64,000 nucleotides of DNA from Streptomyces decoyicus (lineage in GTDB: Bacteria > Actinomycetota > Actinomycetes > Streptomycetales > Streptomycetaceae): assembly GCF_019880305.1 (NCBI RefSeq), contig NZ_CP082301.1, forward strand, positions 806,001 through 870,000. The letters run 5' to 3'. Under the pieces are notes generated by a model. It was not told where the DNA came from, searched no databases, and was given only the letters and a program-made list of their open reading frames with translations. Positions 1-64,000 of this stretch are shown in pieces (position 1 is the first letter of the stretch; every line of letters starts with the position of its first letter). Position numbers and translations under genes: made by a program.

Positions 1-972
1 GAGGTTGGGGTTGAAGGCCTTCAGGACGCGTTCGACGGTCGCGGGGCCGTCGGCCGGCATCACACCGTCCTCGGTGAACATCGGCAGGGTGTCCTTGATC
101 GCCTGGGCGTACAGTTCCTTGCCGCCCTGCGCGTAGTCGGACGGCATCTTCGCGGCGATCTGCTCGGGGGTGTGCGTGGACATCCACTTGAGGGTCTTCA
201 CCAGGGCGCGGGCCAGCTTCCGCACGGTGTCCTTGTGGCTGTTCACCCAGTCGGTGTTCATGTACAGGCTGGAGGACGGGTACGGGCCGCCGAGCGCCTT
301 CTGCGAGCCCTCGGGGGTGCGCATGTCGATGAGGACCTTGCCGAGCTTCTTGTCCAGGATCTGCGCGACCGTCGGGTCCGTCGTCATCCCGCCCTGGATC
401 GAGGCCTGTTGGAGGGCCGAGATGAAGGTCTGTCCGGCGCCGACCGCCACCGGGGTGAACTCGTTCGTCTGCACGCCGTTCTTCACCGCGAGGTACTTGG
501 TCAGGAAGTCGGTGGACGAGCCGAGGCCGGTGACGCCGAGCTTCTTGCCCCTGAAGTCCTTGGCCGAGGTGAGGTCGCCCGCCGCCTTGTCGGAGACGAC
601 TTCGACCTCACCGGGGGCGTGCGCGAGCTGCACCACCGATTCCACCTGCTTGCCCTTGACCTGGAGATCGAGGGTGTGGTCGTAGAAGCCGACGACGCCC
701 TGGACGTCGCCGGAGACCAGCGAGGTGGTGGCCTGCACACCGGCCGGTTCGGTCAGCAGCGTGACGTGGACGCCTTCGTCCTCGAAATAGCCCAGCTGCT
801 GGGTGAGTCTCGCGGGCAGATAGATGACCTTGTCGAGGCCGCCCACCATGATCTTGATCTTGCCGTTCTTGTCCTCGGAGCCGGCGGCCGAGGAACCGCC
901 GCAGGCGGTGACGGTGGTCAGGGCGAGGGCGGCGGCGGCCACGGCGGCAGAGAGCTTCAGCGGGGTACGCAT
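1..972 (-). CDS. ABC transporter substrate-binding lipoprotein, NitT/TauT/SsuA type (3' end outside window)
   Basis: The first 324 codons of a periplasmic-binding-protein-like lipoprotein; the reading frame is open to the window edge, so the C-terminus is missing. The N-terminus is a lipoprotein signal peptide (MRTPLKLS, Ala/Leu-rich core, then TVTACGG with the lipobox Cys). Downstream, segments such as KIMVGGLDKVIYLPARL and GYFEDEGVHVTLL match the SsuA/TauA/THI5 fold, which captures small organic anions, sulfonates or pyrimidine precursors outside the membrane. It is the last of three co-directional genes (ATPase, permease, binding protein). The substrate cannot be read from the sequence. 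Only the gene type is confident. Confidence 0.85.
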   Translation of the reverse strand, partial: MRTPLKLSAAVAAAALALTTVTACGGSSAAGSEDKNGKIKIMVGGLDKVIYLPARLTQQLGYFEDEGVHVTLLTEPAGVQATTSLVSGDVQGVVGFYDHTLDLQVKGKQVESVVQLAHAPGEVEVVSDKAAGDLTSAKDFRGKKLGVTGLGSSTDFLTKYLAVKNGVQTNEFTPVAVGAGQTFISALQQASIQGGMTTDPTVAQILDKKLGKVLIDMRTPEGSQKALGGPYPSSSLYMNTDWVNSHKDTVRKLARALVKTLKWMSTHTPEQIAAKMPSDYAQGGKELYAQAIKDTLPMFTEDGVMPADGPATVERVLKAFNPNL

Positions 973-1037
973 GGTCACGTCCTTGTGAGGTGGAAAGAGG
1001 GCTGTACGTACGGGCCGGGGTTCAGCGGTCCAGCGGT

Positions 1038-1919
1038 TCAGCGGCCCTCGGCGGCATCGGCCGGCTTCCAGCGGAAGAGCCGCCGTTCGAGGAACGCCAG
1101 CAGCCCTTCGGCGAGCAGGGCGACGAGGGCGAGGATCACCATGGCGGCGTACACACCGGCCGCGTTGAAGGTGCCCTGGGACGCCGAGACCAGCAGGCCG
1201 AGGCCCTTGGTCGCCCCGATGTACTCGCCGACGATCGCGCCGATCAGCGCGAAGCCGAAGCTGACATGCAGGCTGGTGAAGATCCATGAGGTGGCGGAGG
1301 GGATCACCACCTGCAGGGTGACCTGGCGGTTGCTCGCGCCGAGGATGCGGGAGTTGGCGACCAGGTTGCGGTCGACCTCCCGGGCGCCCTGGAAGGCGTT
1401 GAAGAAGACCGGGAAGAAGACGAGGACGACGGCGGAGGCGACCTTGGAGGCCGGTCCGAGGCCGAACCAGATGAGGAAGATGGGGGCCAGCACGATCCGC
1501 GGCAGCGCGTTGAGCACCTTGATGTACGGGCCGAGCACATCGGCCAGGAAGCGGATCCGGCCGAGCGCGATCCCCAGCACCACACCGCCGATGACGCCGA
1601 TGACCCAGCCGAGCAGCGCTTCGTAGAGCGTGTACCAGATCTGCTCCCACAGCGAGCCCTGCGGGGTGCCGTGCAGCGCCCACTGGCTCATCTGGTCCCA
1701 GATCCTGGAGGGCATGGAGAAGTTGAACGGATCGATGACGGCGGCGCGGGCCAGCCCCTCCCACAGCCCGATCAGTCCGACGAGCAGCAGCACCCGGGTG
1801 CCGTGGACCAGGAGTTTGTGGTGACGCGCGGCGCGCGCCCTGGCCTGGGAACGGTCCGTAGGGCCCGCTCCGGCCGGTGACTTGGCCACGGTGACGGTCT
1901 CAGGCGGCATCCGCGGCAC
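1038..1919 (-). CDS. ABC transporter permease, SsuC/TauC type
   Basis: A 293-residue inner-membrane permease with about six membrane segments and a BPD_transp_1 region. The EAA-type coupling loop lies around NAFQGAREVDRNLVANSRILGAS, the site that contacts the ATPase. A second in-frame ATG lies three codons downstream of the first (MPRMPPETV). The start overlaps the end of the ATPase gene by about 20 bases, so the two are translated together. It forms the channel of the importer encoded with its neighbours. Family assignment is firm; the substrate (nitrate, taurine, sulfonate, thiamine precursor or other) is unknown. Confidence 0.88.
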   Translation of the reverse strand: MPRMPPETVTVAKSPAGAGPTDRSQARARAARHHKLLVHGTRVLLLVGLIGLWEGLARAAVIDPFNFSMPSRIWDQMSQWALHGTPQGSLWEQIWYTLYEALLGWVIGVIGGVVLGIALGRIRFLADVLGPYIKVLNALPRIVLAPIFLIWFGLGPASKVASAVVLVFFPVFFNAFQGAREVDRNLVANSRILGASNRQVTLQVVIPSATSWIFTSLHVSFGFALIGAIVGEYIGATKGLGLLVSASQGTFNAAGVYAAMVILALVALLAEGLLAFLERRLFRWKPADAAEGR

Positions 1920-2715
1920 CCCTCTCGCGGGTGATCCGGACCTCTTCGCCGAGCGAGGACCAGATCTCCCGGTAGATCTCGATGAACCGGGGCTCCAGCC
2001 GGACGGTCTCGACCTTGCGGGGACGCGGCAGATCGATCTCGAAGACCTCCTTGACGGTGGCCGGCCCTGCGGTCATGACCACGACCTTGTCGGCGAGGGC
2101 GATGGACTCCTCCAGGTCGTGGGTGACGAAGACGACGGAGGCTCCGGTTCCCGACCACAGCTCCAACAGCTCGTCCGACATCAGTGCCCGGGTCTGCACA
2201 TCGAGCGCGGAGAACGGCTCGTCCATGAGCAGGAGTTCGGGGTCGTTGACGAAGGTCGCGGCGAGCGCGACACGTTTGCGCTGCCCGCCCGAGAGCTGGT
2301 GCGGATAGCGGTCCTCGAAGGCCGTGAGCCCGACCCGGGCGAGCCACTCCCGCGCCCGCTGCCTGGCCTCGGCCTTCGGTACGCCGCGGAACCGGGGCCC
2401 GGCCATCACGTTCGACAGCACGGTGCGCCACGGGAAGACCGCGTCCTGCTGGAAGACGAACCCGATCTTGTCGCCGATGCCGCGTACCGGCTCACCGGCG
2501 ACCAGCACCTCGCCTTCCGTGGGCTCTTCCAGCCCGCTGACCAGCGTCAGCGTGGTGGACTTGCCGCACCCGGTGGGGCCGACGACCGCGACGAACTCAC
2601 CGCGTCCGACGACCAGATCCAGATCCCGGACGGCCGTGTGCAGCGCCCCCGAAGGAGTCCGGAATGCCTTGCTCGTACCCCGCAGTTCGATAGCGGGGCT
2701 CGTGTGGCTGTTCAT
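1900..2715 (-). CDS. ABC transporter ATP-binding protein, SsuB/TauB type
   Basis: A 271-residue cytoplasmic ATPase of the NitT/TauT family. Walker A is GPTGCGKST, the signature is LSGGQRKRVALA, Walker B is LLLMDEPFSALD, and the H-loop is VFVTHDLEES. I place the start at the ATG at 2715 rather than 24 codons upstream, because MNSHTSPAIELRG begins at the usual family position. No Shine-Dalgarno precedes it. Instead TAGCCT sits 8 bases upstream, which fits a leaderless mRNA. It is the first gene of the importer operon and is divergent from the sensor-kinase gene at 2943. Confidence 0.88.
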   Translation of the reverse strand: MNSHTSPAIELRGTSKAFRTPSGALHTAVRDLDLVVGRGEFVAVVGPTGCGKSTTLTLVSGLEEPTEGEVLVAGEPVRGIGDKIGFVFQQDAVFPWRTVLSNVMAGPRFRGVPKAEARQRAREWLARVGLTAFEDRYPHQLSGGQRKRVALAATFVNDPELLLMDEPFSALDVQTRALMSDELLELWSGTGASVVFVTHDLEESIALADKVVVMTAGPATVKEVFEIDLPRPRKVETVRLEPRFIEIYREIWSSLGEEVRITRERGAADAA

Positions 2716-2723
2716 GGCTCGGG

Positions 2724-2729
2724 AGGCTA
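2724..2729 (-). promoter_or_regulatory. -10 box of a leaderless promoter for the ABC importer operon
   Basis: TAGCCT on the minus strand fits the TAnnnT Streptomyces -10 consensus and ends 8 bases before the ATG. There is no Shine-Dalgarno, so transcription probably starts at or next to the start codon. I see no convincing -35 box. Upstream on the same strand, two TTGCGC elements lie 19 bases apart (2764-2769 and 2783-2788) and could bind a regulator. Confidence 0.4.
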
Positions 2730-2942
2730 GGAGTGATCCGGGCCACAGCGGCAGCCTTGTGGGCGCAAGCCACCTTTCTGCGCGCAAACCCTGTTGTGCT
2801 CATTCTGCTCACGCTAGAACGGCTAAGTCCTCACCAGGGGGTGTGCGCGCGCTCACGCACGGCTTACGGTGCGGGCACCGCGAGATGAAAAAGGAAGATT
2901 CGGTTCCGCAAAGGGCGGAGGGCCGGAGACAAGGGAGACCCC

Positions 2943-4673
2943 ATGCGGATCCGCTGGCCACGACGGGTCTTTGCGCAGGTGCTGACCGCGCAAGTGGCCC
3001 TCACCACCGGGGTCATGGTGCTCGCCACCGGCCTGTTCCTCGCCCCGCTCAGCTCCGAGCTGGACGACCAGGCGATGCGCCGGGCGCTGTCCATCGCCCA
3101 GACCACCGCCGCCGACCCGGACCTCGCCCGGGAGCTGGTCACCACCGGGCCGACGGAGCACGGGCCGGTGCAGGCCGACGCGGAGCGGATCCGTACCGCG
3201 ACCGGGGCGCTGTACATCGTCGTGATGGACACCCGTGGAGTGCGCTGGTCCCACACCCACACCGACGAGATCGGGCGGCACGTCTCCACCGATCCGAGCC
3301 GGACCCTCGCCGGGCGGCAGGTGCGTCAGATCGACACCGGCACGCTGGGGCGGTCGGCCCGCGCCAAGGTGCCGCTGCGCGATGGCCACGGCCGGATCGT
3401 CGGTGCCGTATCGGTCGGTATCGCCTACGAGAGCGTCCGCGGGCGGCTGTTCGGCACCATTCCCGGACTGCTGCGCTATGCGGGTGCCGCACTGGCCGTC
3501 GGTGTGCTGGCCGCGGTCGCACTCTCCCGGGGACTGCGGCGCCGTACGCACGGTGTGGCGTTCGCCGATATCTCCGCGCTGCTCGACGAGCGGGAGGCGA
3601 TGCTGCACGGCATCCGCGAGGGCGTCGTCGCCTTCGACCGGCGCGGCCGCATCCGGCTGGTCAATGACGAGGCCGCGCGGTTGCTGGGCCTGGACGCACG
3701 GGCGGCCGGCCGGGCGTTGGACGAGGTGCTGCCGCCGGGCCGGACGACGGATGTGCTGGCCGGGCGGGTGGACGGCGCGGATCTGCTGGCCGTCAGCGGC
3801 GGGCGGGTGCTGGTCGCGAACCGGATGCCGACCCAGGACGGCGGGGCGGTGGTGACCCTGCGGGACCGCACCGAACTGGAGCTGCTCGGCCGTGAACTGG
3901 ACAGCACCCAGGGGCTGCTGGATGCCCTGCGGGCCCAGGACCACGAGCATGCCAATCAACTGCACACCGTGCGCGGGCTGCTGGAGCTCGGCCGGCACGA
4001 AAAGGCGGTGGAGTTCGTCAGCGAAGTGGCCAGTGCGCAGCGGGCGTCCGCGGAGCAGATCGCGGAGCGGGTGCACGATCCGCTGCTGTCGGCGCTGCTC
4101 GTCGGCAAGGCGGCCGTCGCGGCCGAGCGCGGGGTGTCGCTGCGGGTGTCGTCCGCGACGCTGCTGCCCGATGCGGTGGTCGACCCGCGCGACCTGGTGA
4201 CCGTGCTGGGCAATCTCATCGACAACGCGCTGGACGCCACCGCGGAGCGCCGCTGCGACGAGCCGTTCGTCGAGGTGGAGCTGCGGGCCGAGCGCAGCAC
4301 GGCCGTGCTGCGGGTCTCGGACACCGGACCGGGGGTGCCGCCGCGGCTGCGGGAGCGGATCTTCGCCGAGGGCTGGTCCTCCAAGGCCGCCCCGCCCGCA
4401 CCCGGGGCTCCGTCGTCCGCGCACCCGGCGGGCTTCCACCGCGGCCGCGGCATCGGCCTCGCGCTGGTGCGCCGGCTCGCCGAGCGCTACGGCGGGATGG
4501 CCCGGGTGACCGCCCGCGCGGGCGGCGGCGCGGTCTTCACCGTCGTCCTCCCCGAGGCGCTCGCCCGGCAGGACGACTCCCCGGAGCGTCGGCTCACGGC
4601 GGCGGGAGAGCCACGGGGAAACGGGAGAGCCACGGCGAAAGAAGAACCACTGGTGAAGGGGAGACCACGGTGA
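2943..4673 (+). CDS. Sensor histidine kinase, CitA/DcuS type
   Basis: A 576-residue membrane kinase. One membrane segment lies at about residues 11-34, an extracytoplasmic PAS-like sensor at 40-170, a second segment at about 174-195 and a cytoplasmic PAS at about 210-310. The H-box AQDHEHANQLH carries the phospho-acceptor His334, in the arrangement seen in CitA and DcuS (SpoOB-type dimerisation). The ATPase domain has the N-box NLIDNALDA and a GIGLALVRRLAERYGG lid region. The start has AAGGGAGA 6 bases upstream. This family senses carboxylates such as citrate or C4-dicarboxylates outside the cell. The response regulator follows 79 bases downstream. Neighbouring transporter genes are the natural target, but this is inference. 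Confidence 0.9.
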   Translation: MRIRWPRRVFAQVLTAQVALTTGVMVLATGLFLAPLSSELDDQAMRRALSIAQTTAADPDLARELVTTGPTEHGPVQADAERIRTATGALYIVVMDTRGVRWSHTHTDEIGRHVSTDPSRTLAGRQVRQIDTGTLGRSARAKVPLRDGHGRIVGAVSVGIAYESVRGRLFGTIPGLLRYAGAALAVGVLAAVALSRGLRRRTHGVAFADISALLDEREAMLHGIREGVVAFDRRGRIRLVNDEAARLLGLDARAAGRALDEVLPPGRTTDVLAGRVDGADLLAVSGGRVLVANRMPTQDGGAVVTLRDRTELELLGRELDSTQGLLDALRAQDHEHANQLHTVRGLLELGRHEKAVEFVSEVASAQRASAEQIAERVHDPLLSALLVGKAAVAAERGVSLRVSSATLLPDAVVDPRDLVTVLGNLIDNALDATAERRCDEPFVEVELRAERSTAVLRVSDTGPGVPPRLRERIFAEGWSSKAAPPAPGAPSSAHPAGFHRGRGIGLALVRRLAERYGGMARVTARAGGGAVFTVVLPEALARQDDSPERRLTAAGEPRGNGRATAKEEPLVKGRPR

Positions 4674-4752
4674 CAGGAGTGCGACGGCGGCTGCGGCGCC
4701 ACGGGCGTGCGGAGCCGCATGGGCGAAGACCCCCGGTCGGCGGAGCGCCACG

Positions 4753-5445
4753 ATGATCGATGTGCTGGTCGTGGACGACGACTTCCACGTCGCCGAGATC
4801 AATGCCGCGTATGTGTCCCAGGTAGCCGGCTTCCGGGTCACCGGCCGCGCCCACACCGCCGCCCAGGCGCTCGCCACCCTGGAGCGCACCCATGTCGATC
4901 TGGTGCTGCTCGACCACTATCTGCCCGACGAAACGGGCCTGGCGCTGGTGCGGCGGCTACGGCAGCTCGGCCACCGCGCCGACGTGATCATGGTGACGGC
5001 GGCCCGTGATGTCGCCACGGTCCAGGACGCGATGCGCTGCGGTGCGCTGCAGTATCTCGTCAAACCGTTCGGCTTCTCCGGACTGCGCGCCAAGCTCGAC
5101 GGCTACGCGACGCTGCGCCGGACCGTGGAGGGGGTGGGCGGCCGCGGCGAGGCCGGCCAGGAGCAGGTGGACCGGATCTTCGGCGCCTTCAGGACCACGG
5201 ACTCCCCGCACACGGAGCTTCCCAAGGGCCACTCGGCGGCGACCGTCGATCTGATCCGCCGGGTCCTGGGCGCGGCCGGACACCCGCTGTCCGCCCACGA
5301 GGTCGCCGAACGCGCCGGTGTCAGCCGCTCCACGGCCCAGCGCTACCTCAAACACCTCGAACGCGGCGGCCACATCACCCTGACCCTCAAATACGGGGAC
5401 ACCGGACGCCCCGAGCACCGCTACCGATGGGCGGCCGCACACTGA
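4753..5445 (+). CDS. Response regulator, CitB/DpiA type
   Basis: A 230-residue regulator pairing with the kinase upstream. The receiver domain has acidic residues at 8-10 (VVDDDF), phospho-acceptor Asp54 (LLLDHYLPD), Thr82 and Lys104 (LVKPFGF). After a linker, the C-terminal part (about residues 165-225) contains a winged-helix motif, HEVAERAGVSRSTAQRYLKHLE, as in CitB/DcuR proteins. It should bind DNA and activate uptake or catabolism genes when the kinase senses its ligand. No target site can be proven here. The divergent ABC importer shares the intergenic region upstream of the kinase and is a candidate target. Confidence 0.9.
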   Translation: MIDVLVVDDDFHVAEINAAYVSQVAGFRVTGRAHTAAQALATLERTHVDLVLLDHYLPDETGLALVRRLRQLGHRADVIMVTAARDVATVQDAMRCGALQYLVKPFGFSGLRAKLDGYATLRRTVEGVGGRGEAGQEQVDRIFGAFRTTDSPHTELPKGHSAATVDLIRRVLGAAGHPLSAHEVAERAGVSRSTAQRYLKHLERGGHITLTLKYGDTGRPEHRYRWAAAH

Positions 5446-5495
5446 CCGGTCCCGTCACGACGGTCCGTACGGCCGGCTGCCCGGCAGGCCCCGCG

Positions 5496-5522
5496 GAATC
5501 CGCAGAATCCGCAGAATCCGCG
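5496..5522 (+). repeat. Three tandem copies of a 9-bp unit
   Basis: The 9-base unit GAATCCGCA is repeated three times, with the last copy slightly changed, between the response-regulator and acetyltransferase genes. It lies upstream of the likely leaderless promoter. Its function is unknown and it may be simple slippage. Confidence 0.5.
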
Positions 5523-5572
5523 CGGACGAGTCCGCCAGGAGCACGAGCCGGACGGGGCCGTGCGGACCCGCC

Positions 5573-5578
5573 TAGGCT
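5573..5578 (+). promoter_or_regulatory. -10 box of a leaderless promoter for the acetyltransferase gene
   Basis: TAGGCT (TAnnnT) ends 7 bases before the ATG at 5586, and no Shine-Dalgarno is present. This matches the leaderless arrangement seen for the ABC operon at 2715. No good -35 is visible. Confidence 0.45.
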
Positions 5579-5585
5579 GCCGATC

Positions 5586-6191
5586 ATGAATGCAGTGACG
5601 ACCAGTGGGACGGGCCCCGGGCCCGACATCCTCGACGCGATACGACTGACCGCCGATCCGGAGCTGGCGGCCGGCTTCGCCGCGTCGGCACACCGGATCC
5701 TGGCGGACCTGGTCCGCGGCGGTGCACCGCTCGGCTGGGTCGACCCGCCCCCCGCGGACGAGGTGGCCGAGCTCGTCGACCGCGTGCTGCGCGCCGCACG
5801 GTCCGGGGACGGGGCGCTGCGTGCGGCGTATGCGGGCGGCCGGCTGGTCGGGCTGGGGTACTGGTTGCGCTATGCCCGTCCGACCAATCGGCAGCACGCG
5901 GATCTGGAGAAGCTCGCGGTGGCGCCGGAGGCTCATGGCCAGGGCATCGGCCGGTCGCTGACCAGCGCTCTGGTCGAGGACGCCCGGGGTGCGGGGATCG
6001 AGGTCCTCACTCTGGACGCACGGGCCGACAACACCAGGGCACTGGGCCTCTACCGGTCACTCGGCTTCAGCGAATACGGCCGCCTCCCCGACTTCGTCGC
6101 CATGGGCGGCCGCCGCTACGACAAGGTCTTCTACATGCTGGACTTCCGCGGAACCGGGCAGCCGGGGCAGCGAGCGTCGCACCCGCAGTAG
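5586..6191 (+). CDS. GNAT-family N-acetyltransferase
   Basis: A 201-residue acetyl-CoA-dependent acetyltransferase. The GNAT core is clear: strand-turn EKLAVAPEAHGQGIGRSL contains the acetyl-CoA pyrophosphate loop (Q/R-x-x-G-x-G/A), and NTRALGLYRSLGFSEYGR is the typical C-terminal motif B. Translation from the ATG at 5586 gives a normal-length domain; an upstream in-frame extension is low-complexity (repeated AES) and unlikely. The acceptor substrate cannot be inferred. It stands alone between the two-component system and the asparagine operon. Confidence 0.8.
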   Translation: MNAVTTSGTGPGPDILDAIRLTADPELAAGFAASAHRILADLVRGGAPLGWVDPPPADEVAELVDRVLRAARSGDGALRAAYAGGRLVGLGYWLRYARPTNRQHADLEKLAVAPEAHGQGIGRSLTSALVEDARGAGIEVLTLDARADNTRALGLYRSLGFSEYGRLPDFVAMGGRRYDKVFYMLDFRGTGQPGQRASHPQ

Positions 6192-6251
6192 CGGCGTCGT
6201 CACGAAGGGGCGCGGGGGCCGACCCATGGGGAATCCCCTGCGCCCCACCTC

Positions 6252-6281
6252 TTGACAGCTCCCCCGGCTGGAACTGACGAT
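6252..6281 (+). promoter_or_regulatory. Promoter of the asparagine-catabolism operon
   Basis: TTGACA at 6252-6257 is a perfect -35. With an 18-base spacer, GACGAT (6276-6281) is a fair -10. The GTG at 6288 then falls at the expected transcription start, implying a leaderless message. The TTG inside the -35 is in frame with the regulator gene but is best read as promoter, not start codon. Confidence 0.5.
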
Positions 6282-6287
6282 CCACGG

Positions 6288-7025
6288 GTGAACCTGTCAG
6301 ACAGCCAGACAGCTGGCGATGTGCCCCGGCGGATCAGCGCGATGGAAGCAGTCCTGCACCATTTGCGCGGCGCCATCGAGCGGGGCGACTACGCGGTCGG
6401 GGACAAGCTCCCCTCCGAGGCGGAGCTCTGCCGGCGGCTGGAAGTGAGCAGACCCGTGCTCCGGGAGGCGCTGCGCGCGCTCCAGACCATGGGGCTGACG
6501 GTCTCGCGTACCGGCAAGGGCACCTTCGTCGTCTCGGACGGCGCGGTGGCGGACCCCACCTTCGGCGACTACGCGGCGAGCGACCTCCTCGAGGTGCGCC
6601 GGCATGTGGAGATCCCGGTGGCCGGGTACGCGGCGGTGCGCCGAACGCCGGAGGACCTCGATCAGCTGACCCATCTGCTGGAGCGGATGGAGCGGGAGAC
6701 CGACACCACCGCATGGGTGGCGATGGATTCCCTCTTCCATCTCGCCGTCGCGCAGGCGGCCCGCAATCCGGTCTTCCGCAGGGTCATCGAGGAGATCCGC
6801 GATGCGCTGGCCCGCCAGTCGGCCTTCCTCAACGAACTCGGGGGCCGGCGCGAGCAGTCGAACCGGGAACACCGGGCGATCGTCGAGGCACTCGTCGACA
6901 GCTCCGAACACGACGCGGTGGAAGCCATGCGGCACCACCTCGCCCGCGTCGAGACGACGCTGACCACCATCGTGCGGCCGCAACACCGTACGACCCCCTC
7001 CACGGAAGACGAGGATCACGCGTGA
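6288..7025 (+). CDS. GntR-family (FadR/FCD) regulator of the asparagine operon
   Basis: About 245 residues. The N-terminal winged helix ([26 protein letters not shown]) is the GntR DNA-binding domain. An FCD-type helical effector domain follows, with metal-ligand-like residues in [16 protein letters not shown] choose GTG 6288 because a -35/-10 pair places the transcript start there. An inverted repeat (6294-6304) lies directly under it, suggesting autorepression. Its stop overlaps the GTG of the permease gene (GTGA), so the regulator is the first gene of the operon. The likely effector is asparagine, aspartate or a related metabolite, inferred from the downstream genes. Confidence 0.85.
6294..6304 (+). 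promoter_or_regulatory. Putative GntR auto-operator CTGTC-A-GACAG
   Basis: A perfect 5-1-5 inverted repeat immediately downstream of the predicted transcription start. It has the GTC-N-GAC core typical of FadR-subfamily GntR operators. A second, looser repeat (CCAG-ACAG-CTGG) follows at 6305-6316. Binding here would block the operon that the regulator itself heads. Confidence 0.45.
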
Positions 7026-8635
7026 GCGAGCAATCCCTCCGGCAGGCGGAACGGCAGCAGCAACAGGGAGCAGGACAGGACGCCGCACAGCGGCCGTCGG
7101 GCGGGCATGTGGACGCCGGTGACGCCGGGTACCAGAAGTCCCTCACCTCCCGGCACGTCAACATGATCGCGATCGGCGGGGCCATCGGCACCGGGCTCTT
7201 CCTCGGCGCGGGCGGCCGGCTCGCCGGCGCCGGGCCCTCACTGGCGGTGGCGTACGCGGTCTGCGGCCTGTTCGCGTTCCTGGTGGTGCGCGCGCTGGGT
7301 GAGCTGGTGCTGCACCGGCCGTCCTCGGGTGCGTTCGTGTCGTACGCGCGGGAGTTCCTCGGCGAGAAGGGGGCGTTCGTCGCGGGCTGGATGTACTTCC
7401 TGAACTGGGCGACCACCGGAATCGCGGACATCACGGCGGTGGCGACCTATACGCACTACTGGGGCATGTTCTCCGACGTCCCGCAGTGGGTGATCGCGCT
7501 GATCGCGCTCGCGGTCGTGCTGACGGTGAACCTCATCTCCGTGAAGATCTTCGGCGAGCTGGAATTCTGGTTCGCGATCGTCAAGGTCGGTGCGCTGGTC
7601 GTCTTCATGCTGATCGGCATCTTTCTGCTGGTCACCCAGCACCCGGTGGCCGGCCACTCCCCCGGCCCCTCGCTGATCGCCGACCACGGCGGGCTCTTCC
7701 CGACCGGGACCCTGGCGATGCTGCTGGTCATCCAGGGTGTGGTGTTCGCCTATGCCTCGGTCGAGCTGGTCGGTGTCACGGCCGGCGAGACCGCCGAGCC
7801 GGAGAAGATCATGCCCAGGGCGATCAACTCCATCATGTGGCGGGTGGCGCTGTTCTACGTCGGCTCGGTGGTGCTGCTGGCGATGCTGCTGCCCTGGAGC
7901 TCGTACTCGGCCGCCGAGAGCCCCTTCGTCACCGTGCTGTCCCGTGTGGGGATACCGGCCGCGGGCGGTGTGATGAACCTCGTCGTGCTCACCGCCGCGA
8001 TGTCCAGCCTCAACTCCGGCCTCTACTCCACCGGGCGCATCCTGCGCTCGATGGCGATGTCCGGCTCCGCGCCGCGGTTCACCGGGGTGATGAGCCGCAG
8101 CCAGGTCCCCTACGGCGGCATTCTGCTCACCTCGGGAGTCTGCGTACTGGGCGTGGGGCTCAACTACGTCGTGCCGAGCGAGGCGTTCGAGATCGTGCTG
8201 AACTTCGCGGCGATCGGCATCCTCAGCACCTGGGCAATGATCATGGTCTGTCATCTGCTCTTCTGGCGGAAGGCGCAGGCCGGGCTGCTCGTCCGCCCCG
8301 GCTACCGGCTCCCCGGATCGCCCTGGACCGAGTGCGTCACGCTGGCCTTTCTCGCCCTCGTCCTGGTCTTGATGTGGGCCGACGGCGGCGCCGGCCGCAC
8401 GACCGTACTGTCGCTGCCCGCGATCGTGGCGGCCCTGGTCGGGGGCTGGTTCCTGGTGCGGGGCCGGGTCGGCACCCTCCGGGACGCCGCGGCGCGCGAG
8501 AGCGGCGGGCTGGCGGCCCCCGACGGCGCCGGGCCCGCGACGGGCCCCGGCAGCACACCACACACCCCGCACACCGAAGACACCCACAGCACCGAAGACA
8601 GCAACAGCACCGAAAGCACCGAGAACGGATCATGA
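7022..8635 (+). CDS. ansP: L-asparagine permease (AnsP-type, APC superfamily)
   Basis: A 537-residue amino-acid/polyamine-organocation transporter with twelve hydrophobic segments. The first carries the family motif [16 protein letters not shown], and the region after it reads [31 protein letters not shown], characteristic of the AnsP/GabP/AroP group. Length and sequence order match AnsP permeases. The GTG start overlaps the regulator stop by four bases, and its stop overlaps the asparaginase ATG. The last 30 residues are a low-complexity His/Thr/Glu/Ser tail not seen in the family core. Asparagine as substrate is inferred from family and from the two enzymes downstream. Confidence 0.88.
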
Positions 8636-9663
8636 GTCAGAGCACCACCACCCTGCCGCCGCACCGCACTCCGGGCGAACCGCCCGCGCTCCGCGTACCG
8701 GCCCACGTCCCCGTCGCCCATGTGGTGCGCGGAGGACTCGTCGAGGGCGTCCACCACGGCTCGGTCGTGGTGCTGGCGGCCGACGGGAGCGTGGCGTTCC
8801 AGGCGGGCGACATCGAGGCCGCGTTCTACCCGCGCTCGGCGCTCAAGCCGGTCCAGGCGGTCGGTCTGCTGCGCGCGGGGCTGCCGCCGCTGGACGACGA
8901 GGCGCTGGCCCTGGTCGCGGCCAGCCACTCCGGTGAGGAGCGGCACCTGGCCACGGCCCGGCGCATCCTGGCCACCGCCGGGCTGGCCGAGGACGAGCTG
9001 CGCAATGTCCCCGATCTGCCGTACGACCCCGCCGTACGGGACGCATGGATCGGCCGCGGCCTCGGGCCCACCCGCCTCGCGCAGAACTGCTCGGGCAAGC
9101 ACGCCGCCATGCTGCTGACGGCCCGCACCCGGGGCTGGCGCCTGGACGACTACCTCGACCCCGGGCACCCGTTGCAGCGGGAACTCGCCGCGACGGTGGA
9201 GGACCTCACCGGCCAGGGCATCGCCCGGGTCACGGTCGACGGCTGCGGCGCCCCGCTGTTCTCCGTCTCCCTGCACGGGCTGACCCGGGCCGCGGCCCGG
9301 CTGGCGACGGCCGCTCCCGGCACCGACGAGGGCCGGATCGCCCACGCCATGCGCGAGCACCCGGAGATGGTCTCCGGCAGCGGCCGGGACGTTGCCCGCC
9401 TGGTCCGGGCGGTGCCCGGTCTGCTCGCCAAGGACGGCTTCGAGGGGGTACAGATCGCGGCGCTGCCGGACGGGCGGGCCGTCGGCGTGAAGATAGCCGA
9501 CGGTGCCGACCGCGCGCGGATGCCGGTGACGGCGGCGGCCCTGGCGCACTGCGGGGTCGACCCCGATGTCCTCGCCGCCTTCGCCACCGCACCCGTCATC
9601 GGCGGTGGCGCTCCGGTCGGGACGCTGCGGGCGACGGATTCCCTGACTCCGCAAGGCATCTGA
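8632..9663 (+). CDS. L-asparaginase, PF06089 (Rhizobium etli ReAV-like) class
   Basis: A 343-residue enzyme of the asparaginase class unrelated to the bacterial AnsA/AnsB type. The residues known to be essential in this class are present: Ser69 and Lys72 (YPRSALKP), Ser100 region (ASHSGE), Cys153 and Lys156 (QNCSGKHAA), and Asp203 and Cys205 (VDGCGAP). It should hydrolyse asparagine to aspartate and ammonia in the cytoplasm, feeding the aspartase downstream. Its ATG overlaps the permease stop (ATGA), so it is translationally coupled. Confidence 0.88.
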
Positions 9664-9731
9664 CCCCGCGTCACTTCACCGGCCGGGCCTCCCCCCTCAC
9701 CTCCCCCACCTCACAAAGGACCACCTGCACC

Positions 9732-11153
9732 ATGACTGCCGCCGGCCACCGCCGCGAACACGATCTGCTCGGCGACCGCGAGATACCCGCCGACGCCTAC
9801 TGGGGCGTGCACACCCTGCGCGCCGTGGAGAACTTCCCCATCACCGGTACGCCGATCTCCGCCTACCCGCACCTGATCAATGCGCTCGCCGCCGTCAAGG
9901 AAGCCGCGGCCCGGGCCAACGAAGACCTGGGGCTGCTCGATCCGCAGCGGGCCGACGCCATCGCCGCCGCCTGCCGGGAGATCCGGGCCGGCGGGCCGTT
10001 GCACGACGAGTTCATCGTCGATGTCATCCAGGGCGGTGCCGGTACGTCGACGAACATGAACGCCAACGAGGTGATCGCCAACCGGGCGCTGGAGATCCTG
10101 GGACACGCCAAGGGCGACTACCACCACCTGCACCCCAACGAGCATGTCAACCTCAGCCAGTCGACGAACGACGTCTACCCGACGGCCGTCAACGTCGCCA
10201 CGGTCATCGCCGTACGGGAACTCCTCGAGGCGATGACCGTGCTGCGCGAGGCCTTCGCCGCCAAGGCCGAGGAGTTCCGCGACATCCTCAAGATGGGGCG
10301 CACCCAGCTCCAGGACGCGGTGCCGATGACCCTGGGCCAGGAGTTCTCGGCGTACGCGGTGATGCTGGAGGAGGACCAGAGCCGGCTGGCGGAGGCCGTC
10401 CTGCTCATCCACGAGATCAACCTCGGCGCCACCGCCATCGGCACCGGCCTCAACGCCCCCAAGGGCTACGCCGAAGCGGCGCGCAAGCACCTGGCCGCCC
10501 TGACCGGCCTGCCCCTGGTCACCGCCGCCAACCTCGTCGAGGCCACCCAGGACTGCGGGGCGTTCGTCCATCTGTCGGGTGTCCTCAAGCGCGTCGCCGT
10601 CAAGCTCTCCAAGAGCTGCAACGATCTGCGGCTGCTCTCCTCCGGCCCGCGGGCCGGCCTTGCGGAGATCAACCTGCCGCCGGTACAGGCCGGTTCGAGC
10701 ATCATGCCCGGCAAGGTCAACCCGGTGATCCCCGAGGTCGTCAACCAGGTCGCCTTCGAGGTCATCGGCAACGACGTCACCATCACCATGGCCGCCGAGG
10801 CGGGCCAGCTCCAGCTCAACGCCTTCGAGCCGGTGATCCTGCACTCCCTCTCGGAGAGCATCACCCACCTCGGGGCCGCCTGCCGCACCCTCGCCGAGCG
10901 CTGCGTCGCGGGCATCACCGCCAACACCGAGACGCTGCGCGCAAGCGTGGAGAACTCCATCGGGCTGGTCACCGCCCTCAACCCGCACATCGGCTACACC
11001 GCGGCCACCGCGATCGCCAAGGAGGCCCTCGCCACCGGACGCGGCGTCGCCGAACTGGTCCTGGAGCAGGGGCTGCTCCCGGCCGACCGGCTCGCCGCCC
11101 TGCTGCGCCCGGAGGAAATCGCCGGCACGGGCGGGGACATGCTCGCCGTCTGA
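9732..11153 (+). CDS. aspA: Aspartate ammonia-lyase (aspartase)
   Basis: A 473-residue member of the fumarase/aspartase superfamily, of normal length. The superfamily signature is GSSIMPGKVNP (about residues 320-330), with TSTNMNANEVIANRA and the active-site segment HPNEHVNLSQSTNDVYPTA upstream. It deaminates aspartate to fumarate and ammonia, completing the route asparagine to aspartate to fumarate. AAAGGA lies about 11 bases before the ATG. The family also includes fumarases, but the operon context favours aspartase. A strong terminator hairpin follows. Confidence 0.9.
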   Translation: MTAAGHRREHDLLGDREIPADAYWGVHTLRAVENFPITGTPISAYPHLINALAAVKEAAARANEDLGLLDPQRADAIAAACREIRAGGPLHDEFIVDVIQGGAGTSTNMNANEVIANRALEILGHAKGDYHHLHPNEHVNLSQSTNDVYPTAVNVATVIAVRELLEAMTVLREAFAAKAEEFRDILKMGRTQLQDAVPMTLGQEFSAYAVMLEEDQSRLAEAVLLIHEINLGATAIGTGLNAPKGYAEAARKHLAALTGLPLVTAANLVEATQDCGAFVHLSGVLKRVAVKLSKSCNDLRLLSSGPRAGLAEINLPPVQAGSSIMPGKVNPVIPEVVNQVAFEVIGNDVTITMAAEAGQLQLNAFEPVILHSLSESITHLGAACRTLAERCVAGITANTETLRASVENSIGLVTALNPHIGYTAATAIAKEALATGRGVAELVLEQGLLPADRLAALLRPEEIAGTGGDMLAV

Positions 11154-11196
11154 GCCCCGTCGGCCGCGGCGGACCCGGGGCCGGGCGGTCCCCTAC

Positions 11197-11235
11197 GGGC
11201 CAGGCCGGCGCCCCCTCGGGGTGCCGGCCCGGCCC
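11197..11235 (+). terminator. Bidirectional terminator hairpin after aspA
   Basis: GGGCCAGGCCGGCGCCCC pairs with GGGGTGCCGGCCCGGCCC across a 2-3-base loop, with only two mismatches, and TTT follows. It lies between the convergent aspA and DUF2848 genes and can serve both. Confidence 0.7.
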
Positions 11236-11273
11236 TTTGCCGTGGACCGGGTCATCGGCGAGCGCGGCGCCGG

Positions 11274-11966
11274 TCAGCCGATCGGTTCCGGCATCGGGAC
11301 GACGTCGTAGGCGAGCGCGATGACATTGCCGGTCGCCGGGTCGGCGAGTTCGACGCGCCAGCGGGCCGCGAACTGGTCGACACCCTCGCGCATCGGGATC
11401 GTTCCCGATATCAGGACCGTCCCGGGCCGCAGCTCGCCGCGCTCGCGCAGGACCTCGGTCCAGTAGCCGGGCGGGAGCAGCTCGCCCGCCGTACCGTCCT
11501 GGACGAGGAGCTCCTCGCGGCCGCCGACGGGGGTGACCCAGGCGCGCAGGGTCAGGGTGTCGAGGCGGTCGGCGACCTCGGCCAGGCGCCACGCCGTGCG
11601 GGCGAGCACATCGGGCCCGGCGTTCTTGCTCCAGGCCACGCCGTGCGCCTCCAGTGCGCGGTCGGTGTGGTCGCAGGCCGCGGTGAGCAGCAGATCTCCG
11701 GTGTCGTCGACGACGAGCGCCCACTCCGCCTCGCCCGAGGTGCGGGCGTGCTGCACCGGCACCCGGGTGGTCTGCTGGCCCAGGTAGGGCGCGACCGGGT
11801 AGAGGGCGGGGGTGGTGGACGGTGCGGGCACGCCGAGTTCGGCCAGTTCCGCGACATGGGCGGCCACATCGTCCTGGCTACGGCCGGCGTAACCGGCGTT
11901 GAGCAGGCTCGACACCTCGACCCTGCGCCGTGTGCCGTCAGGGAGCTCGAAGGTCAGAGCGGCCAT
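11274..11966 (-). CDS. DUF2848 family protein
   Basis: A 230-residue soluble protein matching the DUF2848 family, whose fold resembles fumarylacetoacetate-hydrolase-like proteins; its activity is not established. Visible landmarks are the N-terminal LTFELPDG, WALVVDDTGDLLLTAACDHTDR and the C-terminal RWRVELADP. GGAGGAA precedes the ATG. It is divergent from an MHS-family transporter and shares with it a double operator that also occurs at the GntR gene at 14977, so it belongs to a transporter-hydrolase-regulator unit. A role in catabolism of a small acid or amide is inferred from those neighbours only. Confidence 0.8.
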   Translation of the reverse strand: MAALTFELPDGTRRRVEVSSLLNAGYAGRSQDDVAAHVAELAELGVPAPSTTPALYPVAPYLGQQTTRVPVQHARTSGEAEWALVVDDTGDLLLTAACDHTDRALEAHGVAWSKNAGPDVLARTAWRLAEVADRLDTLTLRAWVTPVGGREELLVQDGTAGELLPPGYWTEVLRERGELRPGTVLISGTIPMREGVDQFAARWRVELADPATGNVIALAYDVVPMPEPIG

Positions 11967-12025
11967 GGTTCCTCCAGGTCACAGTGGGTTGCGCGAAAGT
12001 AAATTCGCCCCTCGGAAGGGTTGCG

Positions 12026-12053
12026 CATACGCCTTGTATACAGCAAGTATGCC
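12026..12053 (+). promoter_or_regulatory. Two overlapping GntR operators between DUF2848 and transporter genes
   Basis: Three half-sites in a row, GCATAC (12026-12031), GTATAC (12037-12042) and GTATGC (12048-12053), each separated by exactly 5 bases, make two overlapping inverted repeats. The same 6-5-6 repeat, in perfect form, lies in front of the GntR gene at 14977. This indicates co-regulation of both divergent genes by that protein. Confidence 0.7.
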
Positions 12054-12090
12054 CTGCAGTGCAGCAACCGATTCCGAGGTGGCCCGACCC

Positions 12091-13479
12091 ATGGACAACG
12101 AAGAACACCGCAGTGCGCAGACCCGTGCGGCACCCCGTCCCGACCGTGGTGCGCTGGTGCGTGCCTTCGTCGCCAGCCTGACCGGCACCTCGCTGGAGTG
12201 GTACGACTTCGCGGTCTACTCGGCCGCGTCGGCACTCGTCTTCGGCCGGCTCTTCTTCCCTTCGGCGGACCCGCTGACCGGCACCCTGCTGGCGTTCTCC
12301 ACCTACGCGGTCGGCTATGTCTCGCGGCCGCTCGGCGGATTCGTCTTCGGGCGGCTCGGGGATGTCATCGGCCGGAAGAAGGTGCTGGTGGCGACGCTGA
12401 TGCTGATCGGTACCGCGACCCTGCTGATCGGCCTGCTGCCCACCCAGGCCGCCATCGGACCGGCCGCGCCGGTCCTGCTGGTCCTGCTGCGCTTCGCCCA
12501 GGGCGTCGGGGTCGGCGGCGAGTGGGGCGGCGCCGTGCTGCTGACCAGTGAGTACGGGGACTCCCGCAGGCGCGGCTTCTGGGCCTCGGCGGCGCAGATC
12601 GGCCCGCCCGTCGGCAATCTGATGGCCAACGGCGTGCTGGCGGCTCTCGGCGCGCTGCTGTCCGAGCAGCAGTTCCTGGCCTGGGGCTGGCGGATCGCCT
12701 TTCTGCTCTCCGGTGTCCTGGTGGTCTTCGGACTGTGGATCCGGGTGCGGCTGGAGGAGACCCCGGTCTTCCGGGCCATGGAGGCGAGCGGCGACCGGCC
12801 CGCGGCACCGGTCCGCGAAGTGTTCACGACCCAGCCGCGGGCCCTGGTGGCCGCGATCCTCAGCCGGGTGGCGCCGGACGTGCTCTATGCGATGTTCACC
12901 GTCTTCGTCCTCACCTACGCGACCGAGCAGCTGGGGCTGCCCCGCGGGAAGGCGCTGGCGGCCGTACTCATCGGCTCGGCGTTGCAGATCGTGCTGATCC
13001 CGCTGGCCGGGGCACTGTCGGACCGCTGGAACCGGCGCCGGATGTATCTCGGCGGTGCGGTCGCGGCGGCGGCATGGCCGTTCGTGTTCTTCCCCATGGC
13101 GGACAGCGGTTCCTGGGGGCTGTTGGTGCTGGGCGTGGTGGTGGCGCTGGCGATCCACTCCCTGCTGTACGGGCCGCAGGCCGCTTTCGTCGCCGAGCAG
13201 TTCACCCCGCGGTTGCGCTACACCGGCTCCTCACTGGCCTACACGCTCGCCGGGGTGATCGGCGGGGCCGTGGCGCCGCTGCTGTTCACCGCGCTGCTGG
13301 GCTCGTTCGGCAGCTGGCTGCCGCTGGCGCTGTACCTGGCCGGTACCGCCGTGGTCACCATCGTGGGCGTGCTGCTGGGGCGGGATCCGGCGCACGATGA
13401 GGACGAGGAGTACACCCGCCTGGCGAAGGGCGCCGGGCCGGCGCCGGGGAGGATGGTGCGGGAAGCACCGGGCCGTTGA
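12091..13479 (+). CDS. MFS transporter, metabolite:H+ symporter (MHS) family
   Basis: A 462-residue, twelve-segment proton symporter. Landmarks of the MHS group (ProP, KgtP, ShiA, CitA) are the N-terminal SLTGTSLEWYDFAVYSAAS, the loop RPLGGFVFGRLGDVIGRKKVL and FAQGVGVGGEWGGAVLL. Such proteins import carboxylates, betaines or aromatic acids. I place the start at ATG 12091 (MDNEEHRS), with GAGGT upstream, because the extra 64 codons in frame would cover the operators. The nitrilase-like gene follows 60 bases downstream in the same direction. Confidence 0.87.
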   Translation: MDNEEHRSAQTRAAPRPDRGALVRAFVASLTGTSLEWYDFAVYSAASALVFGRLFFPSADPLTGTLLAFSTYAVGYVSRPLGGFVFGRLGDVIGRKKVLVATLMLIGTATLLIGLLPTQAAIGPAAPVLLVLLRFAQGVGVGGEWGGAVLLTSEYGDSRRRGFWASAAQIGPPVGNLMANGVLAALGALLSEQQFLAWGWRIAFLLSGVLVVFGLWIRVRLEETPVFRAMEASGDRPAAPVREVFTTQPRALVAAILSRVAPDVLYAMFTVFVLTYATEQLGLPRGKALAAVLIGSALQIVLIPLAGALSDRWNRRRMYLGGAVAAAAWPFVFFPMADSGSWGLLVLGVVVALAIHSLLYGPQAAFVAEQFTPRLRYTGSSLAYTLAGVIGGAVAPLLFTALLGSFGSWLPLALYLAGTAVVTIVGVLLGRDPAHDEDEEYTRLAKGAGPAPGRMVREAPGR

Positions 13480-13539
13480 GGCGGCCGCCCGGCACCGGGC
13501 CCCGAAGGTACCGATCGGCACGAGAGAAGAGAGATCCGC

Positions 13540-14334
13540 ATGCGCATCGCGCTGTGCCAGATGACGGCATCGACCGATCCGAAGGAGAACCTCGCGTACG
13601 TCCAGGACCAGGTCCGTCGCGCGGCGCGCGAGGGGGCCCGGCTGACGGTCCTTCCCGAGGCGGCCATGGTGCGGTTCGGGGTGCCGCTCGCGCCGGTGGC
13701 CGAGCCGCTGGACGGGCCGTGGGCCGAGGGGGTACGAGCGGTTGCCCGGGAGACGGGGGTGACCGTGGTGGCGGGCATGTTCACCCCCGCGTCCGACGGG
13801 CGGGTCGCCAACACCCTGCTGGCCACCGGCCCCGATGTCGAGGAGTCCTACGACAAGATCCATCTGTATGACGCCTTCGGCTTCCGGGAGTCCGACACCG
13901 TCGCCCCGGGCAACCGGGTGGTCACCATCGATGTCGACGGCGTCCGGGTGGGCCTGGCCACGTGCTACGACCTGCGGTTCCCCGAGCTCTTCCGGGCGCA
14001 TGCGGACGCAGGGGCGACGGTGTCGTTGCTGCCCGCTTCCTGGGCCGCGGGTCCGGGCAAGCGCGCGCAGTGGGATCTGCTGGTGCGGGCGCGCGCCCTG
14101 GACGCGACGGTCTGGCTCGCGGCCGTCGACCAGGCCGCCCCGGACCCGCAGGTCGATCCGGAGGCTCCCGCCGCGGCACCGAACGGCGTCGGGCACACGG
14201 CGCTGATCGGCCCCGACGGGACCGTCCGCGCCCAGCTGGGCAGCGCTCCGGATCTGCTGCTCGGGGACGTGGACACCGAGGAGACCACCCGGGTCCGGCG
14301 GGCCGTGGCGGTGCTGGACAACCGGCAGCTGTAG
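13540..14334 (+). CDS. Carbon-nitrogen hydrolase (nitrilase superfamily)
   Basis: A 264-residue enzyme with the full catalytic triad of the superfamily: Glu40 (TVLPEAAM), Lys106 (YDKIHLYD) and Cys142 (ATCYDLRFPE). The sequence is closest to the Nit1/Nit2-like omega-amidase and deaminated-glutathione-amidase branch, which hydrolyses amides of short dicarboxylates, rather than true nitrilases. It probably sits in one transcript with the transporter upstream. Together they suggest uptake followed by hydrolysis of an amide or carbamoyl compound; the substrate is not determinable. Confidence 0.87.
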   Translation: MRIALCQMTASTDPKENLAYVQDQVRRAAREGARLTVLPEAAMVRFGVPLAPVAEPLDGPWAEGVRAVARETGVTVVAGMFTPASDGRVANTLLATGPDVEESYDKIHLYDAFGFRESDTVAPGNRVVTIDVDGVRVGLATCYDLRFPELFRAHADAGATVSLLPASWAAGPGKRAQWDLLVRARALDATVWLAAVDQAAPDPQVDPEAPAAAPNGVGHTALIGPDGTVRAQLGSAPDLLLGDVDTEETTRVRRAVAVLDNRQL

Positions 14335-14350
14335 GCGCCGGCCGACGGGG

Positions 14351-14977
14351 TCAAGCGGCCAGCAGGATGCGCTGGGTCGCCTGGATGTGGCTGTCGATGG
14401 CCGCACAGGCGGCCTTGGCATCCCCGGCCACCAAGCCGTCGAGGATCCGGCGGTGTTCGGCGAGCACATCGTCCTGGCGGTTGCCCGAGCGGTAGAGGGC
14501 GAGGACGCCGGCCCGGATCTGGCGGCTGCGCAGGGCGTCGTACTGGCGGCTCATCAGCGTGTTGCCGACGGCGGCGACGAGGGTGGCGTGGAAACGGTGG
14601 TCGGCGGCGATGAACTCCTTGGTGGAGTCCTCGCCCCGCAGGGTGTCCTGGTGGGCCAGGATGTCCGCCATCTCGTCGACGGGTGCGGTGCCCCGCTCGG
14701 TCGTCCGCTCCGCGGCGAAGCGCTCGATCAGGCCGCGCATCTCCATCAGCTCCCGGATCTCGCGGCCGGACAGCGGGGCGATATGCGCCCCGCGCTTGGG
14801 GACCAGCCGCACCAGATCCTCGGCGGCGAGCAGCAGCAGGGCCTCGCGGATCGGGGTGCGGGAGACGCCGATCCGGTCCGCGATCTCCTGCTCGGACAGG
14901 AACCGGTCCTGCATCTCCGGGTCGGTCAGCACGCTGTCCTTGAGATACGCGTAGGCCTTCTCACGCCCCGACTGCAT
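14351..14977 (-). CDS. GntR-family (FCD) regulator of the DUF2848/MHS/nitrilase unit
   Basis: A 208-residue regulator. The winged helix is FLSEQEIADRIGVSRTPIREALLLL; the FCD domain follows with the metal-site pattern (LMEMRGLIERFAAERT, AADHRFHATLVAA, EHRRILDGLVAGD). The ATG at 14977 is preceded by GGGGAGAG. A 30-codon upstream extension is in frame but would overlap the operator at 15008-15024. That operator recurs in the DUF2848/transporter divergent promoter, identifying the regulon. It is convergent with the nitrilase gene. Confidence 0.87.
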   Translation of the reverse strand: MQSGREKAYAYLKDSVLTDPEMQDRFLSEQEIADRIGVSRTPIREALLLLAAEDLVRLVPKRGAHIAPLSGREIRELMEMRGLIERFAAERTTERGTAPVDEMADILAHQDTLRGEDSTKEFIAADHRFHATLVAAVGNTLMSRQYDALRSRQIRAGVLALYRSGNRQDDVLAEHRRILDGLVAGDAKAACAAIDSHIQATQRILLAA

Positions 14978-15007
14978 CGCCCGCTCTCCCCTGCGCCACT
15001 GGAAACT

Positions 15008-15024
15008 GCATACAACCCGTATGC
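15008..15024 (-). promoter_or_regulatory. Perfect GntR operator GCATAC-N5-GTATGC
   Basis: A perfect 6-5-6 inverted repeat 31 bases upstream of the GntR start codon, matching the half-sites at 12026-12053. Autoregulation is expected. Confidence 0.7.
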
Positions 15025-15185
15025 GCAGGCTACATGGTGGGCGACCGCCGCGACGCGCGGCGCTCACCGTTCCTGACGGGCCGCCAGGTGCCGCCGGGCG
15101 CGGCCGCTGCCCCGCACCGCCGGGGCCCCGGGGGACAGCGCCGGTGGCCGACCGAACGGGACGCGGTGCGGCACACCGGAACCAC

Positions 15186-15824
15186 TCACACGTCGGTACG
15201 GATCACCACCTCCAGGGTGCGCGGGCCGTGCACGCCCTCCACCCGCTCCAGCTCGATGTCGGAGGTGGCCGAGGGGCCGCTGATCAGTGTGGTCGGGTGC
15301 TCCGGCACGAGCCGCGCCAGCGCCTCCGGCACACCGGTCCGTACCGACGACAGGTCGACGACACACACATGCAGGTCGGGGACGAGCGTCAGCGCGCGCC
15401 GCCCCTGGTCCGCCGCGGCGCCGTCCAGGAAGATCGTGCCGGTCTCGGCACAGCTGACGGCGGAGGCCGTCACCACCCCGTCCAGGGCGTCGAGCCGGGG
15501 CGCCGGAAGGTCCGGGGAGTCGGTGCGGAGCTCCCCGTCGTACCCGGCCAGCCAGGCCGGGTCGAGCCCCGGAGGTACGCCGATCTTCCGTGCCCCGCGC
15601 GCCCGGAGCACCTCGGCGATCACCGTCGCGGTGGCGCCGGCCGTGCAGGTGCGCACCTGCGCCTTGTAGTCGACGAGCCGGTCGGTGAAGAGGGCGAGCC
15701 GCTCCCCGTCGGGGAGGGACCGGCCGGTGCGGTAGCCGCGCGGGACGGTCACCTCGGGCCGGTCGGAGCGGGCCAGTGCGTCCTGGACGCGTCGGAGCAC
15801 CGTCTCCCGTGCGGTCGTGGTCAC
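15186..15824 (-). CDS. lutC: Lactate utilization protein C (LUD domain)
   Basis: A 212-residue LutC/YkgG-family protein. The LUD domain is seen in VIAEVLRARGARKIGVPPGLD, ASAVSCAETGTIFLD and HPTTLISGPSATSDIELERVEGVHGPRTLEVVI. It forms the L-lactate oxidation complex with LutA and LutB, the cytochrome-independent route to pyruvate. The GTG start overlaps the LutB stop (GTGA). It is the last gene of the lutABC operon. Confidence 0.92.
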   Translation of the reverse strand: MTTTARETVLRRVQDALARSDRPEVTVPRGYRTGRSLPDGERLALFTDRLVDYKAQVRTCTAGATATVIAEVLRARGARKIGVPPGLDPAWLAGYDGELRTDSPDLPAPRLDALDGVVTASAVSCAETGTIFLDGAAADQGRRALTLVPDLHVCVVDLSSVRTGVPEALARLVPEHPTTLISGPSATSDIELERVEGVHGPRTLEVVIRTDV

Positions 15825-17392
15825 TGCGCCTCCTGCGGATCGTCGTCGGTGTGCCGTGCGCCTTCCTCCGCCGCGGCCCGCATCGTGGCCGCGCCGTCCG
15901 CGGAGGCGAACCAGGAGCGGAAGGACTGCGGGGGCGGGGCGGGGGTGTCACGGCTGTCGCTCCAGCCCTGGAACGGCGGCGGCAGACGGGAGAACGTGCC
16001 GTCCCGTCCCGCCAGTACGCGCCCGAGCCCCGCCGTCCTCTGTGCGGCCGTGAACAGCTTCGGCCGCTTCATGACCGCGGCGGCGGCCGTCATCGCCAGC
16101 TTCTCCGCGGTCGTTTTGGACTGTTCGGTGTGCTGGTGTCGCAGCTCGACCAGCAGCGACGGAATGTCGATCTTCACCGGGCAGGCGTCGAAGCAGGCTC
16201 CGCACAGACTGGAGGCGTACGGAAGCGAGCTGTTGGGGTCGTCCTTGGCCGCGTGCATACCGGCGAGCTGCGGGGTGAGCACCGCGCCGATCGGGCCGGG
16301 GTAGGTCGATCCGTAGGCATGGCCGCCGGTCCGCTCGTACACCGGGCAGACATTGAGGCAGGCCGAGCAGCGGATGCAGTTGAGCGCCTCGCGCCCGATC
16401 GTGTCCGCGAGCGCCGCCGTCCGCCCGTTGTCGAGCAGCACGAGGTGGAACTCCTGCGGACCGTCGCCCGGCGTCACGCCCGTCCACAGCGAGGTGTACG
16501 GGTTCATCCGCTCACCGGTCGAGGAGCGCGGGAGCAGCTGGAGGAAGACTTCCAGGTCCTGAAAGCGCGGCAGTACCTTCTCGATGCCCATGACGGTGAT
16601 CAGCGTCTCGGGCAGGGTCAGGCACATCCTGCCGTTGCCCTCGGACTCGACCACCGACAGCGTGCCGGTCTCGGCGATCCCGAAGTTGGCGCCGGAGACG
16701 GCCACCTCGGCCGTCATGAACTTCTCGCGCAGATAGGCACGCGCCGCGGCGGCCAGTTCGGCGGGGGCGGCGCCCAGCGCGGGGTCGACGCCGGGGATCC
16801 GGCGGAGGAAGATCTCCCGGATCTCGTCGCGGTTGCGGTGGATCGCGGGGACCAGGATGTGCGAAGGACGGTCGTCGGCGAGCTGCACGATCAGCTCGGC
16901 CAGGTCGGTTTCCAGGGCGGCGATCCCCTGGCTCGCCAGGTGCTCGTTGAGGCCGATCTCCTGGGTGGCCATCGACTTGACCTTGAGGACCTCGTCGCTG
17001 CCGGTCCGCCTGACCAGCCGGGTGACGATCTCGTTGGCCTCGACGCCGTCGCGCGCCCAGTGGACGGTGCCGCCGTGCTCGGTGACCTTCCGCTCCAACT
17101 GCTCCAGCAGTCCGGGCAGCCGGTTCATGGTGTCGGTCTTGATCGCCGAGCCTGCGTCGCGCAGCTGCTCCCAGTCGGGCAGTTCACCGGTGACGTCCAG
17201 GCGCTTGGCGCGGATGGAGTGGGTGGCCCGGCCCAGGTTGCGGCGCAGCTGCTCGTTGCCCAGCTCGTCGTGGGCGGCCTCGGGGAAGGTGCGCTCGCCC
17301 CGCAGATGGCCCGTCCCGTACGGGGAGCGCGGGGGGACTGCGGGCATACCGAGGAAGGTGCCACGCGTCGAGGGGTCGGTCGGCATCCTCAT
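15821..17392 (-). CDS. lutB: Lactate utilization iron-sulfur protein LutB
   Basis: A 523-residue protein with an N-terminal LUD domain and a C-terminal ferredoxin-like region. Two [4Fe-4S] motifs are visible: CIRCSACLNVCPVY and CGACFDACPVKIDIP. Landmarks such as GTLSVVESEGNGRMCLTLPE are typical. It carries electrons in the LutABC lactate oxidase. The ATG overlaps the lutA stop by the ATGA arrangement, and its own stop overlaps lutC. An upstream open stretch in the same frame is antisense-like and not used. Confidence 0.93.
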   Translation of the reverse strand: MRMPTDPSTRGTFLGMPAVPPRSPYGTGHLRGERTFPEAAHDELGNEQLRRNLGRATHSIRAKRLDVTGELPDWEQLRDAGSAIKTDTMNRLPGLLEQLERKVTEHGGTVHWARDGVEANEIVTRLVRRTGSDEVLKVKSMATQEIGLNEHLASQGIAALETDLAELIVQLADDRPSHILVPAIHRNRDEIREIFLRRIPGVDPALGAAPAELAAAARAYLREKFMTAEVAVSGANFGIAETGTLSVVESEGNGRMCLTLPETLITVMGIEKVLPRFQDLEVFLQLLPRSSTGERMNPYTSLWTGVTPGDGPQEFHLVLLDNGRTAALADTIGREALNCIRCSACLNVCPVYERTGGHAYGSTYPGPIGAVLTPQLAGMHAAKDDPNSSLPYASSLCGACFDACPVKIDIPSLLVELRHQHTEQSKTTAEKLAMTAAAAVMKRPKLFTAAQRTAGLGRVLAGRDGTFSRLPPPFQGWSDSRDTPAPPPQSFRSWFASADGAATMRAAAEEGARHTDDDPQEAQ

Positions 17393-18156
17393 CGGGCGGC
17401 CTCCGTCAGGGCATGGGGCGCGGTGCGGGTGGACGCGAGGATCTGCGCCAAGTGCAGGGTCCGCGTACCGGACTTGATGCGTGAGAGACCGCCGCCGATG
17501 TGCATCAGACAGGACGAGTCGCCCGCGGTGCACACCTTCGCGCCGGTGCCGGCGATGTGGTCCATCTTGTCCCGCAGCATCGCGGAGGACGTAGCGGCGT
17601 TCTTGACCGCGAAGGTGCCGCCGAAGCCGCAGCAGGCGTCGGCCTCGGGGAGTTCCACCAGGTCGATGCCCTCGACGGCGCGCAGCAGCCGCAGCGGCTT
17701 CTCGCCGACCCGCAGCATCCGCAGGGAGTGGCAGGTGGGGTGGTAGGTCACCCGGTGCGGGAAGTACGCGCCGACGTCTGTCGCGTCGAGTACGTCGACG
17801 AGGAACTCGGACAGCTCGTACGTCTTGGTCTTCACGGTGGCGACCCCGGCGCGCAGCGCGGCGTCCCCGTACCGGTCGGCGACGATCTCGTGCTGATGGC
17901 GGACCGAGCCCGCACACGACCCGGACGGCATCACCACCGCCTCGATCGACGGGTCGCCGAACTGCTCGGCGAAGTTCCGCACCAGCGGCACCGGCTCCCG
18001 CTGATAGCCGGTGTTGACGTGCATCTGGCCACAGCAGGTCTGCTGCGGCGGGAACACCACGTCATGCCCCAGACGGGCCAGCAGGACCGCGGTGGATTTC
18101 ACCGCCTCCGGGAAGAGCGTGTCTCCCAGGCAGGTGGCGAAGAGCGCGATGCGCAT
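17389..18156 (-). CDS. lutA: Lactate utilization protein LutA
   Basis: A 255-residue protein with two cysteine-rich (CCG-type) domains, seen as PQQTCCGQMHVNTGYQ and ADACCGFGGTFAVKN, with the paired cysteines in PSGSCAGSV and TYHPTCHSLR. These bind iron-sulfur or link redox partners in the LutABC complex. It is the first gene of the operon. Upstream lie two copies of an LldR-type operator. The sequence is typical in length and motif content. Confidence 0.93.
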   Translation of the reverse strand: MRIALFATCLGDTLFPEAVKSTAVLLARLGHDVVFPPQQTCCGQMHVNTGYQREPVPLVRNFAEQFGDPSIEAVVMPSGSCAGSVRHQHEIVADRYGDAALRAGVATVKTKTYELSEFLVDVLDATDVGAYFPHRVTYHPTCHSLRMLRVGEKPLRLLRAVEGIDLVELPEADACCGFGGTFAVKNAATSSAMLRDKMDHIAGTGAKVCTAGDSSCLMHIGGGLSRIKSGTRTLHLAQILASTRTAPHALTEAAR

Positions 18157-18173
18157 GGAGCCTCCCTCACTTA

Positions 18174-18184
18174 TGGTCCGACCA
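18174..18184 (+). promoter_or_regulatory. LldR-type operator TGGTC-C-GACCA (site 1)
   Basis: A perfect 5-1-5 inverted repeat 18 bases upstream of lutA, matching the TGGTCNGACCA consensus of FadR/LldR-subfamily regulators. The same element recurs at 18225 and 20994. Confidence 0.75.
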
Positions 18185-18224
18185 TACTTGTTTCGGACCG
18201 AGGAAGAAAAGTGCGGGCGAAGTT

Positions 18225-18235
18225 TGGTCCGACCT
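18225..18235 (+). promoter_or_regulatory. LldR-type operator (site 2, one mismatch)
   Basis: TGGTCCGACCT differs from the perfect site in the last base and lies 51 bases from site 1, almost five helical turns. The two sites flank the divergent lutA/permease promoter region, which also contains a CGGACC half-site at about 18194. This favours cooperative or looping repression of both directions. Confidence 0.65.
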
Positions 18236-18369
18236 TATTGACATGCGACATCTTCAATGGGCTACTGAGGGCGATTCTCAGCCACCGGGCGCGCCGCTCC
18301 CGCCGGGGACGGGACGTTCCGACAGGCCGGACGGCGCGCAGAACTCGATGACTCGATGAGGAGCACTCC

Positions 18370-20043
18370 GTGGCCACCACACCACCCGCCGCCCTGGCGG
18401 CCTACACCCCCGACGTGGCCGCCGTCGGGGACAGCCTCACGGCCACCGCGCTACTGGGTCTGGTCCCCCTGGCGACCTTCTTCGTGCTGCTGATGGCGGC
18501 CCGGCGCCCCGCGCTGCACTCCGCCCTCGGCGCCCTGCTGGTCGCGCTGCTGGTCGCGGTCCTCGGCTACGGGATGCCTCTCCAGCTCGGCGCTCTCTCC
18601 GCCACCCAGGGTCTGGCCTTCGGCCTCTTCCCGGTGATGCTGATCGTCGTGTCGGCGATCTGGTTCTACGAACTCACCGTGGCCAGCAACCGCTTCGAGG
18701 ATCTGCGCCGCTCCTTCAACTCCGTCGGCCGCGGTGATCTGCGCATCCAGGCCATGCTCATCGCGTTCTGCTTCGGCGGACTCCTCGAGGCCCTCGCCGG
18801 GTTCGGCGCCCCCGTCGCGATCACCGCCGCCATGCTGATGGCGCTCGGGCTGCCGCGGCTCACCTCGGCCGTGACCGTCCTGGTCGCCAACACCGCACCC
18901 GTCGCCTTCGGCGCCATGGCCATCCCCATCACCACCGCGGGCACCCTCACCGGCATACCGGCCGAGGACCTCGCCGGCGTCATCGGCCGTCAGAGCCCGC
19001 TGCTCGCCCTCTTCGTCCCGCAGCTCCTGCTCTTCCTCGTCGACGGGCGGCGCGGGCTGCGGCAGCTGTGGCCCATCGCCCTGGTCACCGGATCCGTGTT
19101 CGCCCTCGCCCAATTCTGGTGCTCGGCCCACTTCGCGTACGAGCTCACCGATGTCGTCGCGGCGCTCGCCGGCTTCGGCGCCGCCGTGATCATGCTGCGC
19201 TTCTGGTCCCCCACGACACCGGACGACCAGCGCTCCCGGGTCGAGGCCGAACCGCTCACCGGCCGCCGCGTCTCCCTCGCCGTCCTGCCGTACATCCTGG
19301 TGATCGCGGTCTTCGCCCTCGCCAAGCTCCACCTCGGCGCACTCGACATGCCCAAGCTGCTCGGCGCCCTCACCCTCCAGCTCGACTGGCCCGGCCTGTA
19401 CGGCACTCTCCTGGCCGCCGACGGCTCCCCCGCGGGCAGCGCGGTCTACAAGCTGGAGGTCCTGGGCAACCCCGGCACCCTGCTCCTCCTCTCCGGCCTC
19501 CTCGTGATGCTGATCTACAGCCGCGCAAAAGACTCCGACCGCTTCCCGATGACCGCGCGCATGGGTCTGTCCTGCGCCGGACGCACCCTGCGGAACATGC
19601 GGACCGCCATCGCCACGGTCGCCATCGTGCTGGCCCTGAGCTACGTCATGAACCAGTCGGGACAGACCCTCGCCATCGGCACCTGGCTCGCCGCCACCGG
19701 CGGGTTCTTCGCCGTGCTCTCCCCGGTGCTCGGCTGGCTCGGCACCGCCGTCACCGGCTCGGACACCTCGTCGAACGCCCTGTTCGCCACGCTCCAGCAG
19801 ACCGCGGGCAAGGCGGCGGGCATCGACCCGACCCTGCTGGTGGCCGCCAACACCACCGGCGGTGTCGTCGGCAAACTCATCAGCCCGCAGAACCTGACCA
19901 TCGCGGCGACCGCCGTGGAACAGCCGGGCACCGAGCGGACCCTGCTGCGGAAGGTCGCCGGATACAGCGTCGCGATGCTGGCGGTGCTGTGCGTCCTGGT
20001 CGCGCTCCAGTCGCTTCCGGTGCTGTCCTGGATGCTGCCGTAG
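18370..20043 (+). CDS. lldP: L-lactate permease (LctP family)
   Basis: A 557-residue membrane protein with about thirteen segments. Family landmarks are LEALAGFGAPVAITAAML, NTAPVAFGAMAIPITTAG, the C-terminal TGSDTSSNALFATLQQTAGKA and LISPQNLTIAATAV. It imports lactate (or glycolate) with protons. The GTG start has GAGGAG about 8 bases upstream. It is divergent from lutABC and shares its operators, so uptake and oxidation respond together. A strong hairpin follows the stop. Confidence 0.93.
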   Translation: MATTPPAALAAYTPDVAAVGDSLTATALLGLVPLATFFVLLMAARRPALHSALGALLVALLVAVLGYGMPLQLGALSATQGLAFGLFPVMLIVVSAIWFYELTVASNRFEDLRRSFNSVGRGDLRIQAMLIAFCFGGLLEALAGFGAPVAITAAMLMALGLPRLTSAVTVLVANTAPVAFGAMAIPITTAGTLTGIPAEDLAGVIGRQSPLLALFVPQLLLFLVDGRRGLRQLWPIALVTGSVFALAQFWCSAHFAYELTDVVAALAGFGAAVIMLRFWSPTTPDDQRSRVEAEPLTGRRVSLAVLPYILVIAVFALAKLHLGALDMPKLLGALTLQLDWPGLYGTLLAADGSPAGSAVYKLEVLGNPGTLLLLSGLLVMLIYSRAKDSDRFPMTARMGLSCAGRTLRNMRTAIATVAIVLALSYVMNQSGQTLAIGTWLAATGGFFAVLSPVLGWLGTAVTGSDTSSNALFATLQQTAGKAAGIDPTLLVAANTTGGVVGKLISPQNLTIAATAVEQPGTERTLLRKVAGYSVAMLAVLCVLVALQSLPVLSWMLP

Positions 20044-20053
20044 GGGAACGGGT

Positions 20054-20079
20054 GGGGGGCGGCGGGGCCGCCGCCCCCC
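20054..20079 (+). terminator. Terminator hairpin after lldP
   Basis: A perfect 12-bp stem (GGGGGGCGGCGG with CCGCCGCCCCCC, two bases between) located 11 bases after the permease stop and between convergent genes. The T-tract is lacking, as is common in Streptomyces. Confidence 0.65.
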
Positions 20080-20151
20080 TGTACCGGTCCTGACGCGGTG
20101 ACGCCTACGGGCCCGGCACTCGGCCGCCCTGCCGGCTCAGCCTTCCCGGCC

Positions 20152-20934
20152 TTACCGGCCTTCCGGATCTGCCTCGCCCGCCCCGCCTGCGAGCTCCGCC
20201 TGCTCCGCCTGGGGCTTCTCGTCGACCAACGTGCCGTGGAAACCACGGATATGCGCTTCGACCAGGTCGGCGGCCTTCGCGCCCTTGCCCGCACGCACCA
20301 GACGCAGCAGCTCGGTGTGCTCGGCGTTCAGCGCACCCGCCGTGGCCGCCCAGTCCTCCGCCGTCTCCAGCGCCCGCAGGATCAGCGGACGCACCGACTC
20401 CCGTACGGCCGAGGTGAGGGTGGAGGTGAGCTGATTGCCCGAGCTACGGGCGATGGCGACATGGAACCGGGTGTCCAGGTCGTTGAAATCGGCGACCCCC
20501 ACCTCGGGCTCCTGCATACGCACCAGGAGTGCTTCGGCCTCGTCGAGGTCCTCCGCCGGAGCGTGTTCCGCGGCCGCCTCGAAGCTGGAACGCTCCAGCA
20601 CCACCCGGGCCTCCAGCACGTCGTGCAGGCTGTAGCTCCCCAGGGCGAAGTGCAGGCGCAACAGCCGGCCCAGCGCGTCGTCCGGGTTCCGTACGATCCG
20701 CGCCCCCGCGCCCGGCCCGCGGCCCGCCTGCGCGACGAGCACGCCGATCGTCTCCAGCACCCGCAGCGCCTCGCGCAGCGCGGAGCGGCTGACGCCGAGT
20801 ACCGGTGCCAGCTCGCGCTCGGGCGGCAACCGGTCCCCCGCCTTGAGCTCGCCCGCGAGCACGCGTTCCTCGATGCGCTCCAGCACGAGCTCATGTGTGC
20901 GCGACTGCCGCACAGGTCGCCATTCGGCAGACAT
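20152..20934 (-). CDS. GntR-family (FCD) lactate regulator, LldR-like
   Basis: A 260-residue regulator with winged helix RLPPERELAPVLGVSRSALREALRVLE and an FCD domain (DLDTRFHVAIARSSGNQL, LNAEHTELLRLVRAG). It is convergent with the permease gene. A perfect TGGTCGGACCA site lies 60 bases upstream of its start, and near-identical sites flank the lutA/lldP promoters, so autoregulation plus control of lactate genes is the direct reading. L-lactate as effector is inferred from homologues. The last 20 residues are an Ala/Glu-rich tail. Confidence 0.88.
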   Translation of the reverse strand: MSAEWRPVRQSRTHELVLERIEERVLAGELKAGDRLPPERELAPVLGVSRSALREALRVLETIGVLVAQAGRGPGAGARIVRNPDDALGRLLRLHFALGSYSLHDVLEARVVLERSSFEAAAEHAPAEDLDEAEALLVRMQEPEVGVADFNDLDTRFHVAIARSSGNQLTSTLTSAVRESVRPLILRALETAEDWAATAGALNAEHTELLRLVRAGKGAKAADLVEAHIRGFHGTLVDEKPQAEQAELAGGAGEADPEGR

Positions 20935-20993
20935 CCACCACTCCCCGGCTCGGCCCCGTGCTCCCTTGCCAAAACTATGTCACACAGGGCGTG

Positions 20994-21004
20994 TGGTCGG
21001 ACCA
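20994..21004 (-). promoter_or_regulatory. LldR-type auto-operator TGGTC-G-GACCA
   Basis: A perfect inverted repeat upstream of the GntR gene, identical in both arms to the site at 18174. It indicates autorepression. Confidence 0.7.
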
Positions 21005-21083
21005 TATGGCCGGGGCTCAGGGCTTTTGTTCCGCCCGGTCGGGCCTTGCCACCCCTCAGCGGCCCCTGCGGAAGAGGAACAGG

Positions 21084-22271
21084 TCAGGCACGTTCCCCCT
21101 CCAGGCGGTCGGTGACCCAGTGGTGGAAGGCGCCGATGTGGTGCTCGCTGGGTACCAGCACCCCGCCGGCGCGGTAGGCGCGGGAGCTCATGGCCGGCTG
21201 GGTGCGTTCACAGGCGTCGAAGTCCTGGGTGTTGACCCGGTGGAAGAGCTCGACGGACTTGGAGACATCGGCACCGGAGTCGACGACCTCGGGCAGGTAC
21301 AGCCAGTCGCATTCGACGACGGTGCGGTCCGGGGCCATCGGGAACATCCGGTGGACGATCACATGGTCCGGGACGAGGTTGACGAACACCTGCGGCCGGA
21401 CGGTGATCGCGTAGTAGCGGCGGTCCTGGGTGTCCTCGATGCCCGGGAGCCGGCCGAAGCCCTCGGTGCCGTCCACGGTGAATCCGGTGGCCTCCTCGGC
21501 GAAGGCCGCGCCATGGCCGACGTAGTACTGGGCGGCGAACCCGTCGGCGAACTCCGGTAGCACCTCGGTGAGTTCGGGGTGGATGGTGCCGCAGTGGTAG
21601 CACTCCATGAAGTTCTCGATGATGAGCTTCCAGTTGGCGCGCACGTCATAGGTGAGGCGCCTGCCGAGGGCGAGTCCTTCGGTGCGGTAGCGGTCGAGAC
21701 AGGCGGCGTCCCCCAGTCGCTCGACGGCCGCGCCGATCACCGTGTCCTCGAAGGACGGCGGCTCGTCGGCCAGGCACACCCAGGCGTAGCCGAGCCACTC
21801 GCGCAGCGGGACGGTGACCAGGCCGCGTTCGGTGCGGTCGATGTCCGGCATCTTCTGGAGGTTGGGGGCGGCCACCAGGCGGCCGTCGAGGTCGTAGGTC
21901 CAGGCGTGATAGGGGCACTGGAGGTTGCGGCGGACCTCTCCGGACTCCTCGGTACACAGCTGCGCGCCGCGGTGCCGGCAGATGTTGAGGAAGGCGCGCA
22001 GCTCGCCGGCGCGGTTGCGGGTGATCACTACGCTCTCGCGGCCGATCCGGACCGTGCGGAAGGCGCCGGGCTTTTCCAGGTCGGCGCTGCGTACCGCGCA
22101 GAACCACAGCCGCTCGAAGATCTTCTCCTGCTCCTGGCGGAAGATGTCGGGGTCGGTGTAGTGGTGGCCGGCGAGGGTGGCGATCAGGCTCGGGGAGGTA
22201 CCGGCCGTGGGGGTGGAGGCCGCGGGGGTGGCGGCCGGGGCCGGTGCGGACTCGGTGTGGGTGGTCGTCAT
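21084..22271 (-). CDS. Rieske oxygenase alpha subunit, glycine-betaine/quaternary-amine demethylase type
   Basis: A 395-residue oxygenase. The Rieske centre is Cys98-x-His100 and Cys119-x2-His122 (NICRHRGAQ, QCPYHAWTYD). The mononuclear iron site includes His226 and His231 (ENFMECYHCGTIHPEL). This pattern fits GbcA, stachydrine demethylase and plant choline monooxygenase rather than classical aromatic dioxygenases. The context agrees: dimethylglycine and sarcosine oxidases upstream in the same operon, with ferredoxin and reductase divergent. It would oxidatively remove one methyl from glycine betaine to give dimethylglycine and formaldehyde. GAGGAG precedes the ATG; only 10 bases separate it from the upstream gene. 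The N-terminal 28 residues are Ala/Pro/Thr-rich. Exact substrate unproven. Confidence 0.85.
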   Translation of the reverse strand: MTTTHTESAPAPAATPAASTPTAGTSPSLIATLAGHHYTDPDIFRQEQEKIFERLWFCAVRSADLEKPGAFRTVRIGRESVVITRNRAGELRAFLNICRHRGAQLCTEESGEVRRNLQCPYHAWTYDLDGRLVAAPNLQKMPDIDRTERGLVTVPLREWLGYAWVCLADEPPSFEDTVIGAAVERLGDAACLDRYRTEGLALGRRLTYDVRANWKLIIENFMECYHCGTIHPELTEVLPEFADGFAAQYYVGHGAAFAEEATGFTVDGTEGFGRLPGIEDTQDRRYYAITVRPQVFVNLVPDHVIVHRMFPMAPDRTVVECDWLYLPEVVDSGADVSKSVELFHRVNTQDFDACERTQPAMSSRAYRAGGVLVPSEHHIGAFHHWVTDRLEGERA

Positions 22272-22281
22272 GACGGTCTCC

Positions 22282-23442
22282 TCAAGCGGCCGCGGCGGCG
22301 GGCCGGCGCGGGTCGAAAAGCTCGATGGGGTGCGCGGTGGCCCCGGTCAGCGCGAGATCGGCGACGATCTCCCCGACCACGGGGACGAACTTGAAGCCGT
22401 GTCCGGAGAATCCGCAGGCGACGGTCACGGTCTCCGGGTGTGCGGGATGCCGGGTGATCACGAAGTGCTCGTCGGGGGTGTTGGAGTACATGCAGGTGGC
22501 GGCCTTGAGGAAACGGCCGGGCAGGGCGGGGATACGCGGGCTCATCTGGTCGGCCATGGCACGCACCTCGTGGTCGTGCACGGTGCGTTCGATGGTCTCC
22601 GGTGTGCAGACGGTGCCCTTGCGGAAGAAGGCGACCTTCGCGCCGCCGTCGGGGCCGTCGATCGACGGGAAGCCGTAGACCTGGACGCCCTGCGCGTCCT
22701 CCCAGATGTAGATCGGGTGCCGCTCGGGGACGAAGGGCGCGGTGCCGCCGTCGGGGGCGAACCAGTACATGACCTGCCGTTCGATGGTGAACGGCACGCC
22801 CAGGTCGGTGAGCAGCTGGGGCGCCCAGGCTCCCGGGCAGATCACCAACTGCCCCGCGGTGTAGGTGTCTTCGGGGGTGTGGACGCGGACCCCGGCGCCG
22901 CCGGGCAGCTCCTCCCAGCGGGTGACCGGCTCCTCGAAGTGCAGCTCGGCGCCGTCCTGGGTGGCGAGCCGGACATGCGCGGCGACGGTGTGCTCCGGCC
23001 GGACCAGGCCCGCCCGCGCCTCGTACAGCGCGACCTCGTCCTCGGCGGGGGTGAGGGTCGGGAAGCGGCGGCGGATCTCCTTGGGGCCGAGCATCTCGTG
23101 CGGGAGGTCCCACCGGCGGGCGGATTCCAGACTGCCGCGGACGGTGCGGCTGTCGGGGCGGCCGATCATCACCCCGCCGCAGAGGGTGGCGATCTCCCGG
23201 CCGGTTTCCCGCTCCAGCTTCTCGTACAGCTCGTAGGAGCGCAGCAGCAGCGGCACGTAGGCGGGGTCCTCGAAGTAGGACTGCCGGGTGATACGGGAAC
23301 CACCGTGGCTGGAGCCGCGGTGGTGCACCGGGCCGAACTTCTCCAGACCCAGGACCCGGGCGCCGCGGGCGGCGAGATGGTGGGCGGCGGCGCTGCCCAT
23401 GCCGCCGAGGCCGAGGACGATGACGTCGTAGGTGGGAGCCAT
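22282..23442 (-). CDS. Monomeric sarcosine oxidase / N-methyl amino-acid oxidase family flavoenzyme
   Basis: A 386-residue FAD enzyme. The dinucleotide-binding motif [21 protein letters not shown] is at residues 7-27. Cys317, in [14 protein letters not shown], matches the cysteine that carries FAD covalently in monomeric sarcosine oxidase, and [11 protein letters not shown] near the C-terminus is the matching active-site segment. It should oxidise sarcosine or another N-methyl amino acid, giving glycine, formaldehyde and hydrogen peroxide. The start at 23442 has AAGGAG 7 bases upstream. It lies in the betaine operon between the dimethylglycine oxidase and the Rieske oxygenase. Confidence 0.87.
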
Positions 23443-23502
23443 GCGGTTGCTCCTTCTGCGTACGGAGGGCGGGGAGCGGATCACCGGGGGCCACGGGCCG
23501 GC

Positions 23503-27092
<3,590 letters not shown>

Positions 27093-27548
27093 GCCCTACC
27101 CCTCAGTGTTGCGCACTGCACGACTGGTTGCGCGATGAGAGACATAGTGGGAACGCCGGATCGGCACCGTCAAGAGGTACGGGCCGACTCTTGGCAAAGG
27201 ACTTGTTACGCCCCTGGACACAGCTTCGGGGCCGGATCCCCCGCTCCGCCCCCGCCTCCATTTCCCCGCCCGTCACCAGGTCAACAGGCGTCTCCCAGCC
27301 GCCGCGACAGCCCCCCGGCCGCGGCAACCGCACCCTTGGCGGCCCCGAGCAGCCACTCCTCGCCCAGTCGGCAGGCAGGCACCGGCACACCGGGCGCCCC
27401 GATCACCGACCCGTCGCGCGGGATGCGGCGGTCCGGCAATTCCGGGGATCCCTTGACGCATCCGCTCCCCATCGGGATTCTGTTGCGCATAGCGCTTCAT
27501 CGTGCGCACCGCGAAACTCGATGATACCGATCAGTTACAGGGGGTCCC
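27093..27548. promoter_or_regulatory. Divergent promoter region of the betaine locus with paired direct repeats
   Basis: The 456 bases between the dehydrogenase operon (minus) and the ferredoxin genes (plus). Two pairs of (T/G)TGCGC(A/G) elements lie near each end: 27109 and 27128, and 27483 and 27502. Both pairs are spaced exactly 19 bases as direct repeats. This is what a regulator binding tandem half-sites (for example AraC type) would need, and it may control both directions. No regulator gene is present nearby. The middle contains the coding-like fragment at 27281-27490. Confidence 0.45.
27281..27490 (-). pseudogene. Coding-like fragment, possibly the 3' end of a lost regulator gene
   Basis: A 69-codon frame with coding-like third-position GC whose C-terminal part (SVIGAPGVPVPACRLGEEWLL to the final SRRLGDAC) looks like a genuine protein end. 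The closing AAAGGLSRRLG is reminiscent of IclR-family C-termini, but the family is not certain. The frame is closed upstream by a stop and no Shine-Dalgarno precedes its first ATG, so I read it as a decayed remnant. It could instead be a small unknown gene. Confidence 0.25.
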
Positions 27549-27869
27549 GTGATTCCTGTCTGCCCTCTCGCCGACCTGCCGACAGGCGAGTCCGTACGCA
27601 TCGACACCGCACCGCCGATCGCCGTCTTCCACGCCGACGGGCAGCTGTACGCCATCGACGACACCTGCACCCACCAGGACGCCTCGCTGTCGGACGGCTG
27701 GCTGGAAGGCTGCCTGGTCGAATGCCCCCTGCACGCCGCCTCGTTCGATCTCCGCACCGGCGCGGCGACCTGCCTGCCCGCCCGACGGGCCGTGCGCACT
27801 CACCCCGTGACCGTCGACAACGGCATGATCTACGTCCACCACGCCGCCGAGGAGGGCAACGCCGCATGA
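27549..27869 (+). CDS. Rieske-type ferredoxin
   Basis: A 106-residue soluble [2Fe-2S] ferredoxin. The Rieske ligands are in DTCTHQDASL and ECPLHAASFD (C-x-H and C-x2-H). The GTG start is preceded by a GGGGG stretch. It transfers electrons from the reductase encoded directly downstream (ATGA overlap) to a Rieske oxygenase, most simply the betaine-type oxygenase of the divergent operon. That makes a three-component system rather than the two-component GbcAB arrangement. Length matches ferredoxins of class II oxygenase systems. Confidence 0.9.
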   Translation: MIPVCPLADLPTGESVRIDTAPPIAVFHADGQLYAIDDTCTHQDASLSDGWLEGCLVECPLHAASFDLRTGAATCLPARRAVRTHPVTVDNGMIYVHHAAEEGNAA

Positions 27870-29038
27870 AGTCGGTCGCCGTCATCGGGGCCTCACTGGC
27901 CGGCCTGTACGCCGCGCGGGCCCTGCGCTCCCAAGGGTTCGACGGACGCCTGGTGATCGTCGGGGACGAGTGCCACGGCCCCTACGACAGGCCCCCGCTG
28001 TCCAAGGACTTCCTCACCGGCGCCACCGCCGACCAGGGTCAACTGGCCCTGGCCGACGCCGAGGAGATCGCCGAGCTGGACGCCGAATGGTTGCTGGGCA
28101 CCCGGGCCACCGGCCTCGACACCGGCGGGCGCACCGTGCTCCTCGACGGCGGCCGGTCCCTGACCACCGACGGCCTGGTCATCGCCACCGGCGCCACCCC
28201 GCGCCTCCTCCCCGGCCCGGCACCCGCCGGAGCCCACACCCTGCGCACCCTCGACGACGCCCAGGCGCTGCGTGCGGAGCTGGCATCGGGCCCGGTCAGG
28301 GTGGTGGTGATCGGCGGCGGCTTCATCGGTGCCGAGGTCGCCTCGTCCTGCGCCGCCCTCGGCCACGACGTCACCGTGGTCGAGGCCGCCCCGCTCCCCC
28401 TCGTCCCCCAACTCGGCGACACGATGGCCGGGATCTGCTCCGCTCTCCATGCGGACCACGGCGTCACCCTGCTCACCGGGGCCGGCGTCGCCCGGCTGCA
28501 CAGCGGCGGCACCGAGAACCGCGTCACCGGGGTCGAACTGGCCGACGGCCGGCTGCTCCCCGCCGAAGTGGTCGTCATCGGCATCGGCGTACGCCCCCAC
28601 ACCGCCTGGCTGGCGGACTCAGGGCTGCCGCTCGACGACGGGGTGCTGTGCGACGCGGGCTGCGCCACCCCGCTGCCCGCCGTCGTGGCCGTCGGCGACG
28701 TCGCCAGGGTGAACGGCACCCGCGCCGAACACTGGACCAACGCCACCGAACAGGCCGCCGTCGCCGCGCGGAACCTGCTGGCCGGCAGCACCGTCGCGAC
28801 CCACCGGAGCCTGCCGTACTTCTGGTCCGACCAGTACGGCGTACGCATCCAGTTCGCCGGCCGGCGACTGCCCACGGACACCCCGCGCCTCGTCGAGGGC
28901 TCCCCCGACGACCGCAGCTTCCTCGCCTGCTACGAACGCGACGGACGCACGACCGCGGTACTCGCCCTCAACCGACCGCGGCCCTTCATGCGGCTCCGCC
29001 GCGAACTCGCCCGCGCCACCCAGCCGGCCGGCACCTGA
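27866..29038 (+). CDS. Ferredoxin reductase (FAD/NAD(P)H dependent)
   Basis: A 390-residue pyridine-nucleotide-disulfide-type reductase. The FAD motif is AVIGASLAGLYAARALRSQG, then GPYDRPPLSKDFLTG, the NAD(P) motif VVIGGGFIGAEVASSCAALG and the second FAD motif VVAVGDVARV, followed by the C-terminal reductase domain (SDQYGVRIQFAG). This is the order of putidaredoxin-reductase and BphA4-type proteins. It is translationally coupled to the ferredoxin gene and would supply electrons to the Rieske oxygenase. Confidence 0.92.
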   Translation: MKSVAVIGASLAGLYAARALRSQGFDGRLVIVGDECHGPYDRPPLSKDFLTGATADQGQLALADAEEIAELDAEWLLGTRATGLDTGGRTVLLDGGRSLTTDGLVIATGATPRLLPGPAPAGAHTLRTLDDAQALRAELASGPVRVVVIGGGFIGAEVASSCAALGHDVTVVEAAPLPLVPQLGDTMAGICSALHADHGVTLLTGAGVARLHSGGTENRVTGVELADGRLLPAEVVVIGIGVRPHTAWLADSGLPLDDGVLCDAGCATPLPAVVAVGDVARVNGTRAEHWTNATEQAAVAARNLLAGSTVATHRSLPYFWSDQYGVRIQFAGRRLPTDTPRLVEGSPDDRSFLACYERDGRTTAVLALNRPRPFMRLRRELARATQPAGT

Positions 29039-29116
29039 CCCCCCGCCGTGCCGCACGCCGACGTCGTCACCACCGACCGGCCCCTCGGGGCCCGTGTCAC
29101 CCGACGAGACGATGTC

Positions 29117-29310
29117 TCACTCCCTGCCGGAGGCGATGAACTGTGTGACGGCCGTGAACCCGGCCAGGAGCGCGGCGGCGATCGCGAGCATGGATCTTGC
29201 GGGAGCGGCCTGCACTGACGACGACGATGGCCCGCTGCGGCGGGTCGTCCAGGCTCATCAGCGCGATGGTCAGCCATGTGGCGCCGACGAACAGGGCACC
29301 GGCAGGTGTT
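29117..29310 (-). pseudogene. Remnant of a membrane-protein gene (3' part, frameshifted)
   Basis: Reading the minus strand, one frame gives a hydrophobic segment (GALFVGATWLTIALMSLDD). After a frame change about 40 codons on, another frame continues with SMLAIAAALLAGFTAVTQF and ends IASGRE-stop. The two look like successive membrane segments of one protein broken by an indel. No intact start exists. Family unknown. Confidence 0.35.
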
Positions 29311-29345
29311 TTCGACCGACCCGGCTCCGTCCGACTCCACGCGGC

Positions 29346-29454
29346 ACCGGCCGGAGATCACCGCCTGGTGTCCGGCCGCCCGCGGCAGCCGTGCGGTGGC
29401 GGCACCGACGCCCGTACCGCCGCCCGTCACGATGACAACTCGCTGTGCCGTCAT
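29346..29454 (-). pseudogene. 5' remnant of a short-chain dehydrogenase gene
   Basis: MTAQRVVIVTGGGTGVGAAT is a textbook N-terminus of a short-chain dehydrogenase/reductase (TGxxxGxG cofactor motif), continuing to about VISGR. The sequence then stops resembling the family and leads into unrelated remnant DNA. GGAGGG lies upstream of the ATG, so this was a real gene start. A truncation or deletion joined it to the membrane-protein fragment. Confidence 0.5.
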
Positions 29455-29563
29455 GGACGTTCATCCCTCCGGGCTGATCACTACCGCTCTCGCGATCATA
29501 AGGACGATCACCGCAGGCCGGGCACACGCTTTCGGCCCCTTACGGAACGTGGGCGTGCGGCGG

Positions 29564-30418
29564 TCAGACCGCCTTCAGCTGGGCGGTGGCGGCATCGACG
29601 GTCTGGGTGAGCAGGGTGGCGATGGTCATCGGGCCGACGCCGCCGGGGACCGGGGTGATCAGGGAGGCGCGGGTACGCGCCGAGTCGAAGTCCACGTCAC
29701 CGACGTTGCCGGGGTTGGAGCCGGCGTCGATCACCACGGCTCCGGGCTTGAGGTGCTCGCCGTGCAGGAAGCGGGGCCGCCCCACGGCGGCGACCAGGAC
29801 ATCGGCCTCCTTGGTGATCGACGCGAGGTCGGTGGTGCGGGAGTGGCAGTAGGTGACGGTGGCGTTGCGGGCGAGCAGCAGCATCCCGACGGGCTTGCCG
29901 AGAATCGCGCTGCGGCCGACCACGACGGCATGCTTGCCGGCCAGGTCGACGTCGTAGTGGTCCAGGAGGCGGAGGATGCCGCCGGGCGTGCAGGAGGCGA
30001 AGCCGTCCAGGCCGAAGCTCATCGCAGCGAAGGAGTGGCAGGTGACGCCGTCGACGTCCTTCTCGGGGGCGATGGCCTCGAAGGCGGCGCGCTCGTCGAT
30101 GTGCGGGCCGGCCGGGTGCTGGAGCAGGATGCCGTGCACGTCGGGGTCGTGGGACAGCGCGGTGATCGTGTCGACCAGCTCCGCGGTCGTGGTGGCGGCG
30201 GGGAGCGCGACATGCCGGGAGCGGATCCCGGCCTTCTCGCACCGGGCGCGCTTCATGCGGACGTACGTCACCGAGGCGGGGTCGTCGCCCACCAGTACGG
30301 TCGCCAGACACGGGGACGTTCCGGTCCGCCGGGTGAGGTCCGCCGCGCGTTCCGCGGCCTGTTCGACGATGCGGCGGGCCAGTGCGCTGCCGTCCATGAG
30401 GCGGGCGGTCTCGGACAT
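29564..30418 (-). CDS. folD: Bifunctional methylenetetrahydrofolate dehydrogenase / methenyltetrahydrofolate cyclohydrolase
   Basis: A 284-residue FolD of normal length. Landmarks: VGDDPASVTYVRMKRARCEKAGI near the N-terminus (catalytic Lys), GILLQHPAGPHID, CTPGGILRLL and the NADP-site VVGRSAILGKPVGMLLL, ending near PVPGGVGPMTIATLL. It converts 5,10-methylene- to 10-formyl-tetrahydrofolate. The start at 30418 has AGGAG upstream; a ZTP riboswitch (30446-30530) precedes it. Its position beside the dimethylglycine oxidase locus suggests that it processes C1 units released there, perhaps as a second folD copy; whether another exists cannot be seen here. Confidence 0.94.
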   Translation of the reverse strand: MSETARLMDGSALARRIVEQAAERAADLTRRTGTSPCLATVLVGDDPASVTYVRMKRARCEKAGIRSRHVALPAATTTAELVDTITALSHDPDVHGILLQHPAGPHIDERAAFEAIAPEKDVDGVTCHSFAAMSFGLDGFASCTPGGILRLLDHYDVDLAGKHAVVVGRSAILGKPVGMLLLARNATVTYCHSRTTDLASITKEADVLVAAVGRPRFLHGEHLKPGAVVIDAGSNPGNVGDVDFDSARTRASLITPVPGGVGPMTIATLLTQTVDAATAQLKAV

Positions 30419-30445
30419 GGTGTACTCCTGGGCGTCGTGTCGGAT

Positions 30446-30530
30446 CGCCCAGGCGCGCGGCACTGGCCAGAAGTGGCCGAGCCGCTCCCCGGTGGTACTC
30501 CACCCAAGCGCCAGTCACGGCCCGCCGCCC
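30446..30530 (-). ncRNA. ZTP riboswitch (pfl motif) upstream of folD
   Basis: On the minus strand the conserved core of the pfl RNA is present in order: CGTGACTGGCG, a GGTGG/CCACC hairpin, CCGGGGAGC, a variable stem (GGCCACTTCTGGCC), then CGCGCCTGGGCG forming the pseudoknot partner. pfl RNAs bind ZMP/ZTP, which accumulate when 10-formyl-folate is short, and switch on folate and purine C1 genes such as folD. The terminal GGGCG can pair with CGCCC directly before AGGAG of folD (30425-30434). This suggests a translational on-switch. Confidence 0.85.
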
Positions 30531-30624
30531 ACTGTAATCGACGCCGGAAGACTGCTGGAGGCGGTGTCGGGCATCGGCGTCACGGCGCTCGTCGTGCACC
30601 TCGGCGGCCCGTGGGAGGGGCCCC

Positions 30625-31611
30625 TCACACGCCTCCCTGACCAGGTGCGGAGAGAGGTGGCGTGGTGGAGGTGGTGGCCTCCCACTGGCTGAGGATGCCG
30701 TCCCAGTCGTGCTGGGCGGCGGTGATGGCATTGGCATCCCAGGTGGGATGAGGGGGCTGTTGGTACTGCTGGTGCGGTGCGTGGTGTTGGTGCTGTTGCT
30801 GGTGCTGGGGGTGTCCGTGGTGTGGGTGCTGCTGTGGATGCTCCTCGTACACCCGGTACTCCTGATACTCCTGCTGGTCCGGGTAGTTCTGGTACGGCTG
30901 CTGCTTCCAGGGCTCCGGTTCGTAGGGCTCCCGTGGGGACTGCGGCGGCCGCTCACGCCAGGCGAGATGGGCGCTCTCGGCCGGTGGGGAGGGCGGGAGA
31001 TTGGCCATCCGGCGGTGCCGGCCCGTGCGGTCCGGTGGGGCCTGCTGGGCGGGCCGGCTTTCGGCGGACAGCTGTTGGGCGCGTGCGACAAGGAGCCGGA
31101 CATCGAGACCGAGTTCGGTGGCGAGGGCGGTGAGGTCAACTCCGTTGTGCCAGCTGCTCATCAGGACGGCGTCCAGGGCGGGGGCCCAGGCGGGCTCGGT
31201 GAGCTGGGGGGCGGGCGCCGGGGCCGGGGCCGCCGTTGCCGGGGCCGCGGGATGGGTCGCGAGCGGCGTCGTGGGGGGTGCGGGCTGCGCGGGGGGCGTG
31301 GCCGGGTGCGTGGCGGCCTGCTGGGCCGGGGGCTGCTCGCGCGGGGCCTGGGCGAGCAGGCTCTGCGCAACCGCGCGGGCGTCTTCCTTGCCCACCGTGC
31401 GGCGGGCCAGGCGCACTTCGCGCTCTTCCAGGCCGAGCAACTCCGCCACCACCGCGTCGCTGCCCACGGTCACGGCGAAGGCGGCCAGGGTCCGCGAACG
31501 GCGGGCCTCGGCCTCGTCAAGGAGCCCCTGCGTACGGCGGACCTCGTCATCGCTGCTGCAAAACGCCTGTGCGAGTACGGCATGGCGCTCCCACAACTCC
31601 CTCGGTTCCAT
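30625..31611 (-). CDS. Uncharacterised protein with two helix-turn-helix-like segments and a disordered Pro/Gln/His tail
   Basis: A 328-residue protein I do not recognise. Residues 1-90 are helical and charged (ELWERHAVLAQAF, AELLGLEEREVRLARRTVG) and could form a DNA-binding helix-turn-helix. A Pro/Ala-rich linker follows, then a second helical block around LDAVLMSSWHNGVDLTALAT. Residues about 215-328 are Pro/Gln/His/Tyr-rich and surely disordered. GAGGAAA lies 14 bases upstream of the ATG. It is divergent from a small gene at 31774. The long open frame upstream of the ATG is not supported. Confidence 0.65.
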   Translation of the reverse strand: MEPRELWERHAVLAQAFCSSDDEVRRTQGLLDEAEARRSRTLAAFAVTVGSDAVVAELLGLEEREVRLARRTVGKEDARAVAQSLLAQAPREQPPAQQAATHPATPPAQPAPPTTPLATHPAAPATAAPAPAPAPQLTEPAWAPALDAVLMSSWHNGVDLTALATELGLDVRLLVARAQQLSAESRPAQQAPPDRTGRHRRMANLPPSPPAESAHLAWRERPPQSPREPYEPEPWKQQPYQNYPDQQEYQEYRVYEEHPQQHPHHGHPQHQQQHQHHAPHQQYQQPPHPTWDANAITAAQHDWDGILSQWEATTSTTPPLSAPGQGGV

Positions 31612-31773
31612 GACTGCGACAACGTTTCCTCGCCCGGATTGGACCGCTTCCCGGCTATAGATCACTGCATAAGGTGATATTCGAGAGAGATACGCCCTTG
31701 CCTCCACGGTGTCAGTACGGGCCGCTGCAAAAATACGCAGTGACTCCAGGGAGGAAGAATCGTTTCTACGGCC

Positions 31774-32091
31774 ATGAGCGACCCCTCTTCCGGCACCGTC
31801 GCAGGCCACGGACAGACCCCCCTCCCACGCCCCGGGCACATGCCGCGGTGGATCACCTCGGAGATCATCAGGCAGACACCGGTGTACGCCGGGCTCGTGA
31901 AGCAGTGGACGGAGCGCGCCGCCACCGTACCCGGGGTCGCCGACCCGGAGTGGCAGCGACTGGTCTCCTACCACGCGCTGATGGAGGAGACCGAGACCGC
32001 CCTCACGGCCCTGCGGCCCCATCGTGCGCCCGATGTGCTGCCGTCGAGAAAGCCCGTCCCCGCGGCCCGTACCGCCCGTCTCGACGCCTGA
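31774..32091 (+). CDS. Small uncharacterised protein
   Basis: A 105-residue soluble protein of unknown function. The middle (MPRWITSEIIRQTPVYAGL, then LVSYHALMEETETALTALR) is predicted helical; both ends are Pro/Ala-rich. GGGAGGAAG lies 16 bases upstream, a little far. It is divergent from the gene at 31611 and codon use is normal for the window. No motif suggests a role. Confidence 0.5.
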   Translation: MSDPSSGTVAGHGQTPLPRPGHMPRWITSEIIRQTPVYAGLVKQWTERAATVPGVADPEWQRLVSYHALMEETETALTALRPHRAPDVLPSRKPVPAARTARLDA

Positions 32092-32224
32092 CCCCGGTGT
32101 CCGCCGAAGGCTCCCGGCCGGCGGCCTGAAGCGTCGTCCCGGCCGGAGTACCGTTGAGTTGTCGAGGATGTCCCGCTGCCCGGCTCGTGCGCCGGCAGCG
32201 GCTTTGACCAGCGACGGAGCCCGG

Positions 32225-32446
32225 GTGAGCGCGACGGATGACACGGACTTCAGCCCGATCGGGGTGATCGGGCGGGTGACCGTCTCGATCCCGACCGACG
32301 GACCGGGCGAGGTGCTGCTCCCCGTACGCGGCGGGAGCGAGGCCTTCGCCGCCTGGTCCCGCGAGCCCATCAGCCGCCATACACAGGTCATCGTGGTGGA
32401 CCACACCTCGGCGCGGTCGGTGATCGTCGCGCCGTTGCCCGCGTGA
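32225..32446 (+). CDS. NfeD-like small OB-fold protein
   Basis: A 73-residue protein starting at GTG 32225. The core IGVIGRVTVSIPTDGPGEVLL with GTG/VHVRG-like turns resembles the C-terminal beta-barrel (OB) domain of NfeD proteins, but without the membrane segments. NfeD proteins partner with flotillin/SPFH proteins, and a flotillin-like gene follows 103 bases downstream. That neighbourhood is the main support. An upstream in-frame extension overlaps the preceding gene and is not used. Confidence 0.6.
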   Translation: MSATDDTDFSPIGVIGRVTVSIPTDGPGEVLLPVRGGSEAFAAWSREPISRHTQVIVVDHTSARSVIVAPLPA

Positions 32447-32549
32447 CCGGCCGCCCAAAGGACCGTGGCCGGCCGCGTGAGCGTTCCGTCACCCGCAGCC
32501 GTCCCCGCACACCGACCGAGGCCGGTTCCACCGGACCAGGAGCCTTCCG

Positions 32550-33791
32550 ATGTTGTTCTGGCATGTTCCTGCGCCGAACGAGGCGCTGTTGATCTCCGGC
32601 TCGAAGCGCCGGACCGGGGATGCCCAATTCCGTATCGTCACGGGTCATGGCTGCTGGGTCATGCCCGTCAAGCAGAAGGCGAGCGTGCTGGCGCTGTCGC
32701 TGCGGGAGGCGGAGATCTCCGAGGACTGCGTCACCCAGCAGGGCATCCGGATCGGGGTCCGGGCGGTCGCCGTCTTCAAGGTCGGTGACGACCAGACCTC
32801 GATCGCCAACGCCGCGCGGCGGTTCCTGGACGAGCAGGCCACGATGGAGGAGCTGGTGGGCCGGATCTTCGCCGGTCACCTGCGGTCGATCGTCGGCGGG
32901 CTGACCGTCGAGCAGATCATCCGGGAGCGGGACCGGGTCGCCCAGGAGGTCAAGGAGGGCAGCCACTCCGAGATGGAGAAGCTCGGCATCGTCGTCGACG
33001 CCCTCCAGATCCAGGAGATCGCCGACACCTCCGGCTACATCACGAATCTCGCCGCCCCGCATGCCGCGGCGGTCGCCAGCGCGGCCCGGATCGCGCAGGC
33101 CAAGGCCGACCAGGAAGCCACCGAGCGGGAACAGCAGGCGGCGGCGCTCAAGGCCGAGTACGAGCGGGACACCGCGATCAAGCGGGCCGGTTTCCTCGCC
33201 GAGACCGAGCAGTACAACGCCCGCGCCGCACAGGCCGGCCCGCTGTCGCAGGCCAGGGCCTCGCAGGAGGTCATCGAGGAGCAGACCTCGCTGGCCCAGC
33301 GGCAGGCCTCACTCGCCGCCCAGCGGCTGGAGGCCGAGGTGCGCCGCCCGGCGGACGCCGAGGCCTACCGGCTGCGCACCCTGGCCGAGGCACAGCGTGA
33401 CCAGGTCCGCTTCGAGGCGGATGCCCGCGCCTACACCGAGCGGGCCGTCGCCCAGGCACGGGCCGATGCGAACACGGCCCTCGCGGGCTCGCTGCGGGAC
33501 GGCAACCAGGAGCTGATCGCCGCCAACCGCACCATCGAGAACCTCCCCGCGCTCGCCAAGGCCGCGGCCGAGGGCCTCTCCGGCTCCCGGCTGACCGTGC
33601 TCAACGGCACCGACGGGGTGAACGAGATCGCCTCCGGCATCGTCGGCCAGGGGCTGGCCATTCTCGACAGCCTGAAGGCAGGGACCACCACGTCCGGCTC
33701 CACTCCCCCGCTCGCCGACGGGGCGGGGCCGCTGCCGCAGAAGGTGACGAATCTGAAGCGGGACGACGCGGGGTCGTCCGGCTCGTCCTGA
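32550..33791 (+). CDS. SPFH/flotillin-like protein
   Basis: A 413-residue protein with an N-terminal SPFH (band 7) domain (residues about 1-160; VTQQGIRIGVRAVAVFKVGDD, LGIVVDALQIQEIADTSGYI). A long Ala/Glu/Gln-rich coiled coil spans about 165-330 (ARIAQAKADQEATEREQQAA), typical of flotillins. The usual N-terminal membrane anchor is missing, so membrane attachment would need hydrophobic contacts or modification. AGGAG precedes the ATG. Together with the NfeD-like gene upstream it forms the common NfeD/flotillin pair that organises membrane microdomains. Confidence 0.85.
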   Translation: MLFWHVPAPNEALLISGSKRRTGDAQFRIVTGHGCWVMPVKQKASVLALSLREAEISEDCVTQQGIRIGVRAVAVFKVGDDQTSIANAARRFLDEQATMEELVGRIFAGHLRSIVGGLTVEQIIRERDRVAQEVKEGSHSEMEKLGIVVDALQIQEIADTSGYITNLAAPHAAAVASAARIAQAKADQEATEREQQAAALKAEYERDTAIKRAGFLAETEQYNARAAQAGPLSQARASQEVIEEQTSLAQRQASLAAQRLEAEVRRPADAEAYRLRTLAEAQRDQVRFEADARAYTERAVAQARADANTALAGSLRDGNQELIAANRTIENLPALAKAAAEGLSGSRLTVLNGTDGVNEIASGIVGQGLAILDSLKAGTTTSGSTPPLADGAGPLPQKVTNLKRDDAGSSGSS

Positions 33792-33813
33792 CCGTTCCCG
33801 TACCGCGCCCGGC

Positions 33814-33859
33814 GGCCCGGCAGGCCGGAAACGCTCTGCCGGTGGCCCGGCAGGCCGGA
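33814..33859 (+). repeat. 30-bp-period direct repeat and hairpin after the flotillin gene
   Basis: The 16-base element GGCCCGGCAGGCCGGA occurs at 33814-33829 and 33844-33859. CCGGCAG (33817) and CTGCCGG (33836) can form a 7-bp hairpin. It lies between convergent genes and may act in termination. Confidence 0.45.
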
Positions 33860-33961
33860 GGCGCTCCGCGGCGGCGCGGGCTGCCGGACACGCAAAGGTG
33901 CCCGGCAGCGCGGCCTCGGTGCCGCCGTGGCCGCCGCGGGAGAACGGACCGACCGCTCAGA

Positions 33962-35269
33962 TCACGAGGCGGGTTCCGTGGACGTACGGCGCCAGCGGGT
34001 CAGGACGAGGTGGGCGATGACCCCGAAGAGCAGGCCCCAGAAGGCGGATCCGATGCCGAAGAGGGTGACGCCGGACGCGGTGGCGAGGAAGGTGATCAGG
34101 GCCGCCTCGCGGTCCTTCTCCTCCTTCACCGCTCCGGTCAGGCCGCCGGCCAGGGCGCCGAACAGCGCGACTCCGGCGACCGCCGCCACCAGTTCCTTGG
34201 GCAGGCCCGCGAAGAGCACCACCAGCGTGGAGCCGAACGCCCCGATGAGGAGGTAGAACGCACCGCAGGAGACTCCCGCCACGTACCGGCGCCGCGGGTC
34301 GCGGTGGGACTCGGGGCCGGTGCAGATCGCGGCGGTGATCGCCGCGAGGTTGATGGCGTGGGAGCCGAACGGGGCCAGGAGCGTGGAGACCAGGCCCGTG
34401 GAACCGATCAGGAGGCGGTCCTTGGGCTGGTAGCCGGATGCGGTGAGCACGGCCATGCCCGGTGCGTTCTGCGAGGCGAGCGTCGCCAGGATCATCGGTA
34501 CCGCGATGCCGATGAGGGAGGCGAGCGAGAACTCCGGGGTCGTCAGCACCGGCTTGGCCAGTTCGATCCGGTCCAGGTGGATGTCCAGCCGGGAGCTGAC
34601 CGCGCTGGCCGCGACGCCCGCCGCCAGGGCGACCAGCACGGCGTACCGCGGCAGCCACCGTTTCCCCAGGAGGTAGGCGAGCAGCACCGAACCGGCGATG
34701 AGCGGTGCGGTCTTGAGGGAGGTGAAGACTCCTGTGCCGAAGGAGAACAGGATGCCGGCGAGCATGGCGGAGACGACGGCGGTGGGCACCTGCCGCATCA
34801 GCCACCCGAACACCCCGGTCAGGCCGACCAGGGTGATCACCAGTCCGGTGATGAGGAACGCGCCGATGGCTTCGGCGTAGGAGTAGGCGCCCAGGCTCGT
34901 GACCAGCAGGGCGGCGCCCGGTGTCGACCATGCGGTGATCACCGGCATCTTGGTGCGCAGGCTCAGTGCGATGCAGGTCAGGCCGCTGCCGATGGAGATG
35001 GCCCATACCCATGAGCTGGTCTGGGCGGTGTCCAGATGTCCGGCGGAAGCCGCCGCGAGCACGATGACGAGCGGGCCCGAGTAGGACACGACGACGGCGA
35101 CGAAACCCGCGAGCACGGCGGACAGTGAGGCGTCGCGCATGAAGCCGGGCCGGCGCCCCGGCCCGGCGGCCGGGGGCTCGACGGCGCCCTCCGGCACCGC
35201 GGCGCCCGCCGGCGGGGAGGAGTCCGGCGGTGCGGCGTCGGGGTGAGGAGTGGGGGTCTTGGAACTCAA
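33962..35269 (-). CDS. BenE-type (benzoate/H+ symporter family) transporter
   Basis: A 435-residue membrane protein with about twelve segments. BenE landmarks include SGPLVIVLAAASAGHLDTAQ, TKMPVITAWSTPGAALL, LASQNAPGMAVLTASGY and FGSHAINLAAITAAICTGPESH. The family imports benzoate by proton symport, but members with other substrates exist. The TTG start overlaps the upstream stop (TTGA) with AAGGAAG before it, so it is translationally coupled as the last gene of the diaminopropionate operon. It may therefore export or import that pathway's product. The first 40 residues are Pro/Ala-rich. Confidence 0.88.
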   Translation of the reverse strand: MSSKTPTPHPDAAPPDSSPPAGAAVPEGAVEPPAAGPGRRPGFMRDASLSAVLAGFVAVVVSYSGPLVIVLAAASAGHLDTAQTSSWVWAISIGSGLTCIALSLRTKMPVITAWSTPGAALLVTSLGAYSYAEAIGAFLITGLVITLVGLTGVFGWLMRQVPTAVVSAMLAGILFSFGTGVFTSLKTAPLIAGSVLLAYLLGKRWLPRYAVLVALAAGVAASAVSSRLDIHLDRIELAKPVLTTPEFSLASLIGIAVPMILATLASQNAPGMAVLTASGYQPKDRLLIGSTGLVSTLLAPFGSHAINLAAITAAICTGPESHRDPRRRYVAGVSCGAFYLLIGAFGSTLVVLFAGLPKELVAAVAGVALFGALAGGLTGAVKEEKDREAALITFLATASGVTLFGIGSAFWGLLFGVIAHLVLTRWRRTSTEPAS

Positions 35270-36468
35270 CGGTCTTCCTTAGCGGCCTTTTCAAGGGCCT
35301 GTTCGAGGTCGGCGACGAGGTCTGCGGGGCTCTCCAGACCTATGGACAGGCGCAGCATGTCCTTCGGCGAGGTACTACCCGGCCCTTCGAAGGTGTAGCG
35401 GTGTTCGATCAGGCTCTCCACGCCGCCCAACGAGGTGGCACGGATGAAGAGTTCGCAGTGGTTCGCGGTCCGCAGGGACTGCTGCCATGCACCGTCGACG
35501 TGCAGGGAGAGCATGCCACTGAATCCCCCGGTCATCTGGCGGGCGGCGATCTCGTGGCCGGGGTCGGCGGCCAGGCCCGGGTAGGCGACGCGCCGGATGA
35601 GGGGGTGCTGCGCGAAGTGCTCGGCCACCGCCATCGCGGTGGCGGAGATCTGGCGCATACGGGGGAAGAGCGTGCGGATGCCCCGCATGAGGAGGTAGGT
35701 CTCCAGCGGGCCCAGTATCGGTCCGGTCAGCCGGCGGTGCAGCTGGAGCCGCTCCCAGATCGCGTCCCTGGCCTCCGTGCTCTCCGGCGCCTTGACGAGC
35801 AGTCCGGCGACGACATCCGTATGGCCGTTGAGGTACTTGGTGCCCGAATGCATGATCAGGTCGGCGCCGAGCGCGAACGGCTTGGAGTGCACCGGGGTGG
35901 GGACGGTGTTGTCGACGCCGAACAGGGCACCGGCCCCGTGTGCGATCTCGGCACAGGCGGCGATATCGGTGACCGTCCAGGTGGGGTTCGCCGGGGACTC
36001 CGCCCACACCAGTGCGGTCGGGGCGGCGGTCACGGCGGCGGCCACCGCGTCCAGGTCGTTCATCGGTACCTGCACGACCTCCAGACCGCGCTGGGGGCCG
36101 AACTCCCTGAGCCACTTGGTGAGTCCGAAGTACATGGTCTGCGGAACCACCACCCGTGCACCGGCGGGCAGTACCTGGAAGACGGAGGTGGCGGCCGCCA
36201 TACCGGACGAGAAGACGAGCGCGTCCGAGCCGCCCTCCAGTCCCGCCACGACGTTCTCGACCTGCTCGTACCCCGGTGTTCCCTGATCCCGCAGGTACGC
36301 CAGACCGGCGGGCGCACGGTACTCGTTGTCGCGCGCGTAGGTCGCTCCCAGTCCGATGGGGGGCGGCACGGCGCCCGTGGTCGGACAGCGCCAGCCGTCG
36401 CCCTGCGCGGCGCGCGTCTCGGGCCGGTACTCCTGCGTCCACGGGGTGAAGGTCTCGCTGTTGTTCAT
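35266..36468 (-). CDS. Cystathionine gamma-synthase-like PLP enzyme
   Basis: A 400-residue Cys/Met-metabolism PLP enzyme. The PLP lysine is Lys211 (LIMHSGTKYLNGH), Asp186 lies in FGVDNTVPTP, and the phosphate-binding SSGMAAA is at 88-94. Members catalyse gamma-replacement or elimination on activated homoserine. Its ATG overlaps the stop of the flavoprotein gene, and its own stop overlaps the BenE gene. In this operon it follows the diaminopropionate genes. C-N bond formation, as shown for fungal LolC, is a possible role, but that is inference; a degradative lyase is also possible. Confidence 0.85.
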   Translation of the reverse strand: MNNSETFTPWTQEYRPETRAAQGDGWRCPTTGAVPPPIGLGATYARDNEYRAPAGLAYLRDQGTPGYEQVENVVAGLEGGSDALVFSSGMAAATSVFQVLPAGARVVVPQTMYFGLTKWLREFGPQRGLEVVQVPMNDLDAVAAAVTAAPTALVWAESPANPTWTVTDIAACAEIAHGAGALFGVDNTVPTPVHSKPFALGADLIMHSGTKYLNGHTDVVAGLLVKAPESTEARDAIWERLQLHRRLTGPILGPLETYLLMRGIRTLFPRMRQISATAMAVAEHFAQHPLIRRVAYPGLAADPGHEIAARQMTGGFSGMLSLHVDGAWQQSLRTANHCELFIRATSLGGVESLIEHRYTFEGPGSTSPKDMLRLSIGLESPADLVADLEQALEKAAKEDR

Positions 36469-38318
36469 CGCTTCCTCGTCATCAGTGCCGGCAGAGCTGT
36501 GCCCAGGGCGAGTTCCGCGTCCAGCAGCGCACGGGAGGGCACGCCGGGCGAGGGCACATAGTGGTTGTAGTAACTGGATCCCTCGGTGTGCGGGCCGAGG
36601 AAGAACAGGTGCGGCTGCGGGGTGCCCGTGCGGTCGACGCCCTGGCCCCGGCGGGTGACATCGAGGCCGGGCACCGTGGCCCCGCGGTGGGCGAGGGTGC
36701 GGAGGCGGCCCGCGGTGACGAGCGCGCCGAGCAGGGACCCGGGCGCACGGTCCGCGCCGGGTTCGGCCACATGCGCCTGCACCACGTGGTCGGCCTCCAT
36801 CCGCAACGGCTGGGACAGGCAGGTGGATTCCAGCCGCCAGGGGCCCGCTCCGGCCGGTGCGACGATCTTCGGCTGCGGGCCGGGGCCGAGCCGGACGATC
36901 CCCGCGTCGATCAGGGAGAGCAGCTCTGCCGACCGGTCGAGCTGAGGGCCGATCACCAGCCGGTTCACCAGCGGGGCGAACTCCCCGAAGAACGTGGCCA
37001 AGGACGCGTCGTCGACGCCCGGCGCGTCGATGACCGCCCGCAGGACATCGCGGTGGTCGCGGAGGACCTCCAGGGCCTCCTTCAACGGGCTCACACCGAG
37101 GCCGTCCCGGGCCTCGGCCAGATCGGCACCGACCTCGGCGGTGAACCAGTCGAGGTAGGCCTCGTACCCCGGCCACCGCCGGTCCGCGAGGTCCGCTGAC
37201 AGGATCGCCGGCACCGGGGTGGGCCCGAACTGTGCACGCAGCTCAGCCAGTACCCGCTCGTGGCCCGCCCCGGCGCAGCGCCGGGTGAGCTCCCGCCCAG
37301 CGCCCAGGGCGTCGCCCGTCTCCCGGGCCAGCACGGTGCGGTAGTAGGCGAGTTCCATCTCGGCCTCGATGAGCGGCAGGACATTGTCGGTGAAGCGGAG
37401 CCGCCGGTCCGCATGGCGGGCACGGATCGTGTCGAGACGGTCCGTGGTCAGTGCCAGCGGTGCGCAGCGCACCCGTCCCGGGTGGAGGCGGGGGCGGCTG
37501 CGCGAGGGCATCCCGGACCGGTTGGTGAGCACGATCGACGGCTCCCGGCCGCTGGGCAGATAGCGCATGCCGTGCTCGTCCGTCGTGTGCTTGCCGCCGC
37601 GGCCGAGCGTCAGCGTGGCGATGACGTCCATGGCGGTCAGCCCCATGCCGAGGACGGCCACGCGTTCGCCCGGCCCGATGCTGTCGAGTGCCGCGGGCAA
37701 CGGGTAGGGGCGGGTGACCAGTCGTGGGTCGGGTGCGGGTGCCGCGGGCCGGTAGAGCGTGTGGTGCCCGACGGTCACGAACACGACGTCCGCGGCGATC
37801 CGGCTGCCGTCGGCGAGGACCACCGTCTCGGTGTCCGACGTACCGGGGAGGATGTCGACGGCCGTCGTACGGTGCCGGACCAGTGTGAGGCTCTCGGGCG
37901 CCGCGGCGGCGATCTCCTCCGCCGCCCAGACGAGATATTCGCTCAGGAGTCTGCGCGGCAGGAAGTCGTTCGGCTGGATCTCCCGGCCTTCTCCCGCGCG
38001 CACGGTGTAGCCGTCGTCCGCCAGCCGCAGGTCGCGGCGCCGGCACCAGGCGTGGAGCGAGGGACCGGGCAGCGGTACGGGCCCGTCCACCATCTCCGCG
38101 TCGGCAAAGGCCGTCAACTGTGCGCAGACGGTGTTGAGCAGGAGGTGGTCGGGCTGGCCGGGCAGGTGGAATCCGGCGCCGAAGGGCTGTGGGTCGATGA
38201 GGTGGACGGTGAGCGGGTCCGGGCGGTCCAGGCAGTGGGCGACCAGCCGTTCGAAGACGCCCAGACCGCGCGATCCGGCACCCACGATCGCAACGGAGCG
38301 GGGTATGTGGTTCACCAC
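36465..38318 (-). CDS. FAD/NAD(P)-binding protein (PF13454-like)
   Basis: A 617-residue flavoprotein. An N-terminal FAD motif, SVAIVGAGSRGLGVFERL, is followed by LIDPQPFGAGFHLPGQPDHLLLNT, and a second nucleotide motif, VAVLGMGLTAMDVIATLTL, lies near residue 220. The layout fits the FAD-NAD(P)-binding family related to N-hydroxylating and Baeyer-Villiger monooxygenases; the reaction is unknown. The GTG start overlaps the sbnB-like stop by 7 bases, with GGGGAG 8 bases upstream. Position in the operon suggests that it modifies diaminopropionate or a product made from it. Confidence 0.8.
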   Translation of the reverse strand: MVNHIPRSVAIVGAGSRGLGVFERLVAHCLDRPDPLTVHLIDPQPFGAGFHLPGQPDHLLLNTVCAQLTAFADAEMVDGPVPLPGPSLHAWCRRRDLRLADDGYTVRAGEGREIQPNDFLPRRLLSEYLVWAAEEIAAAAPESLTLVRHRTTAVDILPGTSDTETVVLADGSRIAADVVFVTVGHHTLYRPAAPAPDPRLVTRPYPLPAALDSIGPGERVAVLGMGLTAMDVIATLTLGRGGKHTTDEHGMRYLPSGREPSIVLTNRSGMPSRSRPRLHPGRVRCAPLALTTDRLDTIRARHADRRLRFTDNVLPLIEAEMELAYYRTVLARETGDALGAGRELTRRCAGAGHERVLAELRAQFGPTPVPAILSADLADRRWPGYEAYLDWFTAEVGADLAEARDGLGVSPLKEALEVLRDHRDVLRAVIDAPGVDDASLATFFGEFAPLVNRLVIGPQLDRSAELLSLIDAGIVRLGPGPQPKIVAPAGAGPWRLESTCLSQPLRMEADHVVQAHVAEPGADRAPGSLLGALVTAGRLRTLAHRGATVPGLDVTRRGQGVDRTGTPQPHLFFLGPHTEGSSYYNHYVPSPGVPSRALLDAELALGTALPALMTRKR

Positions 38319-39313
38319 CGGCGGGTCTCCCCGAAGAAGTTGGGCACCTCGATGGCGGTGCCGTCCTTACGGGCCTCGCCGAGGACGAACGCCCCGACGG
38401 CCAGGTCGAGCACGCCCAGGCCGAACGGCGAGAAGATCACCGGGCGGTCCGGGGAGAGCGTCACCTCGCCGTTCAAGACGCCGGCGAGGGTTCCGTTCAC
38501 GAACTCACGGGAGCCCGAGCGCTGCTCGGCGAGGTGCGGTGACGTCTGCGCCTTGAGGCAGTGGTCGATGTCGTCGAGGACGTTGTCCGCCGCGAGGACC
38601 ACTTCCGGGGCGAGGTCACGCAGGGAGACGTGGAGAACGACCTGGCCGGGCTTGAACGGCGTGCTGACGTAGGGCTCCAGCGCGGTCGTGGCGAACACGA
38701 CGGTGTCCGCCCGCAGCGCGGCATCGAGATCGGCGGTGAAGACGGCCGGGCAGTTCTGGGTGGTGCGCACGTGGTCGGCCAGGGCCTGTCCGGACGCCTC
38801 GTCGAGATCGTGGACGAGGTACGAGTCCGGGACGCAGCCCGCGACGGCAAGGTAGTCGCAGATGTTGCGCGCGATGACTCCGCCGCCCACGACGGCGATC
38901 CGGGTCCCCTCGAAGCCGTCCGGGCGGAGCGCGGTCGCCGCGACGGCCGCGGAGGCGGCGGTGCGTGCCGAGCTGATGCTCGCGGCTTCCAGACAGGCGA
39001 TCGGATACCCGGTCTCGTAGTCGTTCAGAAGGAGAACGGCCGATGCCCGCGGGGCTCCGATGCGTGTGTTGCCCGGGAAGCTCGCGATCCACTTGATACC
39101 GGCCAACTGAACATCGGCGCCCAGAAAGGCGGGCAGCGCAATGATCCGGGAATCCGGCTTCTCCGGGAAGCGGAGGAAGTAGCTGTCCGGATTGATGGAA
39201 TCTCCGGACTCATGCGCCTGATAGGCGCTGCGCACAATACCGAGAACGTCTGCGCGCTTGTCGTCGAGGACGTGACGAACCGTCTCTCCGGCAACTATAT
39301 CGAAGTTGAACAT
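38312..39313 (-). CDS. sbnB: N-(2-amino-2-carboxyethyl)-L-glutamate dehydrogenase, SbnB type
   Basis: A 333-residue member of the ornithine-cyclodeaminase/mu-crystallin family with the SbnB pattern: GIKWIASFPGN, ASAVLLLNDYETGYPIACLE, the NAD motif IAVVGGGVIARNICDYL and HVSLRDLAPEVVL. SbnB oxidises the adduct made by SbnA to L-2,3-diaminopropionate and 2-oxoglutarate. It lies 15 bases downstream of the sbnA-like gene, the classical pairing. Ornithine cyclodeaminase itself is less likely given that neighbour. Confidence 0.87.
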   Translation of the reverse strand: MFNFDIVAGETVRHVLDDKRADVLGIVRSAYQAHESGDSINPDSYFLRFPEKPDSRIIALPAFLGADVQLAGIKWIASFPGNTRIGAPRASAVLLLNDYETGYPIACLEAASISSARTAASAAVAATALRPDGFEGTRIAVVGGGVIARNICDYLAVAGCVPDSYLVHDLDEASGQALADHVRTTQNCPAVFTADLDAALRADTVVFATTALEPYVSTPFKPGQVVLHVSLRDLAPEVVLAADNVLDDIDHCLKAQTSPHLAEQRSGSREFVNGTLAGVLNGEVTLSPDRPVIFSPFGLGVLDLAVGAFVLGEARKDGTAIEVPNFFGETRRW

Positions 39314-39328
39314 AAAGCTTCCCCCTTC

Positions 39329-40303
39329 TCAGGCAGGTGCCTGAGACATCTGCCGACCGGATATGTCGGGCCAGCGTTCCGCCACCCATGCGTCGTTGTA
39401 GATGGTCTCCAGATAGCGATCGCCGAAGTCCGGTGAAATCGCCACCACGACGCTGCCGTCCGGGATGTTCTTTGCCGCATCCTGCACGGCGGACAGAACC
39501 GTTCCGGTCGACCCTCCCAGGAGCAGTCCGCGTTCTTCGGCCAGCATCCTGCACATCTCGACGGAATCCGATTCGGGAATGAGCACCACATCGTCGATAT
39601 TCCGCGTGTCCAGTATTTCCGGACGCCTGCTCGTTCCCAGGCCCGGAATGTGACGGCGGGCGGCCGGCCCGCCGAAGGTCACGGAGCCCGCGGCGTCCAC
39701 CGCGATGATCCGGGTGGCGGGGCTGTGCCGGCGGAGGTACTCCGCGCAGCCCATCAGCGTTCCCGTCGTCCCGGCCCCGATGAACGCGTAGTCGATATGA
39801 CCGATCTCCTCCAGGATCGCCCGGCCGGTGCGGTCCCGGTGCGCCTGCGGCCCGGCCGGGTTGGCGTACTGGTTCAGCCAGTGGAGATCGGGATCGCGGC
39901 GCAGGCGCTCACCGATGTAATCGATGCGCGATTGCAGATAGCCACCGTGGGCGTCCCGGACGTCGATGACCACCACTTCGGCGCCGAGGACCTCCATCAG
40001 GCGCCTCGACTGGACATTGGCGTTGGGATCCGTGACACAGGTCAGTGGGTAGCCCTTTGCCGCGCACACCATCGCCAGGGCGACGCCGAGGTTCCCCGAC
40101 GTCGACTCGATCAGCCGGGTCCGCGGAAAGCCGCGACCGGAATCCTCGGCCGCCGCTACCAGCGCGACGGCGGTCTTCAGCTTTACCGAACCGGCAGGAT
40201 TGAGACCTTCCAGTTTGAGGAAGACTGAACTCCCAGGCACCAGTTGGTCGAGCCGGATGAAGAGATCATCCAGCACCAGATCATAAACTTCTTCCGCTAT
40301 CAC
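39329..40303 (-). CDS. sbnA: N-(2-amino-2-carboxyethyl)-L-glutamate synthase, SbnA type
   Basis: A PLP fold-type II enzyme of about 324 residues (SbnA of Staphylococcus aureus is 326). The PLP lysine is Lys41 in LNPAGSVKLKTAV; the substrate loop is ESTSGNLGVALAMVCA; the phosphate loop is GAGTTGTLMG. SbnA joins O-phospho-L-serine and glutamate. I choose GTG 40303 for its length match; an ATG at 40336 is also in frame. It heads the five-gene operon. A cluster of overlapping inverted repeats (40329-40353) lies just upstream. Confidence 0.86.
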   Translation of the reverse strand: MIAEEVYDLVLDDLFIRLDQLVPGSSVFLKLEGLNPAGSVKLKTAVALVAAAEDSGRGFPRTRLIESTSGNLGVALAMVCAAKGYPLTCVTDPNANVQSRRLMEVLGAEVVVIDVRDAHGGYLQSRIDYIGERLRRDPDLHWLNQYANPAGPQAHRDRTGRAILEEIGHIDYAFIGAGTTGTLMGCAEYLRRHSPATRIIAVDAAGSVTFGGPAARRHIPGLGTSRRPEILDTRNIDDVVLIPESDSVEMCRMLAEERGLLLGGSTGTVLSAVQDAAKNIPDGSVVVAISPDFGDRYLETIYNDAWVAERWPDISGRQMSQAPA

Positions 40304-40743
40304 CAGAATCCAAACCGTTGAAAATGGGCAGCGCAAAGCTGCGCACCCGCAGCAGCGAGATCACCCATGGGCTTGTCGGTCGGCGCACGGGTCAGGTGCG
40401 CACTACGCAGAAGGGACCCTTCCCCCCGTCCCCCAGTGGCCGCAAATCCCCCATTCGCGATGCGACAGGGCAATCCTGCCACTTCGCAAGCCCCATGACA
40501 ACGATTTACCTGACTCCAAAAAACGTTGAAGGGTGAGCTGCGGTGGGGGCGGCCCGCGGAATGCAAGGCTCCTTTTATCCGGGCAGCCCGGCCGACAGCG
40601 CGGACGTGCGGCCTTTCCGGCGGCCCGCCCGGCCCGCCCGCCCCGCAGAAGAGCCCACCGGCCCGCGCGACCCGGAACGCGGCACGGCATGCGAAGGGCC
40701 CGGGATCGCCATCCCGGGCCCCTGCGTGACTACCTGACGGGTC
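40304..40743. promoter_or_regulatory. Intergenic region upstream of the diaminopropionate operon
   Basis: A 440-base non-coding stretch holding the operon promoter (minus) and the terminator of the neighbouring gene. Near the sbnA start it contains overlapping inverted repeats: GCGCA-N4-TGCGC (40331-40344) and GCTGCG-CACC-CGCAGC (40338-40353). These are good candidates for a repressor site. The rest is lower in GC than neighbouring genes and shows no coding pattern. Confidence 0.4.
40696..40721 (-). terminator. Terminator hairpin after the His-rich secreted protein gene
   Basis: A perfect 11-bp stem (GGGCCCGGGAT / ATCCCGGGCCC) with a 4-base loop, 22 bases downstream of the stop on the minus strand and followed by TTC. 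Confidence 0.7.
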
Positions 40744-41202
40744 CTAGAGGAGCCCGAGCAGCCCGAGGCCGAGCAGCCCGTCCCTGCCCAGGCCGGAGCC
40801 GTCGCGGCCGGAGCCGTCGCGGCCGAAGCCGTCGCGGGCGTTGCCGTCGCGGCCCAGTCCGTCGCGCCCGAAGCCGTCGCGCTCGTATCCGCTGTCACGG
40901 CCGTCGCGCCCGAAGCCGTCGCGGCGGCTGCTGTCACGGCCGAAGCCGTCGTAGCCGTCGTGGCCGCCGTGTCCGAAGCGACCGTGGTGGTGGCCGTGGT
41001 GACGGTTGTGGTGACGGTTGTGGTGTCGGTTGTGGTACCGGTCGCCGTAGTGGCCCCTGTCACAGTGGTGCGAGTAGCACTTGGCGCTGTGCGAGGTGTT
41101 GGGGACCGGGGTTGCGGCGGTGGCGGCGCCTGCCGTCGGCACCACCAGGGCAGCCGCGGCCAGGCCGGCCACTGCAAGGCCGCGAGGGATCGAACGGAGC
41201 AT
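40744..41202 (-). CDS. Secreted His-rich protein with FGRDG repeats
   Basis: A 152-residue protein I do not recognise. Residues 1-30 are a signal peptide (MLRSIPRGLAVAGLAAAALV, then PTAGAATAA). A cysteine pair (KCYSHHCD) follows, then a stretch of HNRHHNRHH repeats (about 60-75), then some ten copies of (F/S/L)GRDG, ending in a hydrophobic LLGLGLLGLL. The His block could bind metal ions; the tail could anchor in the membrane or wall. AAGGTGGG precedes the ATG and a strong terminator follows, so this is a real single-gene transcript. Confidence 0.7.
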   Translation of the reverse strand: MLRSIPRGLAVAGLAAAALVVPTAGAATAATPVPNTSHSAKCYSHHCDRGHYGDRYHNRHHNRHHNRHHGHHHGRFGHGGHDGYDGFGRDSSRRDGFGRDGRDSGYERDGFGRDGLGRDGNARDGFGRDGSGRDGSGLGRDGLLGLGLLGLL

Positions 41203-41349
41203 GTTCCCACCTTCACTCGACTCTGCAGAAAATGAATATTCTCTGCAAAATCGACAATAAGCGGGGTTTTGTCCATCGACTTGCGACCCGCCGCAGAGTC
41301 ACTGGAACGCAGCACGGACCGCAACAGTCCACGCCGTGGCCTCGCCGGT

Positions 41350-41976
41350 TCACTCCGGAATACCACCGCTTCCCCCGTCGGACTTCCCGTCCTGAGGCAG
41401 GCTCTCCAACAGACCTCCCAGGGCGCCCACGACGAGCCTGCACACCGTGTCCGGATCGGCGCTCGCCAGCGGCTCCTTGCCGACCACCACACGCATCAGG
41501 CCGATTCCCAGCAGCCAGGACAGTGCCAGATCGCCGCGCAGGCTCCCGGTGTCGGACTCGGAGAGCGTGGCGAGCACCGCCGCGTACTCCTCCCCCAGCC
41601 CCCGTAGCGCATCCGCAATCTCGTCGCTGCCGCCGATGGAGCGCAGACACACCTCCAGCGAGCGGTCGGCGCCCTCCCCGCCGCCGGCCAGCATGCCGCG
41701 CAGCGCCACCTCGAACAGCCGCTCGGCGGGAGTGGTACGCAGCTGCTCCTGGCCGCCACGCGCCATCACCTCGCCGAACAGGGCCTTCTTCGACCCGAAG
41801 TACCGGAACAGCAGGGCCTGATTGGCTCCGGCGCGGGCGGCGATGTCGCGCACCGTCGCCCGTTCGTAGCCACGCTCGGCGAACAACTCCGAGGCGGCAT
41901 CGAGCAACCGCAGCCGGGTGCCCTGTGCGTCCCGGCGGTAGGTGCTCGCCGCGCCGTGCTGCGGGGACTCCGCCAT
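41350..41976 (-). CDS. TetR-family regulator
   Basis: A 208-residue repressor. The N-terminal helix-turn-helix is typical (RLRLLDAASELFAERGYERATV, then DIAARAGANQALLFRYFGSKKALF). The C-terminal ligand domain is diverse. AGGAG lies 6 bases before ATG 41976. It is divergent from a P450 gene, and a perfect inverted repeat TGTAAGC-N4-GCTTACA sits at the P450 transcription start, a classic arrangement for TetR control of the divergent gene. The effector is unknown. Confidence 0.87.
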   Translation of the reverse strand: MAESPQHGAASTYRRDAQGTRLRLLDAASELFAERGYERATVRDIAARAGANQALLFRYFGSKKALFGEVMARGGQEQLRTTPAERLFEVALRGMLAGGGEGADRSLEVCLRSIGGSDEIADALRGLGEEYAAVLATLSESDTGSLRGDLALSWLLGIGLMRVVVGKEPLASADPDTVCRLVVGALGGLLESLPQDGKSDGGSGGIPE

Positions 41977-42024
41977 CGCCGCTCCTCTCCGTTGGCCCGT
42001 CACGGTGACGGCCAGCATGCATCG

Positions 42025-42053
42025 TTGACCGCCCCGACGGGGCGGCCTACCTT
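42025..42053 (+). promoter_or_regulatory. Promoter of the P450 gene
   Basis: TTGACC (42025-42030), a 17-base spacer and TACCTT (42048-42053) form a well-spaced sigma-70-type promoter. The expected transcription start (about 42060) falls inside the adjacent operator. Confidence 0.65.
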
Positions 42054-42054
42054 A

Positions 42055-42072
42055 TGTAAGCAGGTGCTTACA
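42055..42072 (+). promoter_or_regulatory. TetR operator TGTAAGC-AGGT-GCTTACA
   Basis: A perfect 7-4-7 inverted repeat covering the predicted P450 transcription start, 15 bases before its ATG. Binding here by the divergent TetR protein would block P450 and ferredoxin expression. Confidence 0.75.
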
Positions 42073-42086
42073 CAAGGGAGGTCACC

Positions 42087-43280
42087 ATGACCACAGCCGA
42101 CACAGCACCCCTCTCCTACCCCTTCAATATCCCCGAGAGCCTTGAGCTTTCCGACGAGTACGAGCAGGCCCGCAACCGTCCCGGGCTGCTGAAGGTGCGG
42201 ATGACCTACGGCGAGCCCGCCTGGCTCGTCACCCGGTACGCCGAGGCCCGGTTCGTCCTCGGCGACCAGCGCTTCAGCCGCGCCGCGGGCGCCCTGCACG
42301 ACGAGCCCCGGCAGTCCGAAGGGCGCCGCGACAGCGGCATCCTGGGCATGGACCCGCCCGATCACACCCGGCTGCGCACGCTGGTGGCCAAGGCGTTCAC
42401 CGTCCGCCAGGTCGAGAAGCTCAGGCCGCAGGTCAAGCAGCTGGCCAACGAGCTGCTCGACGAGTTGGCGGCAGCCGGCCCGCCCGCCGACCTGGTGGAC
42501 CGTTACGCGCTGCCCATCCCCGTCGCCGTGATCTGCCGGCTGCTCGGTGTGCCGGCCGAGGACCGGCCGCGGTTCCGGGTGTGGAGCGATGCCGCGCTGT
42601 CGACAAGTTCCCTGACCGCGGCGGAATTCGACGCCAATCTTGCAGAACTCCGCTCCTATATGGCGCAGTTGATCGACGAGCACCGGCGCGCCCCGCAGGA
42701 CGATCTGATGACGGCGCTCATCGACGCCCGGGATGTCGACGACCGGCTCTCCGAGCTCGAACTCGTCGACCTGTGCGTCGGGGTTCTGGTCGCCGGGCAC
42801 GAGACCACCGCCACACAGATCCCCAACTTCGTGCTGGCGCTGCTGGATCACCCGGGCCAGCTCGCCCTGCTGCGCGCCCAGCCGGAGCTGATCAACGGGG
42901 CGGTGGAGGAGTTGCTGCGGTTCGTACCGCTGGGCAGTGGCGCGAGCCAGCCCCGTTATGCGACGGAGGACGTCGAGGTCGGCGGGACGCTGGTGCGGGC
43001 CGGCACCCCGGTCCTGGTGGCGGTGGGCGCCGCCAACCGGGATGCGCTGCGTTTCGACTCACCGGGGACGCTGGACATCTCCCGGGGCGGGAACAACCAG
43101 CACCTCGGGTTCGGCCACGGTGTCCATCACTGTCTGGGCGCGCCGCTGGCCCGTCTGGAGCTTCAGGAGGCCCTCATCGCCCTGATCACCCGGTTCCCTG
43201 AACTGCGGCTGGCCGGCGATGTGGTGTGGAAGAGCCAGATGCTGGTGCGCGGTCCGCGGGTCATGCCGGTGGGGTGGTGA
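42087..43280 (+). CDS. Cytochrome P450
   Basis: A 397-residue soluble bacterial P450. The oxygen-activation motif AGHETT is at 236-241, ExxR at Glu275-Arg278, and the heme loop GFGHGVHHCLG has the proximal Cys349. It resembles Streptomyces CYP105/107-type hydroxylases. GGGAGG precedes the ATG. The 3Fe-4S ferredoxin gene follows 4 bases after the stop and is its likely electron donor. There is no biosynthetic cluster around it, so a xenobiotic or housekeeping substrate is as likely as a secondary metabolite. Confidence 0.93.
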   Translation: MTTADTAPLSYPFNIPESLELSDEYEQARNRPGLLKVRMTYGEPAWLVTRYAEARFVLGDQRFSRAAGALHDEPRQSEGRRDSGILGMDPPDHTRLRTLVAKAFTVRQVEKLRPQVKQLANELLDELAAAGPPADLVDRYALPIPVAVICRLLGVPAEDRPRFRVWSDAALSTSSLTAAEFDANLAELRSYMAQLIDEHRRAPQDDLMTALIDARDVDDRLSELELVDLCVGVLVAGHETTATQIPNFVLALLDHPGQLALLRAQPELINGAVEELLRFVPLGSGASQPRYATEDVEVGGTLVRAGTPVLVAVGAANRDALRFDSPGTLDISRGGNNQHLGFGHGVHHCLGAPLARLELQEALIALITRFPELRLAGDVVWKSQMLVRGPRVMPVGW

Positions 43281-43284
43281 GCTG

Positions 43285-43500
43285 ATGACCTGGAAGGTGG
43301 AGATAGACCCGCAGCAGTGCATGGCCTCGGGATCCTGCGCCGCCATCGCACCCGATCTGTTCGTCCTGGACGGTGAGCATGCCCGTCCGCTGAAGGAACG
43401 GATCGACGAGGACGAGCGTGCCTTGGACGCCGCCGATGTCTGCCCGGCCGTCGCCATCACCGTCCGGGACGGTGCGGAGATCGTCGGGCCCCGGCCCTGA
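43285..43500 (+). CDS. [3Fe-4S] ferredoxin, P450 partner
   Basis: A 71-residue ferredoxin with three cluster cysteines (QQCMASGSCAAIAP and DVCPAVAI), the pattern of Streptomyces P450-linked 3Fe-4S ferredoxins. It follows the P450 stop by 4 bases and would deliver single electrons from a reductase encoded elsewhere. Length and spacing are typical. Confidence 0.9.
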   Translation: MTWKVEIDPQQCMASGSCAAIAPDLFVLDGEHARPLKERIDEDERALDAADVCPAVAITVRDGAEIVGPRP

Positions 43501-43774
43501 GGCCCGGCTCTCGGGCCCCGCTCCGGTGACCGGGTCCGCGGTTCGGTGAAAGTAGGGCCCGGCAGCGGCTGACGGGGTGTGGCGGGTGACCGACCGCGCC
43601 CCGTTTGCTGCTGGATGAGGGCTGCTGACGTCCCTGGCGGGCCATCGGGAGGGCCGGGCCGAGAGTTCGGACCGGGGTCGCATCCGCTCCGTGCGGGCCC
43701 GCCGGCCGGCCGATGTAGCAGGTCGGGGCCCCTGTCGTTCCGCCGGAGAGCCGGGGTGCAACGATGGGCCTGTC

Positions 43775-44530
43775 ATGGATGCGGGGCAGGTTCTCAGGGG
43801 GCTACGGGCCGCGGTGTTCGCGGCGGTCTGTGTGCTGCTCGCCGCGCTGGGGCACATGGTGATGTCGGATGCCGTGATACCCGCGTGGATGCTGCTCGTC
43901 GCCGGGGTGGGGACCGCGGCCGGTGCCTGGTGCTGTGCGGGCCGGGAACGCGGGCCGCTGGTGGTGGGGTTGCTGACCGTCGGTACCCAGGCGGCCCTGC
44001 ACACTGCCTTCTCTTTCGGCCAGGCCATCTCCCATACCGCGGGGGGCGGGCGTGCGCTCGCGCAGCAGTGGTCGCAGGCCTGGCTGTGCGGCGCACAGGG
44101 GACGCGGCTCTCCGGCCATGACAGCGCACAGCTGCTGCATCTGGTGCGTCAACAGATGACGGCCATGTCCTCGATGGATCATGCGAGCCGGATGCCGGAC
44201 ATGCACGGCATGGAGCACATGGGCAGCATGGCCCCCGCGGATCCGATGCCGGGGATGCACGGCAGTGCGATCGGCATGCTGGCGGCCCACCTGCTGGTCG
44301 CACTGCTCAGTGCGGGGTGGCTGTGGGGCGGCGAGCGGGCGGCGTTCCGGCTCGTACGGAGCCTGTCGGCCCGGCTGTTCGCGCCGTTGGTGCTGGTCCT
44401 GCGGGTCCTGTTGCCCGAGCCGCGCCCCGCCGTCCGCGCCGCCCGTCAGGAGCCGCGGCGTGTGATGCGGCTGCTGCTGGCGCATACGAGGTCGTTGCGG
44501 GGTCCGCCGCATGAGCCGGCTGTCGGCTGA
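43775..44530 (+). CDS. Membrane protein with a Met/His-rich loop
   Basis: A 251-residue membrane protein with four or five hydrophobic segments (residues 8-30, 35-53, 59-78, 170-190, about 207-222). The central loop, about 130-165, is packed with Met and His (SSMDHASRMPDMHGMEHMGSM), a pattern used for copper binding. There is no clear Shine-Dalgarno before the ATG. A zinc-finger anti-sigma, an ECF sigma and a PCu(A)C-like fragment follow, which supports a copper-related role. Its exact family is not certain. Confidence 0.7.
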   Translation: MDAGQVLRGLRAAVFAAVCVLLAALGHMVMSDAVIPAWMLLVAGVGTAAGAWCCAGRERGPLVVGLLTVGTQAALHTAFSFGQAISHTAGGGRALAQQWSQAWLCGAQGTRLSGHDSAQLLHLVRQQMTAMSSMDHASRMPDMHGMEHMGSMAPADPMPGMHGSAIGMLAAHLLVALLSAGWLWGGERAAFRLVRSLSARLFAPLVLVLRVLLPEPRPAVRAARQEPRRVMRLLLAHTRSLRGPPHEPAVG

Positions 44531-44605
44531 CAGCACGGTCGAATTCCCGAGCCGGCGGACGGCCGGGCGCCGAGCGCGCCCGCAGACGTCCCGGCTTCGA
44601 CATCA

Positions 44606-44631
44606 CCGGTCCCGCCGCGCGCGGCGACCGG
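44606..44631 (+). terminator. Possible terminator hairpin between convergent genes
   Basis: CCGGTC-C-CGCCGC pairs with GCGGCG-A-CCGG in a near-perfect stem in the 213-base gap between the membrane-protein gene and the convergent anti-sigma gene. Confidence 0.4.
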
Positions 44632-44743
44632 ATCATGCGAAGGACTCCAGATGATGTTTCCTGTCCGGATGCCGGTGGCGCTGCTGCCCGCATCCGCTCC
44701 CGGCGCCCCGGCCGAGGAGCGCGGGCGCCCCCGGGCCGCCGCG

Positions 44744-45034
44744 TCAGCCGGCCCGTGTGCCGCCGTGGTCCGTCGTACCGGGAGACACCGCTCCCGGCAC
44801 TGCGGAGGCCGACCGCAGCCGGGCGAGCAGCGCATCGGCGGCCGCCGGGTCGTCTTCGCGGTGTGCGGTGGCGCGGCCGAGGCCGGCCGTCAGGGTCCGT
44901 GCCTGCGCGTCCCATCGCCGGCAGTCCCGGCAGCCGGTGAGGTGGTCGTCGAGCCGGCGGGGGGTGAGCCCGGCGGGCAGTTCCTCGCCGTCGAGGCGGG
45001 CGGAGAGTGCCGTACGGATGCGCGAGCAGAGCAT
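44744..45034 (-). CDS. Zinc-finger (zf-HC2) anti-sigma-like protein
   Basis: A 96-residue soluble protein. The putative zinc-finger motif is Cys3 with His-x3-Cys-x2-Cys (LDDHLTGCRDCRRW), as in zf-HC2/ZAS anti-sigma factors. There is no membrane segment. GGGGAGG precedes the ATG at 45034. It is divergent from an ECF sigma gene only 49 bases away. Anti-sigma genes normally follow their sigma gene, so the divergent layout is unusual. It could be a redox- or metal-responsive partner of that sigma factor. Confidence 0.7.
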   Translation of the reverse strand: MLCSRIRTALSARLDGEELPAGLTPRRLDDHLTGCRDCRRWDAQARTLTAGLGRATAHREDDPAAADALLARLRSASAVPGAVSPGTTDHGGTRAG

Positions 45035-45083
45035 GCGGCCATCCTCCCCGACGCGCGGGTGTGCGGCGAGGGGCGGTCGCACG

Positions 45084-45677
45084 ATGCGGGATGACGAGGC
45101 GGTGACGGGCTGGGCGCTGGCCGCCCGTAGCGGGGACGAGCGGGCCGTGGAGCAGTTCGTGCGGGCCACCCAGCTCGATGTGCGGCGCTATGTGACGCAT
45201 CTCAGCGGCGATCCGCAGGCGGCCGACGACCTGGTGCAGGACACCTACGTCCGGGCGTTGCGCAGTCTGCCGCGGTTCGAGGGCCGGTCGTCGGCACGGA
45301 CCTGGCTGCTGACCATCGCCCGGCGGGTGGTGGCGGACCGTATCCGGTCCCATGCGGTGCGGCCGCTGCTGGCCGCGACGGACGACTGGCAGACGGCCGC
45401 GGAGCGGATGCAGCCGCGGGGTGTGCCGGGGTTCGACGAGGGCGTCGCGCTGGCCGAACTGCTGGCGGCGCTGGCGCCGCAGCGGCGGGAGGCGTTTGTG
45501 CTCACGCAGTTGCTGGGGCTTCCGTACGCGGCGGCGGCCGGGGTGATGGGCTGCCCCGTGGGGACCGTGCGCTCCCGGGTGGCGCGCGCCCGGGAGACGC
45601 TGGTCGCACGGCTGGCGGAGGCGGAGCGCCTCGAACCGGCCGAGGAGCCGCGCGCTTTCGCGGGTGCCGTGGCCTGA
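45084..45677 (+). CDS. ECF-type sigma factor
   Basis: A 197-residue sigma factor with regions 2 (DDLVQDTYVRALRSLPRFEG and ARTWLLTIARRVVADRIRS) and 4 (LAALAPQRREAFVLTQLLGLPYAAAAGVMGCPVGTVRSRVARARE). Regions 1 and 3 are absent, as in ECF factors. GAGGGG lies about 10 bases before ATG 45084. It is divergent from a zf-HC2 protein and next to a Met/His-rich membrane protein and a PCu(A)C-like fragment. A role in metal or redox response is inferred from these neighbours. Confidence 0.87.
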   Translation: MRDDEAVTGWALAARSGDERAVEQFVRATQLDVRRYVTHLSGDPQAADDLVQDTYVRALRSLPRFEGRSSARTWLLTIARRVVADRIRSHAVRPLLAATDDWQTAAERMQPRGVPGFDEGVALAELLAALAPQRREAFVLTQLLGLPYAAAAGVMGCPVGTVRSRVARARETLVARLAEAERLEPAEEPRAFAGAVA

Positions 45678-45759
45678 CGGGCCGCACGCGGGAGGCGACG
45701 GGGCTCATGGGCGGGCGAGGGCCGGCCCATGGGCCCCTGGGGTGTCCGGCGCGGCGGGG

Positions 45760-46071
45760 TCACCCGCCGGGACGTACCGCCCGTGCGCCCACGGTCCGCG
45801 ACGGGCTGCCGCGGAAGTGCAGTGTGAAGGTGAGCCGGTCGCCGGGCGCGAGGCGTGGCGGTGGGCTGACCATGACGTCCGGGGTGGTCGGCGTCATGGT
45901 CAGCGCGCCGCCGGCCGGGATGGTGGCGGCGCGGACCATCGCCATGCTCCGGGCGTTGTGGCCGATGTCGACGGTGCGGCTGAGCCTCGCGCGATGGCCG
46001 GTGGGGCCGGTGACGCCGGTCAGGACGTCATCGGCGCCGCCAATGTTGCGGAGGGTGAAGAGCGGGCGCAT
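45760..46071 (-). pseudogene. PCu(A)C-like copper chaperone fragment (5' end missing)
   Basis: About 103 codons matching the core of the PCu(A)C domain: FTLRNIGGADDVLTGVTGP, RSMAMVRAATIPAGGALTM, DVMVSPPPRLAPGDRLTFTL. The signal peptide and first strand expected of these extracytoplasmic proteins are missing, and no Shine-Dalgarno precedes the first ATG (46071). Of the usual metal ligands the His positions are replaced, as in some Streptomyces variants. I read it as a truncated gene; a short intact cytoplasmic version is less likely. Confidence 0.55.
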
Positions 46072-46552
46072 CCGCGGCGGGCGAGCCGCAGACGCTGCCC
46101 GGCACAGGTAGTCGGCCGGGTACCGGGGGCGGTTCCAGGGCGGCGGGTCCTTTTCCGCCGGAGGGGCCGGCGGCGCCTCTGGGCCGCCAGTTCGCTTGGT
46201 TCGAAGCAGTCCCCCAGCACCCCGGTCGGATGACGCAGCCGGCGGGCGGCAGGCTCCGCCCGGGTCCGCTCCAGCTCCGTCGGCCGGGGCAGCAGCCGGG
46301 CCGCGACGGCTCGGTCGAGGACGGGGGTGCCGAGGTCGGCCAGCGCCTTGTGGCGGGCCAGACGCGCCGCGACGGGTTCGTCCGCGCGGCCGCGTACCGC
46401 CGGGGTCCGGTACGAGCCGGTACCTCGCCCTCAACTCACCTACAGCGCGGGAACTTTGGTGCGGGAGCCGGCGTCTGTCCAAGGTGGGTGCGAGTCCGTT
46501 CAGCGGACCCGTGCCCGGCCACTCTTCACCACAACGGACACGACGGGGCAGG
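46072..46552. other. Region of decayed coding sequence upstream of the GAF gene
   Basis: This 480-base stretch has no intact gene. On the minus strand, about 46190-46410, one frame reads like protein (RADEPVAARLARHKALADLG; LGDCFEPSELAAQ) but has no start and runs into the PCu(A)C fragment in another frame. It probably holds the remains of an unidentified gene. It also holds the promoter of the gene at 46553. Confidence 0.35.
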
Positions 46553-47374
46553 ATGGGCTGGCTTCGCAGATACGGGTTGAAGCTCTTTTTGCTGAGCTGC
46601 TCCAGCGCACTCGCCGCTGGGGTGTTCGTGGCCTCGGTACTGGCCGGGGACCAGCAAGACAGGAACCACGAGAGCATCCTCCGGGTCGGTGCCGTACTCG
46701 CCGTGGCCGTCGTCCTCGTGACGGCCAGTGAAACCGCCCTGAACGAACGGGAGAAGGAGCGCGCCCGGAAAGAAGCGGGGCGTGCGGCGGCCGCCCTGGC
46801 CCTCACGTATCACTCGACGCTCGCCCCGCTCTCCGAGGCACTGGCGACGCTCTCCCAGGAGTACGCGGCGGCCTACTCCGGGACAGGAGCCACGCCCCCT
46901 GCCGGTCTCGCGAGCACACAAGCCGCGCAGTCCGCGGTGATCCGCAGGACCGTCCTTGTCGGCGCCGCCGTCCTGACCGCCGAGCCGGACCCCGCCTCCC
47001 ACCTCCCGAGGGCCCGGTGTGCGTTCTACCGCCTCGCCGACCGCGCCCGGCACGAGTTCACGCTGGAGGACTGGGCCGGCGCCCCGCCCACACCACGCCC
47101 GATCATCGACGGCGCGGCCGGCAGCCATTTTCTCCACGACATCCTGGAGCGCGGGGCGCCGTACCATGTCGGCAAGGGGACCCGCCTCGTGAGCAAGGTC
47201 GATCAGTTCAGTACGACATACCGGTCCGTCATCGCCGTACCGGTGGTGGCGGGCAGCCGGGAATTCGGTGTTCTCGCCGTCGACGCGCCCGGTGACAGCG
47301 ATCTCCAGGACATCCATGTCGACCTCATGAAATCCCTGGCCGGATTTCTGGGCGCAGCGCTGGCACTTGCGTAG
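46553..47374 (+). CDS. GAF-domain membrane protein
   Basis: A 273-residue protein. Two membrane segments lie at about residues 9-30 and 42-60, followed by a coiled region (NEREKERARKEAGRAAAA) and a C-terminal GAF-like domain (SVIAVPVVAGSREFGVLAVDA; DLMKSLAGFLGAALALA). Such proteins sense small molecules or redox state at the membrane. There is no output kinase domain. The second gene, at 47399, follows 24 bases downstream and probably forms an operon. I choose ATG 46553 because the upstream frame is not coding-like. Confidence 0.7.
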   Translation: MGWLRRYGLKLFLLSCSSALAAGVFVASVLAGDQQDRNHESILRVGAVLAVAVVLVTASETALNEREKERARKEAGRAAAALALTYHSTLAPLSEALATLSQEYAAAYSGTGATPPAGLASTQAAQSAVIRRTVLVGAAVLTAEPDPASHLPRARCAFYRLADRARHEFTLEDWAGAPPTPRPIIDGAAGSHFLHDILERGAPYHVGKGTRLVSKVDQFSTTYRSVIAVPVVAGSREFGVLAVDAPGDSDLQDIHVDLMKSLAGFLGAALALA

Positions 47375-47398
47375 CGGGCCACAGGAGGGAGACGCGAC

Positions 47399-47773
47399 AT
47401 GAGGCGCGGCATGATGAATCTCCGCTTCCCACGCCGCAGACGGGGCCGCCGTGGAGCGGAGCCGGACTTCGTCGAAGGCATGAACCACGTCGAGGAGACC
47501 TACGCCATGACGTACGCGCGGGAGGCGTACGAGCGGGCCGGACATGCGGATTTCGACCGGCGGGTGGCCGCGGCGACCGGTTCGTTCGGGTGGCGGAACG
47601 TCAATCTGCTCGTCCTGTCCGTCGCCTGCCTCGCCGTGGCACTGCTGACCGGCCTCCACCATCTCGGCTGGTGGGCGTACCCGCTCGGCGGGGCCGGGGT
47701 GCTGTGCGCCGGGCTGGTACTCCTGCGCTGGCGTCTGTCACGACGGGCCCCCGGGCGCGGTCGCGCCTCCTAA
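47399..47773 (+). CDS. Small two-segment membrane protein
   Basis: A 124-residue protein of unknown function. The N-terminus is very basic (FPRRRRGRRG), a soluble helical part follows (FVEGMNHVEETYAMTYAREAYERA), and two adjacent membrane segments (about 68-84 and 90-108) end in a basic tail. AGGAGGG precedes the ATG. It is probably co-transcribed with the GAF protein upstream. Confidence 0.6.
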   Translation: MRRGMMNLRFPRRRRGRRGAEPDFVEGMNHVEETYAMTYAREAYERAGHADFDRRVAAATGSFGWRNVNLLVLSVACLAVALLTGLHHLGWWAYPLGGAGVLCAGLVLLRWRLSRRAPGRGRAS

Positions 47774-47830
47774 GGGCCGGGCGGTGCTCAGCGCCTGTCG
47801 GGCACCCCGTACCGGGTCGGGAGACGGCGC

Positions 47831-48289
47831 TCACGGGTCGAGGCCGCTGCCCTGGGGGCCGTACAGATCCAGCAGGCGGATGCGGGTGCCGTGCAGCCGC
47901 TCGGCCACCGTCTCGGCAACATAGCGGTACATCGCCCGGCCCACGACGGGATCGGACTCGCACAACGCGCGGACCACGCCGGCGTCGAACTCCACGGCCT
48001 CCACGGGGCCCACGGTCTCCGCTCCCAGGTGCCACAGGTAGGGCGGGAACAGCCAGGACCAGCCGAGCAGTTCGTCGCGGCCGAGGGTTTCGACGATCGC
48101 CGCCCGGCGCCCCGGCACGCGCTGGTCGAGCGCGATCTGCCCGCTGCGGATGATCCAGAAGCGGTCCGCCCGCCGGCCCTCCTCGAAGAGGCGGGTGCCA
48201 CGCGGCATCGACACCTCGACGGCCAGGTCGGTCAGCTGCCGGCGCCGGTCGGGCGGCATCGCATGGAACAGGTGTCTGATGGTGGCCAT
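47831..48289 (-). CDS. Cyclic-nucleotide-binding-domain protein of the peptide export locus
   Basis: A 152-residue protein made of a single cNMP-binding-like beta-roll (LFEEGRRADRFWIIRSGQIAL; DELLGWSWLFPPYLWHLGAE) without the helix-turn-helix of Crp/Fnr regulators. Proteins of this type recur beside NHLP/bacteriocin export genes (bacteriocin-type transport-associated proteins). Here it is the last gene downstream of the two ABC transporter genes on the same strand, 100 bases away. It may regulate or assist the exporter; the mechanism is unknown. Confidence 0.75.
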   Translation of the reverse strand: MATIRHLFHAMPPDRRRQLTDLAVEVSMPRGTRLFEEGRRADRFWIIRSGQIALDQRVPGRRAAIVETLGRDELLGWSWLFPPYLWHLGAETVGPVEAVEFDAGVVRALCESDPVVGRAMYRYVAETVAERLHGTRIRLLDLYGPQGSGLDP

Positions 48290-48388
48290 CGCATCCTCCG
48301 CTCGCTGCCTGCACGATATGCGGTGCTTCGCGGGGATGACGGGAAGGCTCGACCGGCCGGGGAGGCGGCGGACCGGGGTCCGGCGGGC

Positions 48389-51283
48389 TCAGGCCAGCTG
48401 ACGTCGCACCAGATCGTGCAGCCGGCCGCCCGTGTCGGCGAGCAGCTCGGCCGGCGGGCCCTGCTCGACGATCCGGCCCTCCGCCATGACGATCACCCGG
48501 TCGGCGTCCATGACCGTGGACAGCCGGTGGGCGATCACCAGACGGCTGGCACTGAGCTGTCGGGTGCTGTCGCTGACGATGCGCTGGGTCTCGTTGTCCA
48601 GGGCGCTGGTGGCCTCGTCGAAGAACAGGATCCGCGGGCGGCGGACCAGTGCCTGGGCGATCATCAGCCGCTGCCGCTGACCGCCGGAGATGGCCCCACC
48701 GCCGGAGATCATGGTGTGCAGTCCCATCGGCATCCGCTTGATGTCCTCGGCCAGGCCCGCCATCTCGGCAGCCGCCCAGGCCTCTTCCTGGGTGAAGGAC
48801 TCGGCACCGCAGATGCAGTCCAGGATCGATCCGGTGAGCGGCTGCGCGTTCTGGAGGACGACGCCGCACTGGCGGCGCACCGCCGCCTGGTCCAGGGCGG
48901 CCAGGTCCTGGCCGTCGTAGAGCACATTGCCCGAGGAGGGCTTGTCGAAGCCGATGAGGAGCCGGAGCAGGGTCGACTTGCCGCAGCCGCTCGGGCCGAC
49001 GACGGCCACGAACTCGCCGGGCTCGACCCGCAGCGAGACCTCGTCGAGGACCAGCGGGCCGTCGTCGGTGTAGCGGAAGGACAGCTTCTTGGCTTCGATG
49101 CCGCCGGACAGGGCGCCGGGCTGGGCGCTGGCGCCGCGCACTTCGGGCTTCTCGTCCAGCACCGGCTGGATCTGCTCGAACATCGGCAGCGCGGCGGCGG
49201 CCGAGACGAAGGCGCCGGTGATCTGGGTGACCGAGGTCAGGAGCATGGTCACCGAGGTGTTGAAGGTGAGGAACGAGCCGGCCGACATGCTGCCGCGGGC
49301 CGGTCCGGCCAGCAGCATGAACATGGCGAGCGAGCAGAGCGGCAGATAGACCGCGTTGAGCACGGTGGTCAGGTTCTTGATCCGGCCGGCCTTCTGCTGG
49401 AGTTCGCGGGAGCGGGCGAACTCACGGGCCCAGGCGGCGTACGCAAAGCTCTCGGCCGCGGCGACCCGCAGCTTGGGCAGCCCGCGCAGGGTCTGGAACG
49501 CCTGGTTGTTGAGCTTGTTGCCGAGCTTGACCAGGCGTCGCTGCCAGCGCAGCTCCCACAGGCCCATGGCGAGGAACACCGCACCGATGACGAGCAGCAT
49601 GGCGACGGCCGCCAGTGCCAGCGGCACGCTGTAGACGAGCAACAGCACGAGGTTCATCGCGCCGACCGTGGTGGCCTGCACGGCCACCGGGCCGAGTCCG
49701 GAGAGCACCCGCCGGATGGCGCTGATGCCCATCGCCGCGCTGGCCAGCTCTCCGGTGGAGCGTTCGGTGAAGAACTTGGTCGGCAGCCGCAACAGCCTGT
49801 CCCACACGGCCGGCTGCAACGCGCTCTCGATCCGGCCCTCCATCCGCAGCACGGTGAGGTTCTGCAACAGCATGAAGGCGGCGGAGACGACGCTGGTGAT
49901 GATGACGGCCAGGGAGACCTGGACGATCAGGCTCTTGTCGGCGCTCGGGACGTACACCCCGAGCACCTTGCCGGTCGCGATGGGCACGAGGGCGCCGAGA
50001 CCGACCGTCACCAGTCCGGCGAGGGCCAGATTGCGCAGGTCCAGCCGTGTGCCGCGCAGGCTGAAGCGCATCAGGCGCCACATGTTCATGGGCCGCTCCG
50101 GCAGCGGACGGTAGAACATGACGGCGCGCGGTTCGAGTTCGTCGGCGTTGTCCTTGCCGATGCGCATCCGCAGCCCGGAGGCCGGGTTGACCGCCTCGTA
50201 GCGGCCGCGGCGCCACAGCAGCGCCACGGGGGCACCGGACTTGGCGCGGTGGCCCACCAGGGGGCCGGTGTCGGTCCGCCACCAGCGGCCCTGGAGCCGG
50301 ACGGCGCGGGTGCGGATCCGCGAGCTGACCGCGATCCGTTCGACCGGGGTGATGCGGTCGTTGGCGGCGGCGCCCTTCGGCGGCTCGGTGAGCGTGATCC
50401 CGGCCGCCTCCGCGACCGTGCGGCAGACCGCGAAGGTGGCGTCGTCGCCGGCCCGGTCCATCCCGGTGCCGCCCCGGCCGGCCCGGTCCTGGCGGCCGAT
50501 GGAGGCGATCAGCGCCTGGTCGGCCCGCTCGCGGACGGTCTCGCCCGCCTTGATGCCGGCCGCCGTACGGTCCTCGTGAGCGCGTTCCAGGTGCTCGATC
50601 CAGCGGTCGACGGCGGACAGCAGCCGGTACTGCTGATTGACCATCTGCTGCCACAGCTCGGGGTCCACCAGCAGATCGCCGGCCGCCTCCGCACTGTAGG
50701 AGGCGCCGTACTGCACGCTGCCGGGCGGCACCGGCATCCACAGGATGTCGTCGTCGGCCACCGCCTCGTCGGCGGGCCTGCCGTCGAGCGGTGCCTCGAA
50801 CAGCACGCCCAGGCTGCGGGCCGTGCCCAGCGCAAAGGCGTGCTCCAGCGCGGAGGGTGCCTCGCGCTGGCCGCCGTACGCGGGGTCGTGGCCGTAGCCG
50901 CCCTGGGTGCCGTACTGCGGGTAGGAACCGGTGTCCCACTGCTCGCCGTACTCGTACCGGGGCAGCTCGCGCAGCGGGATCCGGCGCAGTCGGCAGTCCT
51001 GTGACGGCCGGCCGAGCAGGGTGTGCTGCGGGCCCGCGACCGGGCCGAGCAGCAGGGTGCCCGCTTCGAGCCGGCCGAGGAAGTGCCAGTGCCCTTCCTG
51101 GGCGACGTCGACCGCGAAGAGGTCGAGCCACCCGCCGGTGACGAGCCACAGCACATGCGGGCCCTCCAGGGGCACGTTGCGCAGTCCGGTGCAGTCGACG
51201 GGGGTGCCGACGCCGCCCAGCGCCTGCGTCACCGCGTCGGTGTAGCCCGGTCCCACGAGCGCGGGCGGGGGTACGGATGACAC
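48389..51283 (-). CDS. NHLP bacteriocin export ABC transporter, second permease/ATPase subunit
   Basis: A 964-residue protein. A long N-terminal half (1-480) without peptidase cysteine carries a cyclic-nucleotide-like region (GHWHFLGRLEAGTLLLGPVAG). Then come six membrane segments (about 500-760) and an ABC ATPase: Walker A VGPSGCGKST, signature ISGGQRQRLMIAQAL, Walker B ILFFDEATSALD. This matches the NHLM ABC2 family that pairs with a peptidase-containing partner to export Gly-Gly-leader peptides. The GTG at 51283 has AAGGAG upstream and begins one base after the partner's stop codon. Confidence 0.88.
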   Translation of the reverse strand: MSSVPPPALVGPGYTDAVTQALGGVGTPVDCTGLRNVPLEGPHVLWLVTGGWLDLFAVDVAQEGHWHFLGRLEAGTLLLGPVAGPQHTLLGRPSQDCRLRRIPLRELPRYEYGEQWDTGSYPQYGTQGGYGHDPAYGGQREAPSALEHAFALGTARSLGVLFEAPLDGRPADEAVADDDILWMPVPPGSVQYGASYSAEAAGDLLVDPELWQQMVNQQYRLLSAVDRWIEHLERAHEDRTAAGIKAGETVRERADQALIASIGRQDRAGRGGTGMDRAGDDATFAVCRTVAEAAGITLTEPPKGAAANDRITPVERIAVSSRIRTRAVRLQGRWWRTDTGPLVGHRAKSGAPVALLWRRGRYEAVNPASGLRMRIGKDNADELEPRAVMFYRPLPERPMNMWRLMRFSLRGTRLDLRNLALAGLVTVGLGALVPIATGKVLGVYVPSADKSLIVQVSLAVIITSVVSAAFMLLQNLTVLRMEGRIESALQPAVWDRLLRLPTKFFTERSTGELASAAMGISAIRRVLSGLGPVAVQATTVGAMNLVLLLVYSVPLALAAVAMLLVIGAVFLAMGLWELRWQRRLVKLGNKLNNQAFQTLRGLPKLRVAAAESFAYAAWAREFARSRELQQKAGRIKNLTTVLNAVYLPLCSLAMFMLLAGPARGSMSAGSFLTFNTSVTMLLTSVTQITGAFVSAAAALPMFEQIQPVLDEKPEVRGASAQPGALSGGIEAKKLSFRYTDDGPLVLDEVSLRVEPGEFVAVVGPSGCGKSTLLRLLIGFDKPSSGNVLYDGQDLAALDQAAVRRQCGVVLQNAQPLTGSILDCICGAESFTQEEAWAAAEMAGLAEDIKRMPMGLHTMISGGGAISGGQRQRLMIAQALVRRPRILFFDEATSALDNETQRIVSDSTRQLSASRLVIAHRLSTVMDADRVIVMAEGRIVEQGPPAELLADTGGRLHDLVRRQLA

Positions 51284-51284
51284 G

Positions 51285-53573
51285 TCAGTGCTCCTTGACC
51301 AGCTCGGCGTACGGGCCCCCGGCGGCGACCAGGTCCTCGTGCCGGCCGCGTTCGACAACCACGCCGTGGTCGAGGACGACGATCTCGTCACTGTCGCGGA
51401 CCGTGCTCAGCCGGTGGGCGATGACGACGCAGGCGCAGCCGCGCCGCCGCAGGTTGTCCATGATGGTCTGTTCGGTCCGGGCGTCCAGTGCGCTGGTGAC
51501 CTCGTCGAGGACCAGGATGCTGGGGCGCCGGACCAGTGCGCGGGCGATCTCCAGCCGCTGCCGCTGCCCGCCGGAGAAGTTGCGGCCGTCCTGCTCGACC
51601 CGGCTGTAGATGCCGTCGGGGCGGCGGACGATCACATCGTCGTAGAGTGCGGCGTCCTGGAGGGCGGTAATGACCGCGTCGTCCGGTATCGAGGGGTCCC
51701 ACAGCGCCACGTTGTCGCGGACCGTGCCCTCGAAGAGGAAGATGTCCTGGTCGACAAAGGACACGGAGGCGGCCAGCGCACTGCGGGAGAGGTCCTCCAG
51801 CCGCTGTCCGTCGATGCGGATGGTGCCTTCCCAGGGGCTGTAGAGGCCGGAGATCAGCCGGGAGACGGTGGACTTGCCGCTGCCGGATCCGCCGACGAGG
51901 GCGACCTGCCGGCCGGGGCCGACGGCCAGCGAGAAGCCGGTGAGCAGCGGTTTGTCCAGCGGGCTGTAGCCGAAGGTGATGCCCTCCAGCGTCACATGGC
52001 CCTTGAGCCTGCGGGTGTCGGCGTCCGGCTCGGGACGCGAGTAGAGGGTGTCGACGGGGAAGCTCTCGACGTCCTTGAGACGGGCCACGTCGGCGGCGAA
52101 GTCCTGGATGCGGCCGGCCACTCCGTTGAGCCGGGTGATGGGTGCGGTGAAGCGGGTCACCAGCGCCTGGAAGGCGACCAGCAGACCGATGGAGATATGG
52201 CCCTCGACCGCCCGCAGTCCGCCGATCCACAGGATCAGTGCGCTGTTGAGCGTGGCCAGGGTGGGCGCGACGACGGCCAGCGCGGCGCTGGGCACACCGA
52301 GGCGCTGCTGCACCTCCAGCGTGGTGGCGTGCTGGCCGGCCCAGCGGCGGAAGTAGCCGTTCTCCCCGCCGGTGGCCTTCATCGTCTCGATGAGCTGGAG
52401 ACCGGTGTAGGAGGTGTTGGTGAGCCGGGCCGTGTCGGCGCGCAGCTTCTGGGTGTGGGTGGACCGCAGCCGGATCACGATCCGCATGGCGACGACGTTG
52501 AGCAGGGCGATGCCCACGCCGATGACCGTCAGTTGCGGGTCGTAGGTCCACAGCAGGACGGCGTAGAGGATGACCACGATCCCGTCCACCCCCGCGGCGG
52601 CGAGGTCGCGCGCCAGGGTTTCGGCCACCGCGTCGTTGGACTGGAGCCGCTGGACCAGGTCGGCCGGGCTGCGCTGGGCGAAGAAGGTGACCGGGAGTCT
52701 GAGCAGATGGCGCAGGAACCGGGCGCTGGTCAGGGTGGAGGAGATGATGCGGCCGCGCAGCAGATTCGCCTGTTGCAGACCGGTCAGTACGGCGGTCAGC
52801 GCCACCATCGCGGCCATCGACGCGAAGAGCGGCCCCAGCAGCGAGGTCTGGTTGCCGATCAGGAACATGTCGATGTACGTACGGCTCAGCGCGGGCACCG
52901 CCGCGCCGACCGCGACCAGCAGCAGGCTGGCGAGCAGCGCGGCCAGCAGGGTGCCGGTGGTGCCGCGCATCCGGGCGGGCACCGCGCCGAGGACGCCGGG
53001 CTTGCGGCCGCCCTTGCGGAAGTCCTCGCCCGGCTCGAAGACCAGGGCGACACCGGTGAAGCTGGTGTCGAAGTCCTCCATCGCCACGAAGCGGCGGCCC
53101 TTGTCGGGGTCGTTGATGCGCACGCCGCGGCGGCCGAAGCGGCGGCAGGGGCCGTCGTAGACGACGTAGTGGTTGAACTCCCAGAACAGAATGGCCGGCG
53201 CCTGCACTTCGGCGAGCGCGGCCGGTTCCATCTGCATGCCCTTGGCCTGGAGCCCGTAACTGCGGGCGGCCTTGAGCAGGTTGCTGGCGCGCGAGCCGTC
53301 GCGGGAGACCCCGCAGGCGATCCGCAGCTCCTCCAGCGGCACATGCCGTCCGTAGTGGGCGAGCACCATGGCCAGCGAGGCGGCGCCGCATTCCACGGCC
53401 TCCATCTGGAGGATGGTGGGGGTGCGTACGGACTTCGTCTTCTTGGGCTTCGGAGCGGGCGGCGCGGCGCGGCGGGTACGGCGCGCGCCGGGTGCGGGCT
53501 CCGGGCGGTGCCGGCCGCGCCCGGGAGGCGGCAGCTGCTGCTGCGGGGCTGCGGAGTCGTGGGGTGCGGTCAC
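51285..53573 (-). CDS. NHLP bacteriocin export ABC transporter with C39 peptidase domain
   Basis: A 762-residue exporter. The N-terminal C39 peptidase has Gln56, Cys62 (LQMEAVECGAA), His135 (EFNHYVVYD) and Asp155 (INDPDKG), a complete catalytic set for cutting after Gly-Gly. Six membrane segments lie at about 185-460 and the ATPase follows (Walker A VGGSGSGKST; signature FSGGQRQRLEIARAL; Walker B ILVLDEVTSALD). It processes and exports the precursor encoded upstream. The GTG overlaps the HlyD stop (GTGA). Confidence 0.92.
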   Translation of the reverse strand: MTAPHDSAAPQQQLPPPGRGRHRPEPAPGARRTRRAAPPAPKPKKTKSVRTPTILQMEAVECGAASLAMVLAHYGRHVPLEELRIACGVSRDGSRASNLLKAARSYGLQAKGMQMEPAALAEVQAPAILFWEFNHYVVYDGPCRRFGRRGVRINDPDKGRRFVAMEDFDTSFTGVALVFEPGEDFRKGGRKPGVLGAVPARMRGTTGTLLAALLASLLLVAVGAAVPALSRTYIDMFLIGNQTSLLGPLFASMAAMVALTAVLTGLQQANLLRGRIISSTLTSARFLRHLLRLPVTFFAQRSPADLVQRLQSNDAVAETLARDLAAAGVDGIVVILYAVLLWTYDPQLTVIGVGIALLNVVAMRIVIRLRSTHTQKLRADTARLTNTSYTGLQLIETMKATGGENGYFRRWAGQHATTLEVQQRLGVPSAALAVVAPTLATLNSALILWIGGLRAVEGHISIGLLVAFQALVTRFTAPITRLNGVAGRIQDFAADVARLKDVESFPVDTLYSRPEPDADTRRLKGHVTLEGITFGYSPLDKPLLTGFSLAVGPGRQVALVGGSGSGKSTVSRLISGLYSPWEGTIRIDGQRLEDLSRSALAASVSFVDQDIFLFEGTVRDNVALWDPSIPDDAVITALQDAALYDDVIVRRPDGIYSRVEQDGRNFSGGQRQRLEIARALVRRPSILVLDEVTSALDARTEQTIMDNLRRRGCACVVIAHRLSTVRDSDEIVVLDHGVVVERGRHEDLVAAGGPYAELVKEH

Positions 53574-54376
53574 GGCAGCAGCCAATCGATCGGGTGCTGC
53601 GCGGCCAGGTGGACGGCGCCACTGGCCGGCGTCATGGAGTCGATCTTGTACGGCGGGCCGCCGGAGGTCGACCAGGCGTAGCCGGACCCACTGTGCGGGG
53701 CGGGGTCGAGCTGCACCAGGACGGCGAGGGGCTGGCCGTGCTGCGAGAACTGCTCGCCGAGCTGGCTGTTGCCCAGGTAGGCGCCGATCCGCTGGCGGGT
53801 CTGCGCGGTCCTGCCGACGGCCTTGACCCGCCCGCGCAGTACGCCGTACTGCTGGCTGGGCACGGACTGGACGGTGAGGTCGACGGCCGCGCCGACGGGG
53901 ACGGAGGCGCCGCTCTCGGCCGGTACGTACAGCGTCGCCGTCAGGGGGTCGCCGGGGTGGGCGACGCGCTCCACGGAGGCCACATCCGCACCGGTGGTGA
54001 CGACGGAGCCGATCGTGGCGACCATGGTGGTCAGCCGGCCGGCGGCGAGTGTGCGGACGACGGTGGCGCCCCGGGCGGTGCGGAGCTTCAGAACGGGGGT
54101 GTTGGCGGCCACCCGCTTGCCTTCTTCGGCGAGCACGGCGGTGACCTGGCCCGCGACGGGGCTCTGCAGGACATAGCTGCCCTGGCCGTGGGTGAGGATT
54201 CCGGGTGCGTTGAGGGTGGACGACACGGTGCCGGTCACCGCCCATACGGACGCGGCGATCACGAACAGGACCGTGACGGTCAGCACGAGCCAGCCCCGGG
54301 GGCGGGCGAAGCGCACCGGCAGATCGATTTCCTCGGGCGACTGCAGCTTGGAAAGGGCCTGTTGGCGGAACTGCAC
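53570..54376 (-). CDS. NHLP export HlyD-like secretion protein
   Basis: A 268-residue membrane-fusion-type protein. A short cytoplasmic N-terminus (FRQQALSKLQSPEEIDLPVRF) resembles NHLP HlyD-family starts. A single membrane segment (WLVLTVTVLFVIAASVWAV, about 29-47) precedes a lipoyl/barrel-sandwich part (GSYVLQSPVAGQVTAVLAEEGKRV). It lacks the long coiled hairpin of Gram-negative HlyD, as expected in a monoderm. GTG start with GAGGGAAG upstream. It lies between the precursor gene and the peptidase-ABC gene. Confidence 0.87.
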   Translation of the reverse strand: MQFRQQALSKLQSPEEIDLPVRFARPRGWLVLTVTVLFVIAASVWAVTGTVSSTLNAPGILTHGQGSYVLQSPVAGQVTAVLAEEGKRVAANTPVLKLRTARGATVVRTLAAGRLTTMVATIGSVVTTGADVASVERVAHPGDPLTATLYVPAESGASVPVGAAVDLTVQSVPSQQYGVLRGRVKAVGRTAQTRQRIGAYLGNSQLGEQFSQHGQPLAVLVQLDPAPHSGSGYAWSTSGGPPYKIDSMTPASGAVHLAAQHPIDWLLP

Positions 54377-54556
54377 GACACTCTTCCCTCAACTGCAATG
54401 GTCTGTGTCAGACGGGTGGCGGCCGGGCGCCCCGGTCCCGGGCTGAGCCAGGGATCCGGGGCACTCGGCCCGGCATGTCGGCAAGGAGGGGGCGCCGACC
54501 TGCCGTTGTCACCGTTCAAAGCCGGCTGTACCGCTCAGCGGCACAGAGGATTCGAC

Positions 54557-54784
54557 TCAGAGACCGGAGACCAGGCCCGTGGCGGTGCCGACGACGCCCG
54601 AGGCGTTGAGGCCGGTGGCGCCGTCGACCAGGCCGGTGGCGGTGCCCACGGCGCCCGAGACCGGGGCGATCGAGTCAACGGTGTTGGCGGCGGTGCCGAC
54701 CGCGCCGTTGAGGAGGCCACCGGACACGTTGTCCAGGTCGGCGTCGGAGATTTCCTGGGTCTGAACCTGGGGGGTGGAGTTCAT
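54557..54784 (-). CDS. Gly-Gly-leader bacteriocin-like precursor peptide (Cys-free, Gly/Ala/Val/Thr-rich)
   Basis: A 75-residue precursor. The leader is residues 1-23, ending ISDADLDNVSGG, the classical double-glycine cleavage site for C39 exporters. The 52-residue core has no Cys and is made of repeats: GAVGTAANTV (27-36), GAVGTATGLV (44-53) and GVVGTATGLV (63-72 approx.), giving GxxxG-type glycine zippers that can insert in membranes. GAAGGGA precedes the ATG. The HlyD, peptidase-ABC and ABC genes follow on the same strand. No lanthipeptide or other modifying enzyme is nearby. Its activity (toxin, signal or surface peptide) is not known. Confidence 0.85.
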   Translation of the reverse strand: MNSTPQVQTQEISDADLDNVSGGLLNGAVGTAANTVDSIAPVSGAVGTATGLVDGATGLNASGVVGTATGLVSGL

Positions 54785-55540
54785 GATGTTTCCCTTCGGA
54801 TGAATATCTCGAAAAAGCTGCGCCCGAACCGTCCGGTGGGGTGGCCCGGCCGCTGCTGCGGCAGTCCGGTACCCGAAATCGGGAACCGATGGTGTGACTT
54901 CCGCGGTGCGAAGGATCAAAGCATGCGGGCGCGTGGTGCTGCTAATCCGAGAACCGCTGATCCGGACCCCAACGCCCCCCTGAATTCCCTGAAGTGCACG
55001 CATGTCCATGACTTGGTGGCAGCTTCTTCACACCTTCTCCAGTTTCACTTCCGACCCACCGGTAACCCCTCGTTCGACGAACAGGACATTCCCACACCAA
55101 ACCGCTGACGTGCAGGTCAGCGTGGGGATGGGTCACTGAAGAGCGGGTGCCGACTGCGCATTCGGTGTGCAGATTCTTTGAAGACTCCCAATTTTTACGG
55201 CACCCGAGGACAGCACGGTCGCGGAACTCCGGCGCCGGCCTCCGACGAACCGCTCCGAATGTTGCACGGGCATGAAATGTGCCCGATTCGCCCGGAGTTC
55301 AGGGGCGGCATCGGGCGTGTTGAACGTATTGAACGGAATCATCAGAACTATCCGTACGCCATTCCCATGGAAACGGATCGAGTAGCCGGAGAACGGACAT
55401 AGGCGTATAACAGCGGGCCTTCGGACCCGTCGGTAATGGGCGATTCGCGACGGCGGCACCGACACCCCGGTGGCAGCCGCCCACGGCGTGCGGCACCGTG
55501 AAAGGACGCTGCGGGGCCGCGCCCCGGAAAGGAGCCGTCC
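54785..55540. other. 756-base intergenic region upstream of the precursor gene
   Basis: This region separates the divergent precursor (minus) and PHP-domain (plus) genes. It has AT-richer patches, a small inverted repeat GGGCA-N7-TGCCC at 55268-55284 and no frame with coding-like composition. I found no second precursor with a Gly-Gly leader. It presumably holds promoters for both genes, and its length suggests complex control. Confidence 0.4.
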
Positions 55541-56572
55541 GTGGACCCCGTCGAGGCGCTGGAGCGGATCGCCTTTCTGCTGGAGCGGCAGGGGGCGGCG
55601 ACGTATCGCGTCCGGGCGTTCCGTACGGCCGCGACGGTGATCGGGGCCATGTCCCCCGACGAGGTGGGCCGGCGCGCCCGGGACGGCTCGCTGGGGCGGG
55701 TCAAAGGGCTGGGGCCCAAGACCACCCGCGTCGTGGAGGAGGCGCTCGCGGGCGTACGGCCCGCCTATCTGTCACCTCTGGAGGAGGAGGCGGGCGGCCC
55801 GCTGGTCGACGGGGAGCGGGGGCAGCGGCTGCGGCGGGCGCTGCGCGGCGACTGCCATCTGCACTCGGACTGGTCGGACGGGGGCAGCCCGGTCGAGACG
55901 ATGGCCCGCACCGCCCGCGACCTGGGCCACGCATGGTGTGTGCTGACCGACCACTCCCCCAGGCTCACCGTCGCCCGCGGGCTGACCGCCGAACGGCTGC
56001 GGCGGCAGCTGTCGCTGGTGGCGGAGGTGAACCAGCTGCTGGCGCCGTTCCGGCTGCTGACCGGGATCGAGTGCGACATCCTCGACGACGGCTCCCTCGA
56101 CCAGGAGCCGGAGCTGCTGGACCAGTTGGACGTGGTGGTCGCCTCGGTGCACTCCAAACTGCGGATGGACAAGGCGCCGATGACCCGGCGGCTGCTGGCC
56201 GCGGTCCGCAATCCGCTCGTGGACGTGCTCGGTCACTGCACCGGCCGGCAGATCACCGGCAAGCTGCGCCCGGAGTCGCAGTTCGACGCCGCGGAGGTGT
56301 TCGCGGCCTGCGCCGAGCACCACACCGCCGTCGAGATCAACTGCCGCCCCGACCGCTTGGACCCCCCGCGCCGGCTGCTCCGCCAGGCGCTGGAGGCCGG
56401 GACCCTCTTCTCCATCGACAGCGACGCCCATGCGCCGGGCCAGCTGGACTGGCAGATCTACGGCTGTGCCCGCGCCGAGGAGTGCGGCGTCGCCGCCGAC
56501 CGGGTCATCAACACCTGGACCGAGCGCCAGTTGGCCGCCTGGACCCGGACGGGCCGGACTCCGCGCCGCTGA
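55541..56572 (+). CDS. PHP-domain protein with N-terminal helix-hairpin-helix (PolX-like without polymerase core)
   Basis: A 343-residue protein. Residues 1-75 form a DNA-polymerase-beta-like helical domain with a helix-hairpin-helix (SLGRVKGLGPKTTRVVEEAL). Residues about 100-330 are a PHP phosphoesterase domain with the metal motifs GDCHLHSDWSDG, LTDHSPRL, GIECDIL, VASVHSKL, LGHCTGR and DSDAHAPGQL. Family-X polymerases (PolX) carry these parts plus a nucleotidyltransferase core, which is absent here. It may act in DNA repair or as a histidinol-phosphatase-like enzyme. The GTG start has AAAGGAG 8 bases upstream. Confidence 0.85.
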   Translation: MDPVEALERIAFLLERQGAATYRVRAFRTAATVIGAMSPDEVGRRARDGSLGRVKGLGPKTTRVVEEALAGVRPAYLSPLEEEAGGPLVDGERGQRLRRALRGDCHLHSDWSDGGSPVETMARTARDLGHAWCVLTDHSPRLTVARGLTAERLRRQLSLVAEVNQLLAPFRLLTGIECDILDDGSLDQEPELLDQLDVVVASVHSKLRMDKAPMTRRLLAAVRNPLVDVLGHCTGRQITGKLRPESQFDAAEVFAACAEHHTAVEINCRPDRLDPPRRLLRQALEAGTLFSIDSDAHAPGQLDWQIYGCARAEECGVAADRVINTWTERQLAAWTRTGRTPRR

Positions 56573-56580
56573 ACGGGCCG

Positions 56581-57942
56581 TCAGGCGGCCTGCGGCGCGG
56601 CCGCGGGGGGCGCGGCCGGAGCGGTGGCCGGGGTGAGCCGCAGCGCCACGACATAGGCGACGACCACGGCGACGATCACCAACGGCATCACGGTCAGACC
56701 GCTGCTCCCCAGCAGCAGGGTGGCCAGCAGCACCGAGATCATCGGCAGCCGGAGCATGGCCACACACATGGCGCCGACGCCCATCGCAAAGGCCGGGGTG
56801 AGCGACAGGCCGGGCAGATGGGACAGCACCACGCCACCCGCCGCACCGAGGAACAGCGCGGGGAAGATGGGGCCGCCCCGGAAGGCGCTCAACGAGGCGC
56901 AGTACGCCAGGCCCTTGCACAGGATGAGCAGCAGCAGCGTCGCCACCGAGTAGCCGGCGCTGTCCCGGAACAGCGACCCCAGCGCCGACTGGCCCGAGTA
57001 GAGCATCTCGGTGGCGGGCTTGCCGGTGGCCGTGGCGAACGCCACCGCCAGTGCCCCCACCACCAGGCCCATCACCATCGTGGCCGGTACGCGGTGCCGG
57101 ACGACATGTCCCTTGAGGAACCGCGAGAGCCACCGCACGCCTGCCGCGAGGAACGCGGCAGCAAGCCCGATGACCAACGCCCAGCCGAATTCCGAAACCG
57201 TCGGCTCCGCGGCCTTGGGGATGTCGTGCAGCGCGAGGGAGTACGTACCGAGACCGGTCCAGTCGCCCAGCCCGGTGAAGACCAGGGCACCGATGCCGGA
57301 CGCGAGCAGGCCGGGGACCAGCAGCATCCCGAGCATCGGGCCGCCCAGCCCCGACACCTCCATCAGGAGGAACGCGCCCAGGAGCGGCGAGCCGAGCAGC
57401 GCACTGACCGCGGCGAAGCTGCCGGCGGCGCCCACCGCCGCGACGGCCTGGGAGGTCATGCCCCGGCTCAGCAGCCGTGCGGCGCCCGCGGCCAGCCCGC
57501 CGCCGAGGGCGATGAGCGGCGCCTCGGGGCCGAGCACCGCACCGAAGCTGAGGGAGGCCAGGGCCGCGAGCGCGACACCGGGAAGCGTGGAGAGCGGGGG
57601 CGCGCCCCTGAGCGCCAGCCCGTCGGCCGGCTCATGGCCGCCGTGGCCCGGCAGGTAACGGACGGTCAGGCCGACCAGGAGACCGGCCACCACGAGCATC
57701 GGGACCGGCCACCAGATCGGTGTGCCGGCAAAGCCCAGCACCCGCGGCAGGTCCTTGTAGATCAGCGGTTCCAGCTCGTGGACCAGCGCGAGAAAGCCGA
57801 ACGCGACGGCACAGACCGGGAAGCCGACCAGCGCCGCCACCAGCAGGAGCTTCAGATACCCACGGGTGCGCACCAGCGCGTACGGATCCTCGGGCACCGT
57901 GGCCGACGCCTTGTCCACCGGACCGGCCGGGCCGACCGACAT
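56581..57942 (-). CDS. ClC-family chloride channel/transporter
   Basis: A 453-residue membrane protein with about ten hydrophobic helices. The ion-path motifs are visible: SFGAVLGPEAPLIALGG (GxEGP-type with the gating Glu, Gly replaced by Ala), AAVSALLGSPLLGAFLL and FRGGPIFPALFLGAA (GxFxP-type). No CBS domains follow. It moves chloride or another halide or anion, possibly with proton exchange. GGGAGG precedes ATG 57942. It is convergent with the PHP-domain gene, with only 8 bases between them. Confidence 0.9.
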   Translation of the reverse strand: MSVGPAGPVDKASATVPEDPYALVRTRGYLKLLLVAALVGFPVCAVAFGFLALVHELEPLIYKDLPRVLGFAGTPIWWPVPMLVVAGLLVGLTVRYLPGHGGHEPADGLALRGAPPLSTLPGVALAALASLSFGAVLGPEAPLIALGGGLAAGAARLLSRGMTSQAVAAVGAAGSFAAVSALLGSPLLGAFLLMEVSGLGGPMLGMLLVPGLLASGIGALVFTGLGDWTGLGTYSLALHDIPKAAEPTVSEFGWALVIGLAAAFLAAGVRWLSRFLKGHVVRHRVPATMVMGLVVGALAVAFATATGKPATEMLYSGQSALGSLFRDSAGYSVATLLLLILCKGLAYCASLSAFRGGPIFPALFLGAAGGVVLSHLPGLSLTPAFAMGVGAMCVAMLRLPMISVLLATLLLGSSGLTVMPLVIVAVVVAYVVALRLTPATAPAAPPAAAPQAA

Positions 57943-58089
57943 GCGCACCGCCTCCCTTGCCGCCGCCCTGCCGACCCTGCCATGACCGGCCCTGCCCGTC
58001 ATGCCGGGCGGGGCTCGCGGGGCATGGCCATTCGGGTGGACCGGGCCCGTACCGGGGCCTCGCGGGGTAGGAGAGGAGAACACACGGGC

Positions 58090-58563
58090 GTGGTGGACAG
58101 CCGGCTGAGGAGCCTGATGAACGAGGGGCCGAGGGCCTTCCGGGACGCGGTGGAGGGGCGTGCGCCCCTGCCTCCCGCGGCGGGCACCTTGGGCATGGAG
58201 ATCCTCGACGCGGACGCCGGGGACGGCACGATCCGGCCGGCGTTCACCGCGACCGAGAACTTCACCAACCCGATGGGCAACGTCCTCGGGGCCTTCCTCG
58301 CGGCGATGCTCCACGACACGGTCGGCCCCGCTCTCCTCGCCACGCTCCGGCCCGACCAGTTCCAGTCCACCCTGGAGCTGACGGCCTCTTTCCTGCGGCC
58401 CGTCCGCCCCGGCCGGCTCTTCGGCACCGGACGCGTGGTGCACCGCGTGGGCGATATCGCCTTCCTGGAGGCCGCGCTGACCGACGGCGACGAGCGGCTC
58501 GTCGCCACCGCGACCGCCACCGCCCGGGTCATCCCCCTGGACGAGGCACCGGACGCGGCGTGA
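58090..58563 (+). CDS. PaaI-type hotdog thioesterase
   Basis: About 157 residues. The hotdog core is clear: FTNPMGNVLGAFLAAMLHDTVGPAL contains the catalytic helix with Asp/Thr, followed by STLELTASFLRPVRPGRLFGTGRVVHRVGDIAFLEA. PaaI-like enzymes hydrolyse acyl- or aryl-CoA thioesters. The start is uncertain: tandem GTGs at 58090 and 58093 follow GGAGAGGAG, while ATG 58117 has AGGAG close by. It is convergent with the LysR gene. Confidence 0.8.
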   Translation: MVDSRLRSLMNEGPRAFRDAVEGRAPLPPAAGTLGMEILDADAGDGTIRPAFTATENFTNPMGNVLGAFLAAMLHDTVGPALLATLRPDQFQSTLELTASFLRPVRPGRLFGTGRVVHRVGDIAFLEAALTDGDERLVATATATARVIPLDEAPDAA

Positions 58564-58573
58564 CAGGAGCGGC

Positions 58574-59482
58574 TCACCCCTGAGGCGCCGCCGCCTCCCG
58601 GAGGGCGGCCAGGACCGGGCGGAGCAGCGGGTGCTCCTCGGCTCCGCGGCGTACGGCGGCGAAGACCCGGCGGGTCGGGGCCACATCGTCGACGGGGCGG
58701 ACCACCACCCCGGTGAGGTCCATGTCGCGCAGGGCCGAGCGCGGCACGAGGGCCACCCCCGCGGCGGCCGAGGCGAGGGCGACCACGGCCCGGAAGTCGT
58801 CGGAGGAGTGCTCCAGCCGCGGCTGGAAACCAGCGTATTCGCAGGCCAGGACGACCACGTCATGGCAGGGGTTGCCGGGGTAGGGCCCGATCCACGGGTC
58901 CTCCGCGAGTTCGCCCAGCGCCACCTGCGCCACACCGGCGAGGCGGTGGCCGGGCGGCAGCACCGCGTCGAACGGCTCGGCGTAGAGCGGGACCCGGGTC
59001 AGCCGTGGATCGTCGGCGCGGGGCGCGCCCCGGTATTCGACGGCGACCGCCACATCGACCTGCCGGTCGAGGACCATGAGCAGGCTGGCATCGCCCTCGG
59101 CGTCCTGGACGCGGACCCGGATGCCGGGGGCGGTGCGGGTGAGCCCGGTGAGCGCGGGCGCGACGACCAGGCCGATGCCGGTGGCGAAGGCCGCGACGGT
59201 GACCGTGCCGGCCTCGCCCGAGCCGTAGGCGGCGAGCTCGGACTCGGCGCGCTCCAGCTGGGCCAGGACGGCGTTGGCGTGGGTGAGCAGGATGTCGCCC
59301 GCGGCGGTCAGCCGTACGCCGCGGGCGCTGCGCTCCACCAGACGGTGTCCGGTCTCCTGTTCCAGCGCGGCCAGCTGCTGGGAGACCGCCGAGGGCGTGA
59401 GATAGAGCGCGGCGGCCGCGGCGGTGACCGTACGGTGGTCGGCCACCGCACGGAGGATGTGCAGCCGTCGTGCTTCGATCAT
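58574..59482 (-). CDS. LysR-family transcriptional regulator
   Basis: A 302-residue regulator with the N-terminal helix-turn-helix (HRTVTAAAAALYLTPSAVSQQLAALE) and a periplasmic-binding-like effector domain (VRVQDAEGDASLLMVLDRQVDVAVAVEY). It follows the kbl and tdh genes on the same strand, 35 bases after kbl. It may be co-transcribed with the threonine-degradation genes or regulate the convergent thioesterase. Its effector is unknown. Confidence 0.9.
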   Translation of the reverse strand: MIEARRLHILRAVADHRTVTAAAAALYLTPSAVSQQLAALEQETGHRLVERSARGVRLTAAGDILLTHANAVLAQLERAESELAAYGSGEAGTVTVAAFATGIGLVVAPALTGLTRTAPGIRVRVQDAEGDASLLMVLDRQVDVAVAVEYRGAPRADDPRLTRVPLYAEPFDAVLPPGHRLAGVAQVALGELAEDPWIGPYPGNPCHDVVVLACEYAGFQPRLEHSSDDFRAVVALASAAAGVALVPRSALRDMDLTGVVVRPVDDVAPTRRVFAAVRRGAEEHPLLRPVLAALREAAAPQG

Positions 59483-59517
59483 GCTTCCAGTTTCTCAGGC
59501 CACGCCCGTGAGCGGCG

Positions 59518-60711
59518 TCAGTCCCCCAGCGCGGACCGCGCGTCGATGAAGGCGTCGACCGCGCGGTGGACGTCCTCGGTGGAGTGGGCGGCGGACAGCT
59601 GTACGCGGATCCGCGCCTGCCCCTGCGGGACCACCGGGTAGGAGAAGCCGATGACGTACACCCCGCGTTCCAGGAGCAGCTCCGCCATACGGGCCGCCTC
59701 GGCCGCGTCGCCGATCATGACGGGCGCGATGGCGTGCTCCCCCGGGAGGATGTCGAAGCCTTCCTCGGTCATCCGGGAGCGGAACAGCGCGGTGTTGGCG
59801 TTGAGGCGTTCGCGCAGGTCACCGGCCGACTCCAGCAGATCGAGCACCTTGAGCGAGGCGGCCGCGATCACCGGGGCGAGCGAGTTGGAGAAGAGGTAGG
59901 GGCGCGAGCGCTGGCGCAGCAGCGCGACGATCTCCGCGCGGGCCGCGACATAGCCGCCGGAGGCGCCGCCGAGGGCCTTGCCGAGGGTGCCGGTGATGAT
60001 GTCGACGCGGTCCATCACGCCGTGCAGCTCGGGGGTGCCGCGGCCGCCGGGGCCGACGAAGCCGACCGCGTGCGAGTCGTCGACCATCACCATGGCGCCG
60101 TAGCGGTCGGCCAGGTCGCAGATCTCTTGCAGCGGCGCCAGATAGCCGTCCATGGAGAAGACGCCGTCGGTGACGACGAGCTTGCGGCCGGCGCTTCCGG
60201 CCTCCTTCAACTGGCGCTCCAGATCGGCCATGTCGCGGTTGGCATAGCGGAAGCGGCGGGCCTTGCACAGGCGGATGCCGTCGATGATGGACGCGTGGTT
60301 GAGGGCGTCGGAGATGACCGCGTCGTCCGGGCCGAGCAGGGTCTCGAAGACGCCGCCGTTGGCGTCGAAGCAGGAGGAGTAGAGGATGGTGTCCTCCTGG
60401 CCGAGGAAGCCGGAGATCCGCTGCTCAAGCTCCTTGTGGACCTCCTGGGTGCCGCAGATGAAGCGGACCGAGGCGAGGCCGTAGCCCCAGCGGTCGAGCG
60501 CTTCGTGGGCGGCCGCGACGACCTCGGGGTGGTCGGCGAGACCGAGGTAGTTGTTGGCGCAGAAGTTGAGGACCTCGCCGGGGTTGCCTCCCGCGGTAAC
60601 CGCGACGGTGGCGGACTGCGGGGTGCCGATGACGCGCTCGGGCTTGTGCAGACCGGCGGCGCGGATCTCGTCGAGGGCGCCGCGCAGTTCGTCGCGTACG
60701 GATTCGTACAT
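59518..60711 (-). CDS. kbl: Glycine C-acetyltransferase (2-amino-3-ketobutyrate CoA ligase)
   Basis: A 397-residue PLP enzyme. The PLP lysine is Lys245 ([11 protein letters not shown]), with [22 protein letters not shown] and [11 protein letters not shown] as family landmarks. It splits 2-amino-3-oxobutyrate with CoA into glycine and acetyl-CoA, the step after threonine dehydrogenase, whose gene lies directly upstream (65 bases). AAGGAG precedes the ATG. Length matches the E. coli enzyme (398). Confidence 0.95.
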
Positions 60712-60776
60712 GGGGGTGCTCCTTGAAAGTGCGGTGGGCGGGTGAGCCACGGGCTCTTGCGAACCGAGCCGGGAAT

Positions 60777-61805
60777 TCAGGCGGTCCAGTCGAGGATGAT
60801 CTTGCCGCTGCGGCCGCTGGCGGCATCGTCGAAGGCGGCGTCGAAGTCCTGGTGCGAGTAGCGGCCGGTGATCACGGGCGCGAGGTCGAGGCCGCCTTCG
60901 AGCAGCACGGACATCGCGTACCAGGTTTCGAACATCTCCCGGCCGTAGATGCCCTTGATCGTGATCATGGAGGTGACGATCCGGGACCAGTCGACGGGGA
61001 ACTGCTCGGACGGCAGGCCGAGGACGGCGATACGGCCCCCGTGCGTCATGTTGGCGATCATGTCGCGCATTGCCTCGGGCCGGCCGGACATCTCCAGTCC
61101 GATGTCGAAGCCCTCGCGCAGCCCCAGTTCGCGCTGGCCGTCGGCGATCTTCGCCTCGGCGACGTTGAGGGCGAGGCTGACGCCGACCTTGCGGGCCAGT
61201 TCGAGGCGCGGCTCGCTGACGTCCGTGATCACGACATTGCGGGCACCGGCGTGCCGGGCGACGGCCGCGGCCATGATGCCGATCGGCCCGGCGCCGGTGA
61301 TCAGTACGTCCTCGCCGACCAGCGGGAACGACAGCGCGGTGTGCACGGCGTTGCCGAAGGGGTCGAAGACGGCGGCGATATCGAGATCGACGGGGACGCG
61401 GTGCACCCACACATTGGCGGCGGGCAGCGCCACGTACTCGGCGAACGCGCCGTCCCGGCCGACGCCGAGGCCGACGGTGGCGCGGCACAGATGGCGGCGT
61501 CCTGCCTGACAGTTGCGGCACTTGCCGCAGACCAGGTGCCCCTCGCCGCTGACCAGGTCACCGGCCTTGATGTCGGCGACGTCCCGGCCGGTCTCCACGA
61601 CCTCGCCGACGAATTCATGGCCGATCGTCATCGGGGTGGCCACGGCCTGCTGGGCCCAGCCGTCCCAGGCCCGGATGTGCAGGTCCGTACCGCAGATGCC
61701 GGTGCGCAGCACCTTGATCAGTACGTCGCCCGGACCGACGGCCGGCTCCGGCACGTCCATGAGCCAGAGTCCCGGCTCCGCCTTCTGCTTGACCAGTGCC
61801 TTCAT
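60777..61805 (-). CDS. tdh: L-threonine 3-dehydrogenase
   Basis: A 342-residue zinc dehydrogenase. The catalytic residues sit at the E. coli positions: Cys38, Thr40, His43 (GICGTDLHI), His63-Glu64 (GHE). Structural zinc cysteines are in [17 protein letters not shown], and NAD binds at [17 protein letters not shown]. It oxidises threonine to 2-amino-3-oxobutyrate, the substrate of Kbl encoded next. It is the first gene of the tdh-kbl unit; GGGAG precedes the ATG. Confidence 0.95.
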
Positions 61806-62277
61806 CGCAGCGGCTCCCGTACGTGAGTGTGACCTGCCGGGGGCCGGTCCGGCCGCCCGATCTTCGTCAGGAAATCTTCCGTACGTCGGCCGCCGGGTCC
61901 ATCGAGGATTTCTTAAGCGCGGCCACAGCTGCCCTTTACGCCCCACAGGAGACAGGGCTCCCGGCCCCGGTCCGGAGCTCGGTCACCCGCTCCGACCAGC
62001 CCGGCAGCCTCGCCGGAGGCGCGGAGGGGAGGGCAGTGCCCCCGGTCCGCGCGAGGCGCTGCGGGCGGCCCCCCGGGCGGTGCCGGGGGCGGCCGGACGG
62101 GCCGGGAGTGTAAACGTTCGCCACCGCAAGCGTCGGAATTCATCACGACGTGAGTGGGCGTGAGACCGGGGTGCACCTCGCTACGTAGGACTGAGTGGCA
62201 GCAACACACGGGTGCTGACGCGACGCACCGCGGCCCCCCGTGTGCCCCGTTCCTGTGCGTCCCTGGAGGTCAGTGAA
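61806..62277. other. 472-base intergenic region between tdh and the protease gene
   Basis: The non-coding gap between divergent tdh (minus) and the serine-protease gene (plus). It presumably contains both promoters; I see no convincing -35/-10 pair, operator or RNA structure, and no coding-like frame. Confidence 0.4.
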
Positions 62278-63927
62278 TTGAGCCACCGACATGTGAACAA
62301 GCGCCTGCGGACCGGCGCCATCGCCGCCGCCGGTGTGGCCGCCGTCGCGGCCGCAGCGATCCTGCTCCCCAACGCCAACGCGAGCACGGACCAGCCGGCG
62401 GCCCCGAAGACGCTCAGCGCCCACTCGGCCACGCAGCTGGCGGCGTCCCTGAAGGCAGACCTGGGGGACAAGGGCGCCGGCTGGTACCTGGACAGCGCGA
62501 AGGGCCACCTGGTCATGAACGTGCTGTCGGAGGAGGCCGCCAAGAGCGTCACGGCCAAGGGCGCCGTCGCCAAGGTCGTGCACAACAGCATGACCGCGCT
62601 GAAGGCCGGTGCGAAGACCCTGCGCGACTCCGCCTCGGTGCCCGGCACGGCGTGGTCGATCGACCCGAAGACCAACAAGATCGTGGTGCTCGCCGACAGA
62701 ACTGTCACCGGCGCAAAGATGGCCACGCTCAACAAGGCCACGGGTGGCATGGGTGAGGGCATGGTCACCGTCAAGCGGTCTCAGGGCGAGTTCAAGCGGT
62801 ACGACGGTGGGAACGCGGGGAGCGCGGCCGGCGGTGCGTCCGGTGCCAACGGCGGGCAGGCGGCGGGCGGTGCCGGGAACGCGGCCGGGGCCGGTGGCGC
62901 CGGAGACGCGGCGGGCGCCGGTGGCGCCGGGGGCGCAGCAGGAGGTGCCGGTGACGCCGCAGCCGGTGGTGCCGGGGACGCTGCGGGCGGTGCCGGAGAC
63001 GCAGCCGGTGGCGCCGGGGACGGCGGACAGCAGGCCGCGGGCCCGGTCGGCGGCAGTGCCATCTTCGGCGGCAACGCACGCTGCTCGCTGGGCTTCAACG
63101 TCACGGTCAAGGGCGCACCGGCCTTCCTGACGGCCGGTCACTGCGGCAACGACTCCAAGACCTGGACGGCGGACCAGGGCGGCAGCCAGCCGCTGGGCAC
63201 GGTCTCCGACTCCCAGTTCCCGAAGACCGACTTCGCGCTGGTCACCTACGACGACACCGCCGCGAAGCCGCAGAGCGCGGTCGACCTGGGCAACGGCAGC
63301 ACCCAGGAGATCACCAAGGCCGCGGAGGCCGCCGTCGGCATGAAGGTGCAGCGCTCGGGCAGCACCACCGGCCTCCACGACGGCACCGTCACCGGCCTTG
63401 ACGCCACGGTGAACTACGGCAACGGCGACATCGTCAACGGCCTCATACAGACGGATGTCTGTGCCGAGCCCGGCGACAGCGGCGGCGCGATGTTCTCCGA
63501 CGACTCGGCCGTCGGCCTGACCTCCGGTGGCAGCGGCGACTGCACCGCGGGCGGCGAGACCTTCTTCCAGCCGGTCACCGACGCGCTCAAGGCCACGGGT
63601 GCGGAGATCGGCGCCGGAGGCGGCGGCGCGGGCGGCGCCGGCGATGCAGGCGGCGGTGACGCCGCGGCAGGTGGCGCGGGCGACGCCGCGGCAGGTGGCG
63701 CGGGCGACGCCGCGGCAGGTGGCGCAGGTGACGCCGCGGCAGGTGGCGCAGGTGACGCCGCGGCAGGTGGCGCAGGTGACGCCGCGGCAGGTGGCGCCGG
63801 AGCCGGTGACGCCGGTGCGGGAGACGCCGCTGCGGGAGACGCCGGAGCCGGAAGCGCCGGTGCGGGAGACGCCGGTGCGGGTGCCCAGGACCCGGGAGCC
63901 GCCGGCAGCGGCGACTCGCTGAACTGA
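62278..63927 (+). CDS. Secreted S1-family (alpha-lytic/SGPB-like) serine protease with Gly/Ala/Asp repeat regions
   Basis: A 549-residue preproenzyme. The TTG start has GGAGGT 7 bases upstream. A signal peptide spans 1-36 (basic N-terminus, Ala-rich core), and a prodomain of alpha-lytic-protease type spans about 40-177. Residues 178-256 are a Gly/Ala-rich repeat (GGAGDAA units). The protease domain (257-442) begins VGGSAIFGGNARCSLGFNV, with His288 (TAGHC), Asp318 (TDFALV) and Ser401 (EPGDSGGAM). A second repeat tail (443-549) ends the protein. Standard Streptomyces griseus proteases have neither repeat region. The first lies exactly where autoprocessing normally occurs; the tail may mediate wall or surface attachment. 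Confidence 0.9.
   Translation: MSHRHVNKRLRTGAIAAAGVAAVAAAAILLPNANASTDQPAAPKTLSAHSATQLAASLKADLGDKGAGWYLDSAKGHLVMNVLSEEAAKSVTAKGAVAKVVHNSMTALKAGAKTLRDSASVPGTAWSIDPKTNKIVVLADRTVTGAKMATLNKATGGMGEGMVTVKRSQGEFKRYDGGNAGSAAGGASGANGGQAAGGAGNAAGAGGAGDAAGAGGAGGAAGGAGDAAAGGAGDAAGGAGDAAGGAGDGGQQAAGPVGGSAIFGGNARCSLGFNVTVKGAPAFLTAGHCGNDSKTWTADQGGSQPLGTVSDSQFPKTDFALVTYDDTAAKPQSAVDLGNGSTQEITKAAEAAVGMKVQRSGSTTGLHDGTVTGLDATVNYGNGDIVNGLIQTDVCAEPGDSGGAMFSDDSAVGLTSGGSGDCTAGGETFFQPVTDALKATGAEIGAGGGGAGGAGDAGGGDAAAGGAGDAAAGGAGDAAAGGAGDAAAGGAGDAAAGGAGDAAAGGAGAGDAGAGDAAAGDAGAGSAGAGDAGAGAQDPGAAGSGDSLN
63658..63801 (+). repeat. Six tandem 24-bp repeats encoding DAAAGGAG
   Basis: Units start at 63658, 63682, 63706, 63730, 63754 and 63778. 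They are nearly identical (core GACGCCGCGGCAGGTGGCGC) and lie within the C-terminal tail of the protease gene. Their near identity implies recent expansion by slippage or recombination. Looser GGAGDA-type repeats occur at about 62860-63030. Confidence 0.85.
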
Positions 63928-63961
63928 CCGCCCGGAAATCCCCCGGATCCCTCTGCGCCAT

Positions 63962-64000
63962 CGGCCCCGTCCCCTTCGACGACGAAGGAGGGCGGGGCCG
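63962..64000 (+). terminator. Terminator hairpin after the protease gene
   Basis: CGGCCCCGTCCCCTTCG pairs with CGAAGGAGGGCGGGGCCG across a small loop, with few mismatches, 35 bases after the protease stop. It reaches the window end. Confidence 0.65.

What the first reader, a model, noticed from the sequence alone, without database searches (positions are those of the whole stretch)
53570..54784. NHLP-type export locus for a Cys-free, glycine-zipper peptide without modifying enzymes
The 75-residue precursor has a perfect Gly-Gly leader (ISDADLDNVSGG). Its core is three imperfect 10-residue repeats (G(A/V)VGTA(A/T)) with GxxxG spacing and no cysteine. It sits directly upstream of a HlyD-like protein, a C39 peptidase-ABC protein and a second NHLP ABC protein. 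NHLP loci usually export modified precursors (nitrile-hydratase-like or lanthipeptide-type), but none of the flanking genes encodes a modification enzyme. This suggests an unmodified membrane-active or surface peptide, possibly a new bacteriocin or developmental signal.
Basis: partly seen in the sequence, partly recalled or inferred. Interest (0 to 1): 0.85.

Follow-up and report, generated by a model that had tools for sequence, protein, structure and literature searches.

The report
Streptomyces unmodified secreted-peptide regulon
This stretch encodes a small, greasy, cysteine-free peptide and the machine that probably cuts and exports it; the four-gene set is common in Streptomyces and already reported in S. 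coelicolor, but relatives carry extra peptides elsewhere that share its export tag and its unusual promoter.

Summary
The precursor lies at 54557-54784 (-): a 23-residue double-Gly leader and a 52-residue Cys-free core with three real internal repeats. HlyD-like, C39-ABC and second ABC genes follow. The locus itself is not new: it matches the published S. coelicolor operon sco0753-0756, described in 2019 as a Cys-free hydrophobic peptide with its exporter, strongly induced when a two-component system is locked on.

New here: (1) the four-gene order is intact in 86 of 91 fetched loci with no shared modifying enzyme seen; 0 of 86 distinct cores hold Cys; 21 of 69 genomes with leader and exporter have neither LanM nor YcaO. 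(2) Leader and exporter co-occur (69 of 71 exporter genomes, 1 of 30 others). (3) 26 of 70 leader-bearing genomes hold one to three further precursors elsewhere, with the same leader and different cores. (4) Both kinds share a two-box upstream element with rigid spacing; its strict form matches 55 times in 101 whole genomes, each 48-142 bp upstream of a leader. (5) Cores show helical periodicity.

Best reading: one exporter serving a promoter-defined set of unmodified peptides, probably acting at the hyphal surface or membrane. Export is inferred; activity is untested.

The parts
54557..54784 (-). precursor peptide CDS, 75 aa
   Evidence: translation; 60 of 101 genomes with a homologue
54716..54784 (-). 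leader, residues 1-23, ending VSGG
   Evidence: sequence; leader profile A2 matches 70 of 101 genomes
54560..54715 (-). core, residues 24-75, Cys-free, Gly/Val/Thr/Ala/Leu-rich
54677..54706 (-). core repeat 1, residues 27-36
54626..54655 (-). core repeat 2, residues 44-53
54569..54598 (-). core repeat 3, residues 63-72
53570..54376 (-). short HlyD-like adaptor, 268 aa
   Evidence: TIGR03794 E 1.8e-44, 152.4 bits against cut-off 156.2; PF13437 over cut-off
51285..53573 (-). C39 peptidase / ABC exporter, 762 aa, GTG start overlapping the HlyD-like stop; catalytic Cys62, His135, Asp155
   Evidence: TIGR03796 1007.3 bits; PF03412; triad residues identical in 88 of 88 aligned
48389..51256 (-). second NHLM-type ABC protein (start codon uncertain; the open frame reaches 51391)
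   Evidence: TIGR03797 902.7 bits; gene
54913..54923 (-). regulatory box 2, TGCTTTGATCC, 139 bp upstream of the start codon; promoter-like position
54942..54947 (-). GATTAG (consensus GATTGG) block 24-19 bp upstream of box 2
55023..55033 (-). regulatory box 1, GTGTGAAGAAG, 110 bp upstream of box 2

Best explanation
A dedicated export system for unmodified peptides. The precursor is made with a 23-residue double-Gly leader; the C39 domain of the exporter cuts after Gly-Gly and the ABC pair with the short HlyD-like adaptor releases a 52-residue, Cys-free, weakly acidic, Gly/Val/Thr-rich core. The core behaves like a helical peptide with a Val/Leu stripe and a Gly stripe and probably sits or assembles on a membrane or the hyphal surface, where it changes how hyphae adhere. 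One exporter serves the adjacent precursor and, in many genomes, further precursors encoded in trans with the same leader, and all are switched on through the same two-box promoter element, plausibly by the Sco5282/Sco5283-type two-component system. Shown here: gene order, leader-exporter co-occurrence, shared element, core composition and periodicity. From the literature: induction of the S. coelicolor operon by that system. Inferred: cleavage, export and absence of modification (about 0.85), service to the trans copies (about 0.7), control of the shared element by that system (about 0.5), surface or membrane action (about 0.45).
For: Four-gene order intact in 86 of 91 loci; C39 triad in 88 of 88; precursor 963-1269 bp upstream of the exporter gene in 57 genomes. 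Leader in 69 of 71 exporter genomes and 1 of 30 others, Fisher p 8e-22. 103 leader genes, 34 of them outside the cassette. Two-box element at 79 of 93 cassette and 31 of 42 trans upstream regions against 4 of 1176 other upstream regions, of which 3 are precursors my filter had missed and 1 is a cassette HlyD gene; strict pattern 55 matches in 47 of 101 genomes, 0 for the reversed control, 55 of 55 upstream of a leader. Cores: 0 of 86 with Cys, 0.07 Lys/Arg per core; Val/Leu/Ile enriched at i+3, i+4, i+7, i+11 and depleted at i+2 in 13 diverse cores. Sco0753 is the most overexpressed gene with the activated Sco5282 kinase, nearly silent in the null mutant, in a strain with smaller, looser pellets (PMC6629963, passages).
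Against: No peptide has been detected; export and cleavage are inferred. The 2019 phenotype was not traced to sco0753 in the passages seen. The AlphaFold2 model is poor (mean pLDDT 58). Between the window and its closest relative the core has 14 non-synonymous and 2 synonymous differences (small numbers, not tested), which fits an antagonistic or signalling peptide better than a structural coat. 8 of 42 trans cores hold one Cys. 14 of 93 cassette and 11 of 42 trans upstream regions do not reach the element score. The trans copies were found by the leader itself, so that they share it is no independent evidence. Two exporter genomes lack the leader (G028, contig end; G038, divergent exporter) and one incomplete genome has a leader without exporter.
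Confidence: 0.6

Rival explanations
1. An unmodified class II type bacteriocin set: the peptides form pores in competing bacteria and the trans copies are variants.
For: Double-Gly leader and C39 exporter; Gly i+4 spacing and helical periodicity; cores vary much more than leaders; several different cores per genome.
Against: No immunity gene recognised among recurrent neighbours of 91 loci; cores almost without Lys/Arg, while known class II bacteriocins are mostly cationic (recalled); present in about 70% of sampled species of the genus, unlike patchy bacteriocins (recalled).
Confidence: 0.2
2. A signalling peptide family: cores are read by neighbours or kin and the two-component system forms a loop with them.
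For: Strong induction by a two-component system in S. coelicolor (PMC6629963, passages); core diversity; dedicated promoter element.
Against: No receptor gene recurs beside the loci; cores are long and hydrophobic for a diffusible signal.
Confidence: 0.12
3. A lanthipeptide or other modified peptide ('type A2 lantipeptide' as named in databases) whose enzyme lies elsewhere in the genome.
For: Weak leader matches to PF04604 (15.9 against 21.7 bits) and NF000539 (14.8 against 29); database name reported in PMC13047742 (passages; I did not compare that sequence).
Against: No Cys in 86 distinct cores; 52 of 69 genomes have no LanM over cut-off, 26 no YcaO, 21 neither; exporter and LanM do not co-occur (Fisher p 0.34). 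A Cys-rich precursor beside a related exporter, in locus L200, does have YcaO and ThcOx-like genes at hand. Other enzyme classes were not searched genome-wide.
Confidence: 0.08

Closest known systems
S. coelicolor sco0753-sco0756 (PMC6629963; passages seen)
   Same: Small hydrophobic Cys-free peptide gene upstream of HlyD-like and two ABC genes; relatives of S. coelicolor such as S. coelicoflavus (L071) also have the Ppx/GppA gene next, as sco0757 in that paper.
   Different: SCO0753 was not compared letter by letter (its sequence was not fetched). The paper passages seen do not mention further precursors in trans or the two-box element.
NHLP/NHLM export systems (TIGR03794, TIGR03796, TIGR03797; Haft and colleagues, PMC2887384, search listing and abstract start only)
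   Same: Exporter proteins of these families.
   Different: Leader is short and of the plain double-Gly type, with no NHLP leader model matched; no modifying enzyme.
Unmodified double-Gly bacteriocins and class II microcins (recalled)
   Same: Double-Gly leader, C39-ABC exporter, Gly-rich core.
   Different: No immunity gene seen, almost no positive charge, genus-wide conservation, common promoter for scattered copies.
SapB, a surfactant lanthipeptide of Streptomyces (recalled; named in PMC6629963 passages)
   Same: Proposed surface-active role of a small secreted peptide.
   Different: SapB is made from Ser and Cys by a lanthipeptide synthetase; these cores have no Cys.
Prochlorosin-type systems, one enzyme with many trans precursors (recalled)
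   Same: Shared leader and diverse cores served by one machine.
   Different: Here the shared machine is the exporter, with no modification.

Membership tests
NHLP/NHLM export system | C39-ABC subunit over TIGR03796 cut-off | tested here: met
   1007.3 against 853.3 bits
NHLP/NHLM export system | second ABC subunit over TIGR03797 cut-off | tested here: met
   902.7 against 709.4 bits
NHLP/NHLM export system | HlyD-like subunit over TIGR03794 cut-off | tested here: inconclusive
   152.4 against 156.2 bits, E 1.8e-44; the protein has 268 aa against a 421-position model
NHLP/NHLM export system | nitrile-hydratase-like or Nif11-like leader on the precursor | tested here: not met
   no such family matched by the window precursor at E<=0.1 or listed for the 38 members of A1 at E<=0.01
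class II lanthipeptide (type A2 lantipeptide) | Cys in the core for thioether rings | tested here: not met
   0 of 86 distinct cassette cores
class II lanthipeptide (type A2 lantipeptide) | LanM in the locus or genome | tested here: not met
   own genome best 38.9 bits against cut-off 304; 52 of 69 genomes with leader and exporter have none over cut-off
class II lanthipeptide (type A2 lantipeptide) | precursor over the Pfam L_biotic_typeA cut-off | tested here: not met
   15.9 against 21.7 bits
unmodified class II bacteriocin | double-Gly leader with C39-ABC exporter | tested here: met
unmodified class II bacteriocin | immunity gene in the locus | tested here: not met
   no further family in more than 33 of 91 loci; only the 18 most frequent clusters were listed
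unmodified class II bacteriocin | antibacterial activity | not testable with these tools
   needs the peptide
sco0753-0756 orthologues | gene order, peptide size class, no Cys, high hydrophobicity | tested here: met
   against the description in PMC6629963
sco0753-0756 orthologues | sequence identity with SCO0753 itself | not tested
   the S. coelicolor sequence was not fetched

The most novel reading that the evidence does not exclude
A genus-wide peptide regulon of Streptomyces and near relatives: one dedicated exporter and one to four unmodified precursors per genome, sharing a nearly fixed leader and a private two-box promoter with rigid spacing, while the helical Gly-stripe cores diversify independently and act together, as mixed assemblies on the hyphal surface or membrane, to set how hyphae stick, part or recognise kin.
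Probability: 0.35. Interest if true: 0.8.

Novelty: new variant of a known kind. Interest (0 to 1): 0.6.

Why it matters
The peptide cannot be a lanthipeptide, although database naming leans that way, and it is widespread in an industrial genus. Its S. coelicolor counterpart tops the response of a system that loosens mycelial pellets, a practical problem in fermentation. The trans copies and the shared element turn one uncharacterised peptide into a defined set with a testable promoter code and a testable one-exporter, many-substrates rule.

Tried and rejected
Considered and set aside. Lanthipeptide or YcaO product: no Cys, and many genomes lack the enzymes. Beta-strand, chaplin-like amyloid: Val/Leu/Ile pairs at i+2 are strongly depleted. 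Structured RNA upstream: RNAalifold finds 0 pairs on 24 sequences (some rows lack box 1 because of my coordinates) and Rfam gives no match at its gathering score (two weak ones, E 0.071 and 0.27). Standard sigma-70 promoter: 0 found by the consensus scan. Structure model: mean pLDDT 58, too poor for a fold search, so none was run. GxxxG in the window core alone: p 0.09. bldA control: no TTA codons in the four genes. GarR motif paper PMC11043171: its motifs could not be compared, since sequences are not in the text seen.

Limits of counts. Genes in loci were called by a small script of mine, not a standard caller; it missed the own-genome trans copy (L036) and precursors of L100 and L112, and my leader filter dropped L091, L165 and L187 from the 92 cassette and 42 trans precursors. 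Loci from two collections overlap: L023 and L095 are one contig; 89 of the 92 cassette precursors are distinct. Spacing z-scores over all cores are inflated by relatedness; only those from representatives under 50% identity are used. The element consensus was read from some of the same genomes that were scanned, so its sensitivity there is not independent; its specificity is.
Full report
What is there. The window lies in an 8.63-Mb single-contig genome; named relatives with the closest precursors are Streptomyces, the best being S. kronopolitis at 85% identity, so I take it as Streptomyces (inference). The precursor at 54557-54784 (-) is MNSTPQVQTQEISDADLDNVSGG followed by a 52-residue core. 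Next come a short HlyD-like protein (53570-54376), a C39-ABC exporter (51285-53573) and a second ABC protein (48389-51256). Upstream on the other strand is a PHP/helix-hairpin-helix protein; downstream is a cNMP-binding-domain protein. The core has three true repeats (0 of 500 shuffles as good).

Distribution. In 101 genomes of the genus the precursor matches in 60 and the C39-ABC family is over cut-off in 71. A leader-only profile (24 rows) matches 70 genomes: 69 of the 71 with exporter and 1 of the 30 without (G001, 79% complete); the two exporter genomes without leader are G028 (exporter on a 3.2-kb contig) and G038 (divergent exporter). In the order-level sample 0 of 15 genomes outside the family match; within the family 9 of 17 genera match, this genus included. 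Where I read loci of seven other genera, nine show the same four genes.

No modifying enzyme. Of 91 fetched cassette loci, 86 keep the exact order precursor, HlyD-like, C39-ABC, ABC; four end at a contig end and in one the second ABC was not recognised. Apart from these genes no family recurs in more than 33 of 91 loci; the two at 33 are a secreted trypsin-like protease and a SpoIIE-type phosphatase. Of 69 genomes with leader and exporter, 52 have no LanM over cut-off, 26 no YcaO and 21 neither. None of 86 distinct cassette cores has Cys. A contrast is L200 in another genus of the family: a related exporter (57% identity) beside YcaO and ThcOx-like genes and a precursor-like ORF with a Cys-rich end, so modified and unmodified versions can be told apart.

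Trans copies. Beyond the cassette, 34 of 103 leader genes lie elsewhere (33 in 26 exporter genomes, 1 in G001; two weak matches dropped). The window's own genome has one at about 8,587.8 kb. Their cores are unlike the cassette core but again Gly/Ala/Val-rich; 8 of 42 read have one Cys.

The element. Upstream regions of cassette precursors share ATGTGAAGAAG (box 1) and GATTGG-N18-CGTGCTTTGATCC (box 2). The best dyad occurs in 40 of 63 non-redundant cassette upstream regions and 0 of 442 others. With both boxes scored together, 79 of 93 cassette and 31 of 42 trans regions reach 17 of 22, and in 105 of these 110 the spacing is 108-111 bp, while the sequence between is much less conserved. Of 1176 other upstream regions 4 reach that score: three precursors my filter had missed and one cassette HlyD gene. 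The strict pattern GTGAAG-N98-105-TGCTTTGATC occurs 55 times in 47 of 101 genomes, never as the reversed control, and all 55 lie 48-142 bp upstream of a leader on the same strand. Looser sites at other genes would be missed. The own-genome trans copy has a weaker version (18 of 22, spacing 113). In the cassette consensus GTGAAG recurs as GTGnAC about 22 bp on (by eye), as if a dimeric activator bound there, and box 2 resembles a -10 region in place and in its variable distance to the start codon; both are inference.

The core. Across 13 cassette cores under 50% identical, Val/Leu/Ile pairs are enriched at i+3, i+4, i+7 and i+11 (z 3.7, 2.9, 3.8, 2.4) and depleted at i+2 (z -8.0), and Gly pairs are enriched at i+4 (z 4.1) and i+11 (z 4.5). 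In the window core alone these Val/Leu/Ile enrichments are not significant (p 0.84, 0.82, 0.08 for i+3, i+4, i+7), though i+2 pairs are absent; its hydrophobic moment peaks at 110 degrees. AlphaFold2 gives three helices at low confidence (mean pLDDT 58). Leaders are under strong constraint (dN 0.03-0.09 in five comparisons); cores change faster (dN 0.12-0.46), and against the closest relative non-synonymous changes dominate (14 to 2, not tested).

Literature. PMC6629963 (2019; passages only) reports sco0753 as the most overexpressed gene with the activated Sco5282 kinase, log2 change 6.3, with sco0754-0756 also up and nearly silent in the null mutant. It calls the peptide 77 aa, 57% hydrophobic and without Cys, notes the same organisation in many Streptomyces, infers export by the neighbouring system and suggests a surface effect. 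So the core of the finding is in print. PMC5733086, PMC5882110 and PMC6414726 (passages) mention the genes as a bacteriocin cluster or efflux genes. PMC13047742 (passages) shows the 'type A2 lantipeptide' name for what is probably the same family (sequence not compared). Searches gave no paper on the trans copies or the element; the library lacks most subscription journals.

Verdict. The sequence observation stands; the claim of a new locus does not. What is new, as far as searched, is that the peptide is one member of a promoter-defined set served by one exporter.

Noticed in passing
L200 (other genus of the family), exporter at 1-1448, HlyD-like 1535-2350, YcaO protein 3961-6267, ThcOx-like 2347-3813, precursor-like ORF near 6976: NHLM-type exporter beside YcaO and ThcOx-like genes and an ORF ending in a run of Cys; looks like a thiazole-type modified peptide cluster.
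   Followed up: partly
L116, L122, L189 (also L163, L165 by eye): Some trans precursors sit beside genes whose sequences look like Flp pilin and TadE-like proteins (judged by eye).
   Followed up: no
window 54868-54887: Near-perfect palindrome GGTTCCCGATTTCGGGTACC between box 2 and the start codon, kept in near relatives; operator or 5' UTR hairpin (by eye).
   Followed up: no
33 of 91 cassette loci, e.g. L024 11875-13179 and 13365-15515; window 62293-63927: A secreted trypsin-like protease and a SpoIIE/GAF/PAS phosphatase recur near the cassette; the window has an ORF with a similar start 8 kb upstream (by eye).
   Followed up: partly
window 47831-48289 (-) and L022 2366-2824: A small cyclic-nucleotide-binding-domain protein (Pfam in the window copy) directly downstream of the second ABC gene in this genome and its nearest relative.
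   Followed up: no
own genome G000:C1:4208814-4208861: A weak third leader match (E 0.003), left out of the counts.
   Followed up: no
window 35266-40303 (-): Adjacent ORFs that by eye look like an NRPS-independent siderophore or amino-acid derived metabolite cluster; not tested.
   Followed up: no
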